Source: Pseudomonadota bacterium (lineage in GTDB: Bacteria > Desulfobacterota > Desulfobulbia > Desulfobulbales > SURF-16). From it: 64,000 nt of DNA. The notes beneath the pieces were generated by a model. The model was not told where the DNA came from, searched no databases, and worked only from the letters and a program-made list of their open reading frames with translations. The DNA is taken from positions 1-64,000 of the forward strand of contig JAHILF010000141.1 of the NCBI GenBank assembly GCA_018897105.1. The letters are read 5' to 3'. Shown in pieces: positions 1 through 64,000 of the stretch. Position numbers and translations under genes: made by a program. Each line of letters begins with the position of its first letter. The first letter of the stretch is position 1.

Positions 1-109
1 ATATCCGACGGGTATCAAAGTAACCGACGAAGAACTCGAAACTATACGTATCTTGCGTGAAGATTTTCATGGCGAGTGGAATTATTCAATCGTCCCCACT
101 GGAAGCTAA
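1..109 (+). mobile_element. 3' end of an ISAzo13-like transposase ORF (partial, runs off the left edge)
   Basis: Frame starting at nt 2 reads YPTGIKVTDEELETIRILREDFHGEWNYSIVPTGS*, resembling the conserved C-terminus of ISAzo13-type transposases (..KVTDEE..HDFHGEWNYTI..). Recognised from memory. Confidence 0.65.
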
Positions 110-121
110 GTGGCCATGTTA

Positions 122-316
122 TTATTTTACAGCTCCTAAGTCAAAACGGGCCGCATCAAACTGGTGGGATTTGTCGCCGGTTGACAGGCAGGAAATCTTC
201 CTTTCCGTGACCTTGGTCACACCAGCCGTGCCCGCCTCATAGATCAGAAAGCGTTCCGCCTTGCCGAAATGGTCATTGACATTCTTGCCGTCAGTGGAAA
301 CGATCCCTATTTGCAT
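122..316 (-). pseudogene. NifX/NifB-C-terminal-like dinitrogenase Fe-Mo cofactor domain protein, truncated at its 3' end by the IS
   Basis: MQIGIVSTDGKNVNDHFGKAERFLIYEAG...DKSHQFDAARFD is the N-terminal part of the NifX-like fold; the ORF then breaks off after FDAARFD next to the IS remnant. Confidence 0.65.
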
Positions 317-362
317 TTCTTCTCCTCCTTTGTGATTGACTGTCTCGCGAAACTAATAATTT

Positions 363-442
363 ACCACAGAGCACACAGAGTCAACAAAGATAACTGACTG
401 TAATAAAAGATATTTCTCTTTTGGTTCTGTGTGCTCTGTGGT
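363..442. repeat. Palindromic interspersed element (ACCACAGAGCACACAGA...TCTGTGTGCTCTGTGGT), copy 1
   Basis: Perfect 17-bp inverted arms at 363-379 and 426-442; a related copy is at 55315-55392. Confidence 0.8.
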
Positions 443-482
443 GAAAAAAAGACTTTGATTCTTGTCCGTTTTTCCCCGGGCA

Positions 483-1754
483 TCAACCGCAGCCGGTTCC
501 GCCGCCGGTGCAGGCACCTTTTGAGGTGCATTTGTTCTGGCGGCCCTTGAGCTTGCTCAGATCCTTGCCGCTGTATACTGCTTCAAGCCCCATCTCGATA
601 AAGCCGCTCATGGTCACCGGCTTCACCCCCATTTTGCTGAGGATTTCCTTCGGCGCTTCCCCCAGGTCATTGACCAGCACCGCCCGGCAGTCCCTGAGGG
701 ACCGGGCCAGGTTATGCCATCTCTGCGGACCGCCGCCAGGCAGGGACGCGGGCCGTTCCTCAACCATGTTGAAGGTGCCGTCCTCTTTTTGCTCCCAGAT
801 CTGAAAAAGGTTCGCCTCACCCAGATGCTGGTTGACCAGCACACCCTCAAGGGTGGCCACCGCCACATAGGGCCTGTCCTGTTCAGTAACAGGGGGCAGG
901 GAGGCGCAGGCAGACAGGCAGCCGTGCATTTCTTTGCTCTGGTCATGGCCGAGCAGGCCCACGGCATCGGCCCGGCAGCGGGTGCAATGCCGCATCTGGG
1001 GCAGGTATTTCTCCGCCTTTTTGCGTAGCGTCGCCATTTTCTGTTTGCTGGGTTCCGGGATATCGGCAAAGGGGGTGTCCACATTGGGGAACATGGCCAT
1101 GCAGTTAAAGAGATCCGCGCCCAGCTCAGCCATTTTTTTAGCCACCTCTTCTATATGATGATCATTAATGCCCGGGATGGCAATGGTGTTGATCTTGACG
1201 GTGATATCGTGTTCCTTCAGCTTGGTGATGGCCTTGAGTTGTCTGGCGAGGATGAGTTCCGCGGCCTGGATACCGCGGTACACCACGTTGCCGTCCCGCA
1301 CCCATCCGTAAATGTTTTTGATCACATTAGGGTCGACGCCGTTCACCGTCACCGTGACATGGGAGACGTCCAGCTCGGCCAGGGCCTCAACATGGGGGGC
1401 CAGGTTCATGCCATTGCTGGCCAGACAGAGAATCATGTGCGGGTATTTCTCCCGGATCAGCCGCATGGTCTCCAGGGTTTCCTCGGAATTGGCAAAGGGA
1501 TCGCCAGGGCCTGCGATGCCGGCCACCGAAATGCGGGGCTCTCTTTCCAGCACCTTGTCCATGTAAGTGAGGGCCTGCTGCGGGGTGAGTATGGTGCTGG
1601 TTACGCCGGGTCGCGATTCGTTGACACAGTCATATTTCCGGTTACAGTAATTGCATTTGATATTGCATTTCGGGGCAACCGGCAGATGAACCCGGCCGAA
1701 TTGGCCCTTTACCTTGGCATTAAAACAGGGATGGTGACTGTAGTCTTTTTTCAT
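483..1754 (-). CDS. nifB: Nitrogenase cofactor biosynthesis radical SAM protein NifB
   Basis: CNIKCNYCNRKYDC radical SAM motif, AGPGDPFAN, HCTRCRADAVG, C-terminal NifX-like domain. ATG at 1754 with a GGAG RBS is preferred over the TTG at 1799. Confidence 0.95.
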   Translation of the reverse strand: MKKDYSHHPCFNAKVKGQFGRVHLPVAPKCNIKCNYCNRKYDCVNESRPGVTSTILTPQQALTYMDKVLEREPRISVAGIAGPGDPFANSEETLETMRLIREKYPHMILCLASNGMNLAPHVEALAELDVSHVTVTVNGVDPNVIKNIYGWVRDGNVVYRGIQAAELILARQLKAITKLKEHDITVKINTIAIPGINDHHIEEVAKKMAELGADLFNCMAMFPNVDTPFADIPEPSKQKMATLRKKAEKYLPQMRHCTRCRADAVGLLGHDQSKEMHGCLSACASLPPVTEQDRPYVAVATLEGVLVNQHLGEANLFQIWEQKEDGTFNMVEERPASLPGGGPQRWHNLARSLRDCRAVLVNDLGEAPKEILSKMGVKPVTMSGFIEMGLEAVYSGKDLSKLKGRQNKCTSKGACTGGGTGCG

Positions 1755-1794
1755 GACAAGCTCCGGAATCTGATATTGATAAATGTGATTATTG

Positions 1795-1862
1795 TTCAAA
1801 CGTTCCAGCGTTCCAGCGTTCCAGAGCGTTCCAGCGTTTGAACGTTTGCACGCTGAAACGTT
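1795..1862. repeat. 8-bp-period repeat array (CGTTCCAG/CGTTTGAA) between nifB and nifN
   Basis: cgttccagcgttccagcgttccagagcgttccagcgtttgaacgtttgcacgctgaaacg. Confidence 0.8.
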
Positions 1863-1864
1863 TT

Positions 1865-3223
1865 TTACATATAGCTGTAGCCCACGGTGGAGTCGTTCTG
1901 CTTTTTCTCGATCAGGCTGTTGACCACCAGATCAAAGAGCTGTTGCGTCCCACGGTAACCCAGGTGGATGATGCGCTGGCCGCCGATCCGATCATGGATG
2001 GGAAACCCAACCCGGATGAGTGGTATGTTCAGTTTACGAGCCAGGGGATAACCCTTGCTGTGGCCGACCAGCAGATCCGGGCCTAAGGTTTCCGCCTCTT
2101 CGGCGATATCAAAAAAATCCATGCCCTCGTAAGCCTTGGGCTGCTCGGCCAGCACGCCGTCGGTGACCGCGGCGATGGCCTCGGCAAAATGACCGCTCCT
2201 GCCTCCGGTAGCGCAGAGGATGGGCGTTACGCCGATTTCTGCGAGCCAAGAGGTCAGGCCCACCACCATATCCTCTTCGCCATAGATAATGGCCTTTTTG
2301 CCGAACACATACTTGTGGGCGTCCACATAGGCATCCACCAGACGGCCGCGTTCATCTGCATACTTTGCCGGTGTCGTGCGTCCGCTGAGGGTTTCCAGAC
2401 AGGCAAAGAAACGGTCAGTCTCGCTGATGCCCATGGGCAGACCCAGCCGGTGACTTCTCATGCCAAATTTCTGCTTAAGAACGGTGGCACCGGTTCTGGT
2501 CTTGCCCAGGGTGCGGCCGAACTCAACGGTCGCTTTGGCCCCGCCCATCTGCCGGATGGATTCAAGGGGGGTGCCGCCGCCGGGAATTTTTTCGTACTCA
2601 AGCATGGCCGGGCCGTCCATGCTTGTCGACAGATCGGGCAGCATGGTTGTCTTGATGCCGAAATCATCCATGATCTCCTGCAGGTAGCGGTAATCAGCCG
2701 ACGAGACAAAGCCGGGCAGCAGGTTGACGGTATCGTTGGTCACCGCAGGACTTAGGGCAAGCTGGTCAACAGCGGCGGCCACTGCGGCGTGGAAGCCTTC
2801 CATGTGGGTGCCGGAATAGCTCGGGGTGGAGACATGCACCAGCAGCGGCCTGTTTGCTGCTTCGGTTTCCCGTTTGTATTCTTTGATAATCATCGGCACA
2901 TCATCGCCGATGGTCTCGGTGAGACAGGTGGTGGCAATGCCGATCATCTGCGGCTGGTATTTTTTAGTGACATTGGTCAGACCCTGCTTCAGATTGGCTG
3001 CTCCGCCATAGATTGCATGCTTTTCGCTGAGTGATGACGAGGCGATATCAATGGGTTCATTATAATGGCTGATAATGTAACGCCGCATATAGGTGGCGCA
3101 GCCCTGGGAGCCGTGCAGATAGGGGACGGTGCCCTCCATGCCGCGGAAGGCCAGGGAGGCGCCCAGGGGTTTGCACAGTTTGCAGGCATTGGTCGTTGAT
3201 ATGTAGTTGGGCATTTTGGTCAT
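1865..3223 (-). CDS. nifN: Nitrogenase Fe-Mo cofactor biosynthesis protein NifN
   Basis: STTNACKLCKPLGASLAFRGMEGTVPYLHGSQGCATYMRRY; NifN/NifK family, next to nifE and nifB. Confidence 0.9.
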   Translation of the reverse strand: MTKMPNYISTTNACKLCKPLGASLAFRGMEGTVPYLHGSQGCATYMRRYIISHYNEPIDIASSSLSEKHAIYGGAANLKQGLTNVTKKYQPQMIGIATTCLTETIGDDVPMIIKEYKRETEAANRPLLVHVSTPSYSGTHMEGFHAAVAAAVDQLALSPAVTNDTVNLLPGFVSSADYRYLQEIMDDFGIKTTMLPDLSTSMDGPAMLEYEKIPGGGTPLESIRQMGGAKATVEFGRTLGKTRTGATVLKQKFGMRSHRLGLPMGISETDRFFACLETLSGRTTPAKYADERGRLVDAYVDAHKYVFGKKAIIYGEEDMVVGLTSWLAEIGVTPILCATGGRSGHFAEAIAAVTDGVLAEQPKAYEGMDFFDIAEEAETLGPDLLVGHSKGYPLARKLNIPLIRVGFPIHDRIGGQRIIHLGYRGTQQLFDLVVNSLIEKKQNDSTVGYSYM

Positions 3224-3242
3224 GGGATCTTCTCCTGATGTT

Positions 3243-4610
3243 TCAGCGCTTGAACGTTTGATCGTTTCCTTTCGTATTGCGGGGCACGAATTTCCATACC
3301 GGGCTCATGACCGATGAATAGACCTCCCGGGCAAAATTGAGCATGCCGGTAAAGCCGGCCAGTGCCTCTTTACGTTCATGGTTGTGGTCGCAGAATCCCA
3401 CCCCCAGTTTGTAGGCGATGGGTCGCTCCTTCACCCCGCCGACAAAGACATCCACTTCCTTTTCCTTGAGAAAGGAGGTTAGCTCCAGGGGATTGGAGTC
3501 ATCAACAATGATGGTGCCGGGGTCAGTGATGGCCTCAAGCTCCTGATAGTCTTCCGTGGTACCGGTCTGGGAACCCACCATCACCACATCCATGCCGATG
3601 AGGCGAAAGGCCTTGACCAGGGAAAAGGCCTTGAAGGAGCCGCCCACGTATATGGCTGCTTTTTTGCCGGTCAGGGCCTTTTTGTACTTCTGCAGCTCCG
3701 GATAGATTTTCTGCACCTCCTCCTGGATCAATAGACGTGTACGTTCCATGATGTCCGGGTCCTTAAAGAAGCGGGCCACATCGTACAGGGCCTCGGACAT
3801 ATCCTCGATGCCGAAATAGGAGACGCGCATGGAGGGGGTGCCGTATTTCTCTTCCATCATGTTGGCCAGATCCATGGTGGCCCCGGAACACTGCACTACG
3901 TTCAGGGCGGCGCCATGGGCCCGGCAGATATCGCCGATGCGGCCGTCGCCGGTGATGTTGGCCACCACCTCGATGCCCATGCGCCGGAAATACTCGCGCA
4001 CCATCCAGATCTCCCCGGCCAGGTTGAAGTCGCCGAGGATGTTGATGCTGTATTTGGATATGCCGCTGGTGTCGCCGGTGCCGATCAAGCGGAACATGGC
4101 ATTGCAGGCAGCCTTGTAGCCGGAGCGTTTGTTGCCCTTGAAACCCTCGGATTGCACTGGAATAACCGGGATGCCTTTCTCTTCGGTCACCCTGCGGCAG
4201 ACCGCTTCCAGGTCGTCACCGATGATGCCCACGATGCAGGTGGAGTAGACAAAGGCCGCCTTGGGGCTGTGCCGGTCAATGAGCTCATGCAGCGCGCTTT
4301 CCAGCTTTTTTTCGCCGCCGAAAATCACGTCCCGTTCCTGCAGGTCGGTGGAGAAGCTCAGGCGGTGCAGTTCCGGGCCGGAGGACAGGGCGCCGCGGAT
4401 ATCCCAGGTATAGACCGCGCAGCCGATTGGGCCATGCACCAGATGCAGGGCATCGGCAATGGGGTAGAGGACGACCCTGGAACCACAGAAGACACAGGCC
4501 CGCTGGCTGACCGCGCCGGCCAGGCTGTCCTTGTTGCAGGTAATTTCAAAGGTTGATTCCCCCTTGCGGTAAATCTGCGTTTCTCTTTCTTTTAAGGCAG
4601 TTGTTTCCAT
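3243..4610 (-). CDS. nifE: Nitrogenase Fe-Mo cofactor biosynthesis protein NifE
   Basis: From METTALKERE..: CVFCGSRVVLYPIADALHLVHGPIGCAVYTWDIRG. The 5' extension of the ORF track to 5246 is not coding. Confidence 0.92.
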   Translation of the reverse strand: METTALKERETQIYRKGESTFEITCNKDSLAGAVSQRACVFCGSRVVLYPIADALHLVHGPIGCAVYTWDIRGALSSGPELHRLSFSTDLQERDVIFGGEKKLESALHELIDRHSPKAAFVYSTCIVGIIGDDLEAVCRRVTEEKGIPVIPVQSEGFKGNKRSGYKAACNAMFRLIGTGDTSGISKYSINILGDFNLAGEIWMVREYFRRMGIEVVANITGDGRIGDICRAHGAALNVVQCSGATMDLANMMEEKYGTPSMRVSYFGIEDMSEALYDVARFFKDPDIMERTRLLIQEEVQKIYPELQKYKKALTGKKAAIYVGGSFKAFSLVKAFRLIGMDVVMVGSQTGTTEDYQELEAITDPGTIIVDDSNPLELTSFLKEKEVDVFVGGVKERPIAYKLGVGFCDHNHERKEALAGFTGMLNFAREVYSSVMSPVWKFVPRNTKGNDQTFKR

Positions 4611-4685
4611 AGTGATCCCTGGTGAAAATGACTGAAAGGTGATTATGTCGCAGTGGCTGTTTAGTCCTGTTTGATCACTGGTTAA

Positions 4686-4700
4686 GCAACCGGTGTGCCA
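4686..4700 (-). promoter_or_regulatory. Sigma-54 -24/-12 promoter for nifENB
   Basis: Minus strand TGGCACACCGGTTGC (TGGCAC-N5-TTGC), about 75 nt upstream of nifE. Confidence 0.88.
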
Positions 4701-4798
4701 TGAGAAATTATGATGACAAAAGTGCGTGATTACAATGCGTTGCGCGGTGAAGACGGTTTTGCCGTGCATTGGTGCAGTCCGGCACAGACCTCGACATT

Positions 4799-4814
4799 TG
4801 TCGGAAAGGTTACA
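4799..4814. promoter_or_regulatory. NifA upstream activator sequence
   Basis: TGT-CGGAAAGGTT-ACA (TGT-N10-ACA), about 100 bp upstream of the sigma-54 promoter. Confidence 0.75.
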
Positions 4815-5033
4815 AAAATGAAGGAGGGGGACAATTTTGTCGGAGGTGCCGTGGAAAAATGAGAATATTCCCGATGATGTCAGGATAATTCTGCTGGAGT
4901 ACGGCCAAAAAGAGGGAATATGCGCTTGAACATTGCGCAGATAGCGGGTATTTACTGCATAAATCTTTTGCGCAGTTGAGTATGTTTTTGCTGGAGTAAA
5001 GCTTATGCCTTGGCCATCGGGAGAAGAGTAAAC

Positions 5034-8000
5034 ATGGATAACCGATTTTTCGAAAAGCCTATTCTCAACTCCCCCTATGTCGATCCGGTCCGGCACTGGG
5101 AGCTTGATGATCAGGGCCAGCCGACGCAAAAGATTGTTGAGAACCGCCGGCCCGCCAAGTTTATCACCCCTATTCCCAAACCAAGAAAGCGGCAGGGCAA
5201 GGCGATCCAGCAAAGCCTTTTTGCCGTGCATGATTTGACATCCCAAACCCAGCAGTACGACCCCACCTCAATCATCAATGAACTTCGCAGGCATGTCGAC
5301 CAGTGGCGAAGCCGGCAGAACCCCGGTGACTGGCAGGTAACCCCTGAAACCGCTCGTCTGCTCCAGCACTGGCGGCACCACCGTTTCAGTTCAATAAGGC
5401 CGTTCTTCTGTCAGGTCGAGGCGGTTGAAACCGCCATCTGGTTGACCGAGGTGGCTCCAAAAATCGGCAAGGGCGGCACCCGTTTTATCGAGCACCTGGC
5501 CAGCGCCAACCATGATGCCAATCCCGAATTGCTGCGCTTGGCCCTGAAACTTGCCACCGGCGCGGGCAAAACCACGGTCATGGCCATGCTGATCGCCTGG
5601 CAGACCATCAACGCCGTGCGCCGCCCCGCCAGCAAAAAGTTCAGCCGCGGCTTTCTGATCGTCACCCCCGGCATTACCATCCGTGACCGTTTGCGCGTTT
5701 TGCAGCCCAATGATCCGGACAGCTATTACCAGAGCCGGGAGCTGATTCCCCACGATATGTTGGGAGATCTGGAGCGAGCCAAGATCGTCATCACCAACTA
5801 CCACGCCTTTAAGCTCCGGGAGCGGCTGGAGCTTTCCAAGGGAGGCAGACTGCTGCTGCAGGGGCGCGGCGGTGAAGAGTTGCACACCCTGGAAACCGAG
5901 GGGCAGATGCTCCAGCGGGTGATGCCGGACCTGATGGGCATGAAAAACATTATTGCCATCAATGACGAGGCCCATCACTGCTACCGGGAAAAGCCGGGTG
6001 ACGAGGAAGAGGAAAAGCTGAAAGGCGACGAACGCAAAGAGGCGGAAAAGAACAACGAGGCCGCCCGCCTCTGGATTTCCGGACTTGAAATCGTCAACCG
6101 CAAACTCGGCCTGAGTCGGGTCCTCGATCTTTCGGCCACCCCGTTTTTTCTCAGTGGCTCCGGTTATGCCGAGGGCACTCTCTTTCCCTGGACCATGAGT
6201 GATTTTTCCCTTATGGATGCCATCGAATGCGGCATTGTCAAACTGCCTCGGGTGCCGGTGGCCCAGAACCTGCCCGGCGATGAAATGCCCATGTTCCGCA
6301 ATCTCTGGGAGCATATTCGCAAGGATATGCCCAAAAAAGGGCGCGGCAAGGCGAAGGATCTTGATCCCCTCAGTTTGCCGGTCAGGTTGCAGACCGCTTT
6401 GGAAGCACTTTACGGTCATTACGAAAAAACCTTCCAGCTCTGGCAGCAGGAAGGAATTTCGGTGCCGCCCTGCTTCATCGTGGTCTGCCAGAATACCTCC
6501 ATCTCCAAGCTGGTGTATGACTTCATCTCCGGTTTCCATCGTAAGAATGAGGACGGCACCAGCACCCTGGAAAACGGCCGGCTGGCTCTGTTTCGCAACT
6601 TCGATGAACACGGCAACCAACTGGGGCGGCCCCGCACCCTGCTGATTGACAGCGAGCAGCTTGAATCAGGCGATGCTCTGGACAGCAATTTCCGCAAAAT
6701 GGCAGCCGATGAAATCGATCGCTTCCGGCGCGAGATCGTCGAGCGCACCGGTGACCTCCGTCAGGCCGAGAACCTTACCGATCAGGACCTGTTGCGCGAG
6801 GTCATGAACACCGTGGGCAAAGAGGGGCGCCTGGGTGAATCGATCCGCTGCGTGGTCTCGGTCTCCATGCTCACCGAGGGTTGGGACGCCAACACCGTTA
6901 CCCATGTCCTCGGGGTGCGCGCTTTCGGCACCCAGCTGCTCTGCGAGCAGGTCATCGGCCGGGCTCTGCGCCGTCAGTCCTATGACCTGAACGAGGAGGA
7001 TCTGTTCAATGTTGAATATGCCGATGTGCTGGGCATTCCCTTTGACTTCACCGCCAAGCCGGTGGTGGCCCCTCCCCAGCCGCCCCGGGAAACGGTGCAG
7101 GTCAAGGCGGTGCGCCCGGATCGCGACCACCTGGAAATCCGTTTCCCCCGGGTGGCAGGCTACCGGGTGGAACTGCCGGAAGAAAGGCTGACCGCCGAGT
7201 TCAACGACGATTCCGTGCTGGAGCTTTCTCCGGATATTGTTGGTCCTTCCATCACCATGAATGCCGGTATTATCGGCGAGGCGGTCGATCTGAGCCTGAA
7301 GCATCTCGAAGATATGCGCCGTTCCACCCTGCTGTTTCATCTCACCCAGCGTTTGCTTTATACCAAATGGCGCGACCCCGGCGAGGAACCCAAACTTCAC
7401 CTCTTCGGCCAGTTGAAACGAATCACCAAACAGTGGCTCGATACCTGTCTGGTCTGCAAGGGGAGTACCTATCCGGCCCAGCTCATGTATCAGGAACTGG
7501 CGGACATGGCCTGCGAGCGCATCACCGCTGCCATCACCAGGGCGGAACAAGGCAACCGGCCCATCAAGGCGGTACTCGATCCCTACAACCCGGTCGGTTC
7601 CACCAGCCACGTCAACTTCAACACCTCCAAGAAAGACCGCTGGCAGACCGATGCCCGTTTTTGTCACGTTAACTGGGTGGTGCTGGACAGCGGCTGGGAG
7701 GCGGAATTCTGCCGGGTGGCCGAATCCCACGCCAAGGTCAAGGCCTACGTCAAGAACCACAACCTCGGGCTGGAAGTGCCGTACCGCTATGGCTCGGAGA
7801 CGCGTACCTACATTCCTGATTTCATTGTAATGGTGGACGATGGACAGGGCGATGATGACCCTCTCCACCTCATCGTTGAGATCAAGGGCTACCGCCGTGA
7901 GGACGCCAAGGAAAAGAAGTCCACCATGGAAACCTACTGGGTGCCGGGGGTAAACAACCTGGAGCACTATGGTAGGTGGGCCTTTGCCGAGTTCACCGAG

Positions 8001-8093
8001 GTCTACCGGATTGAGACGGATTTCGAGGCCAGGGTGGAGGAACGGTTCAATCAAATAATTGCGGAAAGGGTAAAGAGTGAAGGTAGTTTATGA
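5034..8093 (+). CDS. Type III restriction enzyme, Res subunit (DEAD/DEAH helicase-nuclease)
   Basis: ALKLATGAGKTTVMAMLIAWQ (Walker A), NDEAHHCY, DLSATPFF, SMLTEGWDANTVTHVLGVRAF, QVIGRALRR. Confidence 0.9.
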   Translation: MDNRFFEKPILNSPYVDPVRHWELDDQGQPTQKIVENRRPAKFITPIPKPRKRQGKAIQQSLFAVHDLTSQTQQYDPTSIINELRRHVDQWRSRQNPGDWQVTPETARLLQHWRHHRFSSIRPFFCQVEAVETAIWLTEVAPKIGKGGTRFIEHLASANHDANPELLRLALKLATGAGKTTVMAMLIAWQTINAVRRPASKKFSRGFLIVTPGITIRDRLRVLQPNDPDSYYQSRELIPHDMLGDLERAKIVITNYHAFKLRERLELSKGGRLLLQGRGGEELHTLETEGQMLQRVMPDLMGMKNIIAINDEAHHCYREKPGDEEEEKLKGDERKEAEKNNEAARLWISGLEIVNRKLGLSRVLDLSATPFFLSGSGYAEGTLFPWTMSDFSLMDAIECGIVKLPRVPVAQNLPGDEMPMFRNLWEHIRKDMPKKGRGKAKDLDPLSLPVRLQTALEALYGHYEKTFQLWQQEGISVPPCFIVVCQNTSISKLVYDFISGFHRKNEDGTSTLENGRLALFRNFDEHGNQLGRPRTLLIDSEQLESGDALDSNFRKMAADEIDRFRREIVERTGDLRQAENLTDQDLLREVMNTVGKEGRLGESIRCVVSVSMLTEGWDANTVTHVLGVRAFGTQLLCEQVIGRALRRQSYDLNEEDLFNVEYADVLGIPFDFTAKPVVAPPQPPRETVQVKAVRPDRDHLEIRFPRVAGYRVELPEERLTAEFNDDSVLELSPDIVGPSITMNAGIIGEAVDLSLKHLEDMRRSTLLFHLTQRLLYTKWRDPGEEPKLHLFGQLKRITKQWLDTCLVCKGSTYPAQLMYQELADMACERITAAITRAEQGNRPIKAVLDPYNPVGSTSHVNFNTSKKDRWQTDARFCHVNWVVLDSGWEAEFCRVAESHAKVKAYVKNHNLGLEVPYRYGSETRTYIPDFIVMVDDGQGDDDPLHLIVEIKGYRREDAKEKKSTMETYWVPGVNNLEHYGRWAFAEFTEVYRIETDFEARVEERFNQIIAERVKSEGSL

Positions 8094-8938
8094 GCAATAT
8101 CAAGATATTTGAATCCAAAAAAATTCGATCCATTTGGAACGAGACGGATCATCTGTGGTATTTTTCCGTCATCGATGTGGTTGCGGTGTTAACCGACAGT
8201 CCGAATCCAAAAGACTATTGGTACCGTATCAAGCAACGGGAGAAGATCAGCGGCCTTGAACTGTCGACAATCTGTCGACGGTTCAAACTCGAAGCACCGG
8301 ATGGCAAGTTGCGTGAAACCGACTGCTCGCATGCTGAAGGGCTGCTGCGCATCATCCAGTCCATCCCCTCGCCCAAGGCCGAGCCCTTTAAGCTCTGGCT
8401 GGCCCGAGTCGGCTATGAGCGGCTGGAGGAAATCGAAAACCCGGAGCTGGCCGCCAAACGCATGCGGGAGTTGTACAAGGCCAAAGGCTACAGCGACGAA
8501 TGGATTGAAAAACGGGTGCGCGGCATTGCCATCCGGGACGAACTGACCAACGAGTGGCAGAAGCGCGGGGTGAAGGAGCAAAGAGAATACGCCATTCTCA
8601 CCGCCGAGATCAGCCGTGCCACTTTCGGCATGACGCCTGCGGAGTACAAGGCGTTCAAGAGTCTGGAAAAACCAGCGGACAACCTGCGTGACCACATGAC
8701 AGATCTGGAGCTGATTTTCACCATGTTGGGCGAGGCCTCCACCACCGAGATCGCCCGCAATAAGGATGCCCAGGGCTATGGCGAGAATCGGGGCGCGGCC
8801 ATCGAAGGGGGTACGGTTGCCGGCAATGCCCGCCGGGACTTGGAGAAGAAATCAGGCAAACGGGTGTCGAGCCGGGAGAATTTCAAGGAGCTTCCAGAAG
8901 CGGTTAAGAGGGAGAAAATTGTGAAGAGTGAAGAGTAA
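8090..8938 (+). CDS. BRO-N / DinD-like (phage antirepressor-type N-terminus) protein
   Basis: IRSIWNETDHLWYFSVIDVVAVLTDSPNPKDYWYRIKQRE is a Bro-N signature; overlaps the res stop. Confidence 0.75.
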   Translation: MSNIKIFESKKIRSIWNETDHLWYFSVIDVVAVLTDSPNPKDYWYRIKQREKISGLELSTICRRFKLEAPDGKLRETDCSHAEGLLRIIQSIPSPKAEPFKLWLARVGYERLEEIENPELAAKRMRELYKAKGYSDEWIEKRVRGIAIRDELTNEWQKRGVKEQREYAILTAEISRATFGMTPAEYKAFKSLEKPADNLRDHMTDLELIFTMLGEASTTEIARNKDAQGYGENRGAAIEGGTVAGNARRDLEKKSGKRVSSRENFKELPEAVKREKIVKSEE

Positions 8939-8954
8939 AGAGTAAAGAGTGAAA
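8921..8954. repeat. gtgaagagtgaagagtaaagagtaaagagtgaaa repeat, left arm flanking the four-helix-bundle ORF
   Basis: Related in inverted orientation to aacttcactcttcaccctt at about 9349-9367 and to the arms of the two elements inside mod. Confidence 0.7.
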
Positions 8955-9343
8955 TGTCAGAGCCGAGGAGAGACTTGCCGGAGCGTACGTTTGCGTTTGC
9001 CTGCCGGGTAGTGAAATTGTGCCAGGTGCTTGAACAGGTGCCTGGGGTAAGCCGTACGTTGGCCAACCAGCTCTTAAGGGCCGGGACATCAATCGGCGCC
9101 AACGTCGAAGAGGGGCAAGGCAGCCAGAGCAAGGCGGACTTTATCGCCAAATACTCCATTGCCTGTAAGGAAGCCCGTGAAACCAATTACTGGCTTCGGT
9201 TGCTGGTAGCGACAGAAATTGTAATCGACCTCAAGTTGAAGGACTTGGTTGATGAATCGAATCAGCTTATCGCCATCCTGACATCGATCATCAAGACAGC
9301 CAGAAAAAACCCGGGAAATGCCCCACGTGAGGAGAAAAGGTAA
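8954..9343 (+). CDS. Four helix bundle protein (23S rRNA intervening-sequence protein family)
   Basis: LPERTFAFACRVVKLC...RTLANQLLRAGTSIGANVEEGQGSQSKADFIAKYSIACKEARETNYWLRLL is a family signature. Confidence 0.9.
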   Translation: MSEPRRDLPERTFAFACRVVKLCQVLEQVPGVSRTLANQLLRAGTSIGANVEEGQGSQSKADFIAKYSIACKEARETNYWLRLLVATEIVIDLKLKDLVDESNQLIAILTSIIKTARKNPGNAPREEKR

Positions 9344-9388
9344 TTTCGAACTTCACTCTTCACCCTTTTTGCGACAAGGAACAACAAC

Positions 9389-10276
9389 ATGACCATGAAG
9401 AAGATAGATAGCAAAACCGTGGAAACATTGACCCACGCTGAAGCGAGTCGCAAAAATATCCCCACCGCCGAGCATCAGTCGATCATGCACGAGGCCGAAA
9501 AGAGTTCGGTGCGGGTGGCCTACGAGCGGCGCAACCGCGATCTGGACCCGCAGCTGGTCTGGCGCGGCAAGGACGAGCAGGACTGGTCCGACCTGGTGGT
9601 CCAGGCCCCGCCCCTCTATATCCAGGAAAAAGTCCATCCCAAGGTCTTGATCGACGATCTGCTGCGGCAGACCAGGGTGCAGGAGGAAAGCGGCAAGGCC
9701 CGGCAACTCGATCTCTTTGCCGATTTCAACGGCCTGCCCAGCGAGAGCGCCAGGACCGAATTTTACCAGCACGACGCCCACTGGGCCAACCGCATGATCC
9801 TGGGCGACAGCCTGCAGGTCATGGCAAGTCTTACCGAACGTGAGGGGCTGCGCGGCAAGGTGCAGTGCATCTATTTCGACCCGCCCTACGGCATCAAGTT
9901 CAACTCCAACTTCCAGTGGTCCACCACCAGCCGCGACGTCAAGGACGGCAATGCCGGCCACATCACCCGCGAGCCGGAGCAGGTCAAGGCCTTCCGGGAT
10001 ACCTGGCGGGACGGGATTCACTCCTATCTGACCTATCTGCGGGACCGGCTGACCGTGGCCCGTGATCTGCTGACGGATTCAGGGTCGATTTTTGTGCAGA
10101 TTGGGGATGAGAATGTGCACAGGGTGCGGGCGCTGATGGATGAGGTGTTTGGGGATAGTAACAACATTTCAAGTATCCACTATCTAACGCCGCTGTTGAG
10201 CCTCAACAGCGGCGATAAGCTCGTCCGCGTCAGCGGGCGAGCTTATCAACTAGTAGTCAGACTGCCCAGCATTTAG
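9389..10276 (+). CDS. Type III DNA methyltransferase (Mod), N-terminal part; ORF disrupted by a 59-nt insertion
   Basis: Contains YFDPPYGIKFNSNFQW (DPPY N6-adenine MTase). Reading frame is lost shortly after the insert at 10188-10246. Confidence 0.9.
   Translation: MTMKKIDSKTVETLTHAEASRKNIPTAEHQSIMHEAEKSSVRVAYERRNRDLDPQLVWRGKDEQDWSDLVVQAPPLYIQEKVHPKVLIDDLLRQTRVQEESGKARQLDLFADFNGLPSESARTEFYQHDAHWANRMILGDSLQVMASLTEREGLRGKVQCIYFDPPYGIKFNSNFQWSTTSRDVKDGNAGHITREPEQVKAFRDTWRDGIHSYLTYLRDRLTVARDLLTDSGSIFVQIGDENVHRVRALMDEVFGDSNNISSIHYLTPLLSLNSGDKLVRVSGRAYQLVVRLPSI
10188..10246. repeat. 59-nt double-hairpin insertion inside mod
   Basis: Hairpin 1 has arms 10188-10200/10202-10214 (13 bp). Hairpin 2 has arms 10215-10228/10233-10246 (14 bp including one G-U). 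Removal joins IHYLT to TSSQTAQHLAGIGDTILWYAKN in frame. Confidence 0.85.
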
Positions 10277-10338
10277 CAGGGATCGGTGACACCATCCTCT
10301 GGTATGCGAAAAACAAGAATAGTCTGAAGTTTAGAAAA

Positions 10339-12357
10339 ATGTATAAAGCAAAAGAGGATGAGTCCGGGCAGTACCGATGGGCACAAGACGAGGCCATGAG
10401 AATGAAGAATTATGAGGAAGGCCTATCACGGAATTTCCGGAGATTCAGATACGATCAATTCACATCCCAAACAGGCGGTGCATCGACAACTTTTGAGATA
10501 AAACATCATGGGAAGAGATTTTTTCCAAGTAAAGGGGGGTGGAAAACCAACACTTCAGGTGCATTTAGGCTTGTGAAAGCAGATCGATTATATGGTGTTG
10601 GTAAGACTCTTTCCTACAAGCGTTTCTTCGACGACTTTGCTTCTGTTGCGGTTGATAGTTTATGGACTGATACCCGCATTAGTGGGTTTAGCGACCCTAA
10701 GTTCTATGTAGTTCAAACTGGCGTTAGCGTAATTCAACGCTGCATCCTCATGGCCACCGACCCCGGCGATCTCGTCCTGGACCCCACCTGCGGTTCCGGC
10801 ACCACCGCCTATGTGGCCGAGCAGTGGGGCCGCCGCTGGATCACCATCGACACCTCACGGGTCGCCCTGGCCCTGGCCCGGGCCAGGATCATGGGCGCCC
10901 GCTACTCCTATTACCTGCTGGCCGACTCCAGGGACGGGCAGGAGAAGGAAGCAGAAATCACCCGCACCGTGCCATCGAGCCAGCCCAGCCGGGGCGATAT
11001 CCGCCAGGGTTTTGTCTATGAACGGGTGCCGCACATCACCCTGAAATCCATCGCCAACAACAGCGAAATCGACGTCATCTGGGAAAAATTCCAGGAAAAA
11101 CTCGAGCCTTTACGCCTGCGGCTGAATAGTGAAGTGGGAAGGGTGAAGGGTGAAATGAAAGACAAGGAGGGGCAATCGACTAAATTTCCCTCTTCACCCT
11201 TCCCTCTTCAAACTTCTCTCGCCGAATGGGAGATACCACGCGAGTTCCCCTCGAATTGGCCAATCGAAGCCAAACCACTTCACGAACAGTTCTGGTCGGA
11301 GAGAGTCGCCCGGCAAAAGGCGATCGACGCCTCTATTGGTGCCAAGGCCGAGTTTGAATACCTCTATGACAAACCCTATGAGGACAGGAAAAAGGTGCGG
11401 GTGGCTGGTCCCTTCACCGTTGAGAGCCTGTCGCCGCACCGGGTGCTGGCCGTCGGCGCTGATGACGAGTTGCTCGACACCACGATGGAGCCCAAAGGGA
11501 GCTACGGCGAGGAGCGGGATTTTACCGCCATGATCCTGGAAAACCTGAAAACTGCCGGGGTTCAGCAGGCCCATAAGGAAGACAAGATCACCTTCACCTC
11601 GCTGACCCCCTGGCCCGGCGATCTGGTCTGCGCCGAAGGACGATACGAGGAGAAGAGTGAAGTGGGAAGAGTGAAGAGTGAAAAAAAAGAGGGTGGATCT
11701 GCCGACTTTCATTCTTCACCCTTCACTCTTCAAACTTCAGAAAAGCGCGCAGCGATTTTCGTAGGCCCCGAGTTCGGCACCGTCTCCCGTCCCGATCTGG
11801 TGCAGGCGGCCCGCGAGGCCGGTGATGCCGGGTTTGATGTGCTCATTGCCTGCGCCTTCAACTACGATGCCCACTCCTCCGAGTTCGACAAACTCGGCCG
11901 CATCCCGGTGCTCAAAGCCCGGATGAACGCCGACCTGCACATGGCCGATGACCTCAAGAACACCGGCAAGGGCAATCTCTTTGTCATCTTCGGCGAACCG
12001 GATATCGATATCATCAAGGCAGCGGATGACCAGATCCAGGTCAAGGTCAACGGCGTGGACGTCTTTGACCCCAACTCCGGCGAGGTCAGGAGCGATTCCG
12101 CCGAAGGCATAGCCTGCTGGTTCATCGATACCGACTATAATGAAGAAAGCTTTTTTGTCCGCCACGCCTACTTCCTGGGGTCGGGCGATCCCTACAAGGC
12201 GCTCAAAACCACCCTCAAGGCGGAGATCAACGAAGAAGCCTGGGCAACGCTGAACAGCGACACCTCCCGCCCTTTCGATAAGCCCGAGACCGGGCGGATT
12301 GCGGTCAAGGTGATCAACCACCTGGGCGATGAGGTGATGAAGGTGTTTCGGGTATGA
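10339..12357 (+). CDS. Type III DNA methyltransferase (Mod), C-terminal part
   Basis: DLVLDPTCGSGTTAYVAEQWGRRWITIDTSRVALALARARIMGARYSYYLLADS, and EKRAAIFVGPEFGTVSRPDLVQAAREA. The in-frame continuation starts around 10249 after the insert. Confidence 0.9.
   Translation: MYKAKEDESGQYRWAQDEAMRMKNYEEGLSRNFRRFRYDQFTSQTGGASTTFEIKHHGKRFFPSKGGWKTNTSGAFRLVKADRLYGVGKTLSYKRFFDDFASVAVDSLWTDTRISGFSDPKFYVVQTGVSVIQRCILMATDPGDLVLDPTCGSGTTAYVAEQWGRRWITIDTSRVALALARARIMGARYSYYLLADSRDGQEKEAEITRTVPSSQPSRGDIRQGFVYERVPHITLKSIANNSEIDVIWEKFQEKLEPLRLRLNSEVGRVKGEMKDKEGQSTKFPSSPFPLQTSLAEWEIPREFPSNWPIEAKPLHEQFWSERVARQKAIDASIGAKAEFEYLYDKPYEDRKKVRVAGPFTVESLSPHRVLAVGADDELLDTTMEPKGSYGEERDFTAMILENLKTAGVQQAHKEDKITFTSLTPWPGDLVCAEGRYEEKSEVGRVKSEKKEGGSADFHSSPFTLQTSEKRAAIFVGPEFGTVSRPDLVQAAREAGDAGFDVLIACAFNYDAHSSEFDKLGRIPVLKARMNADLHMADDLKNTGKGNLFVIFGEPDIDIIKAADDQIQVKVNGVDVFDPNSGEVRSDSAEGIACWFIDTDYNEESFFVRHAYFLGSGDPYKALKTTLKAEINEEAWATLNSDTSRPFDKPETGRIAVKVINHLGDEVMKVFRV
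11128..11215. repeat. In-frame palindromic element B in mod (encodes SEVGRVKGEMKDKEGQSTKFPSSPFPLQTS)
   Basis: gaagtgggaagggtgaagggtgaaa ... tttccctcttcacccttccctcttcaaacttc; imperfect inverted arms. Confidence 0.8.
11656..11740. repeat. In-frame palindromic element C in mod (encodes SEVGRVKSEKKEGGSADFHSSPFTLQTS)
   Basis: gtgaagtgggaagagtgaagagtgaaa ... ttcattcttcacccttcactcttcaaacttcag; homologous to element B. Confidence 0.8.
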
Positions 12358-12388
12358 TGGGAAAAATCACTGAATCGGGGGGATTGTT

Positions 12389-15046
12389 ATGACCGGACAA
12401 TATACAAAAGCCAGATTTTGGAAATGCGCCCTGCAAGTCAACCCGGCGGGTTATATAACCTTGCGTGGTAGCGACCACGGCCTGACGGAAGATCAGTACA
12501 ATCAAGAACTGCTGCGTATCGCAAAGGATAACGAGATCAAGGTGATTGGTTGGGCAGATCACGGCAATGTCGATGGTGTGGATGCTATTCGCACGGTCAT
12601 GAATGCCAACGGCATTCTGGTATTCCCGGGTTTTGAGATTTGTTCCACCGAGAAAACGCATTTTGTGTGTCTGTTCTCGGAAGACACCTCAAGAGACCAA
12701 CTTAATCGCTATCTTGGCGCATTAGGTTTGACTGATCCTGATAACGGTGTTTGGCCGTCCAATCTTGGGGGGAATGATCTCCTTGCTAAAGTTGAGGAGC
12801 TAGGCGGTTTCGTTTATGCCGCTCATTGCACCAATGAAAGCGGGATCTTGCGCCAGAAACTCGTTCATGTCTGGCAAAATCCATTGCTCAAGGCCGTACA
12901 GATTCCTGGGGCGCTTGACGACCTAAAAAATGGCGAAAGCAATGGCTATCGTAAAATATTGATAAACGTAGATAGCAACTATCAGCGTGAAAATCAGGTT
13001 GCTATTATCAATGCCAAGGACGTGGCAAAACCCGAAGACTTGGCCGACCAGAAAGCATCCTGTCTGATCAAAATGACCCGGCCATGCTTCGAGTCATTCA
13101 AGCTGGCGTTTCAAGACCCGGAGTCGCGGGTACGGTTGAACAGCGATGTTTCTGAAAAGTATTACTCGCGTATCGAGAGCCTGAAGGTCACGGGTGGCTA
13201 TCTGGATGGGGTTCAAATTGAATTCTCCGAACATTTGAATTCGGTCATTGGCGGGCGCGGGACCGGGAAATCCACGCTGCTTGAGTGCATCCGCTATGCC
13301 TTGCAACTGAAACCCATCGGCAAAAACGCGCAAAAGCAACACGACGAAATCATCAAAGAGAATCTGGGTAAATCCAAAGCGCGAGTAGAGATCGTGATTC
13401 GTTCCGCTCGAATGAATGGCAAGCGTTTTACTGTTGCCAGACGCTATGGCGAAAGTGTCAGTGTGAAAGATGAGAGCGGCAATCTGTCTTCATTTACGCC
13501 TGCGGATTTGCTGCCCGAAATTGAAATCTACGGGCAGAATGAGATTTACGAAATTGCCCAGGACAAGGCCAGCCAGCGCCAATTGCTGACCCGGTTCATG
13601 GATGCTGGAAAACAGGATGGCGAGAGGCGAATCCATGAAACGCTCAGCAAACTGGCGGAGAACAGGAAAAAGTTGATCGAGGCGCAAGGGAATGTGGCAT
13701 CGATTGAAGACGAGGTCGCGCGTCTGCCAAAATTGGAAGAACAGTTAGGGCAATTCAAGTCGTTGGGATTGGAAGAAAAACTGAAAATTGTACCATTGCT
13801 TGAGACGGAAAAGCGCATACGGAAAAGGGGAATAGAGGAAGAAGGCCGGAATCTTGATAAAGCCTTTCAAGCCGTGCGCGACAATCTGCCGGACACTGTA
13901 TTCCTGAGCGATTCCGCCATCAACCATCTCCCCCATGCCGAAAGCCTGCGCAAGTTGCGTGCGGCTTTGGATGATCTTCGTGGTGATGCCGAAGCCCTGC
14001 TGAGCCAATGGCAAGAGAAGTATGTCGCGGCCAAGGCCTTGATTGTGGCCATTGCTGAGGAACTGAATGCGGGTATACAACAGGAAGAGGCTGCACTGGA
14101 AAAAACTTTCAAGGAACTTCCCGCTTTCGAAGGCAAAACCGGCAAGGAAATTGGTATCGAATTTCAGGGTCTGTTGCGAGAGATTGAGAGGATAAGACCA
14201 AAGCAAACGCTTATTGAGAATCGCAGGAAAGTAGTAACCGAGTTCAACCGGCACCGCAAAGCGATTCTTGATGAGCTGTCATCCATTCGGGCGGAACGTT
14301 CCTCTTTATTTGAACGTTCACTGAAAAGCCTGAACAAGCGGCTTTCCGGAAAACTCAAATTGACCGTCAAACCCGAAGCTGAGCGCACTCCGGTCATTCG
14401 ATTCCTCCTGGATTGCAGGCTGGATAGCGTAGCGGAGGGACGGCTTGCCTGGATACGGGAGGCGGATGATTTCTCGCCTGTAAAATTGGCTGAACTGATA
14501 CGCCGTGGTGCCGATGCGCTAAGGGATAGCGGGTGGAGTATCACCTCCACCGTCGCCGAAGCCCTGGCGCGCCTTACCACCGAACAAGTTCTCCGACTTG
14601 AAGAACTGGAATTGCCCGATTTGATCGACATCGAATTGAATACCGCTCATGAGGGACAGGAAAACTTCAAGCCGCTGGATAAACTGTCAACCGGGCAGCA
14701 ATGCACGGCGATTTTGCATTTGTTGCTTCTACAGAATCTTGATCCGCTGATGATGGATCAACCGGAAGATAATCTTGATAATGCCTTTATTGCTGATCGC
14801 ATTGTGGCTGAGTTAAGGTCAGCGAAAATAGCCCGCCAGTTCATTTTCGCAACCCATAACGCCAACATACCGGTGTTCGGGGATGCCGAGTGGATCGGCG
14901 TTTTTGAGGCCCGGGATGGACAAGCCTATATGCCTTCTGAATCGCAAGGCGCCATTGATGTGACGCAAGTTCGTGATAAAGCCGCCGATATTCTTGAAGG
15001 TGGAAAAACGGCTTTCAACCAACGCAAAGCTAAGTATGGCTTTTAA
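12389..15046 (+). CDS. PHP-domain plus SMC/AAA-like ATPase (TrlF / Ppl-like family)
   Basis: N-term GSDHGLTEDQYNQELLRIAKDNEIKVIGWADHGNVDG (PHP-like); IGGRGTGKSTLLECIRYAL (Walker A); coiled coil; LSTGQQCTAILHLLLLQNLDPLMMDQPEDNLDNAFI (ABC signature/Walker B). Confidence 0.82.
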   Translation: MTGQYTKARFWKCALQVNPAGYITLRGSDHGLTEDQYNQELLRIAKDNEIKVIGWADHGNVDGVDAIRTVMNANGILVFPGFEICSTEKTHFVCLFSEDTSRDQLNRYLGALGLTDPDNGVWPSNLGGNDLLAKVEELGGFVYAAHCTNESGILRQKLVHVWQNPLLKAVQIPGALDDLKNGESNGYRKILINVDSNYQRENQVAIINAKDVAKPEDLADQKASCLIKMTRPCFESFKLAFQDPESRVRLNSDVSEKYYSRIESLKVTGGYLDGVQIEFSEHLNSVIGGRGTGKSTLLECIRYALQLKPIGKNAQKQHDEIIKENLGKSKARVEIVIRSARMNGKRFTVARRYGESVSVKDESGNLSSFTPADLLPEIEIYGQNEIYEIAQDKASQRQLLTRFMDAGKQDGERRIHETLSKLAENRKKLIEAQGNVASIEDEVARLPKLEEQLGQFKSLGLEEKLKIVPLLETEKRIRKRGIEEEGRNLDKAFQAVRDNLPDTVFLSDSAINHLPHAESLRKLRAALDDLRGDAEALLSQWQEKYVAAKALIVAIAEELNAGIQQEEAALEKTFKELPAFEGKTGKEIGIEFQGLLREIERIRPKQTLIENRRKVVTEFNRHRKAILDELSSIRAERSSLFERSLKSLNKRLSGKLKLTVKPEAERTPVIRFLLDCRLDSVAEGRLAWIREADDFSPVKLAELIRRGADALRDSGWSITSTVAEALARLTTEQVLRLEELELPDLIDIELNTAHEGQENFKPLDKLSTGQQCTAILHLLLLQNLDPLMMDQPEDNLDNAFIADRIVAELRSAKIARQFIFATHNANIPVFGDAEWIGVFEARDGQAYMPSESQGAIDVTQVRDKAADILEGGKTAFNQRKAKYGF

Positions 15047-15083
15047 GGGCCTGTTATTTAGGAACAGGCACAAAGGTGAATAT

Positions 15084-16325
15084 ATGTTGAAAACTGAATT
15101 ATTGGAGATTCTTGCCAACGGAGAGAATTCAGGTGTGGAATTCAAAAGAGACGATATTCGGCCTGAGCAGTTGGCAAAAGAAATAGTCGCACTGGCAAAT
15201 TTACAAGGCGGCCGAATTTTTCTCGGCGTCGAGGATGATGGGACGATCTCCGGCATCCAGCAACATAACACCCAGGAATGGGTTTTGAACATATTTCGGG
15301 ATAAGGTTTTTCCGCAAATAATCCCCTTTTATGAGGAGATAAAAATTGACGATCAATATCGAGTCGCAGTTATTACGATTGCCCAGGGTATTTCCAAGCC
15401 TTACATGCTGAAACACAATAACCGTGAGGAAATTTATATCCGCATGGGTGATCGTTCTGAGTTGGCCTCCCGTGAACAACAATTGCGGCTGTTTGAAAGC
15501 GGCGGACTTCTTCACGTCGAAGTACTTCCAGTCACGGGAACAGCCTTGGCTCATTTAGACAGAGACCGGCTGAAGTACTATCTGTCAGCCATTATGAGAG
15601 ATCCCGATGTCCCTGTAACAGATGCGGAATGGCAAGAGAGATTGCTGGGTCTCGGCTTTATGGCATCAGACGGTATGGGAAACAGCGTGTGTTCTATAGC
15701 AGGCTTACTCTGTTTCGGTATTAATCCCCGGCAATTTCTTCGGCAGGCAGGCTTGCGGGTCATGGCATTTACAGGAATAGACAAGGAATACCAGGCGCAG
15801 CTTGATGTGGTGATTGATGCCCCGTTTGTTGGCCGTTGGCAAGACGATGGGACAGGGCGAAAACAATTGGTCGATGAAGGATTGATAGAAAAATTTGCAG
15901 CGGCTATCGAACCCTTTATTTCCCAGGAGGCTTCCCACATCGACGAACACATGCGACGTGAAAAAAGCTGGCTTTATCCTTGGGAGGCCGTCCGTGAAAC
16001 AGTCATAAACGCAATCGCCCATAGGGACTGGACAAGATCGGTCGATATCGAAGTAACGAATTATGCAGACCGGCTTGAAGTCATCAGTCCCGGGAAAATG
16101 CCGAACTCAATGACTGTCGACAAAATGATCGCCGGCCAGCGGTCACCGCGAAACCCTCTTATTATGGAAATTCTTCGTGATTATGCCTACGTCGACTCGC
16201 GGGGAATGGGTGTCCGCACCAAGATAATTCCATTGATGAAAAGAGACAACCAGGCAGCCCCGGGGTTTGAGGCAACAGATGATTATCTGAAGACCGTGCT
16301 GCCTCGAAAGAAAGTGGACTCATAA
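15084..16325 (+). CDS. AlbA_2 domain plus HATPase_c-type ATP-binding protein (RecG-like transcriptional regulator family)
   Basis: NGENSGVEFKRDDIRPEQLAKEIVALANLQGGRIFLGVEDDGTISGI; later AVRETVINAIAHRDWTRSVDIEVTNYADRLEVISPG. Confidence 0.85.
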   Translation: MLKTELLEILANGENSGVEFKRDDIRPEQLAKEIVALANLQGGRIFLGVEDDGTISGIQQHNTQEWVLNIFRDKVFPQIIPFYEEIKIDDQYRVAVITIAQGISKPYMLKHNNREEIYIRMGDRSELASREQQLRLFESGGLLHVEVLPVTGTALAHLDRDRLKYYLSAIMRDPDVPVTDAEWQERLLGLGFMASDGMGNSVCSIAGLLCFGINPRQFLRQAGLRVMAFTGIDKEYQAQLDVVIDAPFVGRWQDDGTGRKQLVDEGLIEKFAAAIEPFISQEASHIDEHMRREKSWLYPWEAVRETVINAIAHRDWTRSVDIEVTNYADRLEVISPGKMPNSMTVDKMIAGQRSPRNPLIMEILRDYAYVDSRGMGVRTKIIPLMKRDNQAAPGFEATDDYLKTVLPRKKVDS

Positions 16326-16328
16326 ACG

Positions 16329-18392
16329 ATGAACTTCCGCATCGCCGATACCTTCACCGACAGCCTTGCCAGACTCACCGGCGAAGAGCAGAAGGCGGTC
16401 AAGACCACGGCCTTTGACCTGCAATTGAACCCAGCCAGTCCGGGCATGAGTTTTCACAAACTTGACAACGCCAGGGACAAGAATTTCTGGTCGGTACGGG
16501 TCAGCAGTGATCTGCGCATGATTGTTCATAAAACCTATGACAGTCTACTGCTCTGCTATGTCGATCATCATGACAAAGCCTACCAGTGGGCGGAACGGCG
16601 CAAACTGGAAACCCACCCCAGCACCGGGGCGGCCCAGCTGGTGGAGGTCCGGGAGTCTGTGCAGGAGATCATCATCCCCGTTTATGTGGGGGCTGCGGAG
16701 CCGAAGCCGCCATTGTTTGCCCACATGTCCGACGATAACCTGCTGAGCTACGGAGTGCCGGCGGACTGGCTGGCGGATGTCCGGCGGGCAGACGAGGATT
16801 CGCTTCTGGGTCTGGCCGATCATCTTCCTGCCGAAGCGGCCGAGGCCCTGCTCGACCTGGCTACCGGGGTAACGCCGCAACCGGTTCAACCGGCTGCCGC
16901 AGGCGACAGCCCCTTCGACCACCCCGACGCCCGGCGTCGCTTCCGGGTGATGAGCGATGTCGAGGAACTGGAGCGCGCCCTGGATTATCCGTGGGAGAAA
17001 TGGACCATCTTTCTCCACCCTGCCCAGCGCCAACTGGTGGAGCGCGATTATGGTGGCCCGGTCCGGGTTTCCGGTTCAGCCGGGACCGGCAAGACCATTG
17101 TCGCCCTGCATCGGGCCGTATTTCTGGGCCGCGCCAATCCTGCAAGCAGGGTGCTGCTCACCACCTTTTCCGAGCCTCTGGCCAATGCCCTGCGCACGAA
17201 ACTGTTTCGGCTGATCGGCAATGAACCCCGGCTGGGCGAACGGCTGGATGTCCACTCCATGGATGCCATCGGGCAGCGCATCTATGGCCTGCACTTCGGC
17301 CGGGCGAAGATTGCCGGCCGGAATGTGCTGCGCAATCTGCTGGCCGAGGCATCGGTCAGGGTCGAGGGGCACAAATTCAGCCCGCATTTTCTGCAAACCG
17401 AATGGGAGCTGATCGTTGACGCCTGGCAGCTGGAAACGTGGGAGGCATATCGTGATGTGCCTCGACTGGGACGGAAAACCCGCCTGTCGGAACAGCAGCG
17501 GCAGTTGCTGTGGGCGATATTTGACCAGGTCCGATCACGGTTGCAGTCTGACGGTCTCATGACCACTGCCGCAATGTTCGGCAAGCTGACGGCCCGGTTG
17601 ATCGAAATTGCGCGATCTCCGTTTGATTTTTGCGTGGTGGATGAGGCCCAGGATATCAATGTCCCCCAACTCCGTTTTCTTGCCGCCCTGGCTGGTGGCC
17701 GGCCCAACAGTTTATTTTTCGCTGGTGACCTTGGGCAGCGGATATTTCAACAGCCTTTTTCCTGGAAGGGGCTCGGGGTCGATATCCGCGGCCGCTCCCG
17801 CACCCTGAAGATCAATTATCGCACCTCCCATCAGATCAGGAGGCAGGCCGACCGGTTGCTGGCTCCGGAATTGTCCGATGTGGACGGTATTACCGAAGAA
17901 CGGCGGGGCACCATTTCGGTGTTCAATGGTCCAGGCCCGATTATCAGGGAGTTGGTGAGCAGAGATGAGGAAGCACGGTTCGTCGGCCAATGGTTGCAGG
18001 AGCGGATGGCCGAGGGAATCAAGCCGCATGAGGTGGGGGTGTTCGTACGTTCGGATGCGGAACTGGACAGGGCCGGAAGCGCCGTGGCGCATTCGGCTTT
18101 TCCGTGCAAAATCATTGATGATACCATTGAAACGACAATGGGGTTCATTTCGGTTTGCACCATGCACCTGGCCAAGCGATTGGAGTTTCGTGCCGTGGTT
18201 GTCATGGCCTGCGACGATGAAATCATTCCGCTCCAGGCCCGGATTGAAGCGGTCACCGACAACGCGGATTTGGAAGATGTTTATAATACCGAACGCCATT
18301 TGCTCTATGTCGCCTGCACCCGGGCAAGGGATCATCTGCTGGTGACGAGCGGCGATCTGCCATCGGAATTTCTCGATGATCTGCAGATGTGA
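16329..18392 (+). CDS. RelE/ParE-like N-terminal domain fused to UvrD/Rep-like superfamily 1 helicase
   Basis: N-term MNFRIADTFTDSLARLTGEEQKAVKTTAFDLQLNPASPGMSFHKL...WSVRVSSDLRMIVHK (RelE-like); GSAGTGKTIVALHRAVFL; DEAQDINVPQLRFLAAL; LLYVACTRARDHLLVT. Confidence 0.82.
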   Translation: MNFRIADTFTDSLARLTGEEQKAVKTTAFDLQLNPASPGMSFHKLDNARDKNFWSVRVSSDLRMIVHKTYDSLLLCYVDHHDKAYQWAERRKLETHPSTGAAQLVEVRESVQEIIIPVYVGAAEPKPPLFAHMSDDNLLSYGVPADWLADVRRADEDSLLGLADHLPAEAAEALLDLATGVTPQPVQPAAAGDSPFDHPDARRRFRVMSDVEELERALDYPWEKWTIFLHPAQRQLVERDYGGPVRVSGSAGTGKTIVALHRAVFLGRANPASRVLLTTFSEPLANALRTKLFRLIGNEPRLGERLDVHSMDAIGQRIYGLHFGRAKIAGRNVLRNLLAEASVRVEGHKFSPHFLQTEWELIVDAWQLETWEAYRDVPRLGRKTRLSEQQRQLLWAIFDQVRSRLQSDGLMTTAAMFGKLTARLIEIARSPFDFCVVDEAQDINVPQLRFLAALAGGRPNSLFFAGDLGQRIFQQPFSWKGLGVDIRGRSRTLKINYRTSHQIRRQADRLLAPELSDVDGITEERRGTISVFNGPGPIIRELVSRDEEARFVGQWLQERMAEGIKPHEVGVFVRSDAELDRAGSAVAHSAFPCKIIDDTIETTMGFISVCTMHLAKRLEFRAVVVMACDDEIIPLQARIEAVTDNADLEDVYNTERHLLYVACTRARDHLLVTSGDLPSEFLDDLQM

Positions 18393-18445
18393 AGTGTCGG
18401 ATTAAATCCGTTTGTTTAATGTGTATTTCCTCATCCCGGCCAGTT

Positions 18446-18913
18446 TTATCGACTCACCAGCTCCTGCAGCTCAATGGCCAGGTTGAGCATGGCCGGGATT
18501 TCCTCCATGGTGGGCGGCTGTCTGTGGTAGGTGTCGAGGTCGCAGATCTCCTGATAGGCGTCAAGGGAGATGAGCCGGTCCTTGATCCCGCCCAGGCGGC
18601 CGGGGAAATGCTCCTCCATGGCTTCCGCCAGATCACGCATGGTGTGGTTATAGGGCAGGTTGCCGCTCTGCATGAGGGCGCCCATCACCAGTTTTTCAAT
18701 GGCCATGGCGATGACGTTGTACAGGATCTCGGCGGTAAAGGCGTGCCGCTGACCGGCAAAGGCGTTACGGGCCGTGGTGAGGTATTGGTCTCCCTCGTGC
18801 AGGTACTCTTCCCAGCCCTTGATGGATTGAAATTTGATATCGCTGAAGCCGATCAGATCGGTTCGGAAAGCGGTGGAAGCCATATCGCTGTTTTTTGGCT
18901 GTGCCGTGGTCAT
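18446..18913 (-). CDS. HEPN-like small protein, last gene of the nifH operon
   Basis: GDQYLTTARNAFAGQRHAFTAEILYNVIAMAIEKLVMGALMQSGNLPYNHTMRDLAEAM resembles HEPN helices. Confidence 0.5.
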   Translation of the reverse strand: MTTAQPKNSDMASTAFRTDLIGFSDIKFQSIKGWEEYLHEGDQYLTTARNAFAGQRHAFTAEILYNVIAMAIEKLVMGALMQSGNLPYNHTMRDLAEAMEEHFPGRLGGIKDRLISLDAYQEICDLDTYHRQPPTMEEIPAMLNLAIELQELVSR

Positions 18914-18940
18914 GGTAACATCCTTTTCCCGCCGCCCCTT

Positions 18941-19408
18941 TCAGGGCGACAGACGTTTGCGCAGGCAGATCAGCTCAGTGGTCTGCCAGCCGAGTTTGGT
19001 GTAAAAATCCAGGGCCGGTCCGTTGTTGCGGTCAGCCAGCAGCTGGAGACGCGACACCCCATTTTCCCCGGCCCATTTCCCCAGGCTCTCCATCAGGCGA
19101 CGGCCGATGCCCCGGCCGTGCCAGTCAGGCAGGACCACCACATCCTCCACCAGCAGGGCAGGGCCGCCCTCGGCGGTGGACACGGTGAGCTGGCCGGAGC
19201 ACATGCCGATGACCTGGCCATCCGCCTCGGCCACCAGGACGCAACCCCGGTAGTTGTCCAGCATCATCTGCAGACCCCGGCGCTGCCGCGTTTCGTCAAA
19301 AATAAAATCCTCTTCGATGCTGAAGAGGATTTTCAGCAGGCCCGTGAGGCTGTCAATGTCTCCTTGCCGGGCCGGACGGATGATTACCATGGGCGCAGTC
19401 ATAGTCAT
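18941..19408 (-). CDS. GNAT family N-acetyltransferase
   Basis: VLVAEADGQVIGMCSGQL..VEDVVVLPDWHGRGIGRRLMESLGKWAGENGVSRLQLLAD..ALDFYTKLGWQ. Confidence 0.85.
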   Translation of the reverse strand: MTMTAPMVIIRPARQGDIDSLTGLLKILFSIEEDFIFDETRQRRGLQMMLDNYRGCVLVAEADGQVIGMCSGQLTVSTAEGGPALLVEDVVVLPDWHGRGIGRRLMESLGKWAGENGVSRLQLLADRNNGPALDFYTKLGWQTTELICLRKRLSP

Positions 19409-19412
19409 GGCG

Positions 19413-19718
19413 TTACGCGATCAGATACTCTGCCGGCGGCTCTCCGTCTTCGATGCCGTCCAGGATGGCGTCAATGGCCGCGGTGCTGTCCACCCCCTTG
19501 AACCACCAGTTTTCCGGGTGGACCACCATGATGGGGCCTGATTCGCACTGCTTGAGGCAGGTGGTGGCCGTGAGCAGGCAGTCCAGGCCCCGGTCAAGGA
19601 TTTCTTCGTCTATGTACTGCAGAAAGCCGTCGGTCTGTTTGTGGCAGAGGCCTTTGGGGTCTCCGCCGGCCGCCCGGAAGCTCTGGCACACAAGTATCTG
19701 TCGTTTGGGGATTGCCAT
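19413..19718 (-). CDS. (2Fe-2S) ferredoxin (thioredoxin-like fold)
   Basis: MAIPKRQILVCQSFRAAGGDPKGLCHK...DCLLTATTCLKQCESGPIMVVHPENWWFKGV. Confidence 0.85.
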   Translation of the reverse strand: MAIPKRQILVCQSFRAAGGDPKGLCHKQTDGFLQYIDEEILDRGLDCLLTATTCLKQCESGPIMVVHPENWWFKGVDSTAAIDAILDGIEDGEPPAEYLIA

Positions 19719-19749
19719 GGTGTTCTCCTTCCTATTGTGTTCTTTTCAT

Positions 19750-20934
19750 TTATGAACGCCGCTCGGTGCGGCATTGTTTTCCTTTTTTGCCTCCGCCGTA
19801 CAGCACGTCAACCGTGCCTTCCACATTGCCGTCGGTAACGAGCACGGTAATGCCGCTGCTGGCTAAAACCTTTCTTGGATTGTCTCCTGCTCCGGAGGTC
19901 AGCAGGGCAAAGCAGTCGGTGAATGAATCTGCCAGCTTCTCCCATCTGGCGCCTCCGCCGCCCGGTTCAGGTAATGATCGGCTGGCGAGCAGGCAGGGGA
20001 GCCCGTCTTCCCGGGGGCCGTAAATCAGGGCCTTGGTTGCCTGGCCGAGATGAAGATCGATATCCATGCCGTTTGCGCTGACTACGGCAACATTGGGCCG
20101 GGCTGCACTCGGTTGCGGCAGCATGGCTGCTGCAGGGACCGCAACACCTGCTTCTGCCGTGGCGGTATTCAGGCAAGACGCTTGTTCTGCTGTCTCTGTG
20201 GTAAGATATTGGGCGGCAAGCTTAGCAAGGGTCGCCATGCAGGCACTGTCAGGCTCATTGGAAGAGCCCATCTCATCCACGCAGGATGTGCAGGGAACCA
20301 GTATCATCTTTTCTGCTCCCCAAGCACCCATGCGTTCGGCGATTGCCGCCACCTGGCTGTCATTGATGCCGGGATAGACCGTGGTTCTGATGGTGACCTT
20401 GAGCCCGGCCCGCTGCAAGGCGGAAATAGCCCGCTGCTGTTCATCCACCAGCATGCCGGCCGCCTGACTCAAGGGGATTGTCCTGGTGCCTGGGCGGATC
20501 CAGGCATAGAGTTTTTTCACCACTTCGGGATCAACCGCCTCCACCTGCAGGGTGACTGTATTTACCCCGTGTTCGGCCAAGGCTTGGGCATACTGCTCTC
20601 CATTGATGCCCAGGGTGGTGATGCCAAGAGGCAGGTCAGCATGTCTGCGGCGTATCAGGCTGATAGTCTCCAGGGTGGGCTGGACTTCAGCCAGGGGATC
20701 ACCCGGGCCGCTGATGTGCGCCTCACCAATGTCTGCTCCCTGGCTGATCATATTGTCCAGCCAGCTCATGGCTTCCTGGGGCAGCATGGCCCGGGGAGCA
20801 TTGGCAGCGGGAGCAGAAAGCAATCTTGCATTGGCGCGGGCAGCCACCGGCAGATCAATTCGTTTTCCTGGCAGCCTGGGGGATTCTGCGCTGAAACAGG
20901 TTCGGGCAGGTGTACAGGCGGGTGCGGTATTCAT
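19750..20934 (-). CDS. NifB-like paralog lacking the radical-SAM cysteines, with a NifX-like C-terminal domain
   Basis: From MNTAPACTP..: CFSAESPRLPGKRIDLPVAARANARLLSAPAANAPRAMLPQEAM aligns to NifB CFNAKVKGQFGRVHLPVAPKCNIKCNYCNRKYDC..; ISGPGDPLAE is retained; C-term NVAVVSANGMDIDLHLGQATKALIYG. Confidence 0.85.
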   Translation of the reverse strand: MNTAPACTPARTCFSAESPRLPGKRIDLPVAARANARLLSAPAANAPRAMLPQEAMSWLDNMISQGADIGEAHISGPGDPLAEVQPTLETISLIRRRHADLPLGITTLGINGEQYAQALAEHGVNTVTLQVEAVDPEVVKKLYAWIRPGTRTIPLSQAAGMLVDEQQRAISALQRAGLKVTIRTTVYPGINDSQVAAIAERMGAWGAEKMILVPCTSCVDEMGSSNEPDSACMATLAKLAAQYLTTETAEQASCLNTATAEAGVAVPAAAMLPQPSAARPNVAVVSANGMDIDLHLGQATKALIYGPREDGLPCLLASRSLPEPGGGGARWEKLADSFTDCFALLTSGAGDNPRKVLASSGITVLVTDGNVEGTVDVLYGGGKKGKQCRTERRS

Positions 20935-20971
20935 AGGTTGTGCCCCCTCAAATTCCAAATAAATTGATAAA

Positions 20972-20994
20972 GGCAGGGGAACAAATCCCCTGCC
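20972..20994 (-). other. Intercistronic stem-loop between nifK and the NifB-like gene
   Basis: GGCAGGGG-AACAAAT-CCCCTGCC perfect 8-bp stem. Confidence 0.6.
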
Positions 20995-21003
20995 GCTGTT
21001 CAA

Positions 21004-22377
21004 CTACATGACAAGCTCGAATTGCTGTTCAGAATCATCCCGGTCCCTGCGGTCCAGCAGTACGCCCAGGATTTTTTCCAGCAGCCTGAGGGCACCCTTG
21101 TAAGCAACCGTGGGGAAGTACTGATGCCCCTGGCGGTCCAGGATGGGGAAGCCCCAACGGACAAAGGGGATATCTTCATCACGGGCAATGTACTTGCAGT
21201 AGGTATTGCCGATGATCAGGTCAACCGGATCATTCTTGATCCACTGATGGAGCAGGAACATGTCCCCGGCAGCCTTGACGTTGACTTCATAAGGCAGATC
21301 CTCGGTGATTTCCCTGATGCGCTTTTCAAAGGCCTTGCCCGGGGTGCCGGTGACGATGTGGGTGGGCCACATGTCAAGGGTGACCAGGAATTCGGTCATG
21401 CTGATCACTTGATCAGGATCACCCACCAGCGCCACCTTTTTGTGGTAGAGATACTGGTGCATGTCGGAGATCATGTCCACCAGCTGCCCCCGTTCCATGG
21501 ACAGCTCATCTGCCACCGTTACCCCGCCGACGATGCGCAGGGCGTCGATGAACCGGTCGGTGGCCTTGAGACCGAACGGCATGTCCAGCACCTTGCAGGG
21601 CACCTTGTTCTGAGTATCCAGTTCGCGGGCGGCGACCGCCGAGCACCATTCGCCCAGGGCCAGGGTGCCGATGGCATCTCCGGTTGCCTTCAGTTCCTCA
21701 ATGGTGGTTCCGCCATCGGGAAACATCTTGTACTCGCCGGACAGGGGGCCGTTCAGCACACCCGAGGTATCCGGGAAAAGAATGGTGCTGACCCCGAGCA
21801 TCTTGGTGATGCGTTTGATCTCTTCCATGTCGCACGGTTCCACCCAGCCGGGGATGATGTTTACCTTGCCGTTTTTTTTGCCGGTGCTCTCAGCCAGCCC
21901 CGCCATGGACTTGACCATGGTGGAAAATCCCGTCACATGGGAGCCCACATAACTCGGCGTGGAGGCGCTGATCATGTATTTGCCCTTGGGGATCTTGCCC
22001 TCGGTCAGCGCTTTTTTTCTGATCTGCTTCAGGTCGTCGCCGATGGTCTCGGACAGGCAGGTGGTGTGGACGGCAATGATGTCAGGTTCATAGACGCTGA
22101 AGATGTTTTCGATGGCCTGCAGCATATTGGCCTGCCCGCCGAATACCGATGCGCCCTCGGTGAAGGAACTGGTTGCTGCGGAGATGGGCTCCTTGTAGTG
22201 CCGGGTCAATGTGCTCCGGTGGTAGGCGCAGCATCCCTGGGAGCCATGACTGTGCGGCAGGCACCCGTGGATGCCCAGTGCCGCATACATGGCACCGATG
22301 GGCTGGCAGGTCTTGGCCGGATTGATCATCAAGGCGCTGCGCTCGCTGATTTCTTTTGGTGTATGTCGTAATAGCAT
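21004..22377 (-). CDS. nifK: Nitrogenase MoFe protein beta chain
   Basis: INPAKTCQPIGAMYAALGIHGCLPHSHGSQGCCAYHRSTLTRHYKEP; TTCLSETIGDDL. Confidence 0.95.
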   Translation of the reverse strand: MLLRHTPKEISERSALMINPAKTCQPIGAMYAALGIHGCLPHSHGSQGCCAYHRSTLTRHYKEPISAATSSFTEGASVFGGQANMLQAIENIFSVYEPDIIAVHTTCLSETIGDDLKQIRKKALTEGKIPKGKYMISASTPSYVGSHVTGFSTMVKSMAGLAESTGKKNGKVNIIPGWVEPCDMEEIKRITKMLGVSTILFPDTSGVLNGPLSGEYKMFPDGGTTIEELKATGDAIGTLALGEWCSAVAARELDTQNKVPCKVLDMPFGLKATDRFIDALRIVGGVTVADELSMERGQLVDMISDMHQYLYHKKVALVGDPDQVISMTEFLVTLDMWPTHIVTGTPGKAFEKRIREITEDLPYEVNVKAAGDMFLLHQWIKNDPVDLIIGNTYCKYIARDEDIPFVRWGFPILDRQGHQYFPTVAYKGALRLLEKILGVLLDRRDRDDSEQQFELVM

Positions 22378-22427
22378 TTTGTTTGCCTCTTTATTTCGCA
22401 AAGTGTTGCAACCGAGTGTAGAAATAA

Positions 22428-22492
22428 TGTTCAAGTGTTCAAGTGTTTAAGCGTTTAAACGGTTTAAACGGTTTGAGCGGTTTGAGCGCTGC
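22428..22492. repeat. 8-bp-period repeat array between nifD and nifK
   Basis: gttcaagtgttcaagtgtttaagcgtttaaacggtttaaacggtttgagcggtttgagcgct. Confidence 0.8.
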
Positions 22493-24139
22493 CTATTCCC
22501 AACCGTAAGTGGCTGAAAGTTGCGGGTTTTCCTGCCAGGGCGCCTTCATGTAGCTCCAGACCTTGCTGTTCACCAGCCGGTCGATTTCCTTGTAGAAGTT
22601 GACGGCACCCTTGAACCCGGCGTAAGGACCGCCGGAGTCATAGCTGTGCAGCTGCTTCATGGGAATGCCCAGTTTCTGGATGGAATATTTTTCCTTGATG
22701 CCGGCGCAGAAAATATCCGGTTTCATCAGCTCCACCAGTTTCTCGGCCTCGTATTGATTCAGGTCGTCAATCACCAGGGTACCTTTTCCCATGTCAGGGA
22801 TCAGCCCGTCGTAATCTTTGAATTTATAGCCCGCAGCTTCCATGGCCTGCAGTTCTTCCGGACTTTTACGCGGGTTGTAGCGCGTCGGGTCCGCTTCCAC
22901 CTCAATCTCTTCGATGTTGCGGCTGTCTGCGTCAACCGTCAGATTGGGAAGGACCTGACGACCTTCATAATCGTCGCGGTGGGCAAACTCGTAACCGGCG
23001 GAGATGGTTTTCATACCCATCTCACTGAAGAGTTCCTGGTAATGGTGGGCCCGGGAGCCGCCGACGAACATCATGGCGGTCTTGCCCTCGGTGCGGGGCA
23101 GGACATCCTGCCTGGCCGCCTCAACAGCGGGCATCTCTTCTTTGATCACCGCCTCGACCCGGTCAATGAGTTCCTGGTCGCCGAAGTACTCGGCGATCTT
23201 GCGCAGGGACCTGGACGTGGCCTTGGCGCTGATAAAGTTCACCTTGATCCAGGGAATACCGTATTTCGTTTCCAGCATGTCGGCCACATAGTTAATGGAG
23301 CGGTGGCACATGACGGTGTTCAGATCGGCGGTGTGGGCCGAGGCGAACTGGTCATAGGTCGAGTTGCCGGAAAAGGTAGCGATGTTGGTGATGCCGCATT
23401 TCTTGAAAACGCGGTCAATCTCGAAGCCGTCGCCGCCGATATTGTATTCGCCGAGCAGGTTGATCTTATATTTGCCTGGTTTCACCTCGTCGTTTTCACC
23501 GACGATATGGCGGAAAACCTGGTTGTTGGCAATATGATGTCCCGCTGACTGGCTGACGCCTTTGTAGCCTTCGCAGCTGAAGGCGTACACATTGCAGTCC
23601 CCGAATTTCTCCTTCATCCTTTTGGTAACGGTATGGATGTCGTCACCGATAAGACCCACCGGGCAGGTGGCGAAAACGGCGATTGATTTCGGGTGAAACA
23701 GGTCATACGCTTCCTGGATAGCCTTTTCCAATTTTTTCTCCCCGCCGAAAATGATGTCCGAGTCCTGCATGTCGGTGGAAAAGGCGTAAGGCATGTAGTT
23801 TTCACCGTCCGGGCCGGCGTCGGTCTGGTTGCGCCTGGTGAGCCAGGCGTAAAAGCTGCAGCCGATGGGGCCGTGCACCAGGTTGATGATGTCGCGGGTG
23901 GGGCCCATGATAACACCCTTGCAGCCGGCATAGGTGCAACCGCGCATGGTGATGATGCCTGGAGTGGTGCGTACGTTGGCCGAAATCTCCGGGGTTTCGT
24001 TTTCCAGGGCCTCATTGATCATTATCTGTTTGGCGCGTTTGCGTGCTACCTTGGGCGGATACTTTGCCAGCAGCTGGGCCTTGACATCGGCCGGATCCCA
24101 CTGCACCATTTTTCTTTTTTTCTTTAGGATTGTAGACAT
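22493..24139 (-). CDS. nifD: Nitrogenase MoFe protein alpha chain
   Basis: TMRGCTYAGCKGVIMGPTRDIINLVHGPIGCSFYAWLTRRNQ; SCEGYKGVSQSAGHHIANN. Confidence 0.96.
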   Translation of the reverse strand: MSTILKKKRKMVQWDPADVKAQLLAKYPPKVARKRAKQIMINEALENETPEISANVRTTPGIITMRGCTYAGCKGVIMGPTRDIINLVHGPIGCSFYAWLTRRNQTDAGPDGENYMPYAFSTDMQDSDIIFGGEKKLEKAIQEAYDLFHPKSIAVFATCPVGLIGDDIHTVTKRMKEKFGDCNVYAFSCEGYKGVSQSAGHHIANNQVFRHIVGENDEVKPGKYKINLLGEYNIGGDGFEIDRVFKKCGITNIATFSGNSTYDQFASAHTADLNTVMCHRSINYVADMLETKYGIPWIKVNFISAKATSRSLRKIAEYFGDQELIDRVEAVIKEEMPAVEAARQDVLPRTEGKTAMMFVGGSRAHHYQELFSEMGMKTISAGYEFAHRDDYEGRQVLPNLTVDADSRNIEEIEVEADPTRYNPRKSPEELQAMEAAGYKFKDYDGLIPDMGKGTLVIDDLNQYEAEKLVELMKPDIFCAGIKEKYSIQKLGIPMKQLHSYDSGGPYAGFKGAVNFYKEIDRLVNSKVWSYMKAPWQENPQLSATYGWE

Positions 24140-24164
24140 TATCGTTTGCTCCTTGTTTTCGTGG

Positions 24165-24539
24165 TTAGACGATGGACTTGATGCCCTTCTCGCCTGTGCG
24201 GACCCGGACGGCATCAGTCACCGGCAGGACAAAAATCTTGCCGTCACCCGGCTTGCCGGTCTGGTTGGTCTCGATGAGTGCCTGCACCACCTCGTCGACG
24301 AGATCGTCTTTTATCACCACCGTCACCATGCGCTTGGGATACAGTTTTCCTTTTTCTCCGAGCAGAGAGGCTGCCTCCTCGTAACCCTGCTGGGCTCCAT
24401 CGAGAACCGCGGGATTGATGAAGCCTTTGCCGCGGCCATGGGCTTCATGGGCAAAGAAGGCGTCGATACCGATATCGGTCAAGGCCTGCTTGGTCTGATT
24501 CATCATGTTTATTCGCACGATGGCGATCACCTCTTTCAT
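24165..24539 (-). CDS. nifI2: Nitrogen-regulatory PII-like protein NifI2
   Basis: PII family; MKEVIAIVRINMMNQTKQALTDIGIDAFFAHEAHGRGKG..GDGKIFVLPV; lies between nifI1 and nifD. Confidence 0.9.
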   Translation of the reverse strand: MKEVIAIVRINMMNQTKQALTDIGIDAFFAHEAHGRGKGFINPAVLDGAQQGYEEAASLLGEKGKLYPKRMVTVVIKDDLVDEVVQALIETNQTGKPGDGKIFVLPVTDAVRVRTGEKGIKSIV

Positions 24540-24892
24540 GCTGAGACCTCCTCGGGGGGAGCGGCGGTTTCCTTGACGCCGGAGCTGATGGTATATGATT
24601 CTTCCACCTCGCTGACAAAGATCTTGCCGTCACCGAATGCGCCTTTGGTGCCGGAACGGGCCGTATCCATGATGGTCTGGATGACGAAATCCTTATCTTC
24701 GCTTCTGACAACGCTCATCAGCATCATTTTGGGAATTTCGTCGTAGGTGACCTCTCCGATTTTAATGCCGCGCTGCTTGCCGCGGCCGGCCACCGAATAT
24801 TTGGTCACAGCAGGAAAGCCGGCATCCATGAGTGCGGCAAGGATTTTGTCTGCTCTTTCCGGTCTGACAATTGCTCTGATCATAGTCAACAT
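24536..24892 (-). CDS. nifI1: Nitrogen-regulatory PII-like protein NifI1
   Basis: MIRAIVRPERADKILAALMDAGFPAVTKYSVAGRGKQRGIKIG; downstream of nifH. Confidence 0.9.
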   Translation of the reverse strand: MLTMIRAIVRPERADKILAALMDAGFPAVTKYSVAGRGKQRGIKIGEVTYDEIPKMMLMSVVRSEDKDFVIQTIMDTARSGTKGAFGDGKIFVSEVEESYTISSGVKETAAPPEEVSA

Positions 24893-24910
24893 AGTATTAT
24901 CTCCAGTATG

Positions 24911-25003
24911 TAGAGGAACGTTTAAGCGTTTGAACGTTCCAGTGTTTAAATATTCCAGCGTTCCAGCGTTTAAACGGTTAAGCGCTCAAACATTTGAGCG
25001 GTT
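24911..25003. repeat. 8-bp-period repeat array between nifH and nifI1
   Basis: gaggaacgtttaagcgtttgaacgttccagtgtttaaatattccagcgttccagcgtttaaacggttaagcgctc. Confidence 0.8.
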
Positions 25004-25876
<873 letters not shown>

Positions 25877-26007
25877 TTAATTTTTGCGGAAATTGCATTT
25901 TTGTTATATTGCCGCATTATCCAAAGGTTTTCTCTGTTCGGCCATGGAACATGATTGCAACGGGTTTCGCTGCCCATGTCGGCCTGTATGTTTTGTTTCC
26001 CTTAAAG

Positions 26008-26022
26008 GCAAGAGGTGTGCCA
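26008..26022 (-). promoter_or_regulatory. Sigma-54 -24/-12 promoter for the nifH operon
   Basis: Minus strand TGGCACACCTCTTGC (TGGCAC-N5-TTGC). Confidence 0.88.
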
Positions 26023-26121
26023 CTCGGGAGAGATAAAAAGTATTGTTGATTTATCAATACGTTAACTAGGTATTGCGGGTAAAGATGGCACAGCGGGGAA
26101 GGAGATGGTGACAAGCGCTTT

Positions 26122-26137
26122 TGTCTGGAAGATGACA
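26122..26137. promoter_or_regulatory. NifA upstream activator sequence for nifH
   Basis: TGT-CTGGAAGATG-ACA, about 100 bp upstream of the sigma-54 promoter. Confidence 0.78.
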
Positions 26138-26402
26138 AAAAAGAAGTTCCTGTTTCAATTTTGTAGCATGGAAGTTGTCGCCCGCCTTTGGAGAAATATT
26201 ACGAAAAAGTAATATTTAATTTGGTTAAATTTACAATTATGACATTTGTGCAGGCCGGGATAAGTGAAATCAGTTGGTATTTTTTATATTTATTTCAATA
26301 TAATAGGAGAATACTTTGATGCGGGGCTGGAGCGGAATATATTTTGCAAAACTCAGATACATATATGTATTGATATGAATTCAGCCATTGATCGGAGCAA
26401 AA

Positions 26403-28004
26403 ATGACAGTTCCAAGCGTTATTCCATCTTCCCAGAAGCCGACGATTGAAGCCCTTGAGCTGCAGGCCTTAAGTGAGATCTGTCAGCTCATCGGTTCTGC
26501 GGTTCATCTGGACACCACCCTCAGCAAGATACTCCGCATCGTGCATGACATCCTGCGCATGGAGCGGGCCACCCTGCTTCTGCTCGATAAATCGGGAGAA
26601 AAGTTGAGCATCCGCGCCTCATACGGGCTGAGCGTCCAGGAGGAGCAGCGCGGGGTATATGGTCTGAACGAGGGGATTTGCGGTCAAATTTTCAGGACCT
26701 GTTCCCCCTTTGTCGTTCCCGATATCCAGAGTGAACCCCTCTTTCTCAACAGAACAAAGGCCAGGTCCAAGATCAGCAAGGAACGCATCTCCTTTATCGG
26801 CGTGCCGGTTATGCTGTCCCAGAAGCCCGTTGGGGTGCTCAGTGTGGATCGACTCTTCGGCATGGATGTTTCCTTTGAGGAGGACATACGTTTTCTTAAC
26901 GTGCTGTCCATCCTGATTGCTCAGTTTCTCAGTCTGCATCGGGCCATCATCCGCAACCAGGCGGTGTTGGTGGAGGAGAATAAGAGCCTGAAGGCCGAAC
27001 TGCACAGCCGTTACAACCGGCATTACATGATCGGGCAAAGCAAGGCCATGCAGGGCATTTTCTGGAGCATTGAGAAGGTGGCGCCCAGTCGGGCCACGGT
27101 GCTGCTGTTGGGTGAGTCCGGCACCGGCAAGGAACTGGTAGCCAGGGCTCTCCATCAGGCCAGCACCCGCAAGGACAAGGCCTTTATTAAGGTCAACTGC
27201 GCCGCCCTGCCGGAAAACCTGCTGGAAAGTGAACTGCTGGGCCATGAAAAGGGGGCGTTCACCGGCGCGGTGAGCACCAAGCCTGGTCGATTTGAACTGG
27301 CCAATGGCGGGACGCTGTTTCTTGATGAGATCGGCGAGCTGCCGCTTGCCTTGCAGTCCAAGTTATTGCGGGTTTTGCAGGAGAGCCAGTTCGAGCGGCT
27401 GGGCGGCACCTCCACCCTGACCGTTGATGTGCGTATTATAGCGGCAACAAATGTCAGTCTTGAGAATGCCGTGCTTGAGGGCAAATTCCGCAATGATCTC
27501 TATTATCGGCTGAATGTGGTGCCGCTCACCCTGCCGCCCCTGAGGGAGAGAAGAGATGACATTCCTCTGCTGCTGGATCATTTTCTCAGGTCGAGCAATA
27601 AGCGCAATGAGAAAAATGTGAAAATGACCAAGGAGTTTCTTGATTTTCTGACCGCCTATGACTGGCCCGGCAATGTCAGGGAATTGCAGAACCTGGTGGA
27701 GCGGCTGGTCATTCTCTCTGATAGCGGTTGGCTGCAGATTTCGGATATGCCGGACAGGATGTTTGCCGGGCCGCAGCCGGTTGCTGTTGCGCTTCAGAGT
27801 TCCGGGGAAGATTTGGTTCCCGCGGCAGGAGGCAATGAAAGAAGGGGGAGAGTGCTGAAGGACATTGAACGGGTGGAAATCGAGGCTTCTCTCAAACGGC
27901 ACGGTTGGGTGCAGTCCAGGGCCGCCCGGGAGCTGGGCTTGACCCAGCGGCAGATTGGCTATAAGATCAAGAAGTATGGCCTGACAAGGCCGGAGCAGTG
28001 GTAA
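26403..28004 (+). CDS. nifA: Nif-specific sigma-54-dependent activator NifA
   Basis: GAF domain; [57 protein letters not shown]; Fis-type [25 protein letters not shown]. Confidence 0.93.
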
Positions 28005-28114
28005 GATAACGGGAGGAAGGCAGAGGGGGTGAACCTTTGCTTTTCTTTTGTTTATTTTTAAGGGGCTGATGCCTGATGGGGTTAGTCGCTTTGCCGCAGC
28101 AGGACTGAGGCCGG

Positions 28115-29221
28115 TCAGCCGCTGATAATCCCAAGAATTTCCTCATCATTGAGTGGTCGTCTTTTGCTGTCTGCCTGATGGCGGACAAGTTTAACAACCT
28201 GCTCAAGCCTTTCCGCCGGCAGGGCACAACCCAGGGCGTGCAGCCGGTCCTGGATGGCCCTTTTACCTGATTTCCTGCCCAGCAAGAGTCGGCGCTCTCC
28301 GCCCACCCTTTCCGGATCATAGGGCTCATAGGTGGCCGGATTTCTGGTCAGGCCCTGCAGGTGAAGACCGGTTTCGCAGGTAAAGATTTCCTCCCCCACC
28401 AAGGGATGAGAGCCGGGAATCTGCCTTGCGGCGGCATGGGCCACGGTTAGACAGAGCGGACGAAGATGTTCGGTTTTGTAGGGCCGTCTTTCGCCACGCA
28501 GGGCAAGGTAGCCTGCCATCTCCTCCACTCGGCTGTTGCCGGCCCGCTCCCCGATACCGAGAACAGTAGCGTCAGCCCAGTCGGCCCCGGCCTCAAGTGC
28601 GGCAATGCCATTAGCCGTGGCCATGCCGAAATCGTTATGGGCATGAATGCCGATCTCAAGCGAGCTGATCCTGGCAATCTTGCGGACGAGGCCGGCGATT
28701 GTCCCAGGGCTGGCGATTCCCACCGTGTCCGCCAGCCGCACCCTGGCGGCCCCGGCTTGTTCCGCGATTTGAATGAGCTGCACCAGAAAATCCTCATCGG
28801 CCCGGGTGGCATCTTCCAGTCCAACGGAAACAATGGGAATGCCTTTTGCCAGGCTGTGCCGGATAGAGGTGGCCAGAGTCTCTTTGACCCAATTGCGGTT
28901 GCGGCCGAGTTTTTCATAAATATGCAGATCCGAGGCCGGGATCGACAGGGAAAGAACGTCAGGGATCAGCGCGGCAGCCACGTCAATGTCAGCGGCAAGG
29001 CATCGGCACCAGAGGGCCATGCGGCTGCCGCTCTTCCTGCGGCGCAGAATGCGCATAAGGAGAGGCAGTTCCTGGTCGTAGGGCGTGGCAATGCCGAGTT
29101 CGATCTCTTCGATGCCGATCCTGGCCAGGAGTTTGGCGATTTTTATTTTTACCGCCAAGGGGAAAAATACTCCGGGGGCCTGCTCTCCTTCACGCAACGT
29201 GCTGTCGATCAGTCCTTTCAT
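28115..29221 (-). CDS. nifV: Homocitrate synthase
   Basis: LIDSTLREGEQAPGVFF..IHAHNDFGMATANGIAALEAGADWADATVLGIGERAGNS; nif context. Confidence 0.9.
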   Translation of the reverse strand: MKGLIDSTLREGEQAPGVFFPLAVKIKIAKLLARIGIEEIELGIATPYDQELPLLMRILRRRKSGSRMALWCRCLAADIDVAAALIPDVLSLSIPASDLHIYEKLGRNRNWVKETLATSIRHSLAKGIPIVSVGLEDATRADEDFLVQLIQIAEQAGAARVRLADTVGIASPGTIAGLVRKIARISSLEIGIHAHNDFGMATANGIAALEAGADWADATVLGIGERAGNSRVEEMAGYLALRGERRPYKTEHLRPLCLTVAHAAARQIPGSHPLVGEEIFTCETGLHLQGLTRNPATYEPYDPERVGGERRLLLGRKSGKRAIQDRLHALGCALPAERLEQVVKLVRHQADSKRRPLNDEEILGIISG

Positions 29222-29232
29222 GGTTGCACCTC

Positions 29233-29613
29233 TCAGAAAAGCAGATCCAGAAAAATGGCTATGGCAGAAGTTGCAAAGATGAAAAGGTAATTGAGGTTCT
29301 CCCGTGATTTCTGCAAGGACGACAGGATGTAGGTCACAACTTGCCGGTCGTTGGCCGAAAACTCTTCGCCTTTTTCCAGTTTGTCGATCAGGTTGAATTC
29401 GCTGATGGCCTTTTTGCGTTTTTCGGTGATGGAGTAGCGGAAGCCGAAAAAGAGGATGTAGCCGATGATGCCCATGTACCATACCGGTCGGAATAGTTGC
29501 GGCTGCAGGTCTTTTATGGCCATCAGAGCCCGGAAGGACAGGGCGGACATGAGCCCAATGACAAAAAAAAGATTAATAACGATTGGCGGCAGGGTATGTG
29601 GTGAGTTTTTCAT
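29233..29613 (-). CDS. Hypothetical membrane protein
   Basis: Two N-terminal hydrophobic segments and one at the C-terminus; downstream of 29615-30925. Confidence 0.55.
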   Translation of the reverse strand: MKNSPHTLPPIVINLFFVIGLMSALSFRALMAIKDLQPQLFRPVWYMGIIGYILFFGFRYSITEKRKKAISEFNLIDKLEKGEEFSANDRQVVTYILSSLQKSRENLNYLFIFATSAIAIFLDLLF

Positions 29614-29614
29614 C

Positions 29615-30925
29615 TCAAGACTCCTCAATCTGCCGGCGGAACCAGTGAAGCTGTTTGTCCCGGATCTTTTTCATGTCCAGATGATAGATGTTCTGCGGGA
29701 AAAGTAGTTCGGCAACCCCGGTGTCAAAGATGCGTTTGACCTCATACTCATCGTGGGAAACGTCCCTCTGGTAGATATAATTGAGGTAGCTCTGGTAAGT
29801 ATGAACGATAAACTCAACCCGCATGCCGCCGAGCCTGGCAAAAAACTTGAACATGGCGGTGTTGGAGGAGCTGCCTGTGTTTTTACTGGCCCTTTTGGGC
29901 CCGGTGAGCGAGTCGGAGATGTCCTCGAGCGCCATGAAGGAATTGGCTTTAATAGCGCTGCTGGTCAGGTGCTTCTGGAATATCTTGATATCCTGGGTTG
30001 ATTCCAGCACCCCCATGAGGCCTAATTCGTCGTCCACCGCCACCGCAGGATTTTCCTCCCCCTTGCGCAGCAGTTTCAGCACCTTTGCCTCAGGCGGTTT
30101 TTTGCGGATCGAGACATAGATGGGGATTTCCCTGTCGTTTTGAGAAAAGCGCCGCCGCTTGAGCAGGGTGAGCTTCTGCCCCGGCTCAAGGGAGATGTGC
30201 TCCGCCTCTTTGCGGCTGATGATCTTCAGCTGTTGGCAGGTGAAATGATCCTTTTCGTGGGTGCTGAGCAGATAGACGATTTCCAGTTCACCGATCTTGG
30301 CCTTTTTGCTCCAGACATGATCGTTGAGAAATTCGAGGAACTGGGCAAACTTGTTCTCAATGCCTGTTTCGCGTTCCCTCTGGTCGATTGAGCCGGCCAG
30401 GTTCATGAGGATAAGCTTGCGTTTGGCTTCATAGCGGGCCTTCAGGTGGTAACGGTCGTCGAAAACGATGAGCAGCAGTTCCGCGGGACTGCTCAGGGCA
30501 TCTATTTCGTTGGTCATCTCAATGTGGGAACTGTAATTGGCCAACACCTTGCTGCGCAGGTAACGGATCACGCCGTCTGCTGTTCTGGAGTAATTGTTGA
30601 CCCGGGAGACGATTTCCCGTTCCGTGCCTTCGATGCCGAACATGTTGCCCAAGAGCATATAGGCGCGGTGGTCTATTTCCTGGCGGCGGGTTCGGTCATG
30701 GAGCAGGGTCTGGATGGCGGCAAATGATCGGACATTGAGAAATTCAAAGATCTGGTTGCGGATGACGCGGTATTTTGTTGATAACTCTCCTCTGCCGAGC
30801 AGGGACGCCATGTCGCGGGCCTGCCGGGAAAAATTGCTGCTGCTCGGTTGCAGGCTGGCCTGGGTTGCAAAAGGCCCGCTCTGGTCAAGCAGGAGAAACA
30901 TATTGTTCTGGGTTGTCTGAGGCAT
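29615..30925 (-). CDS. Hypothetical protein (436 aa)
   Basis: Long ORF with no family recognised; overlaps the start region of the next gene. Confidence 0.65.
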   Translation of the reverse strand: MPQTTQNNMFLLLDQSGPFATQASLQPSSSNFSRQARDMASLLGRGELSTKYRVIRNQIFEFLNVRSFAAIQTLLHDRTRRQEIDHRAYMLLGNMFGIEGTEREIVSRVNNYSRTADGVIRYLRSKVLANYSSHIEMTNEIDALSSPAELLLIVFDDRYHLKARYEAKRKLILMNLAGSIDQRERETGIENKFAQFLEFLNDHVWSKKAKIGELEIVYLLSTHEKDHFTCQQLKIISRKEAEHISLEPGQKLTLLKRRRFSQNDREIPIYVSIRKKPPEAKVLKLLRKGEENPAVAVDDELGLMGVLESTQDIKIFQKHLTSSAIKANSFMALEDISDSLTGPKRASKNTGSSSNTAMFKFFARLGGMRVEFIVHTYQSYLNYIYQRDVSHDEYEVKRIFDTGVAELLFPQNIYHLDMKKIRDKQLHWFRRQIEES

Positions 30926-30976
30926 GAGATATCTTTACCGTAAAGAAAATAAAATGCAAAAATAACTTTGGTCGAA

Positions 30977-31708
30977 TCAGGCGTGTTTTTGCGTCAACCT
31001 GATAAAATTCCTGAAAAATTGATGAAAATGGCGCCCGGTCAGCCATTTTTGTTTTTCTGCATCCGCCGCTATCTGTTTTGTACTGATATTCTTGCCGGGG
31101 ATGGAGTCGAGCCATTCAGAGTCCTTGTCGAGCCAGACGGAGACGTCTTCCGGGGCAGCGGCGTGATTGTCAAACTGGACACCGATAATGTATGGCCTGT
31201 TCTGCACGGTAAAGGCCTCAACCTGGCATTCCTTTGAGGTAGCCAGGATTTGAAAATGACTGGGAACGGGCGGTATAACCGCCTGCCCGTGCCATTTGAA
31301 CAGGGGCGGATGGGTGTCAATGCCCTTGAATATCGGATGGGCGCGGCCATTGCTTGTCAGGTGACCCTCGATAAAACCGATACTGTGACAGAAGTTGGGG
31401 CCGATACGGCCGCCCAGTGCTTCCGCCAGAAGCTGGTGGCCGAGGCAGATGCCGAGGCATGGTTTGTCACTTTGCAGCCAGCGCCGGATGGTCTGTTTTT
31501 CTCGGTGCAGGAAGGGATACTCCTCTACCTGGTTGACATTGGGGCCTCCTCCGAGGATGATAAGGCCGTTGTAAGACGACAGGTCGGGGATTTGCTGATG
31601 CCACAACTCAATAACGTCTAATCTCGCGTTATCCCTGGCTGCGGCCTCAAGAAGGAATTTCCCCGGACCTTCCCACCATACATGTTGAAAAACGGCTAGC
31701 TGTATCAT
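30977..31708 (-). CDS. Class I glutamine amidotransferase-like protein
   Basis: GLIILGGGPNVNQVEEYPFL..KPCLGICLGHQLLAEALGG..GVQFDNHA. Confidence 0.85.
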   Translation of the reverse strand: MIQLAVFQHVWWEGPGKFLLEAAARDNARLDVIELWHQQIPDLSSYNGLIILGGGPNVNQVEEYPFLHREKQTIRRWLQSDKPCLGICLGHQLLAEALGGRIGPNFCHSIGFIEGHLTSNGRAHPIFKGIDTHPPLFKWHGQAVIPPVPSHFQILATSKECQVEAFTVQNRPYIIGVQFDNHAAAPEDVSVWLDKDSEWLDSIPGKNISTKQIAADAEKQKWLTGRHFHQFFRNFIRLTQKHA

Positions 31709-31722
31709 GGTGTTTTCTGTCT

Positions 31723-31767
31723 AAAAAGGCGCACAGGGTCGGTGAGGGGCGAGAAACCCTGTGCGCC
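31723..31767 (-). terminator. Rho-independent terminator downstream of the porin gene
   Basis: GGCGCACAGGGT...ACCCTGTGCGCC stem with a TTTTT tract on the minus strand. Confidence 0.8.
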
Positions 31768-31793
31768 GGAGAGGGGTGTTTTTTAACGACCCG

Positions 31794-32618
31794 CTAGAAG
31801 GACATACTCAGGGTTACGCCGCCGTATACAAAGTCACTGTCTTCGCCGTTGACGCTGGTGGACTCAAGCAAATCCTGAGCTTCGCTGGATAACGGGAATG
31901 AGTAGTAAATCTCCGGAGTGACGGAGAAATACTCGCCAACAGGGAAACTCATGGACGCAGAAAGGCGGCCGTCATGAAAATCCCGGTAAGCGTCGCCCGT
32001 GGCTACCCAGTCGCCGTTGGCATCCTTGGTCATTTCGGAGTAGCTGCTGTCATCATCGGAGTAAAGATAGCTGACCTGGGCGCCTAAATCCAGGTTCAGT
32101 TTTTCGTTGATAGCAAAGGAATGGGATACGCCCAAGGTGAGGTACCATCCCGGAAGATTGCTGAAGTCCCGGTAAATTGCCAGCGAAGGAGACAGCAAGG
32201 TCTTCAGTGTGGCGCTGACGTAAACTTCCTGAGTGTCTTCCAAACCATCAAGGCCATAATAGATATAGCCAACCCCGTAATCGGCAAAACTGCAGGAGGC
32301 GTCATAGGAGATGGTCATATCTGTTTCGGTCCAGCTGCTAGAGTCCTGATCGTCGCCTCCAAAGGAATCATGCAGGTCCGTATCAAGGTTGCCCCAGAGA
32401 TTGAAGCCGAAGCCTTTGTAGCCAACAGTCATGGAGGGCTGCAGGACGATGCTGTCCTTGCTCAACTCAAAACCGCGCCATACATATTTGCTGAGCGCTG
32501 AGACGCTGAGGTCTGCAGTGGGTTTTTCCTCTTCTGCCCAGGCTGTGGATGCTGCGATGCCGGTGCAGAGAATGCCCATCAGGGCCATGCTGCCTATTGT
32601 TAACATACTCTTTCTCAT
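31794..32618 (-). CDS. Outer-membrane beta-barrel (TorF-like putative porin)
   Basis: Signal peptide, then ADLSVSALSKYVWRGFELSKDSIVLQPSMTVGYKGFGFNLWGNLDTDL. Confidence 0.75.
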   Translation of the reverse strand: MRKSMLTIGSMALMGILCTGIAASTAWAEEEKPTADLSVSALSKYVWRGFELSKDSIVLQPSMTVGYKGFGFNLWGNLDTDLHDSFGGDDQDSSSWTETDMTISYDASCSFADYGVGYIYYGLDGLEDTQEVYVSATLKTLLSPSLAIYRDFSNLPGWYLTLGVSHSFAINEKLNLDLGAQVSYLYSDDDSSYSEMTKDANGDWVATGDAYRDFHDGRLSASMSFPVGEYFSVTPEIYYSFPLSSEAQDLLESTSVNGEDSDFVYGGVTLSMSF

Positions 32619-32686
32619 TTTTCTTTCTCCTTGAAAAATAGATTGTTGCGGCGCCCCGTCTGAAGCCGGGGCATTTAAGGTTGGGT

Positions 32687-34006
32687 TTATTTTGTTACCT
32701 GGAAATCGTTATAGGCGTTGGCGCCGTGTTCGCCGATATCAAGGCCTTCCATTTCTTCCTCTTCGCTTACTCTGAGGCCTACGGTCAGGTCAATGGCTTT
32801 GAAGAGGATAAATGCTACGCCAAAGGACCAGATAAATGCTGCACCGATGCCGATCAGCTGAGTGGTCACAATCTTCATTGTGGGGCCTCCCATGTTAAAC
32901 AGTCCTGCCGCCAGGGTGCCCCAAGCCCCGCATACGCCGTGTACCGAAACAGCGCCCACCGGATCATCGATGTGCATGCGGTCGATGAGGTAAACGGAAA
33001 GCACCACCAGGATACCCGCGATAGCGCCGATGATGATTGAGCTGGTCGGGCTGACATTGGCACATCCGGCGGTGATACCTACCAAGCCGGCCAGGGCGCC
33101 GTTCAGACTCATGCCGATATCAGGTTTTTTGAACATGACCCATGAGGTGATCATGCCAAAAACTGCGCCTGCTGCGGCAGCCATGTTGGTGTTGACAAAG
33201 ATCATGGCAATGCTCTTATCCGCCGTGGTGGTGGAGCCTGGGTTGAATCCGAACCAACCCAGCCAGAGGATAAAGACGCCGAGGGCGGCCATGGGGATGT
33301 TGTGACCCGGGATCGCCCGCACTTCACCATTTTTGCCGTATTTGCCGATGCGCGGTCCGAGGACAATGGCGCCGGCCAGAGCAGCCCAGCCACCAATTGA
33401 ATGTACAACAGTTGAGCCGGCAAAGTCAATAAATCCGAGTTTTTCCAACCAGCCATTGCCGTTCAGCAGACTGCCCCAGGCCCAACTGCCGAATATCGGA
33501 TAGATAAAGGCGCAGACAATGGCGCTGTAGATCAAATAGCCGCTAAACTTGGTCCGTTCAGCCATGGCGCCGGAGACAATGGTGGCAGCCGTGGCCGCAA
33601 AGACGCACTGAAACATCCAGAAGGCCAGTACCCAAGGATCGCCGTCGGGCGTCCAGCCGGAGAGGAAAAAATCAGTGGTGCCGAACCAGCCGGTGCTGGT
33701 GGTGCCGAACATCAGGCCAAATCCAACGGCCCAGAAGGCTATGGAGCCCATGGAAAAGTCCATGAGGTTTTTCATCATGATGTTGACCGCATTCTTGGCG
33801 CGGGTAAAACCGGTTTCCACCATGGCGAACCCGGCCTGCATAAAAAAGACAAGGGCTGCGGCGATCAGTGTCCACAGGTAATTGGCGTGTTCCTGAACCA
33901 GGGCGATGGCCGCGGCGTTGCTGATCGCGGTGGGCGCTTCATCGGCTGCCCAAGCCAGGGTGGGCAATATGAGGAGGGCGGTTGTGAGTAGTATTTTTTT
34001 CTTCAT
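32687..34006 (-). CDS. amtB: Ammonium transporter
   Basis: FFMQAGFAMVETGFTRAKNAVNIMMKNLMDF..GSTVVHSIGGWAALAGAIVLGPR; adjacent to glnK. Confidence 0.92.
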   Translation of the reverse strand: MKKKILLTTALLILPTLAWAADEAPTAISNAAAIALVQEHANYLWTLIAAALVFFMQAGFAMVETGFTRAKNAVNIMMKNLMDFSMGSIAFWAVGFGLMFGTTSTGWFGTTDFFLSGWTPDGDPWVLAFWMFQCVFAATAATIVSGAMAERTKFSGYLIYSAIVCAFIYPIFGSWAWGSLLNGNGWLEKLGFIDFAGSTVVHSIGGWAALAGAIVLGPRIGKYGKNGEVRAIPGHNIPMAALGVFILWLGWFGFNPGSTTTADKSIAMIFVNTNMAAAAGAVFGMITSWVMFKKPDIGMSLNGALAGLVGITAGCANVSPTSSIIIGAIAGILVVLSVYLIDRMHIDDPVGAVSVHGVCGAWGTLAAGLFNMGGPTMKIVTTQLIGIGAAFIWSFGVAFILFKAIDLTVGLRVSEEEEMEGLDIGEHGANAYNDFQVTK

Positions 34007-34053
34007 GATATTTCACCAAAAAATGTAGAGAATTAATCTTTGTTATCTTTCTG

Positions 34054-34395
<342 letters not shown>

Positions 34396-34440
34396 TTACC
34401 CTCCTTAAAGTTGCCGTTAGTTGCTTTGTCAATTTGTATA

Positions 34441-34455
34441 GCCAGTTATGTGCCA
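34441..34455 (-). promoter_or_regulatory. Sigma-54-like promoter for glnK-amtB
   Basis: Minus strand TGGCACATAACTGGC; GG/GC elements at correct spacing, -12 element imperfect. Confidence 0.6.
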
Positions 34456-34825
34456 AGGGAAGATTTTTTATAAAAAAACTAAATTAACTAATTGAAAATA
34501 TGGATAAATAAGAAAATTTGTATGGGTGTAACGCAGCAAGGCTTTAGTGGGTGTATGTTACAATTATGTAATTTTTTCAATTGTCATGTTGCCAAAAATG
34601 TAAACATGGCTGGTGACGGGTCGGCCGGCGTCCTGTTTCCGGTAATGATTTACTGGCTGCGGCGCCCTGCAGGGCTTTTAGGGCAGCAACAGTTGCTTGA
34701 TTTCTAGATTTGTAAAAAATGATATTTGTTTATTTACAAAAATGTAAATGTTTGCCTGGCGTCTATAAGGATGTTTGTCTATTATTTGTTTTGCTTACAG
34801 TATGTTATCGTGTTTGTGATGGTGA

Positions 34826-34840
34826 TGGCATATCCTTTGC
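34826..34840 (+). promoter_or_regulatory. Sigma-54 promoter for the second amt gene
   Basis: TGGCATATCCTTTGC followed by TTTT, about 65 nt upstream of the CDS. Confidence 0.75.
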
Positions 34841-34897
34841 TTTTAAGTTGAGCCAATTGTAAGCCAATGATCAATTTTCACAAAAACAAAAGGAGTA

Positions 34898-36118
34898 ATG
34901 ACAATGAATACCGGTGATACAGCCTTTATGCTGGTTGCAACTGCCATGGTCATGTTGATGACCCCTGGCCTTGCCCTGTTTTACGGAGGGATGGTTCGTT
35001 CCAAAAATGTGCTCAGCACCATTATGCAGAGTTTTATCTGTCTGGGGCTTATTTCCATTATATGGGTGGTGTATGGCTATTCCCTGGCCTTTGGTCCGGA
35101 TGTGGGCGGGTTTATCGGGAACCTGGACTGGCTTGGCCTGAAAGGAGTTGGTTTGGAAGCGGGTCCCTACAGCGCAACGATTCCTCATCTGTTGTTCTGC
35201 GCCTTCCAGCTCATGTTTGCTGTGATCACGCCGGCGCTTATTACCGGTGCATTTGCCGAGCGTATCAAATTTTCCGCCTTTCTCCTCTTCACTGTACTGT
35301 GGAGCACCCTTGTTTATTTTCCGGTGTGCCACTGGGTATGGGGCGGAGGCTGGGTCAGCGGCCACGGCGGGCTGGATTTTGCCGGCGGTACCGTTATTCA
35401 TATTAATTCCGGTGCCGCGGCATTGGTGGCAGCGCTGTTAGTCGGGAAGAGAAAAGGCTGGGGCACGGAGGCCATCCATCCCCATAATCTCTCCATGACC
35501 ATTCTGGGGGCTGGCATCCTGTGGTTCGGTTGGTTCGGCTTTAATGCCGGTAGTGCGCTGGCAGCAAACGGCATTGCAGCAAATGCCTTCTTTGTTACCC
35601 AGGTAGCCGCAGGCTGCGCTGCCCTTTCCTGGATCATCGCTGAATGGTTGATTCAGGGCAAACCGACCACCCTTGGCGCTGCATCAGGTGCGGTTGCCGG
35701 TCTGGTTGCCATCACGCCGGCCGCAGGTTTTGTCGGACCGCTTTCATCGGTTGTTATCGGCCTGGTTGCAGGGGTTATCTGCTATCTGGCAATAATTGCC
35801 AAAGGCAAGATCGGCTATGACGATTCCCTGGATGTCGTCGGTGTGCATGGGGTTGGAGGACTCTGGGGTGCTCTGGCCACCGGTCTTTTTGCTTCAACAG
35901 CCGTGAACCCGGCAGGTCATGACGGGCTTTTTTTCGGTAACCCCAGTCTCCTTGGTATTCAGGCCATGGATGCCTTTATTACCATCGGTTACTCAATGAC
36001 CGTCACCTTTATCATACTCAAGGTCATTGATCGGGTTGTCGGCCTGCGGGTAGACAAGGATGATGAGGTGCAGGGCCTTGATATTACGCAGCACAGCGAA
36101 ATTGGTTACAATCTGTAA
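34898..36118 (+). CDS. Ammonium transporter (second copy)
   Basis: TPGLALFYGGMVRSKNVLSTIMQSF..DFAGGTVIHINSGAAALVAALLVGKRKG..VVGVHGVGGLWGALATGLFA. Confidence 0.93.
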   Translation: MTMNTGDTAFMLVATAMVMLMTPGLALFYGGMVRSKNVLSTIMQSFICLGLISIIWVVYGYSLAFGPDVGGFIGNLDWLGLKGVGLEAGPYSATIPHLLFCAFQLMFAVITPALITGAFAERIKFSAFLLFTVLWSTLVYFPVCHWVWGGGWVSGHGGLDFAGGTVIHINSGAAALVAALLVGKRKGWGTEAIHPHNLSMTILGAGILWFGWFGFNAGSALAANGIAANAFFVTQVAAGCAALSWIIAEWLIQGKPTTLGAASGAVAGLVAITPAAGFVGPLSSVVIGLVAGVICYLAIIAKGKIGYDDSLDVVGVHGVGGLWGALATGLFASTAVNPAGHDGLFFGNPSLLGIQAMDAFITIGYSMTVTFIILKVIDRVVGLRVDKDDEVQGLDITQHSEIGYNL

Positions 36119-36217
36119 GGTTTGATAATGCCCGTAATAGAGGGTTTTCATTGTCCGTAAAAAAGGAAGAGAAACCATTTGACAGAAAACTGATTTTTAC
36201 TTTTATTTCTTGATGAC

Positions 36218-36264
36218 GGCCACGGCTGCACAGTGTTGGGGAACTGTGCGCTGTGGCCTTTTTT
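36218..36264 (+). terminator. Rho-independent terminator after amt
   Basis: GGCCACGGCTGCACAGT...ACTGTGCGCTGTGGCC followed by TTTTTT. Confidence 0.8.
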
Positions 36265-36328
36265 ATGGATGATGAGTCAAAATGAGCGCCGCAGGGTACA
36301 CGCTATCTGCAGATGAAGAGTCTAATAT

Positions 36329-37339
36329 TCAGCGATGGATCATCTGATAAAAATGCTTGAAAACATCATCCGTTAGGGATGACTGCCAGTGGCCGGTATA
36401 TTTTGCGGCAAGCCAGAAGGTAAAGAAGAGGCTCAGCAAACCACATGGTAGAAGAAAGGGGGAAAGTTTTTTTGTGAAAAGAGCGGTCAGGGTTAAGCAG
36501 TCTTCCTGGGGGCAGCGGGCCACACACTCCAGGCAGCCAATGCATTCCGGGCTGATCAATTTTTTTTTGGCCGTAATTTTGATTGCCGCGGGGCAGATAT
36601 CCTCGCACTTTTTGCAATCAATGCATTTTTTCTGGTCCCGGGTAACCTGCAGCGGGCCTGCCAGGGCAAGCAGACCGAGCAGGGCTCCGTATGGACAGAG
36701 ATAACGGCACCAGAAGTTGCGCAGCACAATGGACAATATCACCAGGCAAGTCATGATGCCCAGGGCAAGAACTGAGGGATGGAGAAAAAAGAATAGCATC
36801 CGGGCATCGGTGGTGATGCTGTAAGGGGAACGGCTGAAATTTTCCAGGGCGGCGAGATCCATCTTCCAGAGGATGAGGTAGAGGAAAAAACCGAGGAGCA
36901 GGTATTTGAGCAGCGGCAGTGGGTAGTCAAGCCATTGGGGAAGGCGCAGAAGATAGGGCCTTTTGCTGCGGCGGAGGTGGCCGGTCGCCCTGTTGGTCAG
37001 GCAATGAAGCAGCTCAGAGGTGAAGCCCACCGGGCATACCCAGCCGCAGAATCCTTTGCGGAACAGAAAAGCCAGGACAAGGGCGGCAGTGAAAATGGTA
37101 AGTCCGGCAGGATGAAGTGGGTCATATTGCCCGGTAAGGAGGAACTGCTTCAGGCTCACCAGGGCGCCGATGGGCAGGAAGGCCTCCACTGAGGGAGGCC
37201 TTGGCGTATAGTTGCCGCCGGCAACCGCCCATTGATAAAATTGGTAAAACCGGAAGCCGATAAACAGGCAGAAGAGGAGAAATGCGCCGTGGACCAGACG
37301 GCGCATCAAAGGAAGAACAAGAAAGTGCCTGTTGGGCAT
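36329..37339 (-). CDS. 4Fe-4S polyferredoxin membrane protein (NapH/MauN/CcoG-like)
   Basis: FCGWVCPVGF; FWCRYLCPYGALLGL; CIDCKKCEDICPAAI; CIGCLECVARCPQEDC. Confidence 0.85.
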   Translation of the reverse strand: MPNRHFLVLPLMRRLVHGAFLLFCLFIGFRFYQFYQWAVAGGNYTPRPPSVEAFLPIGALVSLKQFLLTGQYDPLHPAGLTIFTAALVLAFLFRKGFCGWVCPVGFTSELLHCLTNRATGHLRRSKRPYLLRLPQWLDYPLPLLKYLLLGFFLYLILWKMDLAALENFSRSPYSITTDARMLFFFLHPSVLALGIMTCLVILSIVLRNFWCRYLCPYGALLGLLALAGPLQVTRDQKKCIDCKKCEDICPAAIKITAKKKLISPECIGCLECVARCPQEDCLTLTALFTKKLSPFLLPCGLLSLFFTFWLAAKYTGHWQSSLTDDVFKHFYQMIHR

Positions 37340-37341
37340 TA

Positions 37342-39141
37342 TTACTTGCCCATGTATTGATATCCCTGCTGAACATTCTGATCCTGGGACTCTGCTTTGC
37401 GCAGATCAAGCGGATACATGAGCACCGTGCTGTCGCTGGCCGAGAAGATGTCCAGCCAGCCGGTGTTGGTGATGATGCCGACAAAAAGGGTGGCCAGATC
37501 CTTGTTTCCCGGATCGCGGTCAAGCTGATAAGATGCCACGTATCCGTCGATCTTTCTTGTCCGCCACAGATCGGTCAAACCGATGCCGTTCCAGGCAAGG
37601 GCATGGATCTCGCCGCTCGGATAATTCTTCATGTTTTTAAGAACGCGTGAGGCGGTTGATAGATTTTTGTTGAGGACGATATCGGGCTGGGTGTCATTGT
37701 TGACATCCTGGACAAGGATGCGGGAATGGATGTAGATCCTCTCCTTTACCCTGGTTTCCAGCATGTTTTTATCGCTTTTGGCTGTGGGGTTCTCGCCGCC
37801 CACATAGACCAGACTGCCGCCGAAGTTGTCATCACTTTTCCAGAGCTGCTTGCCGCCTGTCTGCAAAACCTTCAGTTTGTCATACTCGTCGAAAGCAATG
37901 ACCTCGGTTTTCCCGTCTCCATCCAGGTCGGCCAGGGCAAAATCATAGAGGTTGAGAGAAGCGGGCACAGAAAGTTTCTCTTCCTGCTGGAGGATATTGC
38001 CGTCCACCCGCAGTTGGTAGATGCCGCGGGCAAAGGCTTCATTGATTTCCGCTTTCTGGCCGATCAGCATCTTGCCCGGCCCTGGGATATAAATGGTTCT
38101 CACATACCAGCGTTCGTTCTTAAAGAGATAATCGAATTCCTTTCCCTGCCATTCCAGCCCCATTGAGTTGGGGGTGATCCAGTCAACCCCCGTTACATAA
38201 ATTTCCGCCTTGCCGTTGCCGTTCAGATCGGCAAGATCCAGGGAAATGATTTTATAACGGCCCTGGAATTCTATTTCACCGAAGGGCACCAGGCGGTTAT
38301 CCATCAGGTGATAAGCGTAAATCTTATTTTTGGAGGCGATGGCAACGTCCTGTTCGCCGTCCCCGTCAATGTCGCCGGTATCAAACCCTTGCATTGCGTA
38401 ATCAAAGTTCTGGGTTTTGGTGAAACCAAAGGCGCTGGTGATTGCCGTGGGGTAGAGGATGGGAGAGCCTCCACCATAATTGCCACCCTGGTAGTTGCCC
38501 ATGAATTGGCGGTCCGGATGAGCCGACCTGTATGCCGGATCACCCTGTGGTTCACCGGTGGGTAATGCGGTGGGTTGCATGCCCTGCATGGGCATGCCTG
38601 CGGTGGGGGGTATTTGTGCCTGTTGCGGATATTTTTGTACAGGACGCTGCTTGCCGAAGGATTTCTCGGCAATGTCCCAGGCCAGGCTGTCCACCGCAGC
38701 GATGATATCATCTTCGGTTGGGGCTGAGGCATAAAAGGACTCAACCGGTTTGCCCGGGTCCTTTACAGGATAAAGCTGGGCATCCAGACTGAGACTCTGG
38801 CCGATGGCGGTGATGGTGCCGCTCAACAGATAATCGGTCTGCAGGGTATTCCCGAGCTGGATCAGCAGGTTTTGCTGTTTGATATCACCGGCTGCCTTAG
38901 TCTGCTGGTCAACCCGGGACTGGTCAGTGATGCTGAGACCGGTATCGGCAGCCAGGCGACTGGACAGCATGTTGCGGATGCCGGCCTGCAGATAGGATAT
39001 GTCCTTGGTGGAATTTACCGTAAAAGGGAGAATGGCAATGGATTGCTTGGCGGTTTCCTCAGCAGCGGAAACATTTCCTGCAAGAATGGCAAAAAAGAGA
39101 AGAATGGGGATCAGAGGGAAACGGAAGGGAGCGGTTGTCAT
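37342..39141 (-). CDS. Secreted FG-GAP/VCBS-repeat protein
   Basis: Signal peptide; DIDGDGEQDVAIAS, DLNGNGKAEIYVTG, DLDGDGKTEVIAFD, DVNNDTQPDIVLN repeats. Confidence 0.8.
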   Translation of the reverse strand: MTTAPFRFPLIPILLFFAILAGNVSAAEETAKQSIAILPFTVNSTKDISYLQAGIRNMLSSRLAADTGLSITDQSRVDQQTKAAGDIKQQNLLIQLGNTLQTDYLLSGTITAIGQSLSLDAQLYPVKDPGKPVESFYASAPTEDDIIAAVDSLAWDIAEKSFGKQRPVQKYPQQAQIPPTAGMPMQGMQPTALPTGEPQGDPAYRSAHPDRQFMGNYQGGNYGGGSPILYPTAITSAFGFTKTQNFDYAMQGFDTGDIDGDGEQDVAIASKNKIYAYHLMDNRLVPFGEIEFQGRYKIISLDLADLNGNGKAEIYVTGVDWITPNSMGLEWQGKEFDYLFKNERWYVRTIYIPGPGKMLIGQKAEINEAFARGIYQLRVDGNILQQEEKLSVPASLNLYDFALADLDGDGKTEVIAFDEYDKLKVLQTGGKQLWKSDDNFGGSLVYVGGENPTAKSDKNMLETRVKERIYIHSRILVQDVNNDTQPDIVLNKNLSTASRVLKNMKNYPSGEIHALAWNGIGLTDLWRTRKIDGYVASYQLDRDPGNKDLATLFVGIITNTGWLDIFSASDSTVLMYPLDLRKAESQDQNVQQGYQYMGK

Positions 39142-39454
39142 GTTGAATAATCCTGTTACTATGTTGCCGTGCGGATTTCTCAATGGGCGGTGTTATGAAT
39201 TTAACAGACCGTGAAAGAGAGAGGTTGAGCACGGATAATGAAAGATCGGTCAGTGACGTCTGTTTCGATTGGGCGCACGTTAAATTTTTTTTTCAAAATA
39301 GTCAATGAACTTACCCTGAATGAGAAAGTATTGGCAAGTTTTTTTGACTGTCTCGTATTTATCCCCCTTGAGGGCGAAAACCACCCTCGACAGGCGTACA
39401 GTGCATGATAACTTGCTGATTTATCGTTGCGAAAATTTTGCGCCAGGATTTTTT

Positions 39455-39492
39455 ACCCGCAAGGGGCATAAATACCCGCAAGTGCCATAAAT
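39455..39492. repeat. Two tandem copies of a 19-bp unit (ACCCGCAAGKGSCATAAAT)
   Basis: acccgcaaggggcataaat acccgcaagtgccataaat. Confidence 0.7.
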
Positions 39493-39521
39493 ACGAAGCC
39501 ATTTTTTTCCCCGGTGTGACA

Positions 39522-40072
39522 ATGAAAGCAACCATCTACATTATACGGCATGGCTAACCCGGGCCAACAGGGAGGACAGGTTTGCCGGGCGAACCGATGA
39601 ACCACTGCATGCCGATGGGATCAGGTAGATCAGAGAGGTGGGGAGTAAATTGCAGGAAATCGGTCTGGCCGCCATTTATGCCGGACCTTTGCCAAGGACC
39701 ATGCAGTCGGCGGAGATTTTATTCGGGGTGCGCGATATTCCCTTTGCGCTGGAAGCAGGCTTGAACGATATCAGTCTGCCCTATTGGGAGGGCTTGACCA
39801 AGGAGGAGATCCGGCAACGGTTCTGCAGTCAGTATCCGACCTGGCAAGAATCGCCGGAGAGTTTGCGGGTGGAGGGTTGCTCGATGCTGGCAGATGTGCA
39901 GCGTCGAGCGGTATGCTCGGCGGAACAGATCAGGTTGCGGGATTGTGGTCGGCGGGTGCTGCTGGTCACCCATCTGATTGTGGCTCGCTGCCTTATCCTG
40001 CACTATAGCGGCAGGCCCCTGGCCCATTTCCGCTCCATTCCGGTAGCTAACGGTGATGTAATCAGGCTTTGA
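39522..40072 (+). pseudogene. Histidine phosphatase (phosphoglycerate mutase-like) pseudogene
   Basis: MKATIYIIRHG then a frameshift; continues in another frame as TRANREDRFAGRTDEPLHADGIR-stop-IREVGSKLQEIGLAAIYAGPLPRTMQSAE (in-frame TAG). Confidence 0.8.
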
Positions 40073-40111
40073 TGCGCGTTTTTTTAGTCTAGTCCGGGGG
40101 GGGCAGCCGAT

Positions 40112-41011
40112 TCAGGCCTTGTCAATGTCGCGATGATCGACGAAGAGTTTAACATTTTGGCGCGAGAGAAACTGTTTCAACATCTCGACCACGGCCACGG
40201 AACGGTGTTTGCCGCCGGTGCAGCCTATGCCGATGGTTAGCTGGGCCTTACCTTCCTTTCTGTACTGTGGGATGAGAAATTCAAGCATTGGTTCGAGCAG
40301 GGCAAAAAAACGTCGGTTTGTCTCGTTCTCCAATACATATTGCGCCACCCGTTCGTCCAGTCCGGTAAAGGGTTTCAGTTCCGGAACAAAATAGGGATTA
40401 GGCAGGAAGCGCACATCCCAGATGATGTCCGTTTCAGCCGGAGGGCCATGTTTGAAGCCGAACGACATGAGGTTCATCACAAATCGGTCTGCAGCGTCCT
40501 GATTACCGTAAATTTTGCGCAGCTGTCTTGCCAGTTCATGGGGGGTGATCCTGGAGGTATCGATAACCCTGGTAGCCTGGGAGAGCAGAGGCGGCAGGGT
40601 CCTCTTTTCCTTGATGATGGCCTCACGGATCGTGCCCTCGGTTGCCAGGGGATGCTGACGGCGCAGCTGGCTGAATCTCCTGAGCAGAACCTCCTCATCG
40701 CAGTCCAGAAAAAGAATTTCCTTGTCAATGCAGCTGATGGTTTGCGTCACAACAGGGGTAAAGGAGGGGAGGAAGGAGGGGTCACGGCAGTCCATGACCA
40801 GCGCAACTTTTCTGTTTGGCAGGTGTTCGCTCCCTGCCTTGGCCTGCAGTTCCTTGAGGAGAAAGACGGGCAGATTGTCAATGGCGTAATAGCCCATATC
40901 CTCAAAGGCGTTCAGTGCGGTGCTTTTCCCGGCGCCGGCCAGACCGGTGATGATGATGATCTGCAGTTTATGTGAATGCACTGGTTTCGGCAAAGATGTT
41001 GGCGATTTCAT
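40112..41011 (-). CDS. rapZ: RNase adapter protein RapZ / P-loop YvcJ family
   Basis: IIITGLAGAGKSTALNAFEDMGYYAIDNLP..GIGCTGGKHRSVAVVE. Start uncertain (41011 or GTG at about 40981). Confidence 0.9.
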   Translation of the reverse strand: MKSPTSLPKPVHSHKLQIIIITGLAGAGKSTALNAFEDMGYYAIDNLPVFLLKELQAKAGSEHLPNRKVALVMDCRDPSFLPSFTPVVTQTISCIDKEILFLDCDEEVLLRRFSQLRRQHPLATEGTIREAIIKEKRTLPPLLSQATRVIDTSRITPHELARQLRKIYGNQDAADRFVMNLMSFGFKHGPPAETDIIWDVRFLPNPYFVPELKPFTGLDERVAQYVLENETNRRFFALLEPMLEFLIPQYRKEGKAQLTIGIGCTGGKHRSVAVVEMLKQFLSRQNVKLFVDHRDIDKA

Positions 41012-41426
41012 GGGCGCTCTCCGCATGGAGCAGGCGGGAACGGGTATGGGGGCTTTTGAGAAAGCGGGCAAGCCGGGACAGGGCCTTGAGATAGGGGCCG
41101 GATGAATCCAGCGGGGCAAGCAGCAGAAAAATGAAGTGAACAGGTTTATTGTCGGCAGAGGCGAAGGCAATACCGGGAATGCTTCTGCCGAAGCAGATCT
41201 CTATCTGGGAAAGACCAGCCATTTTCCCGTGGGGAATGGCTATGGCTTCCCCAATGCCGGTTGAGCCGATCTGTTCTCTTTCGGCGAGGATGGTGGCAAT
41301 ATCTTTTGTGCTGCCGCAGGATGGGCAGGCTGCGTGCATCAGCTCCGCAAGTTCGTGCAGAGCCTCCTTCTTTGTGGTGGCCCGCATGAAAGGGGTTATT
41401 CTGTTCTCAGTTATGGTGTGAATCAC
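40968..41426 (-). CDS. ptsN: PTS IIA-like nitrogen regulatory protein
   Basis: EREQIGSTGIGEAIAIPHGKMAGLSQIEICFGRS. Confidence 0.88.
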   Translation of the reverse strand: MIHTITENRITPFMRATTKKEALHELAELMHAACPSCGSTKDIATILAEREQIGSTGIGEAIAIPHGKMAGLSQIEICFGRSIPGIAFASADNKPVHFIFLLLAPLDSSGPYLKALSRLARFLKSPHTRSRLLHAESAHEIANIFAETSAFT

Positions 41427-41442
41427 GATATTGCGTCAGGGA

Positions 41443-42918
41443 TCAGTTCAGGTTGGGCCGTTTGCGGAATTTGGAAGAGAGAATGCTGAGCTGCTCACGG
41501 TATTTTGCCACTGTCCGGCGAGCAAGCTGGATGCCTTCCTTTTGAAATATTTCGGAAAGGGCCTTGTCGCTCATCGGTTTGTCCGGATTCTCCCCCTGAA
41601 CGATGTGGCGGATGCGCTCCTTGATGCTTTCCGATGAAAGCGAGTCGCCGCCGTCCTTTCGTTCGATGGAGGAGGTGAAGAAATATTTCAGTTCAAAAAT
41701 TCCCTGGGGTGTATGGACGTATTTATTGGTGGTAACGCGGCTGATGGTGGATTCGTGCATTTCGATGTCTTCCGCCACATCCCGGAGCACCAGCGGTTTA
41801 AGATAGGCCACTCCTTTTTCGAAAAAGTCGAGCTGAAACTTCAGGATGCTCTCAACAACTTTGTAGATGGTGCGCTGCCGCTGATGAATGCTTTTGATGA
41901 GCCAGGCAGCTGATTTGAGCTTTTCCTGGATGTAGTCTTTGGTTGCGTCCTGCTGGCCTCTTTTCGCCTTAAGGATCTCTTTGTAGTAGCTGCTAATCTT
42001 CAGGCGGGGCAACCCTTCATCATTAAGCATGATGACATATTCATCATCAACCTTCTGGATAAAGACATCCGGCAGAATGTATTGCGGCGACTCATCAGAG
42101 TAAACCCGGCCCGGATGGGGGTCAAGGCCGACGATAATTTTCACGGCGGTGAGTACATCGTTTATCGGCTGTCTGGTGGCCTTGCTGATTGCGCCGTAAT
42201 TTTTTGTTTCCAGAAAATGGATATGATCCTGCACGATTCTTGCCGGCAGGGAGTTCTCCAGGCCGAGCCTTTTCAGCTGCAACAACAGCGATTCCTTGAC
42301 ATTACGAGCACCCACGCCCGAGGGATCCATATCCTGGATCAGATCGATCATGTCTTTTGCAATTTGCGGATCACAACCGGATTCTTCGACGATCTCCTCT
42401 TCGCTTACCTTGAGAAAACCGTCGTGGTCCAGATTGCCAAGGATATAAAAACCGACCTTTCTTTCTTCGTCCGTAACCTTGGAGAGGTTGAGCTGCCAGC
42501 TCAGATGGCTATGCAGGTCCGGAGTCTGGGTGAGAATGTCAAAGCGCGAAGGCTGGTCTTCTCCGGCTGATTCGCGCGGCTTATAGGCCCCGCCGCTTTC
42601 GTATTCATTGGCATAGTCAGACCAGTCGATTTCCGTCAAGGTTGACGCATTTTCTCCCAGGGTGACTTCGCTGGTTTTTTCCGTGGCTGGCGGTATCGCG
42701 CTTTCGGGCGGAGCCTCAATATCCTGACCGGAGTCAGTATCTGCCAGGCTTCCGGGAATTTCCTCCTCCAGCAGCGGATTCTGTTCAATCTCGTGCTGAA
42801 TGGTGTCCACCAGTTCCAGGCGGGAGAGCTGGAGCAGCTTGATGGCCTGCTGCAACTGGGGCGTCATAACCAGCTGCTGCGCGAGCTTAAGACTTTGTTT
42901 TAATTCCAGGAATGACAT
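41443..42918 (-). CDS. rpoN: RNA polymerase sigma-54 factor
   Basis: N-term LKQSLKLAQQLVMTPQLQQAIKLLQLSRLEL; C-term ARRTVAKYREQLSILSSKFRKRPNLN (RpoN box ARRTVAKYRE). Confidence 0.97.
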   Translation of the reverse strand: MSFLELKQSLKLAQQLVMTPQLQQAIKLLQLSRLELVDTIQHEIEQNPLLEEEIPGSLADTDSGQDIEAPPESAIPPATEKTSEVTLGENASTLTEIDWSDYANEYESGGAYKPRESAGEDQPSRFDILTQTPDLHSHLSWQLNLSKVTDEERKVGFYILGNLDHDGFLKVSEEEIVEESGCDPQIAKDMIDLIQDMDPSGVGARNVKESLLLQLKRLGLENSLPARIVQDHIHFLETKNYGAISKATRQPINDVLTAVKIIVGLDPHPGRVYSDESPQYILPDVFIQKVDDEYVIMLNDEGLPRLKISSYYKEILKAKRGQQDATKDYIQEKLKSAAWLIKSIHQRQRTIYKVVESILKFQLDFFEKGVAYLKPLVLRDVAEDIEMHESTISRVTTNKYVHTPQGIFELKYFFTSSIERKDGGDSLSSESIKERIRHIVQGENPDKPMSDKALSEIFQKEGIQLARRTVAKYREQLSILSSKFRKRPNLN

Positions 42919-42994
42919 ATTGCGTTCAGTTTAAGCCTTTTCTTTCTTTTTTTGACTTTATTTTCATTATAATAGCATTGCCGGTTATTTGCCA

Positions 42995-43720
42995 TCACAT
43001 TACAAAATCGTGGCCCAGATACATACGGCGGGCCTCTTCGCAATTGACGATTTCTTCCGCCACCCCGCTGGTCAGGGTTCTGCCGTTGTTGACAATATAG
43101 GCAAAATCGCAGACGGCTAGGGTTTCCCTGACATTATGGTCCGATATCAGTACGCCAAGACCCTTTTCTTTCAACTCCTTGATGATGACCTGCAGGTCCG
43201 CCACCGATAAAGGATCAATGCCGGCAAAAGGTTCATCAAGCAGAATAAAACGTGGATTGGTGGCAAGCGCCCGCATGATTTCCACCCGCCGCCTCTCGCC
43301 GCCGGATAACCCGTGGCCTTTATTTTTGGCCAGATAGTCGATTTTCAGCTCCTGCATGAGCTGGCTGATCCGTCGATCGATTTCTTTTTTCGCCACGCCC
43401 AGCGGTTCCAGGATAATTCGGACATTTTCCTCAACCGTCAGCTTTTTAAAAATCGACGGTTCCTGGGCCAGATAAGAAATGCCGTTCAGTGCCCTTTTGT
43501 GGATCGGCAGGGAGGTGATATCTTTGCCGTCAAGCAGCACCTGCCCGGCATCCGGCCGGACAAAACCGGCAATGGCATAAAAGGATGTTGTTTTACCGGC
43601 GCCGTTCGGCCCCAGCATGCCGATCACCTTACCGCTGTCCACCTGCAGGCTGATACCATCGACAACCCGCCTGTTCTTGTATGACTTGACGATATTTCTG
43701 GCTTCTAGAACTGCCATCAC
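42995..43720 (-). CDS. lptB: LPS export ABC transporter ATP-binding protein
   Basis: ARNIVKSYKNRRVVDGISLQVDSGKVIGMLGPNGAGKTTSFY; LSGGERRRVEIMRAL. Confidence 0.93.
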   Translation of the reverse strand: MMAVLEARNIVKSYKNRRVVDGISLQVDSGKVIGMLGPNGAGKTTSFYAIAGFVRPDAGQVLLDGKDITSLPIHKRALNGISYLAQEPSIFKKLTVEENVRIILEPLGVAKKEIDRRISQLMQELKIDYLAKNKGHGLSGGERRRVEIMRALATNPRFILLDEPFAGIDPLSVADLQVIIKELKEKGLGVLISDHNVRETLAVCDFAYIVNNGRTLTSGVAEEIVNCEEARRMYLGHDFVM

Positions 43721-44286
43721 TGATTTTCAGGATAAAAAAAGGCCTTTACCCGGCCGCCGTTGTTTTTGTCCGGTTCAACCACTGTGGTCCCGGTATTGAG
43801 ATCAAGCATAACCTTCTCGCCGGTCACCAGGTTGTTGTCCTGCCACACTTTGGTGTCACCTGTCAGCAGCACTTTTCGCTGATCAGCAAAAAATTCCATG
43901 TGGTTTCCTGTGGCCACCAGATTCTCCTGAACAATTTTCACATTGCCGTCAGCATAGAGCTTCTGGATTTTCTGGGGGCCTTCCTGCTTGGCCCCTGTGG
44001 CGGCTGGTTGATTCTGGTGGTAGACTGTCATTTCGTCGGAATGAATGGTAAGTTCTCCCTGTTTTGCATCCACGTTGCCGGTAAAAATGACGGCATTTTC
44101 CTTCTGCTTGGAAACCATGCGGTCAGCCTCAACATGGATGGGCTCATCCGCCTTGAGCTCCTGGGCGAAGATGTGCTGGGCCGGCAGGGCTGTGCCGGAT
44201 ACAATAAGGCATATGAGAAAGAGTTTTCTGAGCATGGTGGTCATTGTTTTCATATTTGATTTCCCCATGCCGCTTTTGTGATTCAT
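43717..44286 (-). CDS. lptA: LPS transport periplasmic protein LptA-like
   Basis: DEPIHVEADRMVSKQKENAVIFTGNVDAKQGELTIHSDEMTVYH (OstA domain); adjacent to lptB. Confidence 0.88.
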   Translation of the reverse strand: MNHKSGMGKSNMKTMTTMLRKLFLICLIVSGTALPAQHIFAQELKADEPIHVEADRMVSKQKENAVIFTGNVDAKQGELTIHSDEMTVYHQNQPAATGAKQEGPQKIQKLYADGNVKIVQENLVATGNHMEFFADQRKVLLTGDTKVWQDNNLVTGEKVMLDLNTGTTVVEPDKNNGGRVKAFFYPENQ

Positions 44287-44584
44287 TGTGGCAGCATAGT
44301 CTATTAACTCGAATAATACTGGGTGAAAGAAAAAAAGTAAAGAAGGGAAACAAGATAGGCTTTAATATTGCATAAGAAGCGGATTCGATCGCTTTTCCTT
44401 TGCTTCGGCTGCGGCGATAATGTAATAAATGTCATAATTGTTACTTGCATTGCTCACCTGTAAGCCTAATGGTTGCGCAATAGGTCAATATGTAGGGACT
44501 TGGGACGACCGGATAACTGACGTCTTGCCAGACAGCGATATCGACTTTTTGCCACGCCGTAAAATTTAACGTTTTTAGATTATT

Positions 44585-45472
44585 ATGGACAAAAGTAAAA
44601 GTATAGAAAAGGCCAATATCCTCATTGAATCGCTTCCTTACATCAAGGAGTTTTATAAGAAGACCGTTGTCATTAAATATGGCGGGCATGCCATGGTTGA
44701 CGAGGAGCTGAAAAAGAATTTTGCCCTTGACATCATTTTAATGAAATACATCGGCATCAATCCCATCGTGGTGCATGGCGGAGGCCCGCAGATCAACAAG
44801 TTTCTGCAGAAGATGAACATCCAGTCAAACTACATTCAGGGGATGCGGGTCACCGATGGCGAGACCATGGATGTGGTGGAGATGGTGCTGGTGGGCAAGG
44901 TGAATAAGGAGATCGTCGGTCTCATCAATTTTCACGGCGGCAAGGCCATTGGGCTTTCCGGCCGCGACGGTGACCTGATCAAGGCCAGAAAAATGCAGGT
45001 CATGAAGAGCATGGCGGAAAACGCTCCGCCGGAATTAATCGACCTGGGCCGTGTAGGGGAGGTCACCCAGGTTAACCCCGAGGTGCTCAACACTCTGGAC
45101 AGTAAGGATTTTATCCCGGTCATTGCCCCGGTCGGGGTTGGCGAGGACGGTGGATCCTATAATATCAACGCGGATCTGGTGGCCGGAGCAGTGGCCTCTC
45201 ATATGAAAGCGGAAAAGCTGATTCTGCTCACCGATGTGGAAGGGGTGCTTGACCGCGAGGGCAATCTGGTTGCCTCCATGACGAGCCGTGAGGCGGATGA
45301 GATGATTGCCTCCGGCGTGGCGGTGGGCGGGATGATTCCCAAGATTAAATGCTGCCAGGATGCCCTGGCCCAGGGGGTGGGCAAGGCCCATATCGTTGAC
45401 GGCCGGCTCAAACACGCCATTCTGCTGGAGATGTTTACCCGGGAGGGTATCGGCACGGAGATCATTCGGTAG
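44585..45472 (+). CDS. argB: Acetylglutamate kinase
   Basis: [44 protein letters not shown]. Confidence 0.96.
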
Positions 45473-45544
45473 GATGGCGTCGCGAAAAATCCGATCTACT
45501 GTGTTGGAACGGTGACGCCGTTTTGCTGCTGAAAGTTTCGCGGG

Positions 45545-45616
45545 GTAGGCGCGGGCCATGCCCGCGATAATGATGTTTCGGTCATGCCAGAGATCGCGGG
45601 CATGGCCCGCGCCTAC
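45545..45616. repeat. REP-like palindromic element between argB and argD
   Basis: Perfect 24-bp inverted arms GTAGGCGCGGGCCATGCCCGCGAT / ATCGCGGGCATGGCCCGCGCCTAC. Confidence 0.88.
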
Positions 45617-45646
45617 CGCAGAATGACAATCCATCATAGGAAAAAG

Positions 45647-46837
45647 ATGATGACAAACATTATGGAAAAAAGCGACAGCCTTTTCATGAATACCTACGGC
45701 CGTTTTCCTGCGGTGATGGTGGAGGGAAAGGGCTGCGTGCTGAAGGATGATACGGGCAAGGAGTATCTGGATTTTGTCTCCGGCATCGCGGTCTGCAGTC
45801 TGGGGCACTGCCACCCGGCAGTGACCGAGGCCATTGTCGCCCAAGCCGGCAAACTTGTCCATGTCTCAAATCTCTACTATACCCTGCCGCAGACAGAGCT
45901 TGCCGAACTGCTGGTGGCCCACAGTTTTGCCGACCGGGTTTTTCTCGCCAACAGCGGGGCCGAAGTCAATGAGGGAGCCATCAAGCTCGCCCGCAAGCAT
46001 GGGGGGCCCGGGCGCTATGAGATTATTTCGCTGGAGGGCTCGTTCCACGGCCGGACCCTGGCTACGATGGCCGCCACCGGACAGGCCAAATTTCACAAGG
46101 GTTTTGAGCCGCTGCCCGAGGGTTTTGTCCATGCCCCCTTTGGCGATCTGGCGGCCCTGGGAAAAATGATAAGCGCCAAAACCTGCGGCATCCTCTGTGA
46201 ACCCCTGCAGGGTGAGGGAGGGGTACGGCCGCTGCCGCAGGAGTATCTGCAGGGTATCAGAGAACTCTGTGACCGGCACGGGCTGGTGCTTATTTTTGAT
46301 GAGGTGCAGGTGGGCATGGGCCGAACCGGCACCCTTTTTGCCTATGAGCATTTCGGTATCGAGCCTGACATCATGACCTTGGCCAAGGCCCTGGGCAACG
46401 GACTCCCCATCGGCGCCATGCTGGCCAGGCAGGAGGTTGCCGCTTCTTTTTCTCCTGGAGATCATGCCTCCACCTTCGGGGGCAATCCAGTGGCCTGCGC
46501 CGCTGCAGTAACGGTGATGAAAACCATGCTGGCCGATGGCTTTCTGGCCGCCGTAAACCGCAAAGGTGAATATCTTGCCGGACGGCTGCAGGGGCTGGCG
46601 GAGCAATTCCCTGATCTGGCCACCGGGGTGAGAGGCATGGGGCTTATCCAGGGGCTGGTGCTGACCAGCCGCGGTGCCTCCCTGGGGGCTGATATGATAA
46701 AAAGTCTTTTTGGCAAAGGCGTGTTGGCCAATTTTGCTGGAGGAGTGGCCCTGCGTTTCATCCCGCCCCTGGTGGTCAGTGAAAGCCAGATTGATGAAAT
46801 GGTCGACCGGCTGCATGATGTTTTAGGGGCGCTGTAA
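45647..46837 (+). CDS. argD: Acetylornithine aminotransferase
   Basis: MNTYGRFPAVMVEGKGCVLKDDTGKEYLDFVSGIAVCSLGHCHP; PLT aminotransferase class III. Confidence 0.94.
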   Translation: MMTNIMEKSDSLFMNTYGRFPAVMVEGKGCVLKDDTGKEYLDFVSGIAVCSLGHCHPAVTEAIVAQAGKLVHVSNLYYTLPQTELAELLVAHSFADRVFLANSGAEVNEGAIKLARKHGGPGRYEIISLEGSFHGRTLATMAATGQAKFHKGFEPLPEGFVHAPFGDLAALGKMISAKTCGILCEPLQGEGGVRPLPQEYLQGIRELCDRHGLVLIFDEVQVGMGRTGTLFAYEHFGIEPDIMTLAKALGNGLPIGAMLARQEVAASFSPGDHASTFGGNPVACAAAVTVMKTMLADGFLAAVNRKGEYLAGRLQGLAEQFPDLATGVRGMGLIQGLVLTSRGASLGADMIKSLFGKGVLANFAGGVALRFIPPLVVSESQIDEMVDRLHDVLGAL

Positions 46838-47045
46838 AAACGGGAATTGCAAAAGGGGGCTCAACCGGGAAAAAAGACTTCCCAAAGAGATACTTTTTTT
46901 GTATTGATTAACGCTTTAGTTCTTTGATTACAGCTTCTCGTCAATAGAAAACGAGCCTTGGAGCCCACAGAGTTGGCAGAGTGCGAGATGTGCTTTTCTG
47001 CGAAGTCTGTGGGCTCTCTGGTTCATGTATTTTGTGTGGATTATT

Positions 47046-47966
47046 ATGTCAAATCATCTTTTGAGCCTTTGGGATTTTGATAAGCAGCAGCTTTACTCCT
47101 ATATCAGGAGGGCTCTGCAGCTGAAAAGGGAAGCCCGGGAGGGCATCCGTCACCATCAGCTTGACGGCAAGGTCATCGGCCTGATCTTTGAAAAGCCGTC
47201 AACCCGGACCCGCGTCTCGTTTGAATCTGCCATGTATGGTCTGGGCGGGCAGGTCATCTATCTCTCCGGACGCGATACCCAACTGGCCCGCAATGAACCG
47301 CTCAAGGATATGGCCAGGGTGATGGCCCGCTATGTCAACGCCATGGTGGTGCGCACCTTCGGCCAGGAGGTGGTTGAAGAGCTCGGCCGCTACTCCACGG
47401 TGCCGGTGATCAATGCCCTGACCGATCTTTTCCATCCCTGCCAGGTCTTAAGTGACATTATGACCGTGGAGGAGTTCAAAGGCGAGATCGGCAAGCTGAA
47501 AATCGCCTGGGTCGGGGACGGCAACAATATGGCCAACACCTGGATCCAGGCGGCCTGCCGTTTGGGATTTGAGCTGAAACTGGCCTGCCCCCAAGGTTAT
47601 GACCCTGACCCGAAGATCCTGGCTGCAGCCGTCAAAGAGGCGGTAAAGCCGATCACGCTCCTCAGAGATCCGGTTGCAGCGGTGCGTGATGCGGATGTGA
47701 TCAACTGTGACGTCTGGGCCAGCATGGGCCAGGAGCATGAACAGGATGAAAGGGTGGCGGTATTCCAGTCTTATCAGGTCAATGGAGAGCTTCTTGCCGC
47801 AGCCAGCCCCGGTGCCACGGTGCTGCACTGTCTGCCCGCCCATCGGGGCGAGGAGATTACCGATGATGTGCTGGAAGGCCCGCAGTGCTGCGCTTTCGAC
47901 CAGGCGGAAAACAAGATGCATATTCATAAGGCTATCTTAGAAATACATATATTGGCAGAAGGTTAA
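47046..47966 (+). CDS. argF: Ornithine carbamoyltransferase
   Basis: [59 protein letters not shown]. Confidence 0.95.
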
Positions 47967-47977
47967 AGGAGTCTTGC

Positions 47978-49180
47978 ATGGCAGGGGAAGTTAAAAAAAT
48001 CGTTCTGGCCTATTCCGGCGGGCTCGACACCTCCGTAATCCTGAAATGGCTCAAGGAGGAGTATCAGTGCCCGGTGGTGGCCTATGCCGCTGATATCGGC
48101 CAGGAAGAGGACTGGGATAAGGTGCGGCAGAAAGGCCTGGCAACCGGCGCCGAAAAGGTCATTGTTTCTGACCTGAAAGAAGAATTTGTCCGTGACTACG
48201 TCTTTGCCGCCTATCGGGCCAATGCCATTTATGAAGGCTCCTATCTGTTGGGCACCTCCCTGGCCCGGCCGGTGATCGCCAAGGAGCAGGTGCGGATTGC
48301 CCATGAGGAGCAGGCGGATGCGGTGAGCCATGGCGCCACCGGTAAGGGTAATGATCAGGTTCGCTTTGAAATGGCCTATCTGGGCATTGATCCCCGGCTG
48401 ACCATCATCGCTCCCTGGCGTATGTGGGCGCTCAATTCCAGGACCAAGCTGATCGCCTACGCGGAGAAACACGGCATTCCCATCCCGGTGACCAAGGAGA
48501 AGCCCTACAGCTCCGATGAAAACCTGCTGCATATCAGTTTTGAAGGGGGCATCCTGGAGGACCCGTGGAATGAACCGGAGGAGTCGATGTTCAAGCTGAC
48601 CCGCTCGCCGGAGAAGGCACCTGACAAGCCAACCTATATTGAGCTCACCTTTGAGCAGGGCAATCCGGTGGCCATCGACGGCGAAAGATTATCCCCTGCG
48701 GCCATGCTGGGCCGTTTGAATAAACTGGGCGGGGTGAACGGCATCGGCCGTCTTGACCTGGTGGAAAACCGTTTTGTCGGCATGAAATCCCGCGGCGTCT
48801 ATGAAACTCCCGGCGGCACCATTCTGCGCATTGCCCATCGGGATCTGGAAACCATCACCCTTGACCGGGAGGTGATGAAGATCCGGGACAGTCTGGTACC
48901 CCGCTATTCCGAACTCATCTATAACGGCTTCTGGTTCTCCCCTGAGATGAAGCTGTTGCAGAAGACCATGGATACGGCCCAGGAAACGGTGAGCGGCGTT
49001 GTCCGGCTGAAACTCTACAAGGGCAACTGCATTCCGGTGGGGCGCAAGTCGGACCAGTCACTGTACCAGGCGAGCTTTGCCACTTTCGAGGAGGATGCGG
49101 TCTATACCCAGGCGGATGCCGGTGGTTTTATCAAGCTCAATGCCCTGCGCATGACCATGCAGGCCTTGAAGAAAGTCTGA
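47978..49180 (+). CDS. argG: Argininosuccinate synthase
   Basis: [39 protein letters not shown]. Confidence 0.97.
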
Positions 49181-49388
49181 TTAGTCCAACTGGTCTAACT
49201 GGTCCGATTGGTCCTGTTGGTCAGATGAATTTGACAAAATAAGATCACAGGAGTAGGAGCGGGCCATGCCCGCGATAAGGGTTTCCACAATAGCAGAGGG
49301 TCGCGGGCATGGCCCGCTCCTACTCCAGAATGATATGAAGACTTGATCAGTCCGACCAGTCGGACTAATAAGACCAGTAAGACTAATA
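49180..49388. repeat. Inverted 9-bp-period repeat arrays flanking a REP-like palindrome (49250-49326), argG-argH spacer
   Basis: Left attagtccaactggtctaactggtccgattggtcctgttggtcag; right cagtccgaccagtcggactaataagaccagtaagactaat; palindrome GGAGTAGGAGCGGGCCATGCCCGCGA in perfect inverted copies. Confidence 0.75.
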
Positions 49389-50773
49389 TGAGCAACGAAA
49401 AAAAAATGTGGGGAGGACGTTTCTCCGAGAAAACAGCCGCATCGGTGGAGGCCTTTACCGCATCCATTCATTATGACTGCAGGCTCTTTCGGCAGGATAT
49501 CGCCGGCAGTCAGGCCCATGCGAAAATGTTGGTCAGGCAGGGGCTGATCACTGCCGAGGAAGGAGAACAGATCGCCAAGGGTCTGGCCGAGATCGAGCAG
49601 GAAATCGAACAGGGTGTTTTTGTCTTCAGGCCGGAACTTGAAGATATTCATATGAATATCGAAAAGGCCCTGGCGGACAGGATTGGCCCGGCCGGGGCCA
49701 GACTGCACACGGCCCGCAGCAGAAACGATCAGATCAATCTTGACCTGCGCCTCTATCTGCGGGAGGAGACCGACCGATTGGTGGAGCTGCTGGCCGGGGT
49801 GAGGCTCTCCTTTGTCAAGCTTGCCAGGCGATACCTCGGCGCGGTGATGCCCGGCTATACCCATATGCAGCGAGCCCAGCCGGTGCTGATTTCCCATCAT
49901 ATGCTGGCCTATTATGAGATGTTCGGCCGCGATCAGGAACGCCTGCGCGATTGTGCCAAAAGAATCAACGTGCTGCCCCTGGGTGCCGCGGCCCTGGCCG
50001 GCACCGGGCTACCCATTGACCGGGAGTTTGTCGCCTCGGAGCTTGGTTTTCCCGAGGTCAGCGCCAACAGCATGGACACGGTGGGCGATCGTGATTTCGC
50101 GGTGGAGTTTGTTTCCGCCTGCACCCTGATCCAGCTGCATCTGAGCCGCCTGTCCGAGGAGCTGGTGCTCTGGTCAAGCAGTGAATTCGATTTTGTCTCC
50201 CTGGCCGACAGTTTCTGCACCGGCAGTAGTATCATGCCGCAGAAGAAAAACCCTGATATCCCTGAACTGATCCGTGGTAAAACCGGGCGGGTGGTGGGCA
50301 ACCTGATGTCGCTGATCACCATGCTGAAAGGCCTGCCGCTCACCTATAACCGCGATCTGCAGGAGGATAAGGAGCCGATCTTCGATACCCTGGATACCGT
50401 TTCCCAGGGGCTGGCGATTACCGCCGAGCTGCTGGCCAACATGAAGTTCAATACGGCCCGCCTGGAGGATGCCACCCAGACAGGCTATATGACGGCAACG
50501 GATCTGGCTGATTATCTGGTGCTTAAAAACGTGCCCTTCCGTCAGGCCCATGCCATTGTCGGGCAGACCGTGGCCTACTGCGTGAAAAAGAAAAAGGAAT
50601 TGATCGAGCTTACCTTGGATGAACTGCGGCAATTTTCCGAGGCGATCAATGAGGATGTTTTTGCCGTGCTGACCGTAAAAGGTTCGGTTGACAGCCGAGG
50701 CTCCACCGGCGGCACCTCCAGCGTCAGAGTGAAGGAGGCTCTGGAGAAGGCGGAAAGGGAACTGGGGATATAA
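49388..50773 (+). CDS. argH: Argininosuccinate lyase
   Basis: KMWGGRFSEKTAASVEAFTASIHYD; GSSIMPQKKNPDIPELIRGK. Confidence 0.96.
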   Translation: MSNEKKMWGGRFSEKTAASVEAFTASIHYDCRLFRQDIAGSQAHAKMLVRQGLITAEEGEQIAKGLAEIEQEIEQGVFVFRPELEDIHMNIEKALADRIGPAGARLHTARSRNDQINLDLRLYLREETDRLVELLAGVRLSFVKLARRYLGAVMPGYTHMQRAQPVLISHHMLAYYEMFGRDQERLRDCAKRINVLPLGAAALAGTGLPIDREFVASELGFPEVSANSMDTVGDRDFAVEFVSACTLIQLHLSRLSEELVLWSSSEFDFVSLADSFCTGSSIMPQKKNPDIPELIRGKTGRVVGNLMSLITMLKGLPLTYNRDLQEDKEPIFDTLDTVSQGLAITAELLANMKFNTARLEDATQTGYMTATDLADYLVLKNVPFRQAHAIVGQTVAYCVKKKKELIELTLDELRQFSEAINEDVFAVLTVKGSVDSRGSTGGTSSVRVKEALEKAERELGI

Positions 50774-50776
50774 GTG

Positions 50777-51817
50777 ATGAACCGATACGGGTATGCCATA
50801 GTGCTTTGTTGTTTTCTGCTGCTGTTTGCCGGCTGCGGGAGAAAAACTCTGCCGATTCCTCCCCAGGCCGCCATCCCGGTGCCGATTTCCGATTTGAGCC
50901 GCACCCTTGAGGATCAGGGGGCTACCTTGAGCTGGACCTATCCCTCTTTTGCCGAATCAGGCGAAAAAATAGATAACATCAGGACATTTACACTCTATAA
51001 AAGCGAGACTGCTGCGGAAGATTTCTGCCCGGACTGCCCTGTGCAGTATGATCTGGAGATCAACCTGAGTGCTACCGGACTTCAACCCGGCGCAAAAGTG
51101 ACCTACAGGGATACTGACTTAAAAAATCATTACCGCTATACCTATAAGGTGGTGTCCGGTTCGGGCTGGAATATTGTCAGCGATGATTCAAGCAAAGTTT
51201 CCTTCTGGTGGGAGACCCCGCTGCCACCGCCAATCGGGCTGACTCTGCAGGTTGCCGACCAGCGGCTGATTCTGAGCTGGCAGCCGGTGAACGCTCTGTA
51301 TGACGGCAGCCCGATTACCGAACCGGTGCGTTATCAGGTCTGCCGCAGCATTAAAGGGCGCGAATTTGCCAAAATCGGCGAGCCGGTTGATGGCCTTTCC
51401 TATATTGACCAGGGGCTGGCAAACGGCCGGAAGTATTTTTACCGGGTGAGGGCGGTGCGCACGGTCGATGACACTGATTTGCCCGGAGCGCCAAGTGAGG
51501 TGATAGCAGGCATGGCCCGGGATGTGATTCCTCCTGTACCGCCGGAGAAATTCACCATCGTGGCAATCGGTGACGGAGTGAAGATTCTCTGGGAAAACAT
51601 CGCCCAGCAGGGAGTGGCCGGTTTCCGCATATACCGGCGAGAGGGCGGTGACAAGGAAATGGTGCTGGTAGGCGAGGCGGACAGGTCCTCCTTTTCTTTC
51701 ACCGACCGCAATCTGCCGCCGGGCAAGGCGATCCTGTACTATGCCGTGACTGCCATTGATGACGCGGTGCCGCCCAATGAGAGTGCTTTTTCACGGGAAG
51801 TGGAATTTGCGCGATAA
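50777..51817 (+). CDS. Fibronectin type III-like lipoprotein
   Basis: Lipobox LLLFAGCGRK; FnIII-like repeats. Confidence 0.7.
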   Translation: MNRYGYAIVLCCFLLLFAGCGRKTLPIPPQAAIPVPISDLSRTLEDQGATLSWTYPSFAESGEKIDNIRTFTLYKSETAAEDFCPDCPVQYDLEINLSATGLQPGAKVTYRDTDLKNHYRYTYKVVSGSGWNIVSDDSSKVSFWWETPLPPPIGLTLQVADQRLILSWQPVNALYDGSPITEPVRYQVCRSIKGREFAKIGEPVDGLSYIDQGLANGRKYFYRVRAVRTVDDTDLPGAPSEVIAGMARDVIPPVPPEKFTIVAIGDGVKILWENIAQQGVAGFRIYRREGGDKEMVLVGEADRSSFSFTDRNLPPGKAILYYAVTAIDDAVPPNESAFSREVEFAR

Positions 51818-51870
51818 TTTTTTTCGGCAGCTCTGCCAACTGATCAAAATTTTAATTTTTCTGTGAAGCA

Positions 51871-53109
51871 ATGAATCATTTTCAATACAATAATGATGTC
51901 CTTTTCTGTGAGGAAGTCCCGGTTGCCGATATTGCCGCTGCGGTGGGCACTCCGTTTTACCTCTATAGCACCGCCACCCTGACCCGGCATTTCCAGGCCT
52001 TTGACGGCGCTTTCACCCTGCCGCATATCACCTGTTTTGCCACCAAGGCCTGCTCAAACATCGCCTTGCTCAATCTCTTCGGCAAGCTCGGGGGCGGGGC
52101 TGATATTGTTTCCGGCGGAGAGCTTTTTCGTGCCTTGAAGGCGGGCATTGACCCGCAGAAAATCGTCTACTCCGGGGTAGGCAAAACTGAAGACGAAATG
52201 CGTTTTGCCCTGGAGTCGAAAATCCTGATGCTCAACGTGGAATCACACCAGGAACTGGAGACCCTGCAGCAGGTCGCCGCTGCCCTCGGCGTGACGGCGC
52301 CGGTTTCCTTCCGGGTTAACCCGGATGTGGACCCGAAAACCCATGCCTATATCTCCACCGGGCTGGCCAAAAACAAGTTCGGGATCCCTATCCAGGATGC
52401 GCTTGATTCCTATCTTGCCGCACGCAAGATGAAAAATATTGAGATTATCGGCGTAAGCTGTCATATCGGGTCACAACTCACCGATGTATCACCTTTTGTC
52501 GAATCCCTGCAAAAGGTAAAGCTTTTTATCGAGCGTCTCAGGCAGGCCGGCATCTCCGTTTCCTGTGTTGATCTGGGAGGCGGCGTGGGCATTCGTTACA
52601 GCGATGAGGAACCGCCTTTGCCCGCAGCCTATGCCGCAGCCCTTGAGCGGGAGATGAATGGGCTGGATTGTACATTGATTCTTGAACCGGGCCGGGTGAT
52701 CGTGGGCAATGCCGGGATTCTGGTGACCAGGGTGCTGTATACCAAACAGGGCGGGAAAAAATTTGTGATTGTCGATGCCGGCATGAACGATCTGGCCCGG
52801 CCCAGCCTCTATGACGCCCATCATGCCGTCAGGCCTGTTGTCCGTAAAAATGATGATGAGGAACTGGCAGACGTGGTCGGTCCCATCTGCGAGAGCGGTG
52901 ATTTCCTCTCCAGGGGCAAGAAGGTGCCGGTGTGTCAGCGGGGCGATCTGCTGGCTGTCATGAGTGCCGGGGCCTATGGCTTCAGCATGTCATCCAATTA
53001 TAACTCCCGGCCCCGGGTGCCCGAGGTGCTGGTGGATGGCGAGGACTTTCACGTGATCCGCCAACGGGAGACCTATGATTCCCTGATTGCCGGCGAGATG
53101 ATCCCTTAA
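51871..53109 (+). CDS. lysA: Diaminopimelate decarboxylase
   Basis: TPFYLYSTATLTRHFQAF; ATKACSNIALLNLFGKLGGGADIVSGGEL; GPICESGDFL. Confidence 0.95.
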   Translation: MNHFQYNNDVLFCEEVPVADIAAAVGTPFYLYSTATLTRHFQAFDGAFTLPHITCFATKACSNIALLNLFGKLGGGADIVSGGELFRALKAGIDPQKIVYSGVGKTEDEMRFALESKILMLNVESHQELETLQQVAAALGVTAPVSFRVNPDVDPKTHAYISTGLAKNKFGIPIQDALDSYLAARKMKNIEIIGVSCHIGSQLTDVSPFVESLQKVKLFIERLRQAGISVSCVDLGGGVGIRYSDEEPPLPAAYAAALEREMNGLDCTLILEPGRVIVGNAGILVTRVLYTKQGGKKFVIVDAGMNDLARPSLYDAHHAVRPVVRKNDDEELADVVGPICESGDFLSRGKKVPVCQRGDLLAVMSAGAYGFSMSSNYNSRPRVPEVLVDGEDFHVIRQRETYDSLIAGEMIP

Positions 53110-53323
53110 GGCACCATTAAAAAAAACTCGGCATTCTGCCTTATTGTAACCAATTGAAATAAAAAAAATTGTATGCCTAGCGGAAGTCTGTTTTCCCTGG
53201 GAAGACAGCATTTGCCAGTCAGAAAGATGATGTAAAGATAAAAAAATCAGTTATTCTGATTTCTGCATACTTGCTGCCGGCTTCCACAGAGGCAAAACAG
53301 AGTCAGAACTTTAAGAAAAGATT

Positions 53324-54154
53324 ATGAATTTTCTCGTGGCATTTACCAAGATGAGCGGCACGGGCAATGATTTCATCATCATTGACCATCGAAAACCATT
53401 TATGGTCAAAGAGGAAATGAGCGCCTTTGCCAAAGCGGTCTGCCGGCGCAAGTTTTCAGCGGGTGCCGATGGCCTGATCCTGATTGAAAATTCCGACAGG
53501 GCGGATTTTTGCTGGCATTTTTACAATGCTGACGGCAGCGAGGCCGAGATGTGCGGTAACGGCGCCCGCTGCGCGGCCCGTTTCGCCCACAGTAAGGGCA
53601 TTGCCCCAGCCAATATGAGTTTTTTGACTGCTGCCGGTATCATCCACGCTGAGATCAAGGGCATAGGGGTCAAGCTTGCCATGACGCCGCCGGAGAAGCT
53701 GGCCCTTAACCATGAGGTGGTGCTGGATGGTGAAGCCCGCAAGGTGCATTTCCTTAATACCGGGGTACCTCATGCAGTCTGTTTTGTTGATGGCAACCAC
53801 GGCACGCCGGTCAAGGCCTGGGGGGCCTCCATTCGTTTTCACGAGCTTTTTCAGCCTGCCGGGGCCAATGCCAATTTCGTTGAGGTACTGGGGCCGGATA
53901 CTCTCCATGTCCGCACTTATGAAAGAGGCGTTGAGGATGAGACCATGGCCTGTGGCACGGGGGCGGTGGCCTCGGCGGTGATCGGCGGAGTGCTCGGGCT
54001 GGTCAGCGCTCCGGTAAAGGTGACCACCTCCGGCGGAGAGGTGCTTACCATTCACTTTACCCTGGAGGATGAGGGGAAAATATCGAAAGTTTTTCTTGAG
54101 GGCCCGGCGCATTTTATCTATGAAGGGCAGTTGAGCGCCGAGGCCATGCTGTAA
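53324..54154 (+). CDS. dapF: Diaminopimelate epimerase
   Basis: FTKMSGTGNDFIIID; YNADGSEAEMCGNGARCAARF; MACGTGAVASAV. Confidence 0.96.
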   Translation: MNFLVAFTKMSGTGNDFIIIDHRKPFMVKEEMSAFAKAVCRRKFSAGADGLILIENSDRADFCWHFYNADGSEAEMCGNGARCAARFAHSKGIAPANMSFLTAAGIIHAEIKGIGVKLAMTPPEKLALNHEVVLDGEARKVHFLNTGVPHAVCFVDGNHGTPVKAWGASIRFHELFQPAGANANFVEVLGPDTLHVRTYERGVEDETMACGTGAVASAVIGGVLGLVSAPVKVTTSGGEVLTIHFTLEDEGKISKVFLEGPAHFIYEGQLSAEAML

Positions 54155-54184
54155 GCGAAGAGAGAATGTATATTGATTGCCATG

Positions 54185-54375
54185 TCATTTCGGTCAATCG
54201 TGACGCGGAAAGCCGGTGCGAGTAGAGTAACGACTTGCATGAGGCCGAGGGATTGAATCGTTCAGAGCCCGCGACAGGTGTTGGAACTGTCCGACCTTGA
54301 GCGCCTGGAGTCAGCCCGTCATGGGCTTGCGCAATGTCAGAGACTGGAATAGCAAGGTGATCGGGAAATTATAAG
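54185..54375 (+). ncRNA. Candidate structured leader/ncRNA upstream of dapA (unidentified)
   Basis: Non-coding about 190-nt spacer with several local hairpins (GACAG-N9-CTGTC, AGCCC-GTCAT-GGGCT, GCGAGT-N9-ACTTGC). Confidence 0.35.
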
Positions 54376-54404
54376 ATGATTGTCTACAATCAGAGGAGGG
54401 AAAT

Positions 54405-55286
54405 ATGACGCCGTTTCGAGGAGCCTTCGTGGCCATAGTGACACCATTTATTGATGGGCAGCTTGATGAGCAGGGCTTGAAGGATCTCATTGAGTTTCAG
54501 ATCAGTAACGGTACTCACGGCATCGTACCGTGCGGAACCACCGGGGAGTCAGCTACCTTGAGCCATGCCGAGCATCGTAGGGTGGTTGAGCTGACCATCA
54601 AGACGGTCAATGGCCGGGTCCCGGTCCTGGCCGGCACCGGTTCCAACTCCACCTCGGAAACCATCGAGCTGACCAGGCATGCCAAAGAGGCCGGGGCAGC
54701 GGGTGCTCTGGTCATTACGCCCTATTACAACAAGCCGTCCCAGGAAGGTCTGTACCAGCATTTCAAGACCGTGGCCGAGGCGGTGGAGCTTCCCCTGATT
54801 CTCTATAATGTTCCCTCCCGCACCGCCATTGACATGGCCGCCACCACCGTGGCCCGCTGCGCGGAGGTGGACAACATTGTGGGCATCAAAGAGGCTACCG
54901 GAGATATGAACCGGGCCTGTGATGTCATCCGGCGCTGCCCCAAGGATTTCGCCGTTCTGTCCGGTGATGATTTCACCTCCCTGTCTCTGGTGCTGCTCGG
55001 CGGTACCGGCGTGATTTCCGTCACCTCCAATGTGCATCCCAAGGGCATGTCCGACCTGATGAACGCTGGCCTGGCAGGGGACGTGGCCAAGGCCCGGGAG
55101 ATTCAATACCGGCTTTTCCCGCTCATGGGCGCCATGTTCTATGATACCAATCCGGTTCCGGCCAAGAAGGCGCTGGAGCTGATGGGCAAAATTAAATCCG
55201 GTGCTCCGCGCCAGCCGTTGTGGCACATGGGTGAAGAGCCCATGAACCGCATGAAGGCCGTGCTGAAAGAAATGAATATGATATAA
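54405..55286 (+). CDS. dapA: 4-hydroxy-tetrahydrodipicolinate synthase
   Basis: FRGAFVAIVTPFIDGQLDEQGL; GIVPCGTTGESATLSHAEH; LYNVPSRTAIDM. Confidence 0.96.
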   Translation: MTPFRGAFVAIVTPFIDGQLDEQGLKDLIEFQISNGTHGIVPCGTTGESATLSHAEHRRVVELTIKTVNGRVPVLAGTGSNSTSETIELTRHAKEAGAAGALVITPYYNKPSQEGLYQHFKTVAEAVELPLILYNVPSRTAIDMAATTVARCAEVDNIVGIKEATGDMNRACDVIRRCPKDFAVLSGDDFTSLSLVLLGGTGVISVTSNVHPKGMSDLMNAGLAGDVAKAREIQYRLFPLMGAMFYDTNPVPAKKALELMGKIKSGAPRQPLWHMGEEPMNRMKAVLKEMNMI

Positions 55287-55314
55287 TTGATGGATTCGTA
55301 AAAACTGAAAATTT

Positions 55315-55392
55315 ACCACACAGAGCACAGAGCCCATAAGCTGACTGACTGTAGTAAAAATATTTCTCTGTAATCTCTGTGCGCTCTGTGGT
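55315..55392. repeat. Palindromic interspersed element (ACCACAGAG family), copy 2
   Basis: accacacagagcacagagcccataagctgactgactgtagtaaaaatatttctctgtaatctctgtgcgctctgtggt matches copy 1, including the core aactgactgta.taaaa.atatttctct. Confidence 0.8.
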
Positions 55393-55450
55393 TAAAAAAG
55401 ACTTTTGGCGAGTTCATCATAATTGTTTTTTGCCAAATGGAGAAAAAGAT

Positions 55451-56260
55451 ATGACAAAAGTCATTGTTGCCGGAGCTTCCGGTCGGATGGGAAAGCGGGT
55501 TGGTTACATGGTGACCCAGAATCCCGCACTGCAGCTTGTCGGCGGTTTTGAGCAGGCCGGCAATCCCGCAGTGGGGAAGGATATCGGAGAGGTGGGTGGA
55601 TATGGCCCGGTGGGTGCCCTCATCGCGCCTGATCTGTCGGCAGTGATCGATCAGTGCGACGTGATTATTGACTTCACCTTTCATGCGGCCACCATGGGTT
55701 TTGCCAGGATCGCCGCCCAGCATAAAAAGGCCATGGTCATCGGCACCACTGGGCTGAGTCAGGAGAATCTGGCTGAACTGAAAGAGCTTGCCAAAGACAT
55801 TCCCATTGTCCAGGCGCCCAATATGGCGGTGGGAGTCAATGTGCTGTTTAAAATCACCCAGAAGGTGGCTGCCATCCTGGGCAATGATTATGACATTGAG
55901 ATTGTCGAGGCCCACCACCGGATGAAAAAGGACGCCCCCAGCGGCACGGCCTTAAAGCTTGGCGAGATGGCTGCCCTCGGTGTGGGCCGCGATTTGCAGA
56001 AAGTCGGAGTTTTTGAGCGAAACGGCATCATCGGCGAGCGGACCAAAGAGGAGATAGGCATCCAGACCATCCGTGGCGGGGATATCGTCGGCGAGCACAC
56101 GGTCTATTTTGCCGGGCCCGGTGAGCGGATTGAGCTGACCCATCGGGCTCACAGTCGCGACAATTTTGCCCGGGGCGCAGCAGTGGCCGCGGCCTGGATC
56201 GCCGGCAAGGCTAACGGCAAGTACAACATGTTCGATGTGCTGGAGCTTGGCGATCTCTAA
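55451..56260 (+). CDS. dapB: 4-hydroxy-tetrahydrodipicolinate reductase
   Basis: [44 protein letters not shown]. Confidence 0.96.
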
Positions 56261-56286
56261 AAGCTGCCATTCTACAGCTGACGAGT

Positions 56287-56504
56287 ATGTTCAACGACAC
56301 TCAGCGACAGCAGGCCAGTACAGCTGCCATGATCCGCTCGGTGGCCGAACTGATCAGCTTTATATCTCCGGGATTATGCCCCTTCTACCCGGTGATGTGA
56401 TCACCACCGGTACGCCGGCAGGAGTGGGACAACTGCCGGTTGGCGATACGGTAAGCATCGCCATCGGGCCGTTCGGCGCCTTGACCAATCCGGTGCGGTC
56501 ATGA
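56287..56504 (+). pseudogene. Fumarylacetoacetate hydrolase-family C-terminal remnant, frameshifted
   Basis: [27 protein letters not shown] then, shifted, [41 protein letters not shown]. Confidence 0.7.
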
Positions 56505-56529
56505 CCGTCGTCGGCAGGAGGGGAATCTA

Positions 56530-57021
56530 GTGGCCCATGCCTTTATCGGACTCGGCTCCAACCTGGGCGACGGGCAAAGAAATCTGCTTGCCGCCTGGCA
56601 AAGGCTGCAGGAAGAGGCGGGACGGGCTGTGGCCCTTTCACCGCCCTTTTTGACTGAACCGGTGGGCATGGAGAGCGATCAATTGTTCACCAACGCCGTG
56701 GGTCTGCTGGAAACCGGTCTTGCGCCGCAGGATCTCCTTGAAAAGATGATGGGGATCGAAGCCGAGCTGGGACGAGACCGGCAGAAGGGCAGGGACCGGA
56801 CGGTGGATCTTGATCTGCTTTATTATGACGATCTGGTGAGCAAAACCAGCTCGCTCACCCTGCCACATCCTGAAATCGCCAACCGGCGTTTTGTGCTTGC
56901 CCCTCTTGCTGCGGTGGCGCCGTTGCACGTTCATCCCGTCCTGCGCCTGACATCGCTTGACATGCTGCAGAGGCTTGTCCGGCAAACCGGGGTGACGCAG
57001 ATCTTCTGGGAGAAAACATGA
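56530..57021 (+). CDS. folK: 2-amino-4-hydroxy-6-hydroxymethyldihydropteridine diphosphokinase
   Basis: AFIGLGSNLGDGQRNLLAA; GRDRQKGRDRTVDLDLLYYDD; LPHPEIANRRFVLAPL. GTG start. Confidence 0.93.
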   Translation: MAHAFIGLGSNLGDGQRNLLAAWQRLQEEAGRAVALSPPFLTEPVGMESDQLFTNAVGLLETGLAPQDLLEKMMGIEAELGRDRQKGRDRTVDLDLLYYDDLVSKTSSLTLPHPEIANRRFVLAPLAAVAPLHVHPVLRLTSLDMLQRLVRQTGVTQIFWEKT

Positions 57022-57287
57022 GTCCTTTACGTATCATTATTCTGGCAGCACTGTGCTATATCCTCTACCGGCTGCTTTTTGCCGGCAAGAAAAAGGAGAA
57101 GATGCCACCCCGGCCTGTCTCCCCCAGTTCCACCGCCGTCCAGGATGTGTTGGTGGAAGATCCGGTCTGCCATACCTATGTGCCGCAGAAGCAGGCGATT
57201 CGGGCTGCCAAAGACGGCAAAACTTACTATTTCTGCAGTGAAAAGTGCTGCCAAACTTTTTTAGCGGGTAAAGGAGAACAACAATGA
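57018..57287 (+). CDS. Small membrane protein with YHS/TRASH-like metal-binding motif
   Basis: [40 protein letters not shown]. Confidence 0.7.
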
Positions 57288-57928
57288 AGTTTTTTATTGA
57301 TACAGCCAATATTGAAGAGATTAAAAAAGGTGTGGAAATGGGCATGGTTGATGGCGTCACCACCAATCCTTCCCTCATTGCCAGGGAAAAGAAACCTTTT
57401 GAAAAGATTTTGAAGGAAATCTGCGCCATAGTGGATGGTCCCATCAGCGCCGAGGTGGTCAGTCTTGATGCGGAAGGCATGCTGGTTGAGGGGCGGCAGC
57501 TTGCCTCCCTGCACAAGAACATTGTCATCAAGGTGCCGATGATCACGGAAGGCCTCAAGGCGGTCAAACAGTTTGCCGCAGAAGGGATCAAGACCAACGT
57601 GACCCTGGTTTTTTCCGCTACCCAGGCCCTGCTTGCCGCCAAAGCCGGAGCAACCTTTGTCAGTCCCTTTGTCGGCAGGCTTGATGATATCTCCTTGACC
57701 GGCATGGATGTGGTCAGTGATATCATGACCATTTATGACAACTACGGTTACCAGACGGAAGTGATCGTGGCCAGCATCCGCAACCCGGTGCATGTGCTTG
57801 ACGCTGCGCTCATCGGGGCGGATATCGCCACCATCCCCTATAATGTCATTGCCCAGCTGGCCAAACATCCCCTGACAGACCTCGGCATGGAAAAATTTCT
57901 GGCAGATTGGGAAAAAAGAAAAAAGTAA
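57284..57928 (+). CDS. Fructose-6-phosphate aldolase / transaldolase family
   Basis: [56 protein letters not shown]. Confidence 0.93.
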
Positions 57929-57964
57929 GCTGACGGGAGATTTTTTTAGAACTATAATAAATCC

Positions 57965-58576
57965 ATGTCTACTTTGTTGAGGTCATGGATTATTATTGCG
58001 GTGCTGTGGGCGTTGCTGCCTTCGGTTTCATTTGCGACCATGTATACTTTTGTGGATGAAAACGGGGTGATACACTTTTCCAATGTGCCCAATGACCGCC
58101 GCTACGTCAAGGTGAATACCCTGTCGCGCAGCCAGCTTCGGGCTCCTACGCCAAGGTATATCAACCCGAGGGAATATGAGCATTATATCCAATCGGTGGG
58201 CAGCCGCTACCAGATTGATCCGCTGCTCATCCGGGCGGTGATCAAGGCAGAGTCGAATTTTGACGCTCTGGCCCTCTCCTGCAAGGGGGCACAGGGGTTG
58301 ATGCAGCTCATGCCCGGCACGGCAAGGGATATGCGGGTATCAGACCCCTTTGATCCCCGGGAGAATATCAACGGCGGCACCCGCTATCTGCGAAAAATGC
58401 TGAATATCTTTGATGATGATCTGCATCTTGCTCTGGCGGCGTATAATGCCGGCCCGGAAGCGGTAAAAAGCATCGGCCGCATTCCGGACTTTCCGGAGAC
58501 CATTGAATATGTCGAAAGAGTTCTGCGCCATTACCGGCGCTATCAGGTCGCTTCTTCCTCTGAAACAGGAGGATGA
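57965..58576 (+). CDS. Lytic transglycosylase (SLT domain) with DUF4124-like N-terminus
   Basis: MYTFVDENGVIHFSNVP; LIRAVIKAESNFDALALSCKGAQGLMQLMPGTA; LALAAYNAGPEAV. Confidence 0.9.
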   Translation: MSTLLRSWIIIAVLWALLPSVSFATMYTFVDENGVIHFSNVPNDRRYVKVNTLSRSQLRAPTPRYINPREYEHYIQSVGSRYQIDPLLIRAVIKAESNFDALALSCKGAQGLMQLMPGTARDMRVSDPFDPRENINGGTRYLRKMLNIFDDDLHLALAAYNAGPEAVKSIGRIPDFPETIEYVERVLRHYRRYQVASSSETGG

Positions 58577-58600
58577 GGCGGTGGCTAAGGTGTTGATACT

Positions 58601-59158
58601 TTGAGTCAGTATACCCATGTCCCTAATATTCTGACAGGCTACCGGTTTGTTGCCGCCCCGCTTCTGCTCTTCTGTCTTTACCCCGGCGCCGAGACCTGGG
58701 TCAGCCTGCTGGGGTTTTGCCTCTATCTGTCCGCCGCGCTGACCGATCTGGCTGACGGCTATATCGCCAGAAAATACAAGGTGGAATCGGTGCTGGGCAA
58801 GCTGATGGACCCGCTGGCTGACAAGGTGCTGGTGGCCTCGGTACTGGTCATGTTGATTCCTCTGGGCAGGATGCCCGCCTGGGTGGCCTTTGTCATTCTC
58901 TCCCGGGAGTTGGTGGTGACCGGCCTGCGCGGTGTTGCCGCCTCCTCCGGCCTGGTGATTGCCGCCAGCTGGCTGGGCAAATGGAAAAGCGTGGTCCAGC
59001 TCATCGCTCTGGGCACCCTGATGTTTCCCGAGGGGGTGCTGCCCATTCCCTATCTGTACCAGATCGGCCTGGTGCTCCTCTACGCTGCCCTCTTTCTGAC
59101 CATCTGGTCCGGCATCGACTATTTCTACCGCTTTCAGAAAGTGTATCTCAATCCCTGA
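58601..59158 (+). CDS. pgsA: CDP-diacylglycerol-glycerol-3-phosphate 3-phosphatidyltransferase
   Basis: LSAALTDLADGYIARKYKVESVLGKLMDPLADKVLVASVLVML. TTG start. Confidence 0.88.
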   Translation: MSQYTHVPNILTGYRFVAAPLLLFCLYPGAETWVSLLGFCLYLSAALTDLADGYIARKYKVESVLGKLMDPLADKVLVASVLVMLIPLGRMPAWVAFVILSRELVVTGLRGVAASSGLVIAASWLGKWKSVVQLIALGTLMFPEGVLPIPYLYQIGLVLLYAALFLTIWSGIDYFYRFQKVYLNP

Positions 59159-59410
59159 TCCGCCCGCTGTCGCAAGGGTACCCACAAGGGGTACCCCCTT
59201 ACAACCCCCATCTCCTGGCCCCAACCCTTCCGTCATCCGCTTTCCCTATATCCCGAGATTTTTAAATCAAGATTTCCAATTTGACTTATAGGGAAATCTT
59301 TATATTTTGTAGTATGCTTGATAGCGATATTTATTATTGAAAAGTCGGATACATATAACGGAAAGGCGCAAAATTGACAGGAAGCCGAATGGCTTGGAGG
59401 GAGCAGGAAC

Positions 59411-60700
59411 ATGGCGGATTTTGAAGTGAAGGCGTACCCGGAGATGTGGCAGGAGCTGGGGGTTGATGTGGCAAGGTTTGACAAGGCGCGGCAGATGCTG
59501 GGCAGCGCCTATGCCTCCATCTATCTTTCCCAGCTGAACCGGCCAACCCGCATGGATTATTTTGACAACATGGTTGCGGAGATCCATGGCGGCCGGGTGC
59601 AGGAGTTGGTGGCCGCCAAAAAAGAGGGACGGCCGGTGGTGGGCACTTTCTGTGTCTATATCCCGGAGGAGGTGGTGGTGGCTGCCGGCGGCATCTGTGT
59701 GGGATTGTGCGGCGGCTCCCAAGGCTCCATCCCGGATGCGGAAAAGATTCTGCCCCGCAATATCTGCCCCATGGTCAAGTCAGCCTATGGCTTCAAGGCC
59801 GGTAAAATCTGCCCCTATTTCCAGGTGGTTGATTTTGTCTATGGCGAAACCACCTGCGATGCCAAGAAAAAGACCTGGGAGATCCTGGACAGACTCGTTC
59901 CCACCCATGTCATGGAGATCCCGCAGATGAAAAACAAGCGGGACAAGGACCTGTGGCTCGATGAGGTGAAGGAGTTCAAGCGCAAGGTTGAGGGGGTTTC
60001 CGGAAAAAAGATATCCGCCGATGATCTGGCAGCAGCCATCAAGGTCATCAATAACAAACGTCGGGCCCTGCAGCGGCTGACCCGGCTGCGGGCCAACAAT
60101 CCGGCGCCCATCAGCGGCAAGGATGCCCTGCTCATTGAGCAGATCGCCTTTTATGATGAGCCGGTGCGTTTTGCCGAGAAAGTAAATGCCCTGTGCGATG
60201 AGCTGGAGGAGAGGGTCAAAAAGGGTGAAGGCGTCATGCCTGCTGATGCTCCCCGGGTGATGGTGGCCGGCGTGCCCATGGCCCTGCCCAACTGGAAGGT
60301 GCACAACCTGGTGGAGACCGCCGGCGCGGTCATCGTGGGCGAGGAGAGCTGTATCGGCAGCCGCTATTTCAAGGATCTCATTGACGAGAACGTCAGCGAT
60401 ATGGATAGCCAGCTCGATGTGCTGACCGACCGCTACATGAAGATAGACTGCTCCTGTTTTACCCCCAACGATGAGCGCATCGACCAGGTGATCAAAGAGT
60501 ACCGGGAAAGCACGGCCCAGGGAATTCTCCATTATTCCCTGCAGTTCTGCCATACCTACAATATTGAGGAGATCAGGATCAAAGAGGCCTGCCAGCAGGA
60601 AGGCATCCCCTATCTCTCCATTGAGTCCGATTATTCTCCCGAGGATGTGGGGCAACTGCAGACCAGAATCGAGGCATTTCTGGAGCAGATCAGGGGCTGA
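59411..60700 (+). CDS. Double-cubane-cluster-containing anaerobic reductase (2-hydroxyacyl-CoA dehydratase family)
   Basis: VVGTFCVYIPEEVVVAAGGICVGLCGGSQGSIPDAEKILPRNICPMVKSAYGFK; cysteine-rich HgdB/DCCP family; paired with an activase. Confidence 0.82.
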   Translation: MADFEVKAYPEMWQELGVDVARFDKARQMLGSAYASIYLSQLNRPTRMDYFDNMVAEIHGGRVQELVAAKKEGRPVVGTFCVYIPEEVVVAAGGICVGLCGGSQGSIPDAEKILPRNICPMVKSAYGFKAGKICPYFQVVDFVYGETTCDAKKKTWEILDRLVPTHVMEIPQMKNKRDKDLWLDEVKEFKRKVEGVSGKKISADDLAAAIKVINNKRRALQRLTRLRANNPAPISGKDALLIEQIAFYDEPVRFAEKVNALCDELEERVKKGEGVMPADAPRVMVAGVPMALPNWKVHNLVETAGAVIVGEESCIGSRYFKDLIDENVSDMDSQLDVLTDRYMKIDCSCFTPNDERIDQVIKEYRESTAQGILHYSLQFCHTYNIEEIRIKEACQQEGIPYLSIESDYSPEDVGQLQTRIEAFLEQIRG

Positions 60701-61449
60701 TGATGTTTGTCGGCGTAGATCTGGGCTCCCGCACCGTCAAAATTGCCGCACTCCAGGATGGCCGGCTTATCGGCCATCAGATCCGGGAGAGCGGTTTTGA
60801 TCCGCACCGGCAGTCGCAGGAGATGATGGCCGGCTTTGATCCGGTCAGGGTGGTGGCCACCGGCTACGGACGCCACTTGGCCCACAAGCATTTTGCCCAT
60901 GAGGTGATCACCGAGATCAAGGCCCATGCCCTGGGGGCCAGATATTATTTCCCGGATTGCCGCACCATTGTCGATATCGGCGGCCAGGATTCCAAGGTGA
61001 TCGCTCTCGATGAGGCAGGCCGGGTCAGCAACTTCCAGATGAATGACAAGTGCGCCGCGGGAACCGGCCGCTTTCTGGAAATCATGGCAGCCACCCTGGG
61101 TTACAGCCTGGATGAGTTCGGTCCGGCCGCCCTGGAGTCCGAGCAGGACGTGGCCATCAACTCCATGTGCACGGTGTTTGCCGAGTCCGAGGTAATTTCC
61201 ATGAAGAACCGCGGGGTGCCGGCCAGGGATATTGCCATGGGGGTGCATCTCTCCGTGGTCAGCAGGCTGATCGGCATGCTGAACAGGGTGGGTTACGGCG
61301 ACTGCCTGGTCTTTTCCGGCGGTGTGGCCCGTAATCCCTGCATCGTGAAACTGCTGCAGGCACGGCTGGAAGGGGTCACCGTGCTGTCCCCTGAATTGCC
61401 GGATATCGTCGGCGCCCTGGGGGCGGCCATCCAGGCCGGTCTGGCATGA
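60700..61449 (+). CDS. Acyl-CoA dehydratase activase (HgdC/ASKHA ATPase) partner
   Basis: FVGVDLGSRTVKIAALQDGRLI; TIVDIGGQDSKVIALDEAGRVSNFQMNDKCAAGTGRFLEIMA. Confidence 0.93.
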   Translation: MMFVGVDLGSRTVKIAALQDGRLIGHQIRESGFDPHRQSQEMMAGFDPVRVVATGYGRHLAHKHFAHEVITEIKAHALGARYYFPDCRTIVDIGGQDSKVIALDEAGRVSNFQMNDKCAAGTGRFLEIMAATLGYSLDEFGPAALESEQDVAINSMCTVFAESEVISMKNRGVPARDIAMGVHLSVVSRLIGMLNRVGYGDCLVFSGGVARNPCIVKLLQARLEGVTVLSPELPDIVGALGAAIQAGLA

Positions 61450-61928
61450 CGGCCCTGCCGAGGATATTTATTTCATCCCGGGGCTATCTGCTGGTCCGTA
61501 GTCTGCTTGGCCTGCTTTTCCTCTATGCCGGCATCATGAAGCTGGGCAACCTGCAGGGGTTCGGCGCGGTGATTGACGATTTCGGCCTGCTGCCGGAAAC
61601 CCTGGTCTGGCCGGTTGCCGTCATACTGCCTGCCGTGGAACTGCTTGCCGCTCTGGGGCTGCTGCTTGACATGCGGGGGGCGCTTTCTGCGGTGGTTATT
61701 ATGCTGCTGCTGTTTATCGCTGTGCTCTCCTACGGCATCCGGCTCGGGCTTGATATTGATTGCGGCTGTTTTGGCCCGGAAGCGGCTGAGACCCAGGTCT
61801 ATAACAGTCTGCACAGCTCGCTGGCGCGGGATATGGCCATGATGATGGGCGCTGTCTATCTCTATTGGTGGCGCCAAACGCAGTTAACGAAACAGGCCCG
61901 GCAGGGGCTGTTTATCAGAAATAAATGA
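61446..61928 (+). CDS. MauE/DoxX-like membrane protein
   Basis: LLGLLFLYAGIMKLGNLQGFGAVIDDFGLLPETLVWPVAVILPAVELLAALGLL..IDCGCFGPE. Confidence 0.8.
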   Translation: MTALPRIFISSRGYLLVRSLLGLLFLYAGIMKLGNLQGFGAVIDDFGLLPETLVWPVAVILPAVELLAALGLLLDMRGALSAVVIMLLLFIAVLSYGIRLGLDIDCGCFGPEAAETQVYNSLHSSLARDMAMMMGAVYLYWWRQTQLTKQARQGLFIRNK

Positions 61929-61946
61929 ATAAATGAGGAGAACGAA

Positions 61947-62480
61947 ATGAGCAAGAGTAAAACTTTGATTGTGCTTTCGCTGCTGGTTATGCTGCTGGCC
62001 TTTTCATCGCAGGCCTTTGCCTTTGGCAAGAATAAATTCGAGCAGGAAGTGGAGACTGAGGCAGCAGCGATCAAGCTGGTGCGGGAGGTGCAGCGGGGCG
62101 GCTATGATGTCATCTCCACCGAGGAATTGAAGAAAATGATCGATTCCGGCAAGGACATGCTCATTGTTGATACCATGCCCTATGATTCCAGTTATAAAAA
62201 GGAACACATCCCCGGCGCCAAACAGTTTCTCTTTCCCATCCCGGATATGCCGGAATGGGACACCAAGGAGACAGACGGCAAGACCATGGAAGATTACGCC
62301 GCCCTGCTCGGCCCGGATAAGGACAAGACAATCGTAGTCTACTGCGGCTTTGTCAAGTGCACACGCAGCCATAACGGGGCCGAATGGGCCAAAAAGCTCG
62401 GCTACAAGAATGTGCTGCGCCAGCCCGGCGGTATTTTTGCCTGGAAGGGCGCCGGATACCCGGCGGAAAGCGTAAAATAA
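61947..62480 (+). CDS. Periplasmic rhodanese-like domain protein
   Basis: Signal peptide; LIVDTMPYDSSYKKEHIPGAKQF; TIVVYCGFVKCTRSHNGAEWAKKLGYKNVLRQPGG. Confidence 0.85.
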   Translation: MSKSKTLIVLSLLVMLLAFSSQAFAFGKNKFEQEVETEAAAIKLVREVQRGGYDVISTEELKKMIDSGKDMLIVDTMPYDSSYKKEHIPGAKQFLFPIPDMPEWDTKETDGKTMEDYAALLGPDKDKTIVVYCGFVKCTRSHNGAEWAKKLGYKNVLRQPGGIFAWKGAGYPAESVK

Positions 62481-62539
62481 TGGTGGCGCCGCAGTGGGGG
62501 TTTCATGCCCGCCCTCGCGCAACATAAGGGGCGCTGTGC

Positions 62540-62562
62540 AGGGGCGGTTCGTGAACCGCCCT
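62540..62562. repeat. Short REP-like palindrome GGGCGGTTC-GT-GAACCGCCC
   Basis: Perfect 9-bp arms in an intergenic position. Confidence 0.6.
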
Positions 62563-62579
62563 TGGAGAAGTGAGGAGCC

Positions 62580-63077
62580 ATGGAATTATCGCTTTACCGA
62601 ACACCTCTTTTCGAGAAACAGCTGAAGGCGTTGGATAAGGCTGATAAGAAGGGAGCCCAGGCCGCGGAGCGGGCCGCAGAGATCATCAGACAGCTGTCCG
62701 TGGATGGCTGGCAGTGGGTGGCCATGATGAACAAACGCACTAAACGCGGGGAGCTGCGGGTCAGAAAATGTCTGAAATATGACCTGGGCAGCGGCTACCG
62801 GCTGATCAGTCTGAAAAGGGACAGCGAGTTGTTTCTGCTCTATGTGGGCACCCATGACGAGTGCGACCGCTGGCTCAACAAGAAGCGGGGCAGCAAGCTG
62901 CAGGTGGAACCCGAGAGTTTCATCTTTGTGGCGGAAAACGTTGAAACCCCATCCGGCCAGTTAGCCGATACGCCGGTGGAGGAGATGGTTGCTCAGGATG
63001 AGTATGAGGAGCAGCTGTCCGCCAAATTGAGTGATCCGGTGCTGCGCCAGGTTTTCCGGGGTATCTGCCAAAGATGA
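62580..63077 (+). CDS. Hypothetical protein with RelE/ParE-like N-terminal region
   Basis: YRTPLFEKQLKALDKADKKGAQAAERAAEIIRQLSVDG..RVRKCLKYDLGSGYRLISLKRDSELFLLYVGTHDECDRWL. Confidence 0.6.
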   Translation: MELSLYRTPLFEKQLKALDKADKKGAQAAERAAEIIRQLSVDGWQWVAMMNKRTKRGELRVRKCLKYDLGSGYRLISLKRDSELFLLYVGTHDECDRWLNKKRGSKLQVEPESFIFVAENVETPSGQLADTPVEEMVAQDEYEEQLSAKLSDPVLRQVFRGICQR

Positions 63078-63313
63078 AATAGCCGGCTGCCCGGCGGAAG
63101 TTTGCTGCCTGCCATGTTTCTCTTCAAAAGTTCACCGCCCGTGGCGATGAGAGAGGAATTTTTCCGTCCTCGGTTTTTCTCATTTGTCCCCCTGGCAAAA
63201 ACACTTGAAAATTAACAGGAAGTAGTATATTTAAGGTCATTGCGGAGCCGCATTCTGCTCTTCAATAATAGGAGTTGCAGTTTCAGACTGCAGCGCCCAC
63301 ATAAATAAAAAAA

Positions 63314-63400
63314 GCCGGAGTGGTGAAACTGGTAGACGCACGGGACTCAAAATCCCGCGACCGCAAGGTCATGTCGGTTCGAGCCCGACCTCCGGCACCA
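63314..63400 (+). tRNA. tRNA-Leu (anticodon CAA), CCA encoded
   Basis: GCCGGAG acceptor pairs with CTCCGGC; anticodon loop CTCAAAA within CGGGA/TCCCG; class II variable arm; TTCGAGC T-loop; terminal ACCA. Confidence 0.95.
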
Positions 63401-63410
63401 ATAAAATAAA

Positions 63411-63443
63411 GGGGTTATAGCGCGATTGCTGTAACCCCTTTTT
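63411..63443 (+). terminator. Rho-independent terminator after tRNA-Leu
   Basis: GGGGTTATAGC...GCTGTAACCCC followed by TTTTTC. Confidence 0.75.
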
Positions 63444-63510
63444 CTTTGTTTTTTTGGTCTGTGTAATTCCTGTGTAATTGCGTCAGAAAAAGGTCTTCCT
63501 GTTTGCCTGT

Positions 63511-63714
63511 TCATCCAGCGGCTTTGTAACGTTTTTCCAACACATCCATAGCCGCTTGAATATGCTCCCCGTTCTGGTGGCTATACCGCGCCACCATTTG
63601 CAGGGTTTTGTGTCCGGAAATTCTTTGGGGCTTCTGTTTTGCGCGATAAAGATATTCTCCATTTTTCTTGAGAATTATATACCTCCCTGTTACATAAACT
63701 GAATATCTCTTCAA
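63511..63714 (-). pseudogene. Tyrosine-recombinase (phage integrase) C-terminal remnant
   Basis: ..ISGHKTLQMVARYSHQNGEHIQAAMDVLEKRYKAAG matches the integrase LGHKTLQMVxRYSH C-terminus; the sequence upstream is not integrase-like. Confidence 0.75.
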
Positions 63715-63796
63715 TAAGTAATTTGCTCAATGTGCATGACAATACCAGCTTATTGCCGCCCGTTTTCTCTGTGGATTCACCAAGGACATAACACGA

Positions 63797-64000
63797 ATGA
63801 TAGACTTTAAGGAAAAGGCCAATTTGATCTGGAAAGTCGCCGACCTGCTACGCGGTGACTACAGGCAGTCGGATTACGGCAAGGTGATTCTGCCCATGAC
63901 TGTTTTACGGCGTCTGGACTGTGTGCTGGCCCCGACCAAGCAAAAGGTGCTGGATTACCTGCCCAAGATTGAAAAACTCTCGGACAGTGCCAAAGATGTC
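63797..64000 (+). CDS. hsdM: Type I restriction-modification methyltransferase subunit HsdM (partial, runs off the right edge)
   Basis: MIDFKEKANLIWKVADLLRGDYRQSDYGKVILPMTVLRRLDCVLAPTKQKVLDYLPKIEKLSDSAKDV is a typical HsdM N-terminus. Not in the ORF track because it is open at the edge. Confidence 0.88.
   Translation, partial: MIDFKEKANLIWKVADLLRGDYRQSDYGKVILPMTVLRRLDCVLAPTKQKVLDYLPKIEKLSDSAKDV

Follow-up and report, generated by a model that had tools for sequence, protein, structure and literature searches.

The window, a stretch of 64,000 nt read on its forward strand, contains a type III restriction-modification locus in which the methylase gene is interrupted. The Res subunit was encoded by an intact ORF on the plus strand (5010–8093, matching ResIII and RE_endonuc), as the first-pass annotation had maintained. 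Downstream, mod was split into an N-terminal part with the DPPY motif (9389–10276, plus strand), which reached a stop just past an insertion of 59 nt, and a C-terminal part with a DPTCGSGT motif (10339–12357, plus strand). The Pfam profile N6_N4_Mtase was shared out accordingly, with profile positions 1–78 in the first ORF and 141–217 in the second; the predicted outcome is a frameshift that parts the two methylase motifs and leaves Res open. The region between res and mod (8090–8938 and 8954–9343) encoded a Bro-N protein and a 23S rRNA intervening-sequence (four-helix) protein. A second repeat, GTGAAGAGTGAA with its variants, was found 13 times in the window against 0.3 expected, always within 8070–11733 and often as facing copies; its sites (8921–8953, 9352–9363, 11143–11197 and 11650–11733) lay around mod, in two places inside its open frame, and it was unrelated to the cassette described below.

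The insert occupied 10188–10246, or equally 10189–10247, and comprised two adjoining hairpins: the first (10188–10214) had a stem of 13 bp, designated P1, with a loop of 1 nt judged by eye, while the second (10215–10246) had 14 bp, including one G-U pair, and a GTCA loop. Sequence and ORFs bore out the coordinates, both stems and the frame ending at 10276 as first reported. Folded as single-stranded DNA, the insert lay 8.7 standard deviations below its shuffles (z = -8.7), and none of 200 shuffles was equally stable. Deletion of the 59 nt in silico fused the frame from 9389 with the downstream Mod ORF through ...YLTTSSQTAQHLAGIGDTILWYAK (...YLTTSSQ...), and the spacing from DEVFG to SSQ or SGQ was unchanged in Mod homologues (L095, IIPFVTTSSQTSELL; also L060, L063 and L069). 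Since the homologues had the spacing of the joined frame, the site formerly read TATCTAACAACTAGT and gained exactly 59 nt net. The earlier proposal that exact removal restores Mod was upheld. The AAC repeat said to flank the insert was present, but it already existed in the ancestral AACAAC and was not a target-site duplication; a 62-nt insertion with AAC as its duplication was ruled out because the homologues require 59 nt. Complementation of the interrupted Mod, also suggested at first, was not evident, the closest Mod paralogue giving a 59-aa match at 44%.

The insert was not a solitary event, an eventuality that the first-pass annotation had allowed for. Nine short units of 59 or 62 nt ('minis', the mod copy included) were found in the same genome, together with at least five copies of a longer 'parent' of ~186 nt with identical ends; the longer copies lay mostly at contig ends, as repeats do. 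The parent was assembled from the overlap of contigs C59 and C68, and consisted of arms CGCCGCTGTTGAG and CTCAACAGCGGCG around ~125 nt and, after these, the second hairpin. These arms, which form P1, enclosed a P2/P3 domain that was reduced to one base in the mod insert. The loops of the minis were C, A or TTTA; C and TTTA would be the expected remnants of deletion between direct repeats (CTC..CTC or GAG..GAG), and the A loop may be one substitution from the C form. Minis were found in this genome alone although one relative had six full copies, a slight argument that the mini itself has spread. Removal of the insert in silico also joined a PQQ-like repeat ORF (L013) and a 152-codon ORF starting MKLPEYIT (L014, MKLPEYITADEV), in both cases without duplication, and a DSDGDG-repeat protein was interrupted by a full-length copy, again without duplication, when the left part on C30 was joined to the right part on C68, a pairing deduced from the reading frame. 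The mini at L011 (around 1001–1065) was flanked on its two sides by ATCGCGCAACATAA in inverted orientation, which may be a lone attC or some other repeat. In two other genomes (L132, G215:C4; L135, G051:C85) different deletion derivatives of the parent had lost P2 wholly or largely and kept P3, leaving one long palindrome.

These copies bear upon the idea of a reversible on/off switch, or a translational bypass, for Mod. Precision of the insertion and the open Res frame would suit such a device; however, the unit occurred at no fewer than eight further unrelated sites, dispersed in genes and intergenic regions without coding logic and in lengths not divisible by three, no feature suggestive of inversion or slippage came to light, and nothing tied the element to mod genes elsewhere. 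No evidence for a switch or bypass emerged, and this explanation is considered extremely improbable.

Integron integrases (TIGR02249) adjoined the element in G000 (C151), G018 (C83), G122, G156 (C144), G220 (C24) and G240 (C43 and C119), and in several integrons the parent filled the first-cassette slot at the exact attI crossover. With slashes at the boundaries, a filled site upstream of intI read ...ACACTG/ATAAG...GGCG/TTATGC followed by a gene, or in short ACACTG/element/TTATGC, while the empty site upstream of intI in some relatives read ...GTCTAATACACTG^TT.. and continued into ordinary cassette sequence (ACACTG^TTATG). Filled sites were found at L169, L170 (in the same genome as mod), L176 and L180, and empty sites at L168, L171, L172, L174 and L185; the left half, ACACTG, was common to all. 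The orientation of the parent at attI was the same in each case, and the gene of the next cassette started directly behind it. By a simple pattern, an attI-like end preceded 14 of 28 full copies, and an attC-like palindrome, recognized by eye, preceded several others. One array (G018, C83) contained two copies among ordinary cassettes whose attC sites looked canonical by eye. Full-length IntI was present in 28 of 35 element-bearing genomes and in 117 of 226 others (Fisher P = 0.0012, not corrected for relatedness); the seven carriers in which it was not found were mostly drafts, and the genome studied here had three full-length IntI genes. In G122 (C1), a complete genome, a 92-aa ORF corresponding to the C-terminal part of an integron integrase occurred at more than 10 loci (e.g., 212530, 637240, 876055, 1229200 and 1798773), and the element recurred at several attI-like sites; these look like multiplied relic integrons.

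Among 261 genomes of the class, 35, from 18 of 69 genera, had the P1–P3 domain according to a covariance model, as had five further genomes of the same phylum outside the order. The parent fold was a three-way junction, in which 20 pairs changed on both sides and P2 contained conserved unpaired bases; the covariation signal was abolished by sliding or shuffling the partners. The second hairpin also showed compensated variation, its GATA..TATC base remaining constant. Such a structure, lying directly upstream of the first cassette gene, could mean that the full element acts chiefly through RNA, as a structured RNA gene or a regulatory leader carried as cassette cargo, with the inner fold serving RNA rather than recombination, and gene-less cassettes of Vibrio do show promoter activity (PMC11014356). 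Yet covariation would be produced by a single-stranded DNA substrate as well, the minis are widespread without the domain, and a simple scan of the element returned no sigma-70-like promoter or terminator. No Rfam family matched at its gathering score, and membership of a known structured-RNA family was rejected on this ground. A mainly RNA role is rather unlikely, though its chance is not negligible. Plasmid sequences gave no match to the parent.

At the far end of the element, read in array orientation, the crossover bases were GTT in 31 of 37 junctions and GAT in two, and the majority sequence, GTTAGGC, matched the R box GTTRRRY; at the other end, T or C preceded the crossover G in 35 of 37, the G itself having belonged to the search pattern. 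Copies outside integrons, including that in mod, had the same two end points and an abutting GWT or GTTRRRY-like box, and showed no duplication where this could be checked. The crossover bases at mini sites were GTT (six), GAT (two) and GGT (one), and all nine minis faced the same way with respect to the target box. In mod, the insert, oriented by copies adjoining IntI, lay on the minus strand and read G/ATAAGCTCGCC...CAGCGGC/GTTAG; its target box, GTTAGAT (10182–10188, minus strand), sits at the G^TT crossover and fits GTTRRRY, a consensus taken from the 37 junctions and from PMC12901181. The best reading of this box, judged from its bases, is a secondary, attG-like site. The more stable fold was that of the bottom strand in array orientation for 24 of 26 full copies, the bias that attC sites should show.

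A mini mobile element of IS200/IS605 or REP-like class had also been among the first proposals for the hairpins. The type of element was right, but the class was not supported: none of the six Y1 transposase loci in the genome had a copy nearby, and the parents sit at the attI crossover. IS200/IS605 derivatives (PATEs) and REP derivatives were rejected accordingly, as was a MITE of a DDE transposon, for want of a target-site duplication. Early ideas of a retron, omega RNA or group IIC-attC intron were dropped because no RT or nuclease ORF was noticed beside the loci read and the element occupied the IntI crossover. IS1111-attC elements and group IIC-attC introns target attI and attC core sites, and an independent single-stranded DNA transposon of IS200/IS605, REP/RAYT or IS91 type might likewise do so with its own enzyme in trans. 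Hairpins at both ends and the lack of duplication are compatible with this, as are an attC-like stem without extrahelical bases and a left flank, TAAC or TATC, resembling the element's own TATC end. Apart from the vacant Y1 loci, it is opposed by the absence of any ORF-bearing version among the loci read and by insertion precisely at the IntI crossover, both in attI and following attC-like ends, which IntI explains directly. Such a transposon is improbable.

Given the attI-crossover position and the GTTRRRY-like flanks, a gene-less integron cassette is the best reading of the element, and the mod insert is probably a minimal, internally deleted copy of one. IntI-mediated mobility appears the most economical account, the boundaries, orientation and targets all being cassette-like. 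IntI would excise the parent as a circle and recombine it into attI, into attC ends and, off target, into attG genomic sites. The 59- and 62-nt minis could have arisen when P2/P3 was deleted between the 3-base direct repeats at the base of the folded structure, and would then have moved as such, or been shortened after insertion. Excision by the integrase might conceivably remove the insert.

The chief difficulty concerns attC. Canonical attC sites, ordered R''-L''-L'-R' on the folded bottom strand, have an unpaired central spacer and, in the R-L stem, extrahelical bases, which IntI recognises (PMC3053210, PMC12901181), whereas the arms here were a perfect palindrome of ~19 bp that lacked both. 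The second hairpin of the insert consisted of GATAAGC..GCTTATC plus a boundary C/G and may represent R'/R''-like boxes at the cassette start and attC, although these R-like boxes have GAT in place of GTT. It is thus by its position and boundaries that the element counts as a cassette, and its attC-like site is non-canonical. A perfect palindrome would be expected to deprive the minis of polarity, and yet all nine share an orientation. In the parent, the conserved unpaired bases of P2 might replace extrahelical bases; minis lack P2 but are polar, which leaves two options: that they are what remains of shortened parents, or that IntI reads cues so far undescribed. A bolder proposal, held tentatively and at somewhat less than even chance, is a selfish 'integron MITE': a perfect palindrome of 59–62 nt without extrahelical bases, accepted as a cassette by the host IntI and spread over the chromosome at attG-like sites, having derived from a conserved, structured gene-less cassette kept as an attI parasite or regulator.

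No description of the conserved cassette or its dispersed mini form was found in the literature searched, subscription papers being largely outside its scope. The element shares features with several known systems. It is like MITEs, REP/REPIN and IS200/IS605 PATEs in being short, hairpin-ended, non-coding and multi-copy, with some copies in genes and with minis that are internal deletions of a longer parent; unlike these, it has no target duplication and no related transposase that could be found, and its target is integron-linked. It resembles CALIN or lone attC sites in comprising attC-like units without an integrase alongside, but here these are isolated single copies at unrelated loci with a non-canonical attC. 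Gene-less cassettes are established, 29 being known in Vibrionaceae superintegrons (PMC11014356), and these likewise lack an ORF, stand at attI or within an array and are bounded by IntI crossovers. In contrast to them, one conserved, branched and covarying structure recurs in 18 genera of the class, its attC-like arms pair perfectly, and copies are dispersed outside arrays. Such conserved non-canonical arms make it possible to test directly which features of attC IntI really needs and whether a gene-less cassette can behave selfishly. Off-target cassette insertion is likewise established (PMC10127599), as are attG sites (Loot et al. 2024, as cited in PMC12901181 and PMC12444791). The secondary and attG insertions (Recchia and Hall 1995; Segal and Elisha 1997; Loot et al. 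2024 Nat Microbiol, as described in citing papers) also place one cassette outside an integron, at a G^TT-type site and without duplication; the present case differs from these accounts in the natural dispersal of one tiny unit to many sites in one genome, with several genes interrupted. Evidence for off-target genomic insertion of integron cassettes has come chiefly from experiments and from individual plasmid cases, and the element offers a clear natural case of cassette scatter, in which one tiny cassette has spread through a chromosome and broken genes, among them a restriction-modification methylase.

Follow-up and report, generated by a model that had tools for sequence, protein, structure and literature searches.

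In nifHDKTY clusters, nifY follows nifK. To our knowledge, the carriers of FeMo-cofactor to apo-NifDK are largely unworked outside Azotobacter and Klebsiella, and minimal gene sets for engineered nitrogen fixation depend on knowing them.

NafY and NifY bind apo-NifDK before cofactor insertion, and Azotobacter vinelandii NifY binds the cofactor-less MoFe protein (PMC6016461). NafY consists of an all-helical N-terminal domain and a C-terminal NifX-like core, in which H121 is the key FeMo-co ligand and Cys166 has been reported to be unimportant for FeMo-co binding (PMC8496260). In NifX, a short single domain without a barrel, His35 coordinates an apical iron of NifB-co when the latter is passed to NifEN (PMC13128457). 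A. vinelandii NifY also has a NifX-like C-terminal domain, which lacks the cofactor-binding histidine (PMC13128457); a NifB-type barrel has not been reported for NifY.

NifB of the two-domain type (TIGR01290) joins a radical-SAM barrel to a C-terminal NifX-like domain. The latter is dispensable in Klebsiella NifB, and in vitro activity has been described for stand-alone NifB (PMC5715403). Ligands have been assigned to the K1 and K2 substrate clusters in Methanosarcina acetivorans NifB (PMC6053413). A 2017 survey used six fingerprint motifs (HPC, Cx3Cx2C, ExRP, AGPG, TxTxN and Cx2CRxDAxG) and reduced the NifB-annotated set by 28%, at least one motif being missing from the proteins removed; most of these were without Cx3Cx2C and were taken as misannotated NifX (PMC5715403).

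Here we describe a NifB paralog without the radical-SAM cysteines. Its parts, the NifB barrel and the NifX domain, are known; the combination, a cysteine-less NifB fixed beside nifK, appears to be new. The earlier note had allowed that an established family might already describe it. No description of it was found among the curated families searched and the openly accessible full-text literature.

A second NifB-like gene in the nifHDK operon

The window (the whole stretch of DNA analysed, 64,000 nt) contains a canonical nifB gene (P0002) at 483..1754 on the minus strand, which encodes the cysteine motif and scored 380.7 bits against the NCBIfam NifB model TIGR01290 (cut-off 343.65). The paralog gene (P0001) lies at 19753..20934, also on the minus strand, with its ATG at 20934 and its stop codon at 19750-19752. 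A Shine-Dalgarno-like GAGGGGG, read directly from the sequence, is found at 20943..20949 (minus strand), 8 nt before the ATG. The reading frame is open and encodes 394 aa, as the earlier note had said of 19750-20934 without stating the strand.

A local double frameshift that hid the cysteines was considered, since another frame at the motif is rich in cysteine and reads CPRQCKIAFCSRCQC. The orthologs, on the other hand, keep the in-frame reading LPVAPRANxRIRFA. This indicated that the reading frame is right.

The paralog gene is preceded in the operon by nifH (25004..25828), nifI1 (24536..24892), nifI2 (24165..24539), nifD (22493..24133) and nifK (21004..22371), all on the minus strand; the two nifI genes, of the PII family, were assigned by position. 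The spacing from nifK to the paralog gene is 69 nt, and 31 nt separate the latter from the next gene downstream (19413..19718, minus strand). This co-conserved gene had no Pfam match and was labeled [2Fe-2S] ferredoxin from the N. vulgaris gene in the same place, annotated as '(2Fe-2S) ferredoxin domain-containing protein'. It is presumably of the thioredoxin-like type.

The order nifH-nifI1-nifI2-nifD-nifK-paralog-ferredoxin, mostly followed by genes for a GNAT and a HEPN-like protein, recurred in almost every locus whose contig extended far enough to show it, and in further families of the phylum as well. The paralog is thus encoded with nifHDK and not with nifE-nifN-nifB.

Among 146 relatives, sampled from the same order and nearer, nifD was found in 98 and the paralog was first scored in 89; both were present in 86 and neither in 45 (Fisher p 8e-23, a value inflated by kinship). 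Adding a full-length paralog in G142 and a barrel-less one in G107 raised the counts to 91 with the paralog and 88 with both. Most paralog-bearing genomes also showed a canonical NifB match, and some genomes had a small NifX-like gene after nifB as well.

Four relatives with nifDK (G024, G029, G044 and G046) lacked the paralog; in G046, about 20 codons of its tail are left as a remnant. The paralog is therefore not needed by every diazotroph of the order. It was also absent from the well-studied N. vulgaris plasmids, where the ferredoxin gene comes straight after nifK; the 'radical SAM protein' matches there were canonical NifB after nifN.

In one relative (G117, L067 8731-9885), the paralog-ferredoxin-GNAT block stands apart from nifHDK and adjoins apparent PII and ammonium-transporter genes; nifD is on another contig.

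Loss of the NifB motifs

The paralog and the NifB of the window aligned over nearly the whole length of both (BLASTP, 32% identity over 398 columns, E 9e-63). In this alignment LPVAPKCNIKCNYC was paired with LPVAARANARLLSA, which placed A34, L38 and A41 at the positions of the three radical-SAM cysteines. Thus ANARLLSA (residues 34-41, 20812..20835, minus strand) stands in place of CNIKCNYC. The loss of all three cluster-binding cysteines, read earlier from the sequence, was therefore borne out, and so was that of CTRCRADAVG, a segment without counterpart in the paralog.

The same reading had the SGPGDP segment, a TIM-barrel-like body and the NifX-like C-terminal domain retained, and all three were found. 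GPGD (residues 76-79, 20698..20709, minus strand) is the sole NifB barrel signature kept. The barrel is a degenerate one (about residues 21-251, 20182..20874, minus strand, from Pfam and the AF2 model). Its match to PF04055 (Radical_SAM) covers a partial TIM barrel (47.8 bits, threshold 29.5) and begins only at profile position 22, past the cysteine end. The NifX-like domain with its Lys-rich tail (residues 272-394, 19753..20121, minus strand) matched PF02579 (Nitro_FeMo-Co; 34.6 bits, threshold 26.3, E 2.4e-8) and is the most conserved part of the protein. The whole paralog scored 115.4 bits with TIGR01290, well under the cut-off that the window's own NifB passes.

The radical-SAM motif CxxxCxxC was present in none of 109 distinct orthologs, compared with 43 of 44 NifB proteins collected in the same way; the exception was a truncated fragment. 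The six fingerprint motifs were scored on 107 paralogs and 58 NifB proteins, and only the GPG of AGPG survived in the paralogs (at least 105/107, the Ala being variable). The H and P of HPC were not conserved, and a Cys aligned with the HPC cysteine in 53/107. The ExRP loop was deleted in 106/107, the second T and the N of TxTxN were replaced in most by Leu and Asp, and no position of Cx2CRxDAxG was conserved.

The ligands of the K1 and K2 clusters, by the M. acetivorans assignment (PMC6053413), were mostly lost. Thirty NifB-invariant positions were lost in the paralogs and 32 invariant positions were common to both; the barrel residues replaced include N114 (Leu), T136 (Leu) and N189 (Arg/Gln). 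No conserved set of three cysteines was found in the paralogs, and the ligands for a site-differentiated [4Fe-4S] cluster are gone. Judged from these sequences, radical-SAM chemistry has almost certainly been lost, and the paralog is very probably a radical-SAM pseudoenzyme derived from NifB.

A single clade under purifying selection

Ortholog identity in the 146 genomes was mostly 40-96%, well apart by score from NifB (about 31-36%). The earlier note had asked whether close relatives carry the CxxxCxxC motif. None did, including the nearest (96, 62 and 53% identical).

A maximum-likelihood tree of 98 proteins was built with the motif columns left out. All 46 cysteine-less rows fell on one side of one branch (support 100/100), and the split was also present in 100% of the bootstrap trees checked. 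The check set out in the earlier note, whether cysteine-less members form a clade and stay beside nifK, thus came out positive, the gene adjoining nifK in nearly every mapped locus. The clade is old and spans Desulfobulbales, Desulfovibrionaceae and Desulfarculaceae. Among the named hosts are Desulfobulbus alkaliphilus, Desulfopila aestuarii, Desulfosediminicola flagellatus, Pseudodesulfovibrio pelocollis and Candidatus Electrothrix, together with Desulfarculaceae and Desulfobacteraceae MAGs.

The dN/dS ratio of the paralog was 0.10-0.33 in nine pairs, which indicated purifying selection; these are whole-gene values only, the domain splits of the L086-L088 and L103-L111 pairs being possibly misplaced. 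Sequencing error and recent decay were ruled out by the orthologs, all without the triad, together with the single clade and the purifying selection. The earlier judgement that this is not simple decay therefore stands.

Over 20 loci, the mean identity of the paralog was 39% in the barrel and 62% in the NifX-like domain. In NifB from the same loci, on the other hand, it was 66% and 58%. This inversion indicated that selection has shifted from the catalytic to the carrier domain. The barrel of the paralog evolves faster, yet it is under purifying selection.

Fold and the NifX-like domain

The fold was modelled with AF2 (pLDDT 84.7, pTM 0.73), a check proposed in the earlier note. The best Foldseek matches of the model were NifB barrels (6y1x, 7jma, 7jmb and 7bi7; TM 0.75-0.92 by target length), the N-terminal part being a NifB-type barrel, and it matched NifX over part of its length.

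Searched against solved structures, the profile of the C-terminal domain matched core-NafY (1p90) and the NifX of the NifENX cryo-EM structure (9ian). By residue count in the profile alignment, His295 of the paralog (codon 20050..20052, minus strand) aligned with NifX His35 and NafY His121. It was invariant in 107/107 paralogs. Its equivalent in the C-terminal domain of NifB was also invariant (58/58), although Klebsiella NifB can do without that domain; retention of the histidine is therefore no proof of cofactor carriage. The paralog is in this respect a natural separation-of-function case for the role of the dispensable domain.

The tail LYGGGKKGKxCxK was strongly conserved. Cys314 was conserved in 48/51 paralogs and Cys341 in all 107. 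Cys341 was rejected as a specific cofactor ligand, since it aligns with NafY Cys166, reported to be unimportant (PMC8496260).

With NCBIfam models, the C-terminal domain of NifB itself matched 15 of 15 members (best E 2.6e-10) and NifX 8 of 15 (best E 5.5e-4); TIGR02663 (NifX) gave no match over its 112-bit cut-off in the 146 relatives. The domain is thus nearer to that of NifB, although it shares its fold and histidine position with NifX.

The closest known systems each resemble the paralog in part. NifB has the same domain order and barrel fold, with GPGD and a histidine-bearing NifX-like domain. It differs in having the radical-SAM cysteines, the ExRP loop and the full K1/K2 ligands, and in which of the two domains is the better conserved. 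NafY shares the two-domain plan and the FeMo-co histidine (H121 at the H295 position), but its helical N-terminal domain contrasts with the degenerate NifB barrel found here. DIMCO_N (PF16844) was not among the Pfam matches of the paralog. A search with this model of the 146 relatives and two nif plasmids gave no match, and the positive controls were silent as well, so that absence of NafY is not implied.

In G107, a frame of 145 aa lies between nifK and the ferredoxin gene. A paralog-like leader, MQIIPFPKPGGPC, is fused in frame to a NifX-like domain that keeps the histidine, and the barrel is absent. The domain grouped with the paralogs (159.6 bits, against at most 106 for NifB domains). The domain search of the 146 genomes gave no second barrel-less case, and G107 is a draft genome, in which an assembly error is possible. 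The short form in G107, the remnant in G046 and the four absences indicated that the gene is useful but dispensable, and that the NifX-like domain outlasts the rest of the protein.

Proposed role

The earlier note had proposed a NifB-derived pseudoenzyme acting as a NifX/NafY-like chaperone or scaffold. Its first half is well supported. The second half we favor as an inference, on the grounds of the single-origin clade beside nifK, the purifying selection, the invariant histidine and the barrel-less relative.

Rather than making the nitrogenase cofactor, the paralog most likely passes it on or protects it. From its sequence and position, it may act as a NafY/NifY/NifX-like cofactor escort or as a prop for apo-NifDK, in either case as a chaperone. 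On balance we think it probable that a duplicated NifB has become a pseudoenzyme that now escorts the cofactor in maturation of the Mo-nitrogenase, in an accessory role to NifDK like that of NafY.

The NifX-like domain would use His295 to hold either NifB-co or, as seems more likely, FeMo-co, and the Lys-rich tail may assist. The degenerate barrel may serve as a docking module for apo-NifDK or NifEN, as the N-terminal domain of NafY does. Because its gene comes right after nifK in the nifHDK operon, the paralog would act on or close to apo-NifDK and not at NifB.

Some observations weigh against this escort reading. Besides the invariant histidine of NifB itself and the four relatives without the gene, the small NifX-like gene after nifB in some genomes means that the role is not obviously vacant. 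Escort by the C-terminal domain alone appears inadequate, because the barrel is also under purifying selection. By a slight preference, we regard the whole radical-SAM barrel, its clusters lost, as reused for cofactor handling or client docking in a distinct, undescribed maturation factor of many sulfate-reducing diazotrophs and cable bacteria.

A simple NifY-like structural prop for apo-NifDK, in which the histidine is not used for the cofactor, is an unlikely alternative to the escort. The place after nifK and the binding of cofactor-less MoFe protein by A. vinelandii NifY (PMC6016461) would fit it, and so would the lack of the cofactor-binding histidine in the NifX-like domain of that NifY (PMC13128457). 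Every paralog, however, keeps this histidine.

Equally unlikely is a pseudoenzyme partner of NifB, which would regulate NifB or hold its product until NifEN is free, in the manner of pseudo-subunits of other enzyme families. The likeness to NifB in length, fold and domain order and the presence of a canonical NifB match in most of the same genomes would suit a partner, but the gene travels with nifHDK, NifB is active on its own in vitro (PMC5715403), and the barrel, the expected site of a NifB-like interface, is the least conserved part of the paralog.

We consider it less likely still that the paralog carries a metal cluster or binds SAM by another ligand set, as an enzyme or a sensor. GPGD and the N of PGIND, both from barrel motifs of NifB, are kept, Cys314 and Cys341 are conserved, and about half of the paralogs have a Cys at the HPC cysteine position. 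Against this, there is no conserved three-cysteine set, Cys341 falls at the unimportant Cys166 of NafY (PMC8496260), and N114, T136 and N189 of the NifB barrel are replaced.

Decay of a duplicated nifB, or a motif altered by faulty sequencing or assembly, would agree with the fast-evolving barrel, the loss in a few relatives and the G046 remnant, but it is hardly tenable, being contradicted by a frame that stays open in nearly all of the roughly 100 genomes, a fixed position, one clade, a dN/dS well under 1 and the invariant residues.

The conserved cysteine-less NifB that major anaerobic diazotrophs encode with nifHDK offers a concrete candidate for a cofactor carrier. It also carries a warning for annotation: by similarity alone the paralog resembles NifB or a radical-SAM protein, and profile-based nif counts may score it as a second NifB. 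Members of this family may have been hidden among the exclusions of the 2017 survey (PMC5715403).

Other features of the nif cluster

The NifX-like gene after nifB in the window (125-316, minus strand) encodes 64 aa, compared with 104 aa in the close relative G005; it is truncated here and lies near the contig end.

The gene that comes after the GNAT gene in most nif operons of this kind (18449-18913 in the window, minus strand) encodes a 155-aa protein without a Pfam match. Its AF2 model (pLDDT 87) was weakly HEPN-like (best Foldseek E 0.005). In L060, a Nif11-domain gene (11875-12093) lies between the HEPN-like gene and nifE, and similar short frames were seen in L069, L074 and L223.

In the window, the region between the HEPN-like gene and nifE holds a block of plus-strand genes (5010-18392). 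PADLOC matches in this block were to type III restriction-modification, a PDC-S13 candidate, a Ppl-like ATPase and a UvrD-like helicase. The corresponding gap is only about 3 kb in G005, which suggested that a defence-like island has entered the nif cluster. Within it, 9389-10276 and 10339-12357 (plus strand) matched consecutive segments of a single type III methyltransferase model (PDLC03632), so that a frameshift or stop appears to have split this methyltransferase gene.
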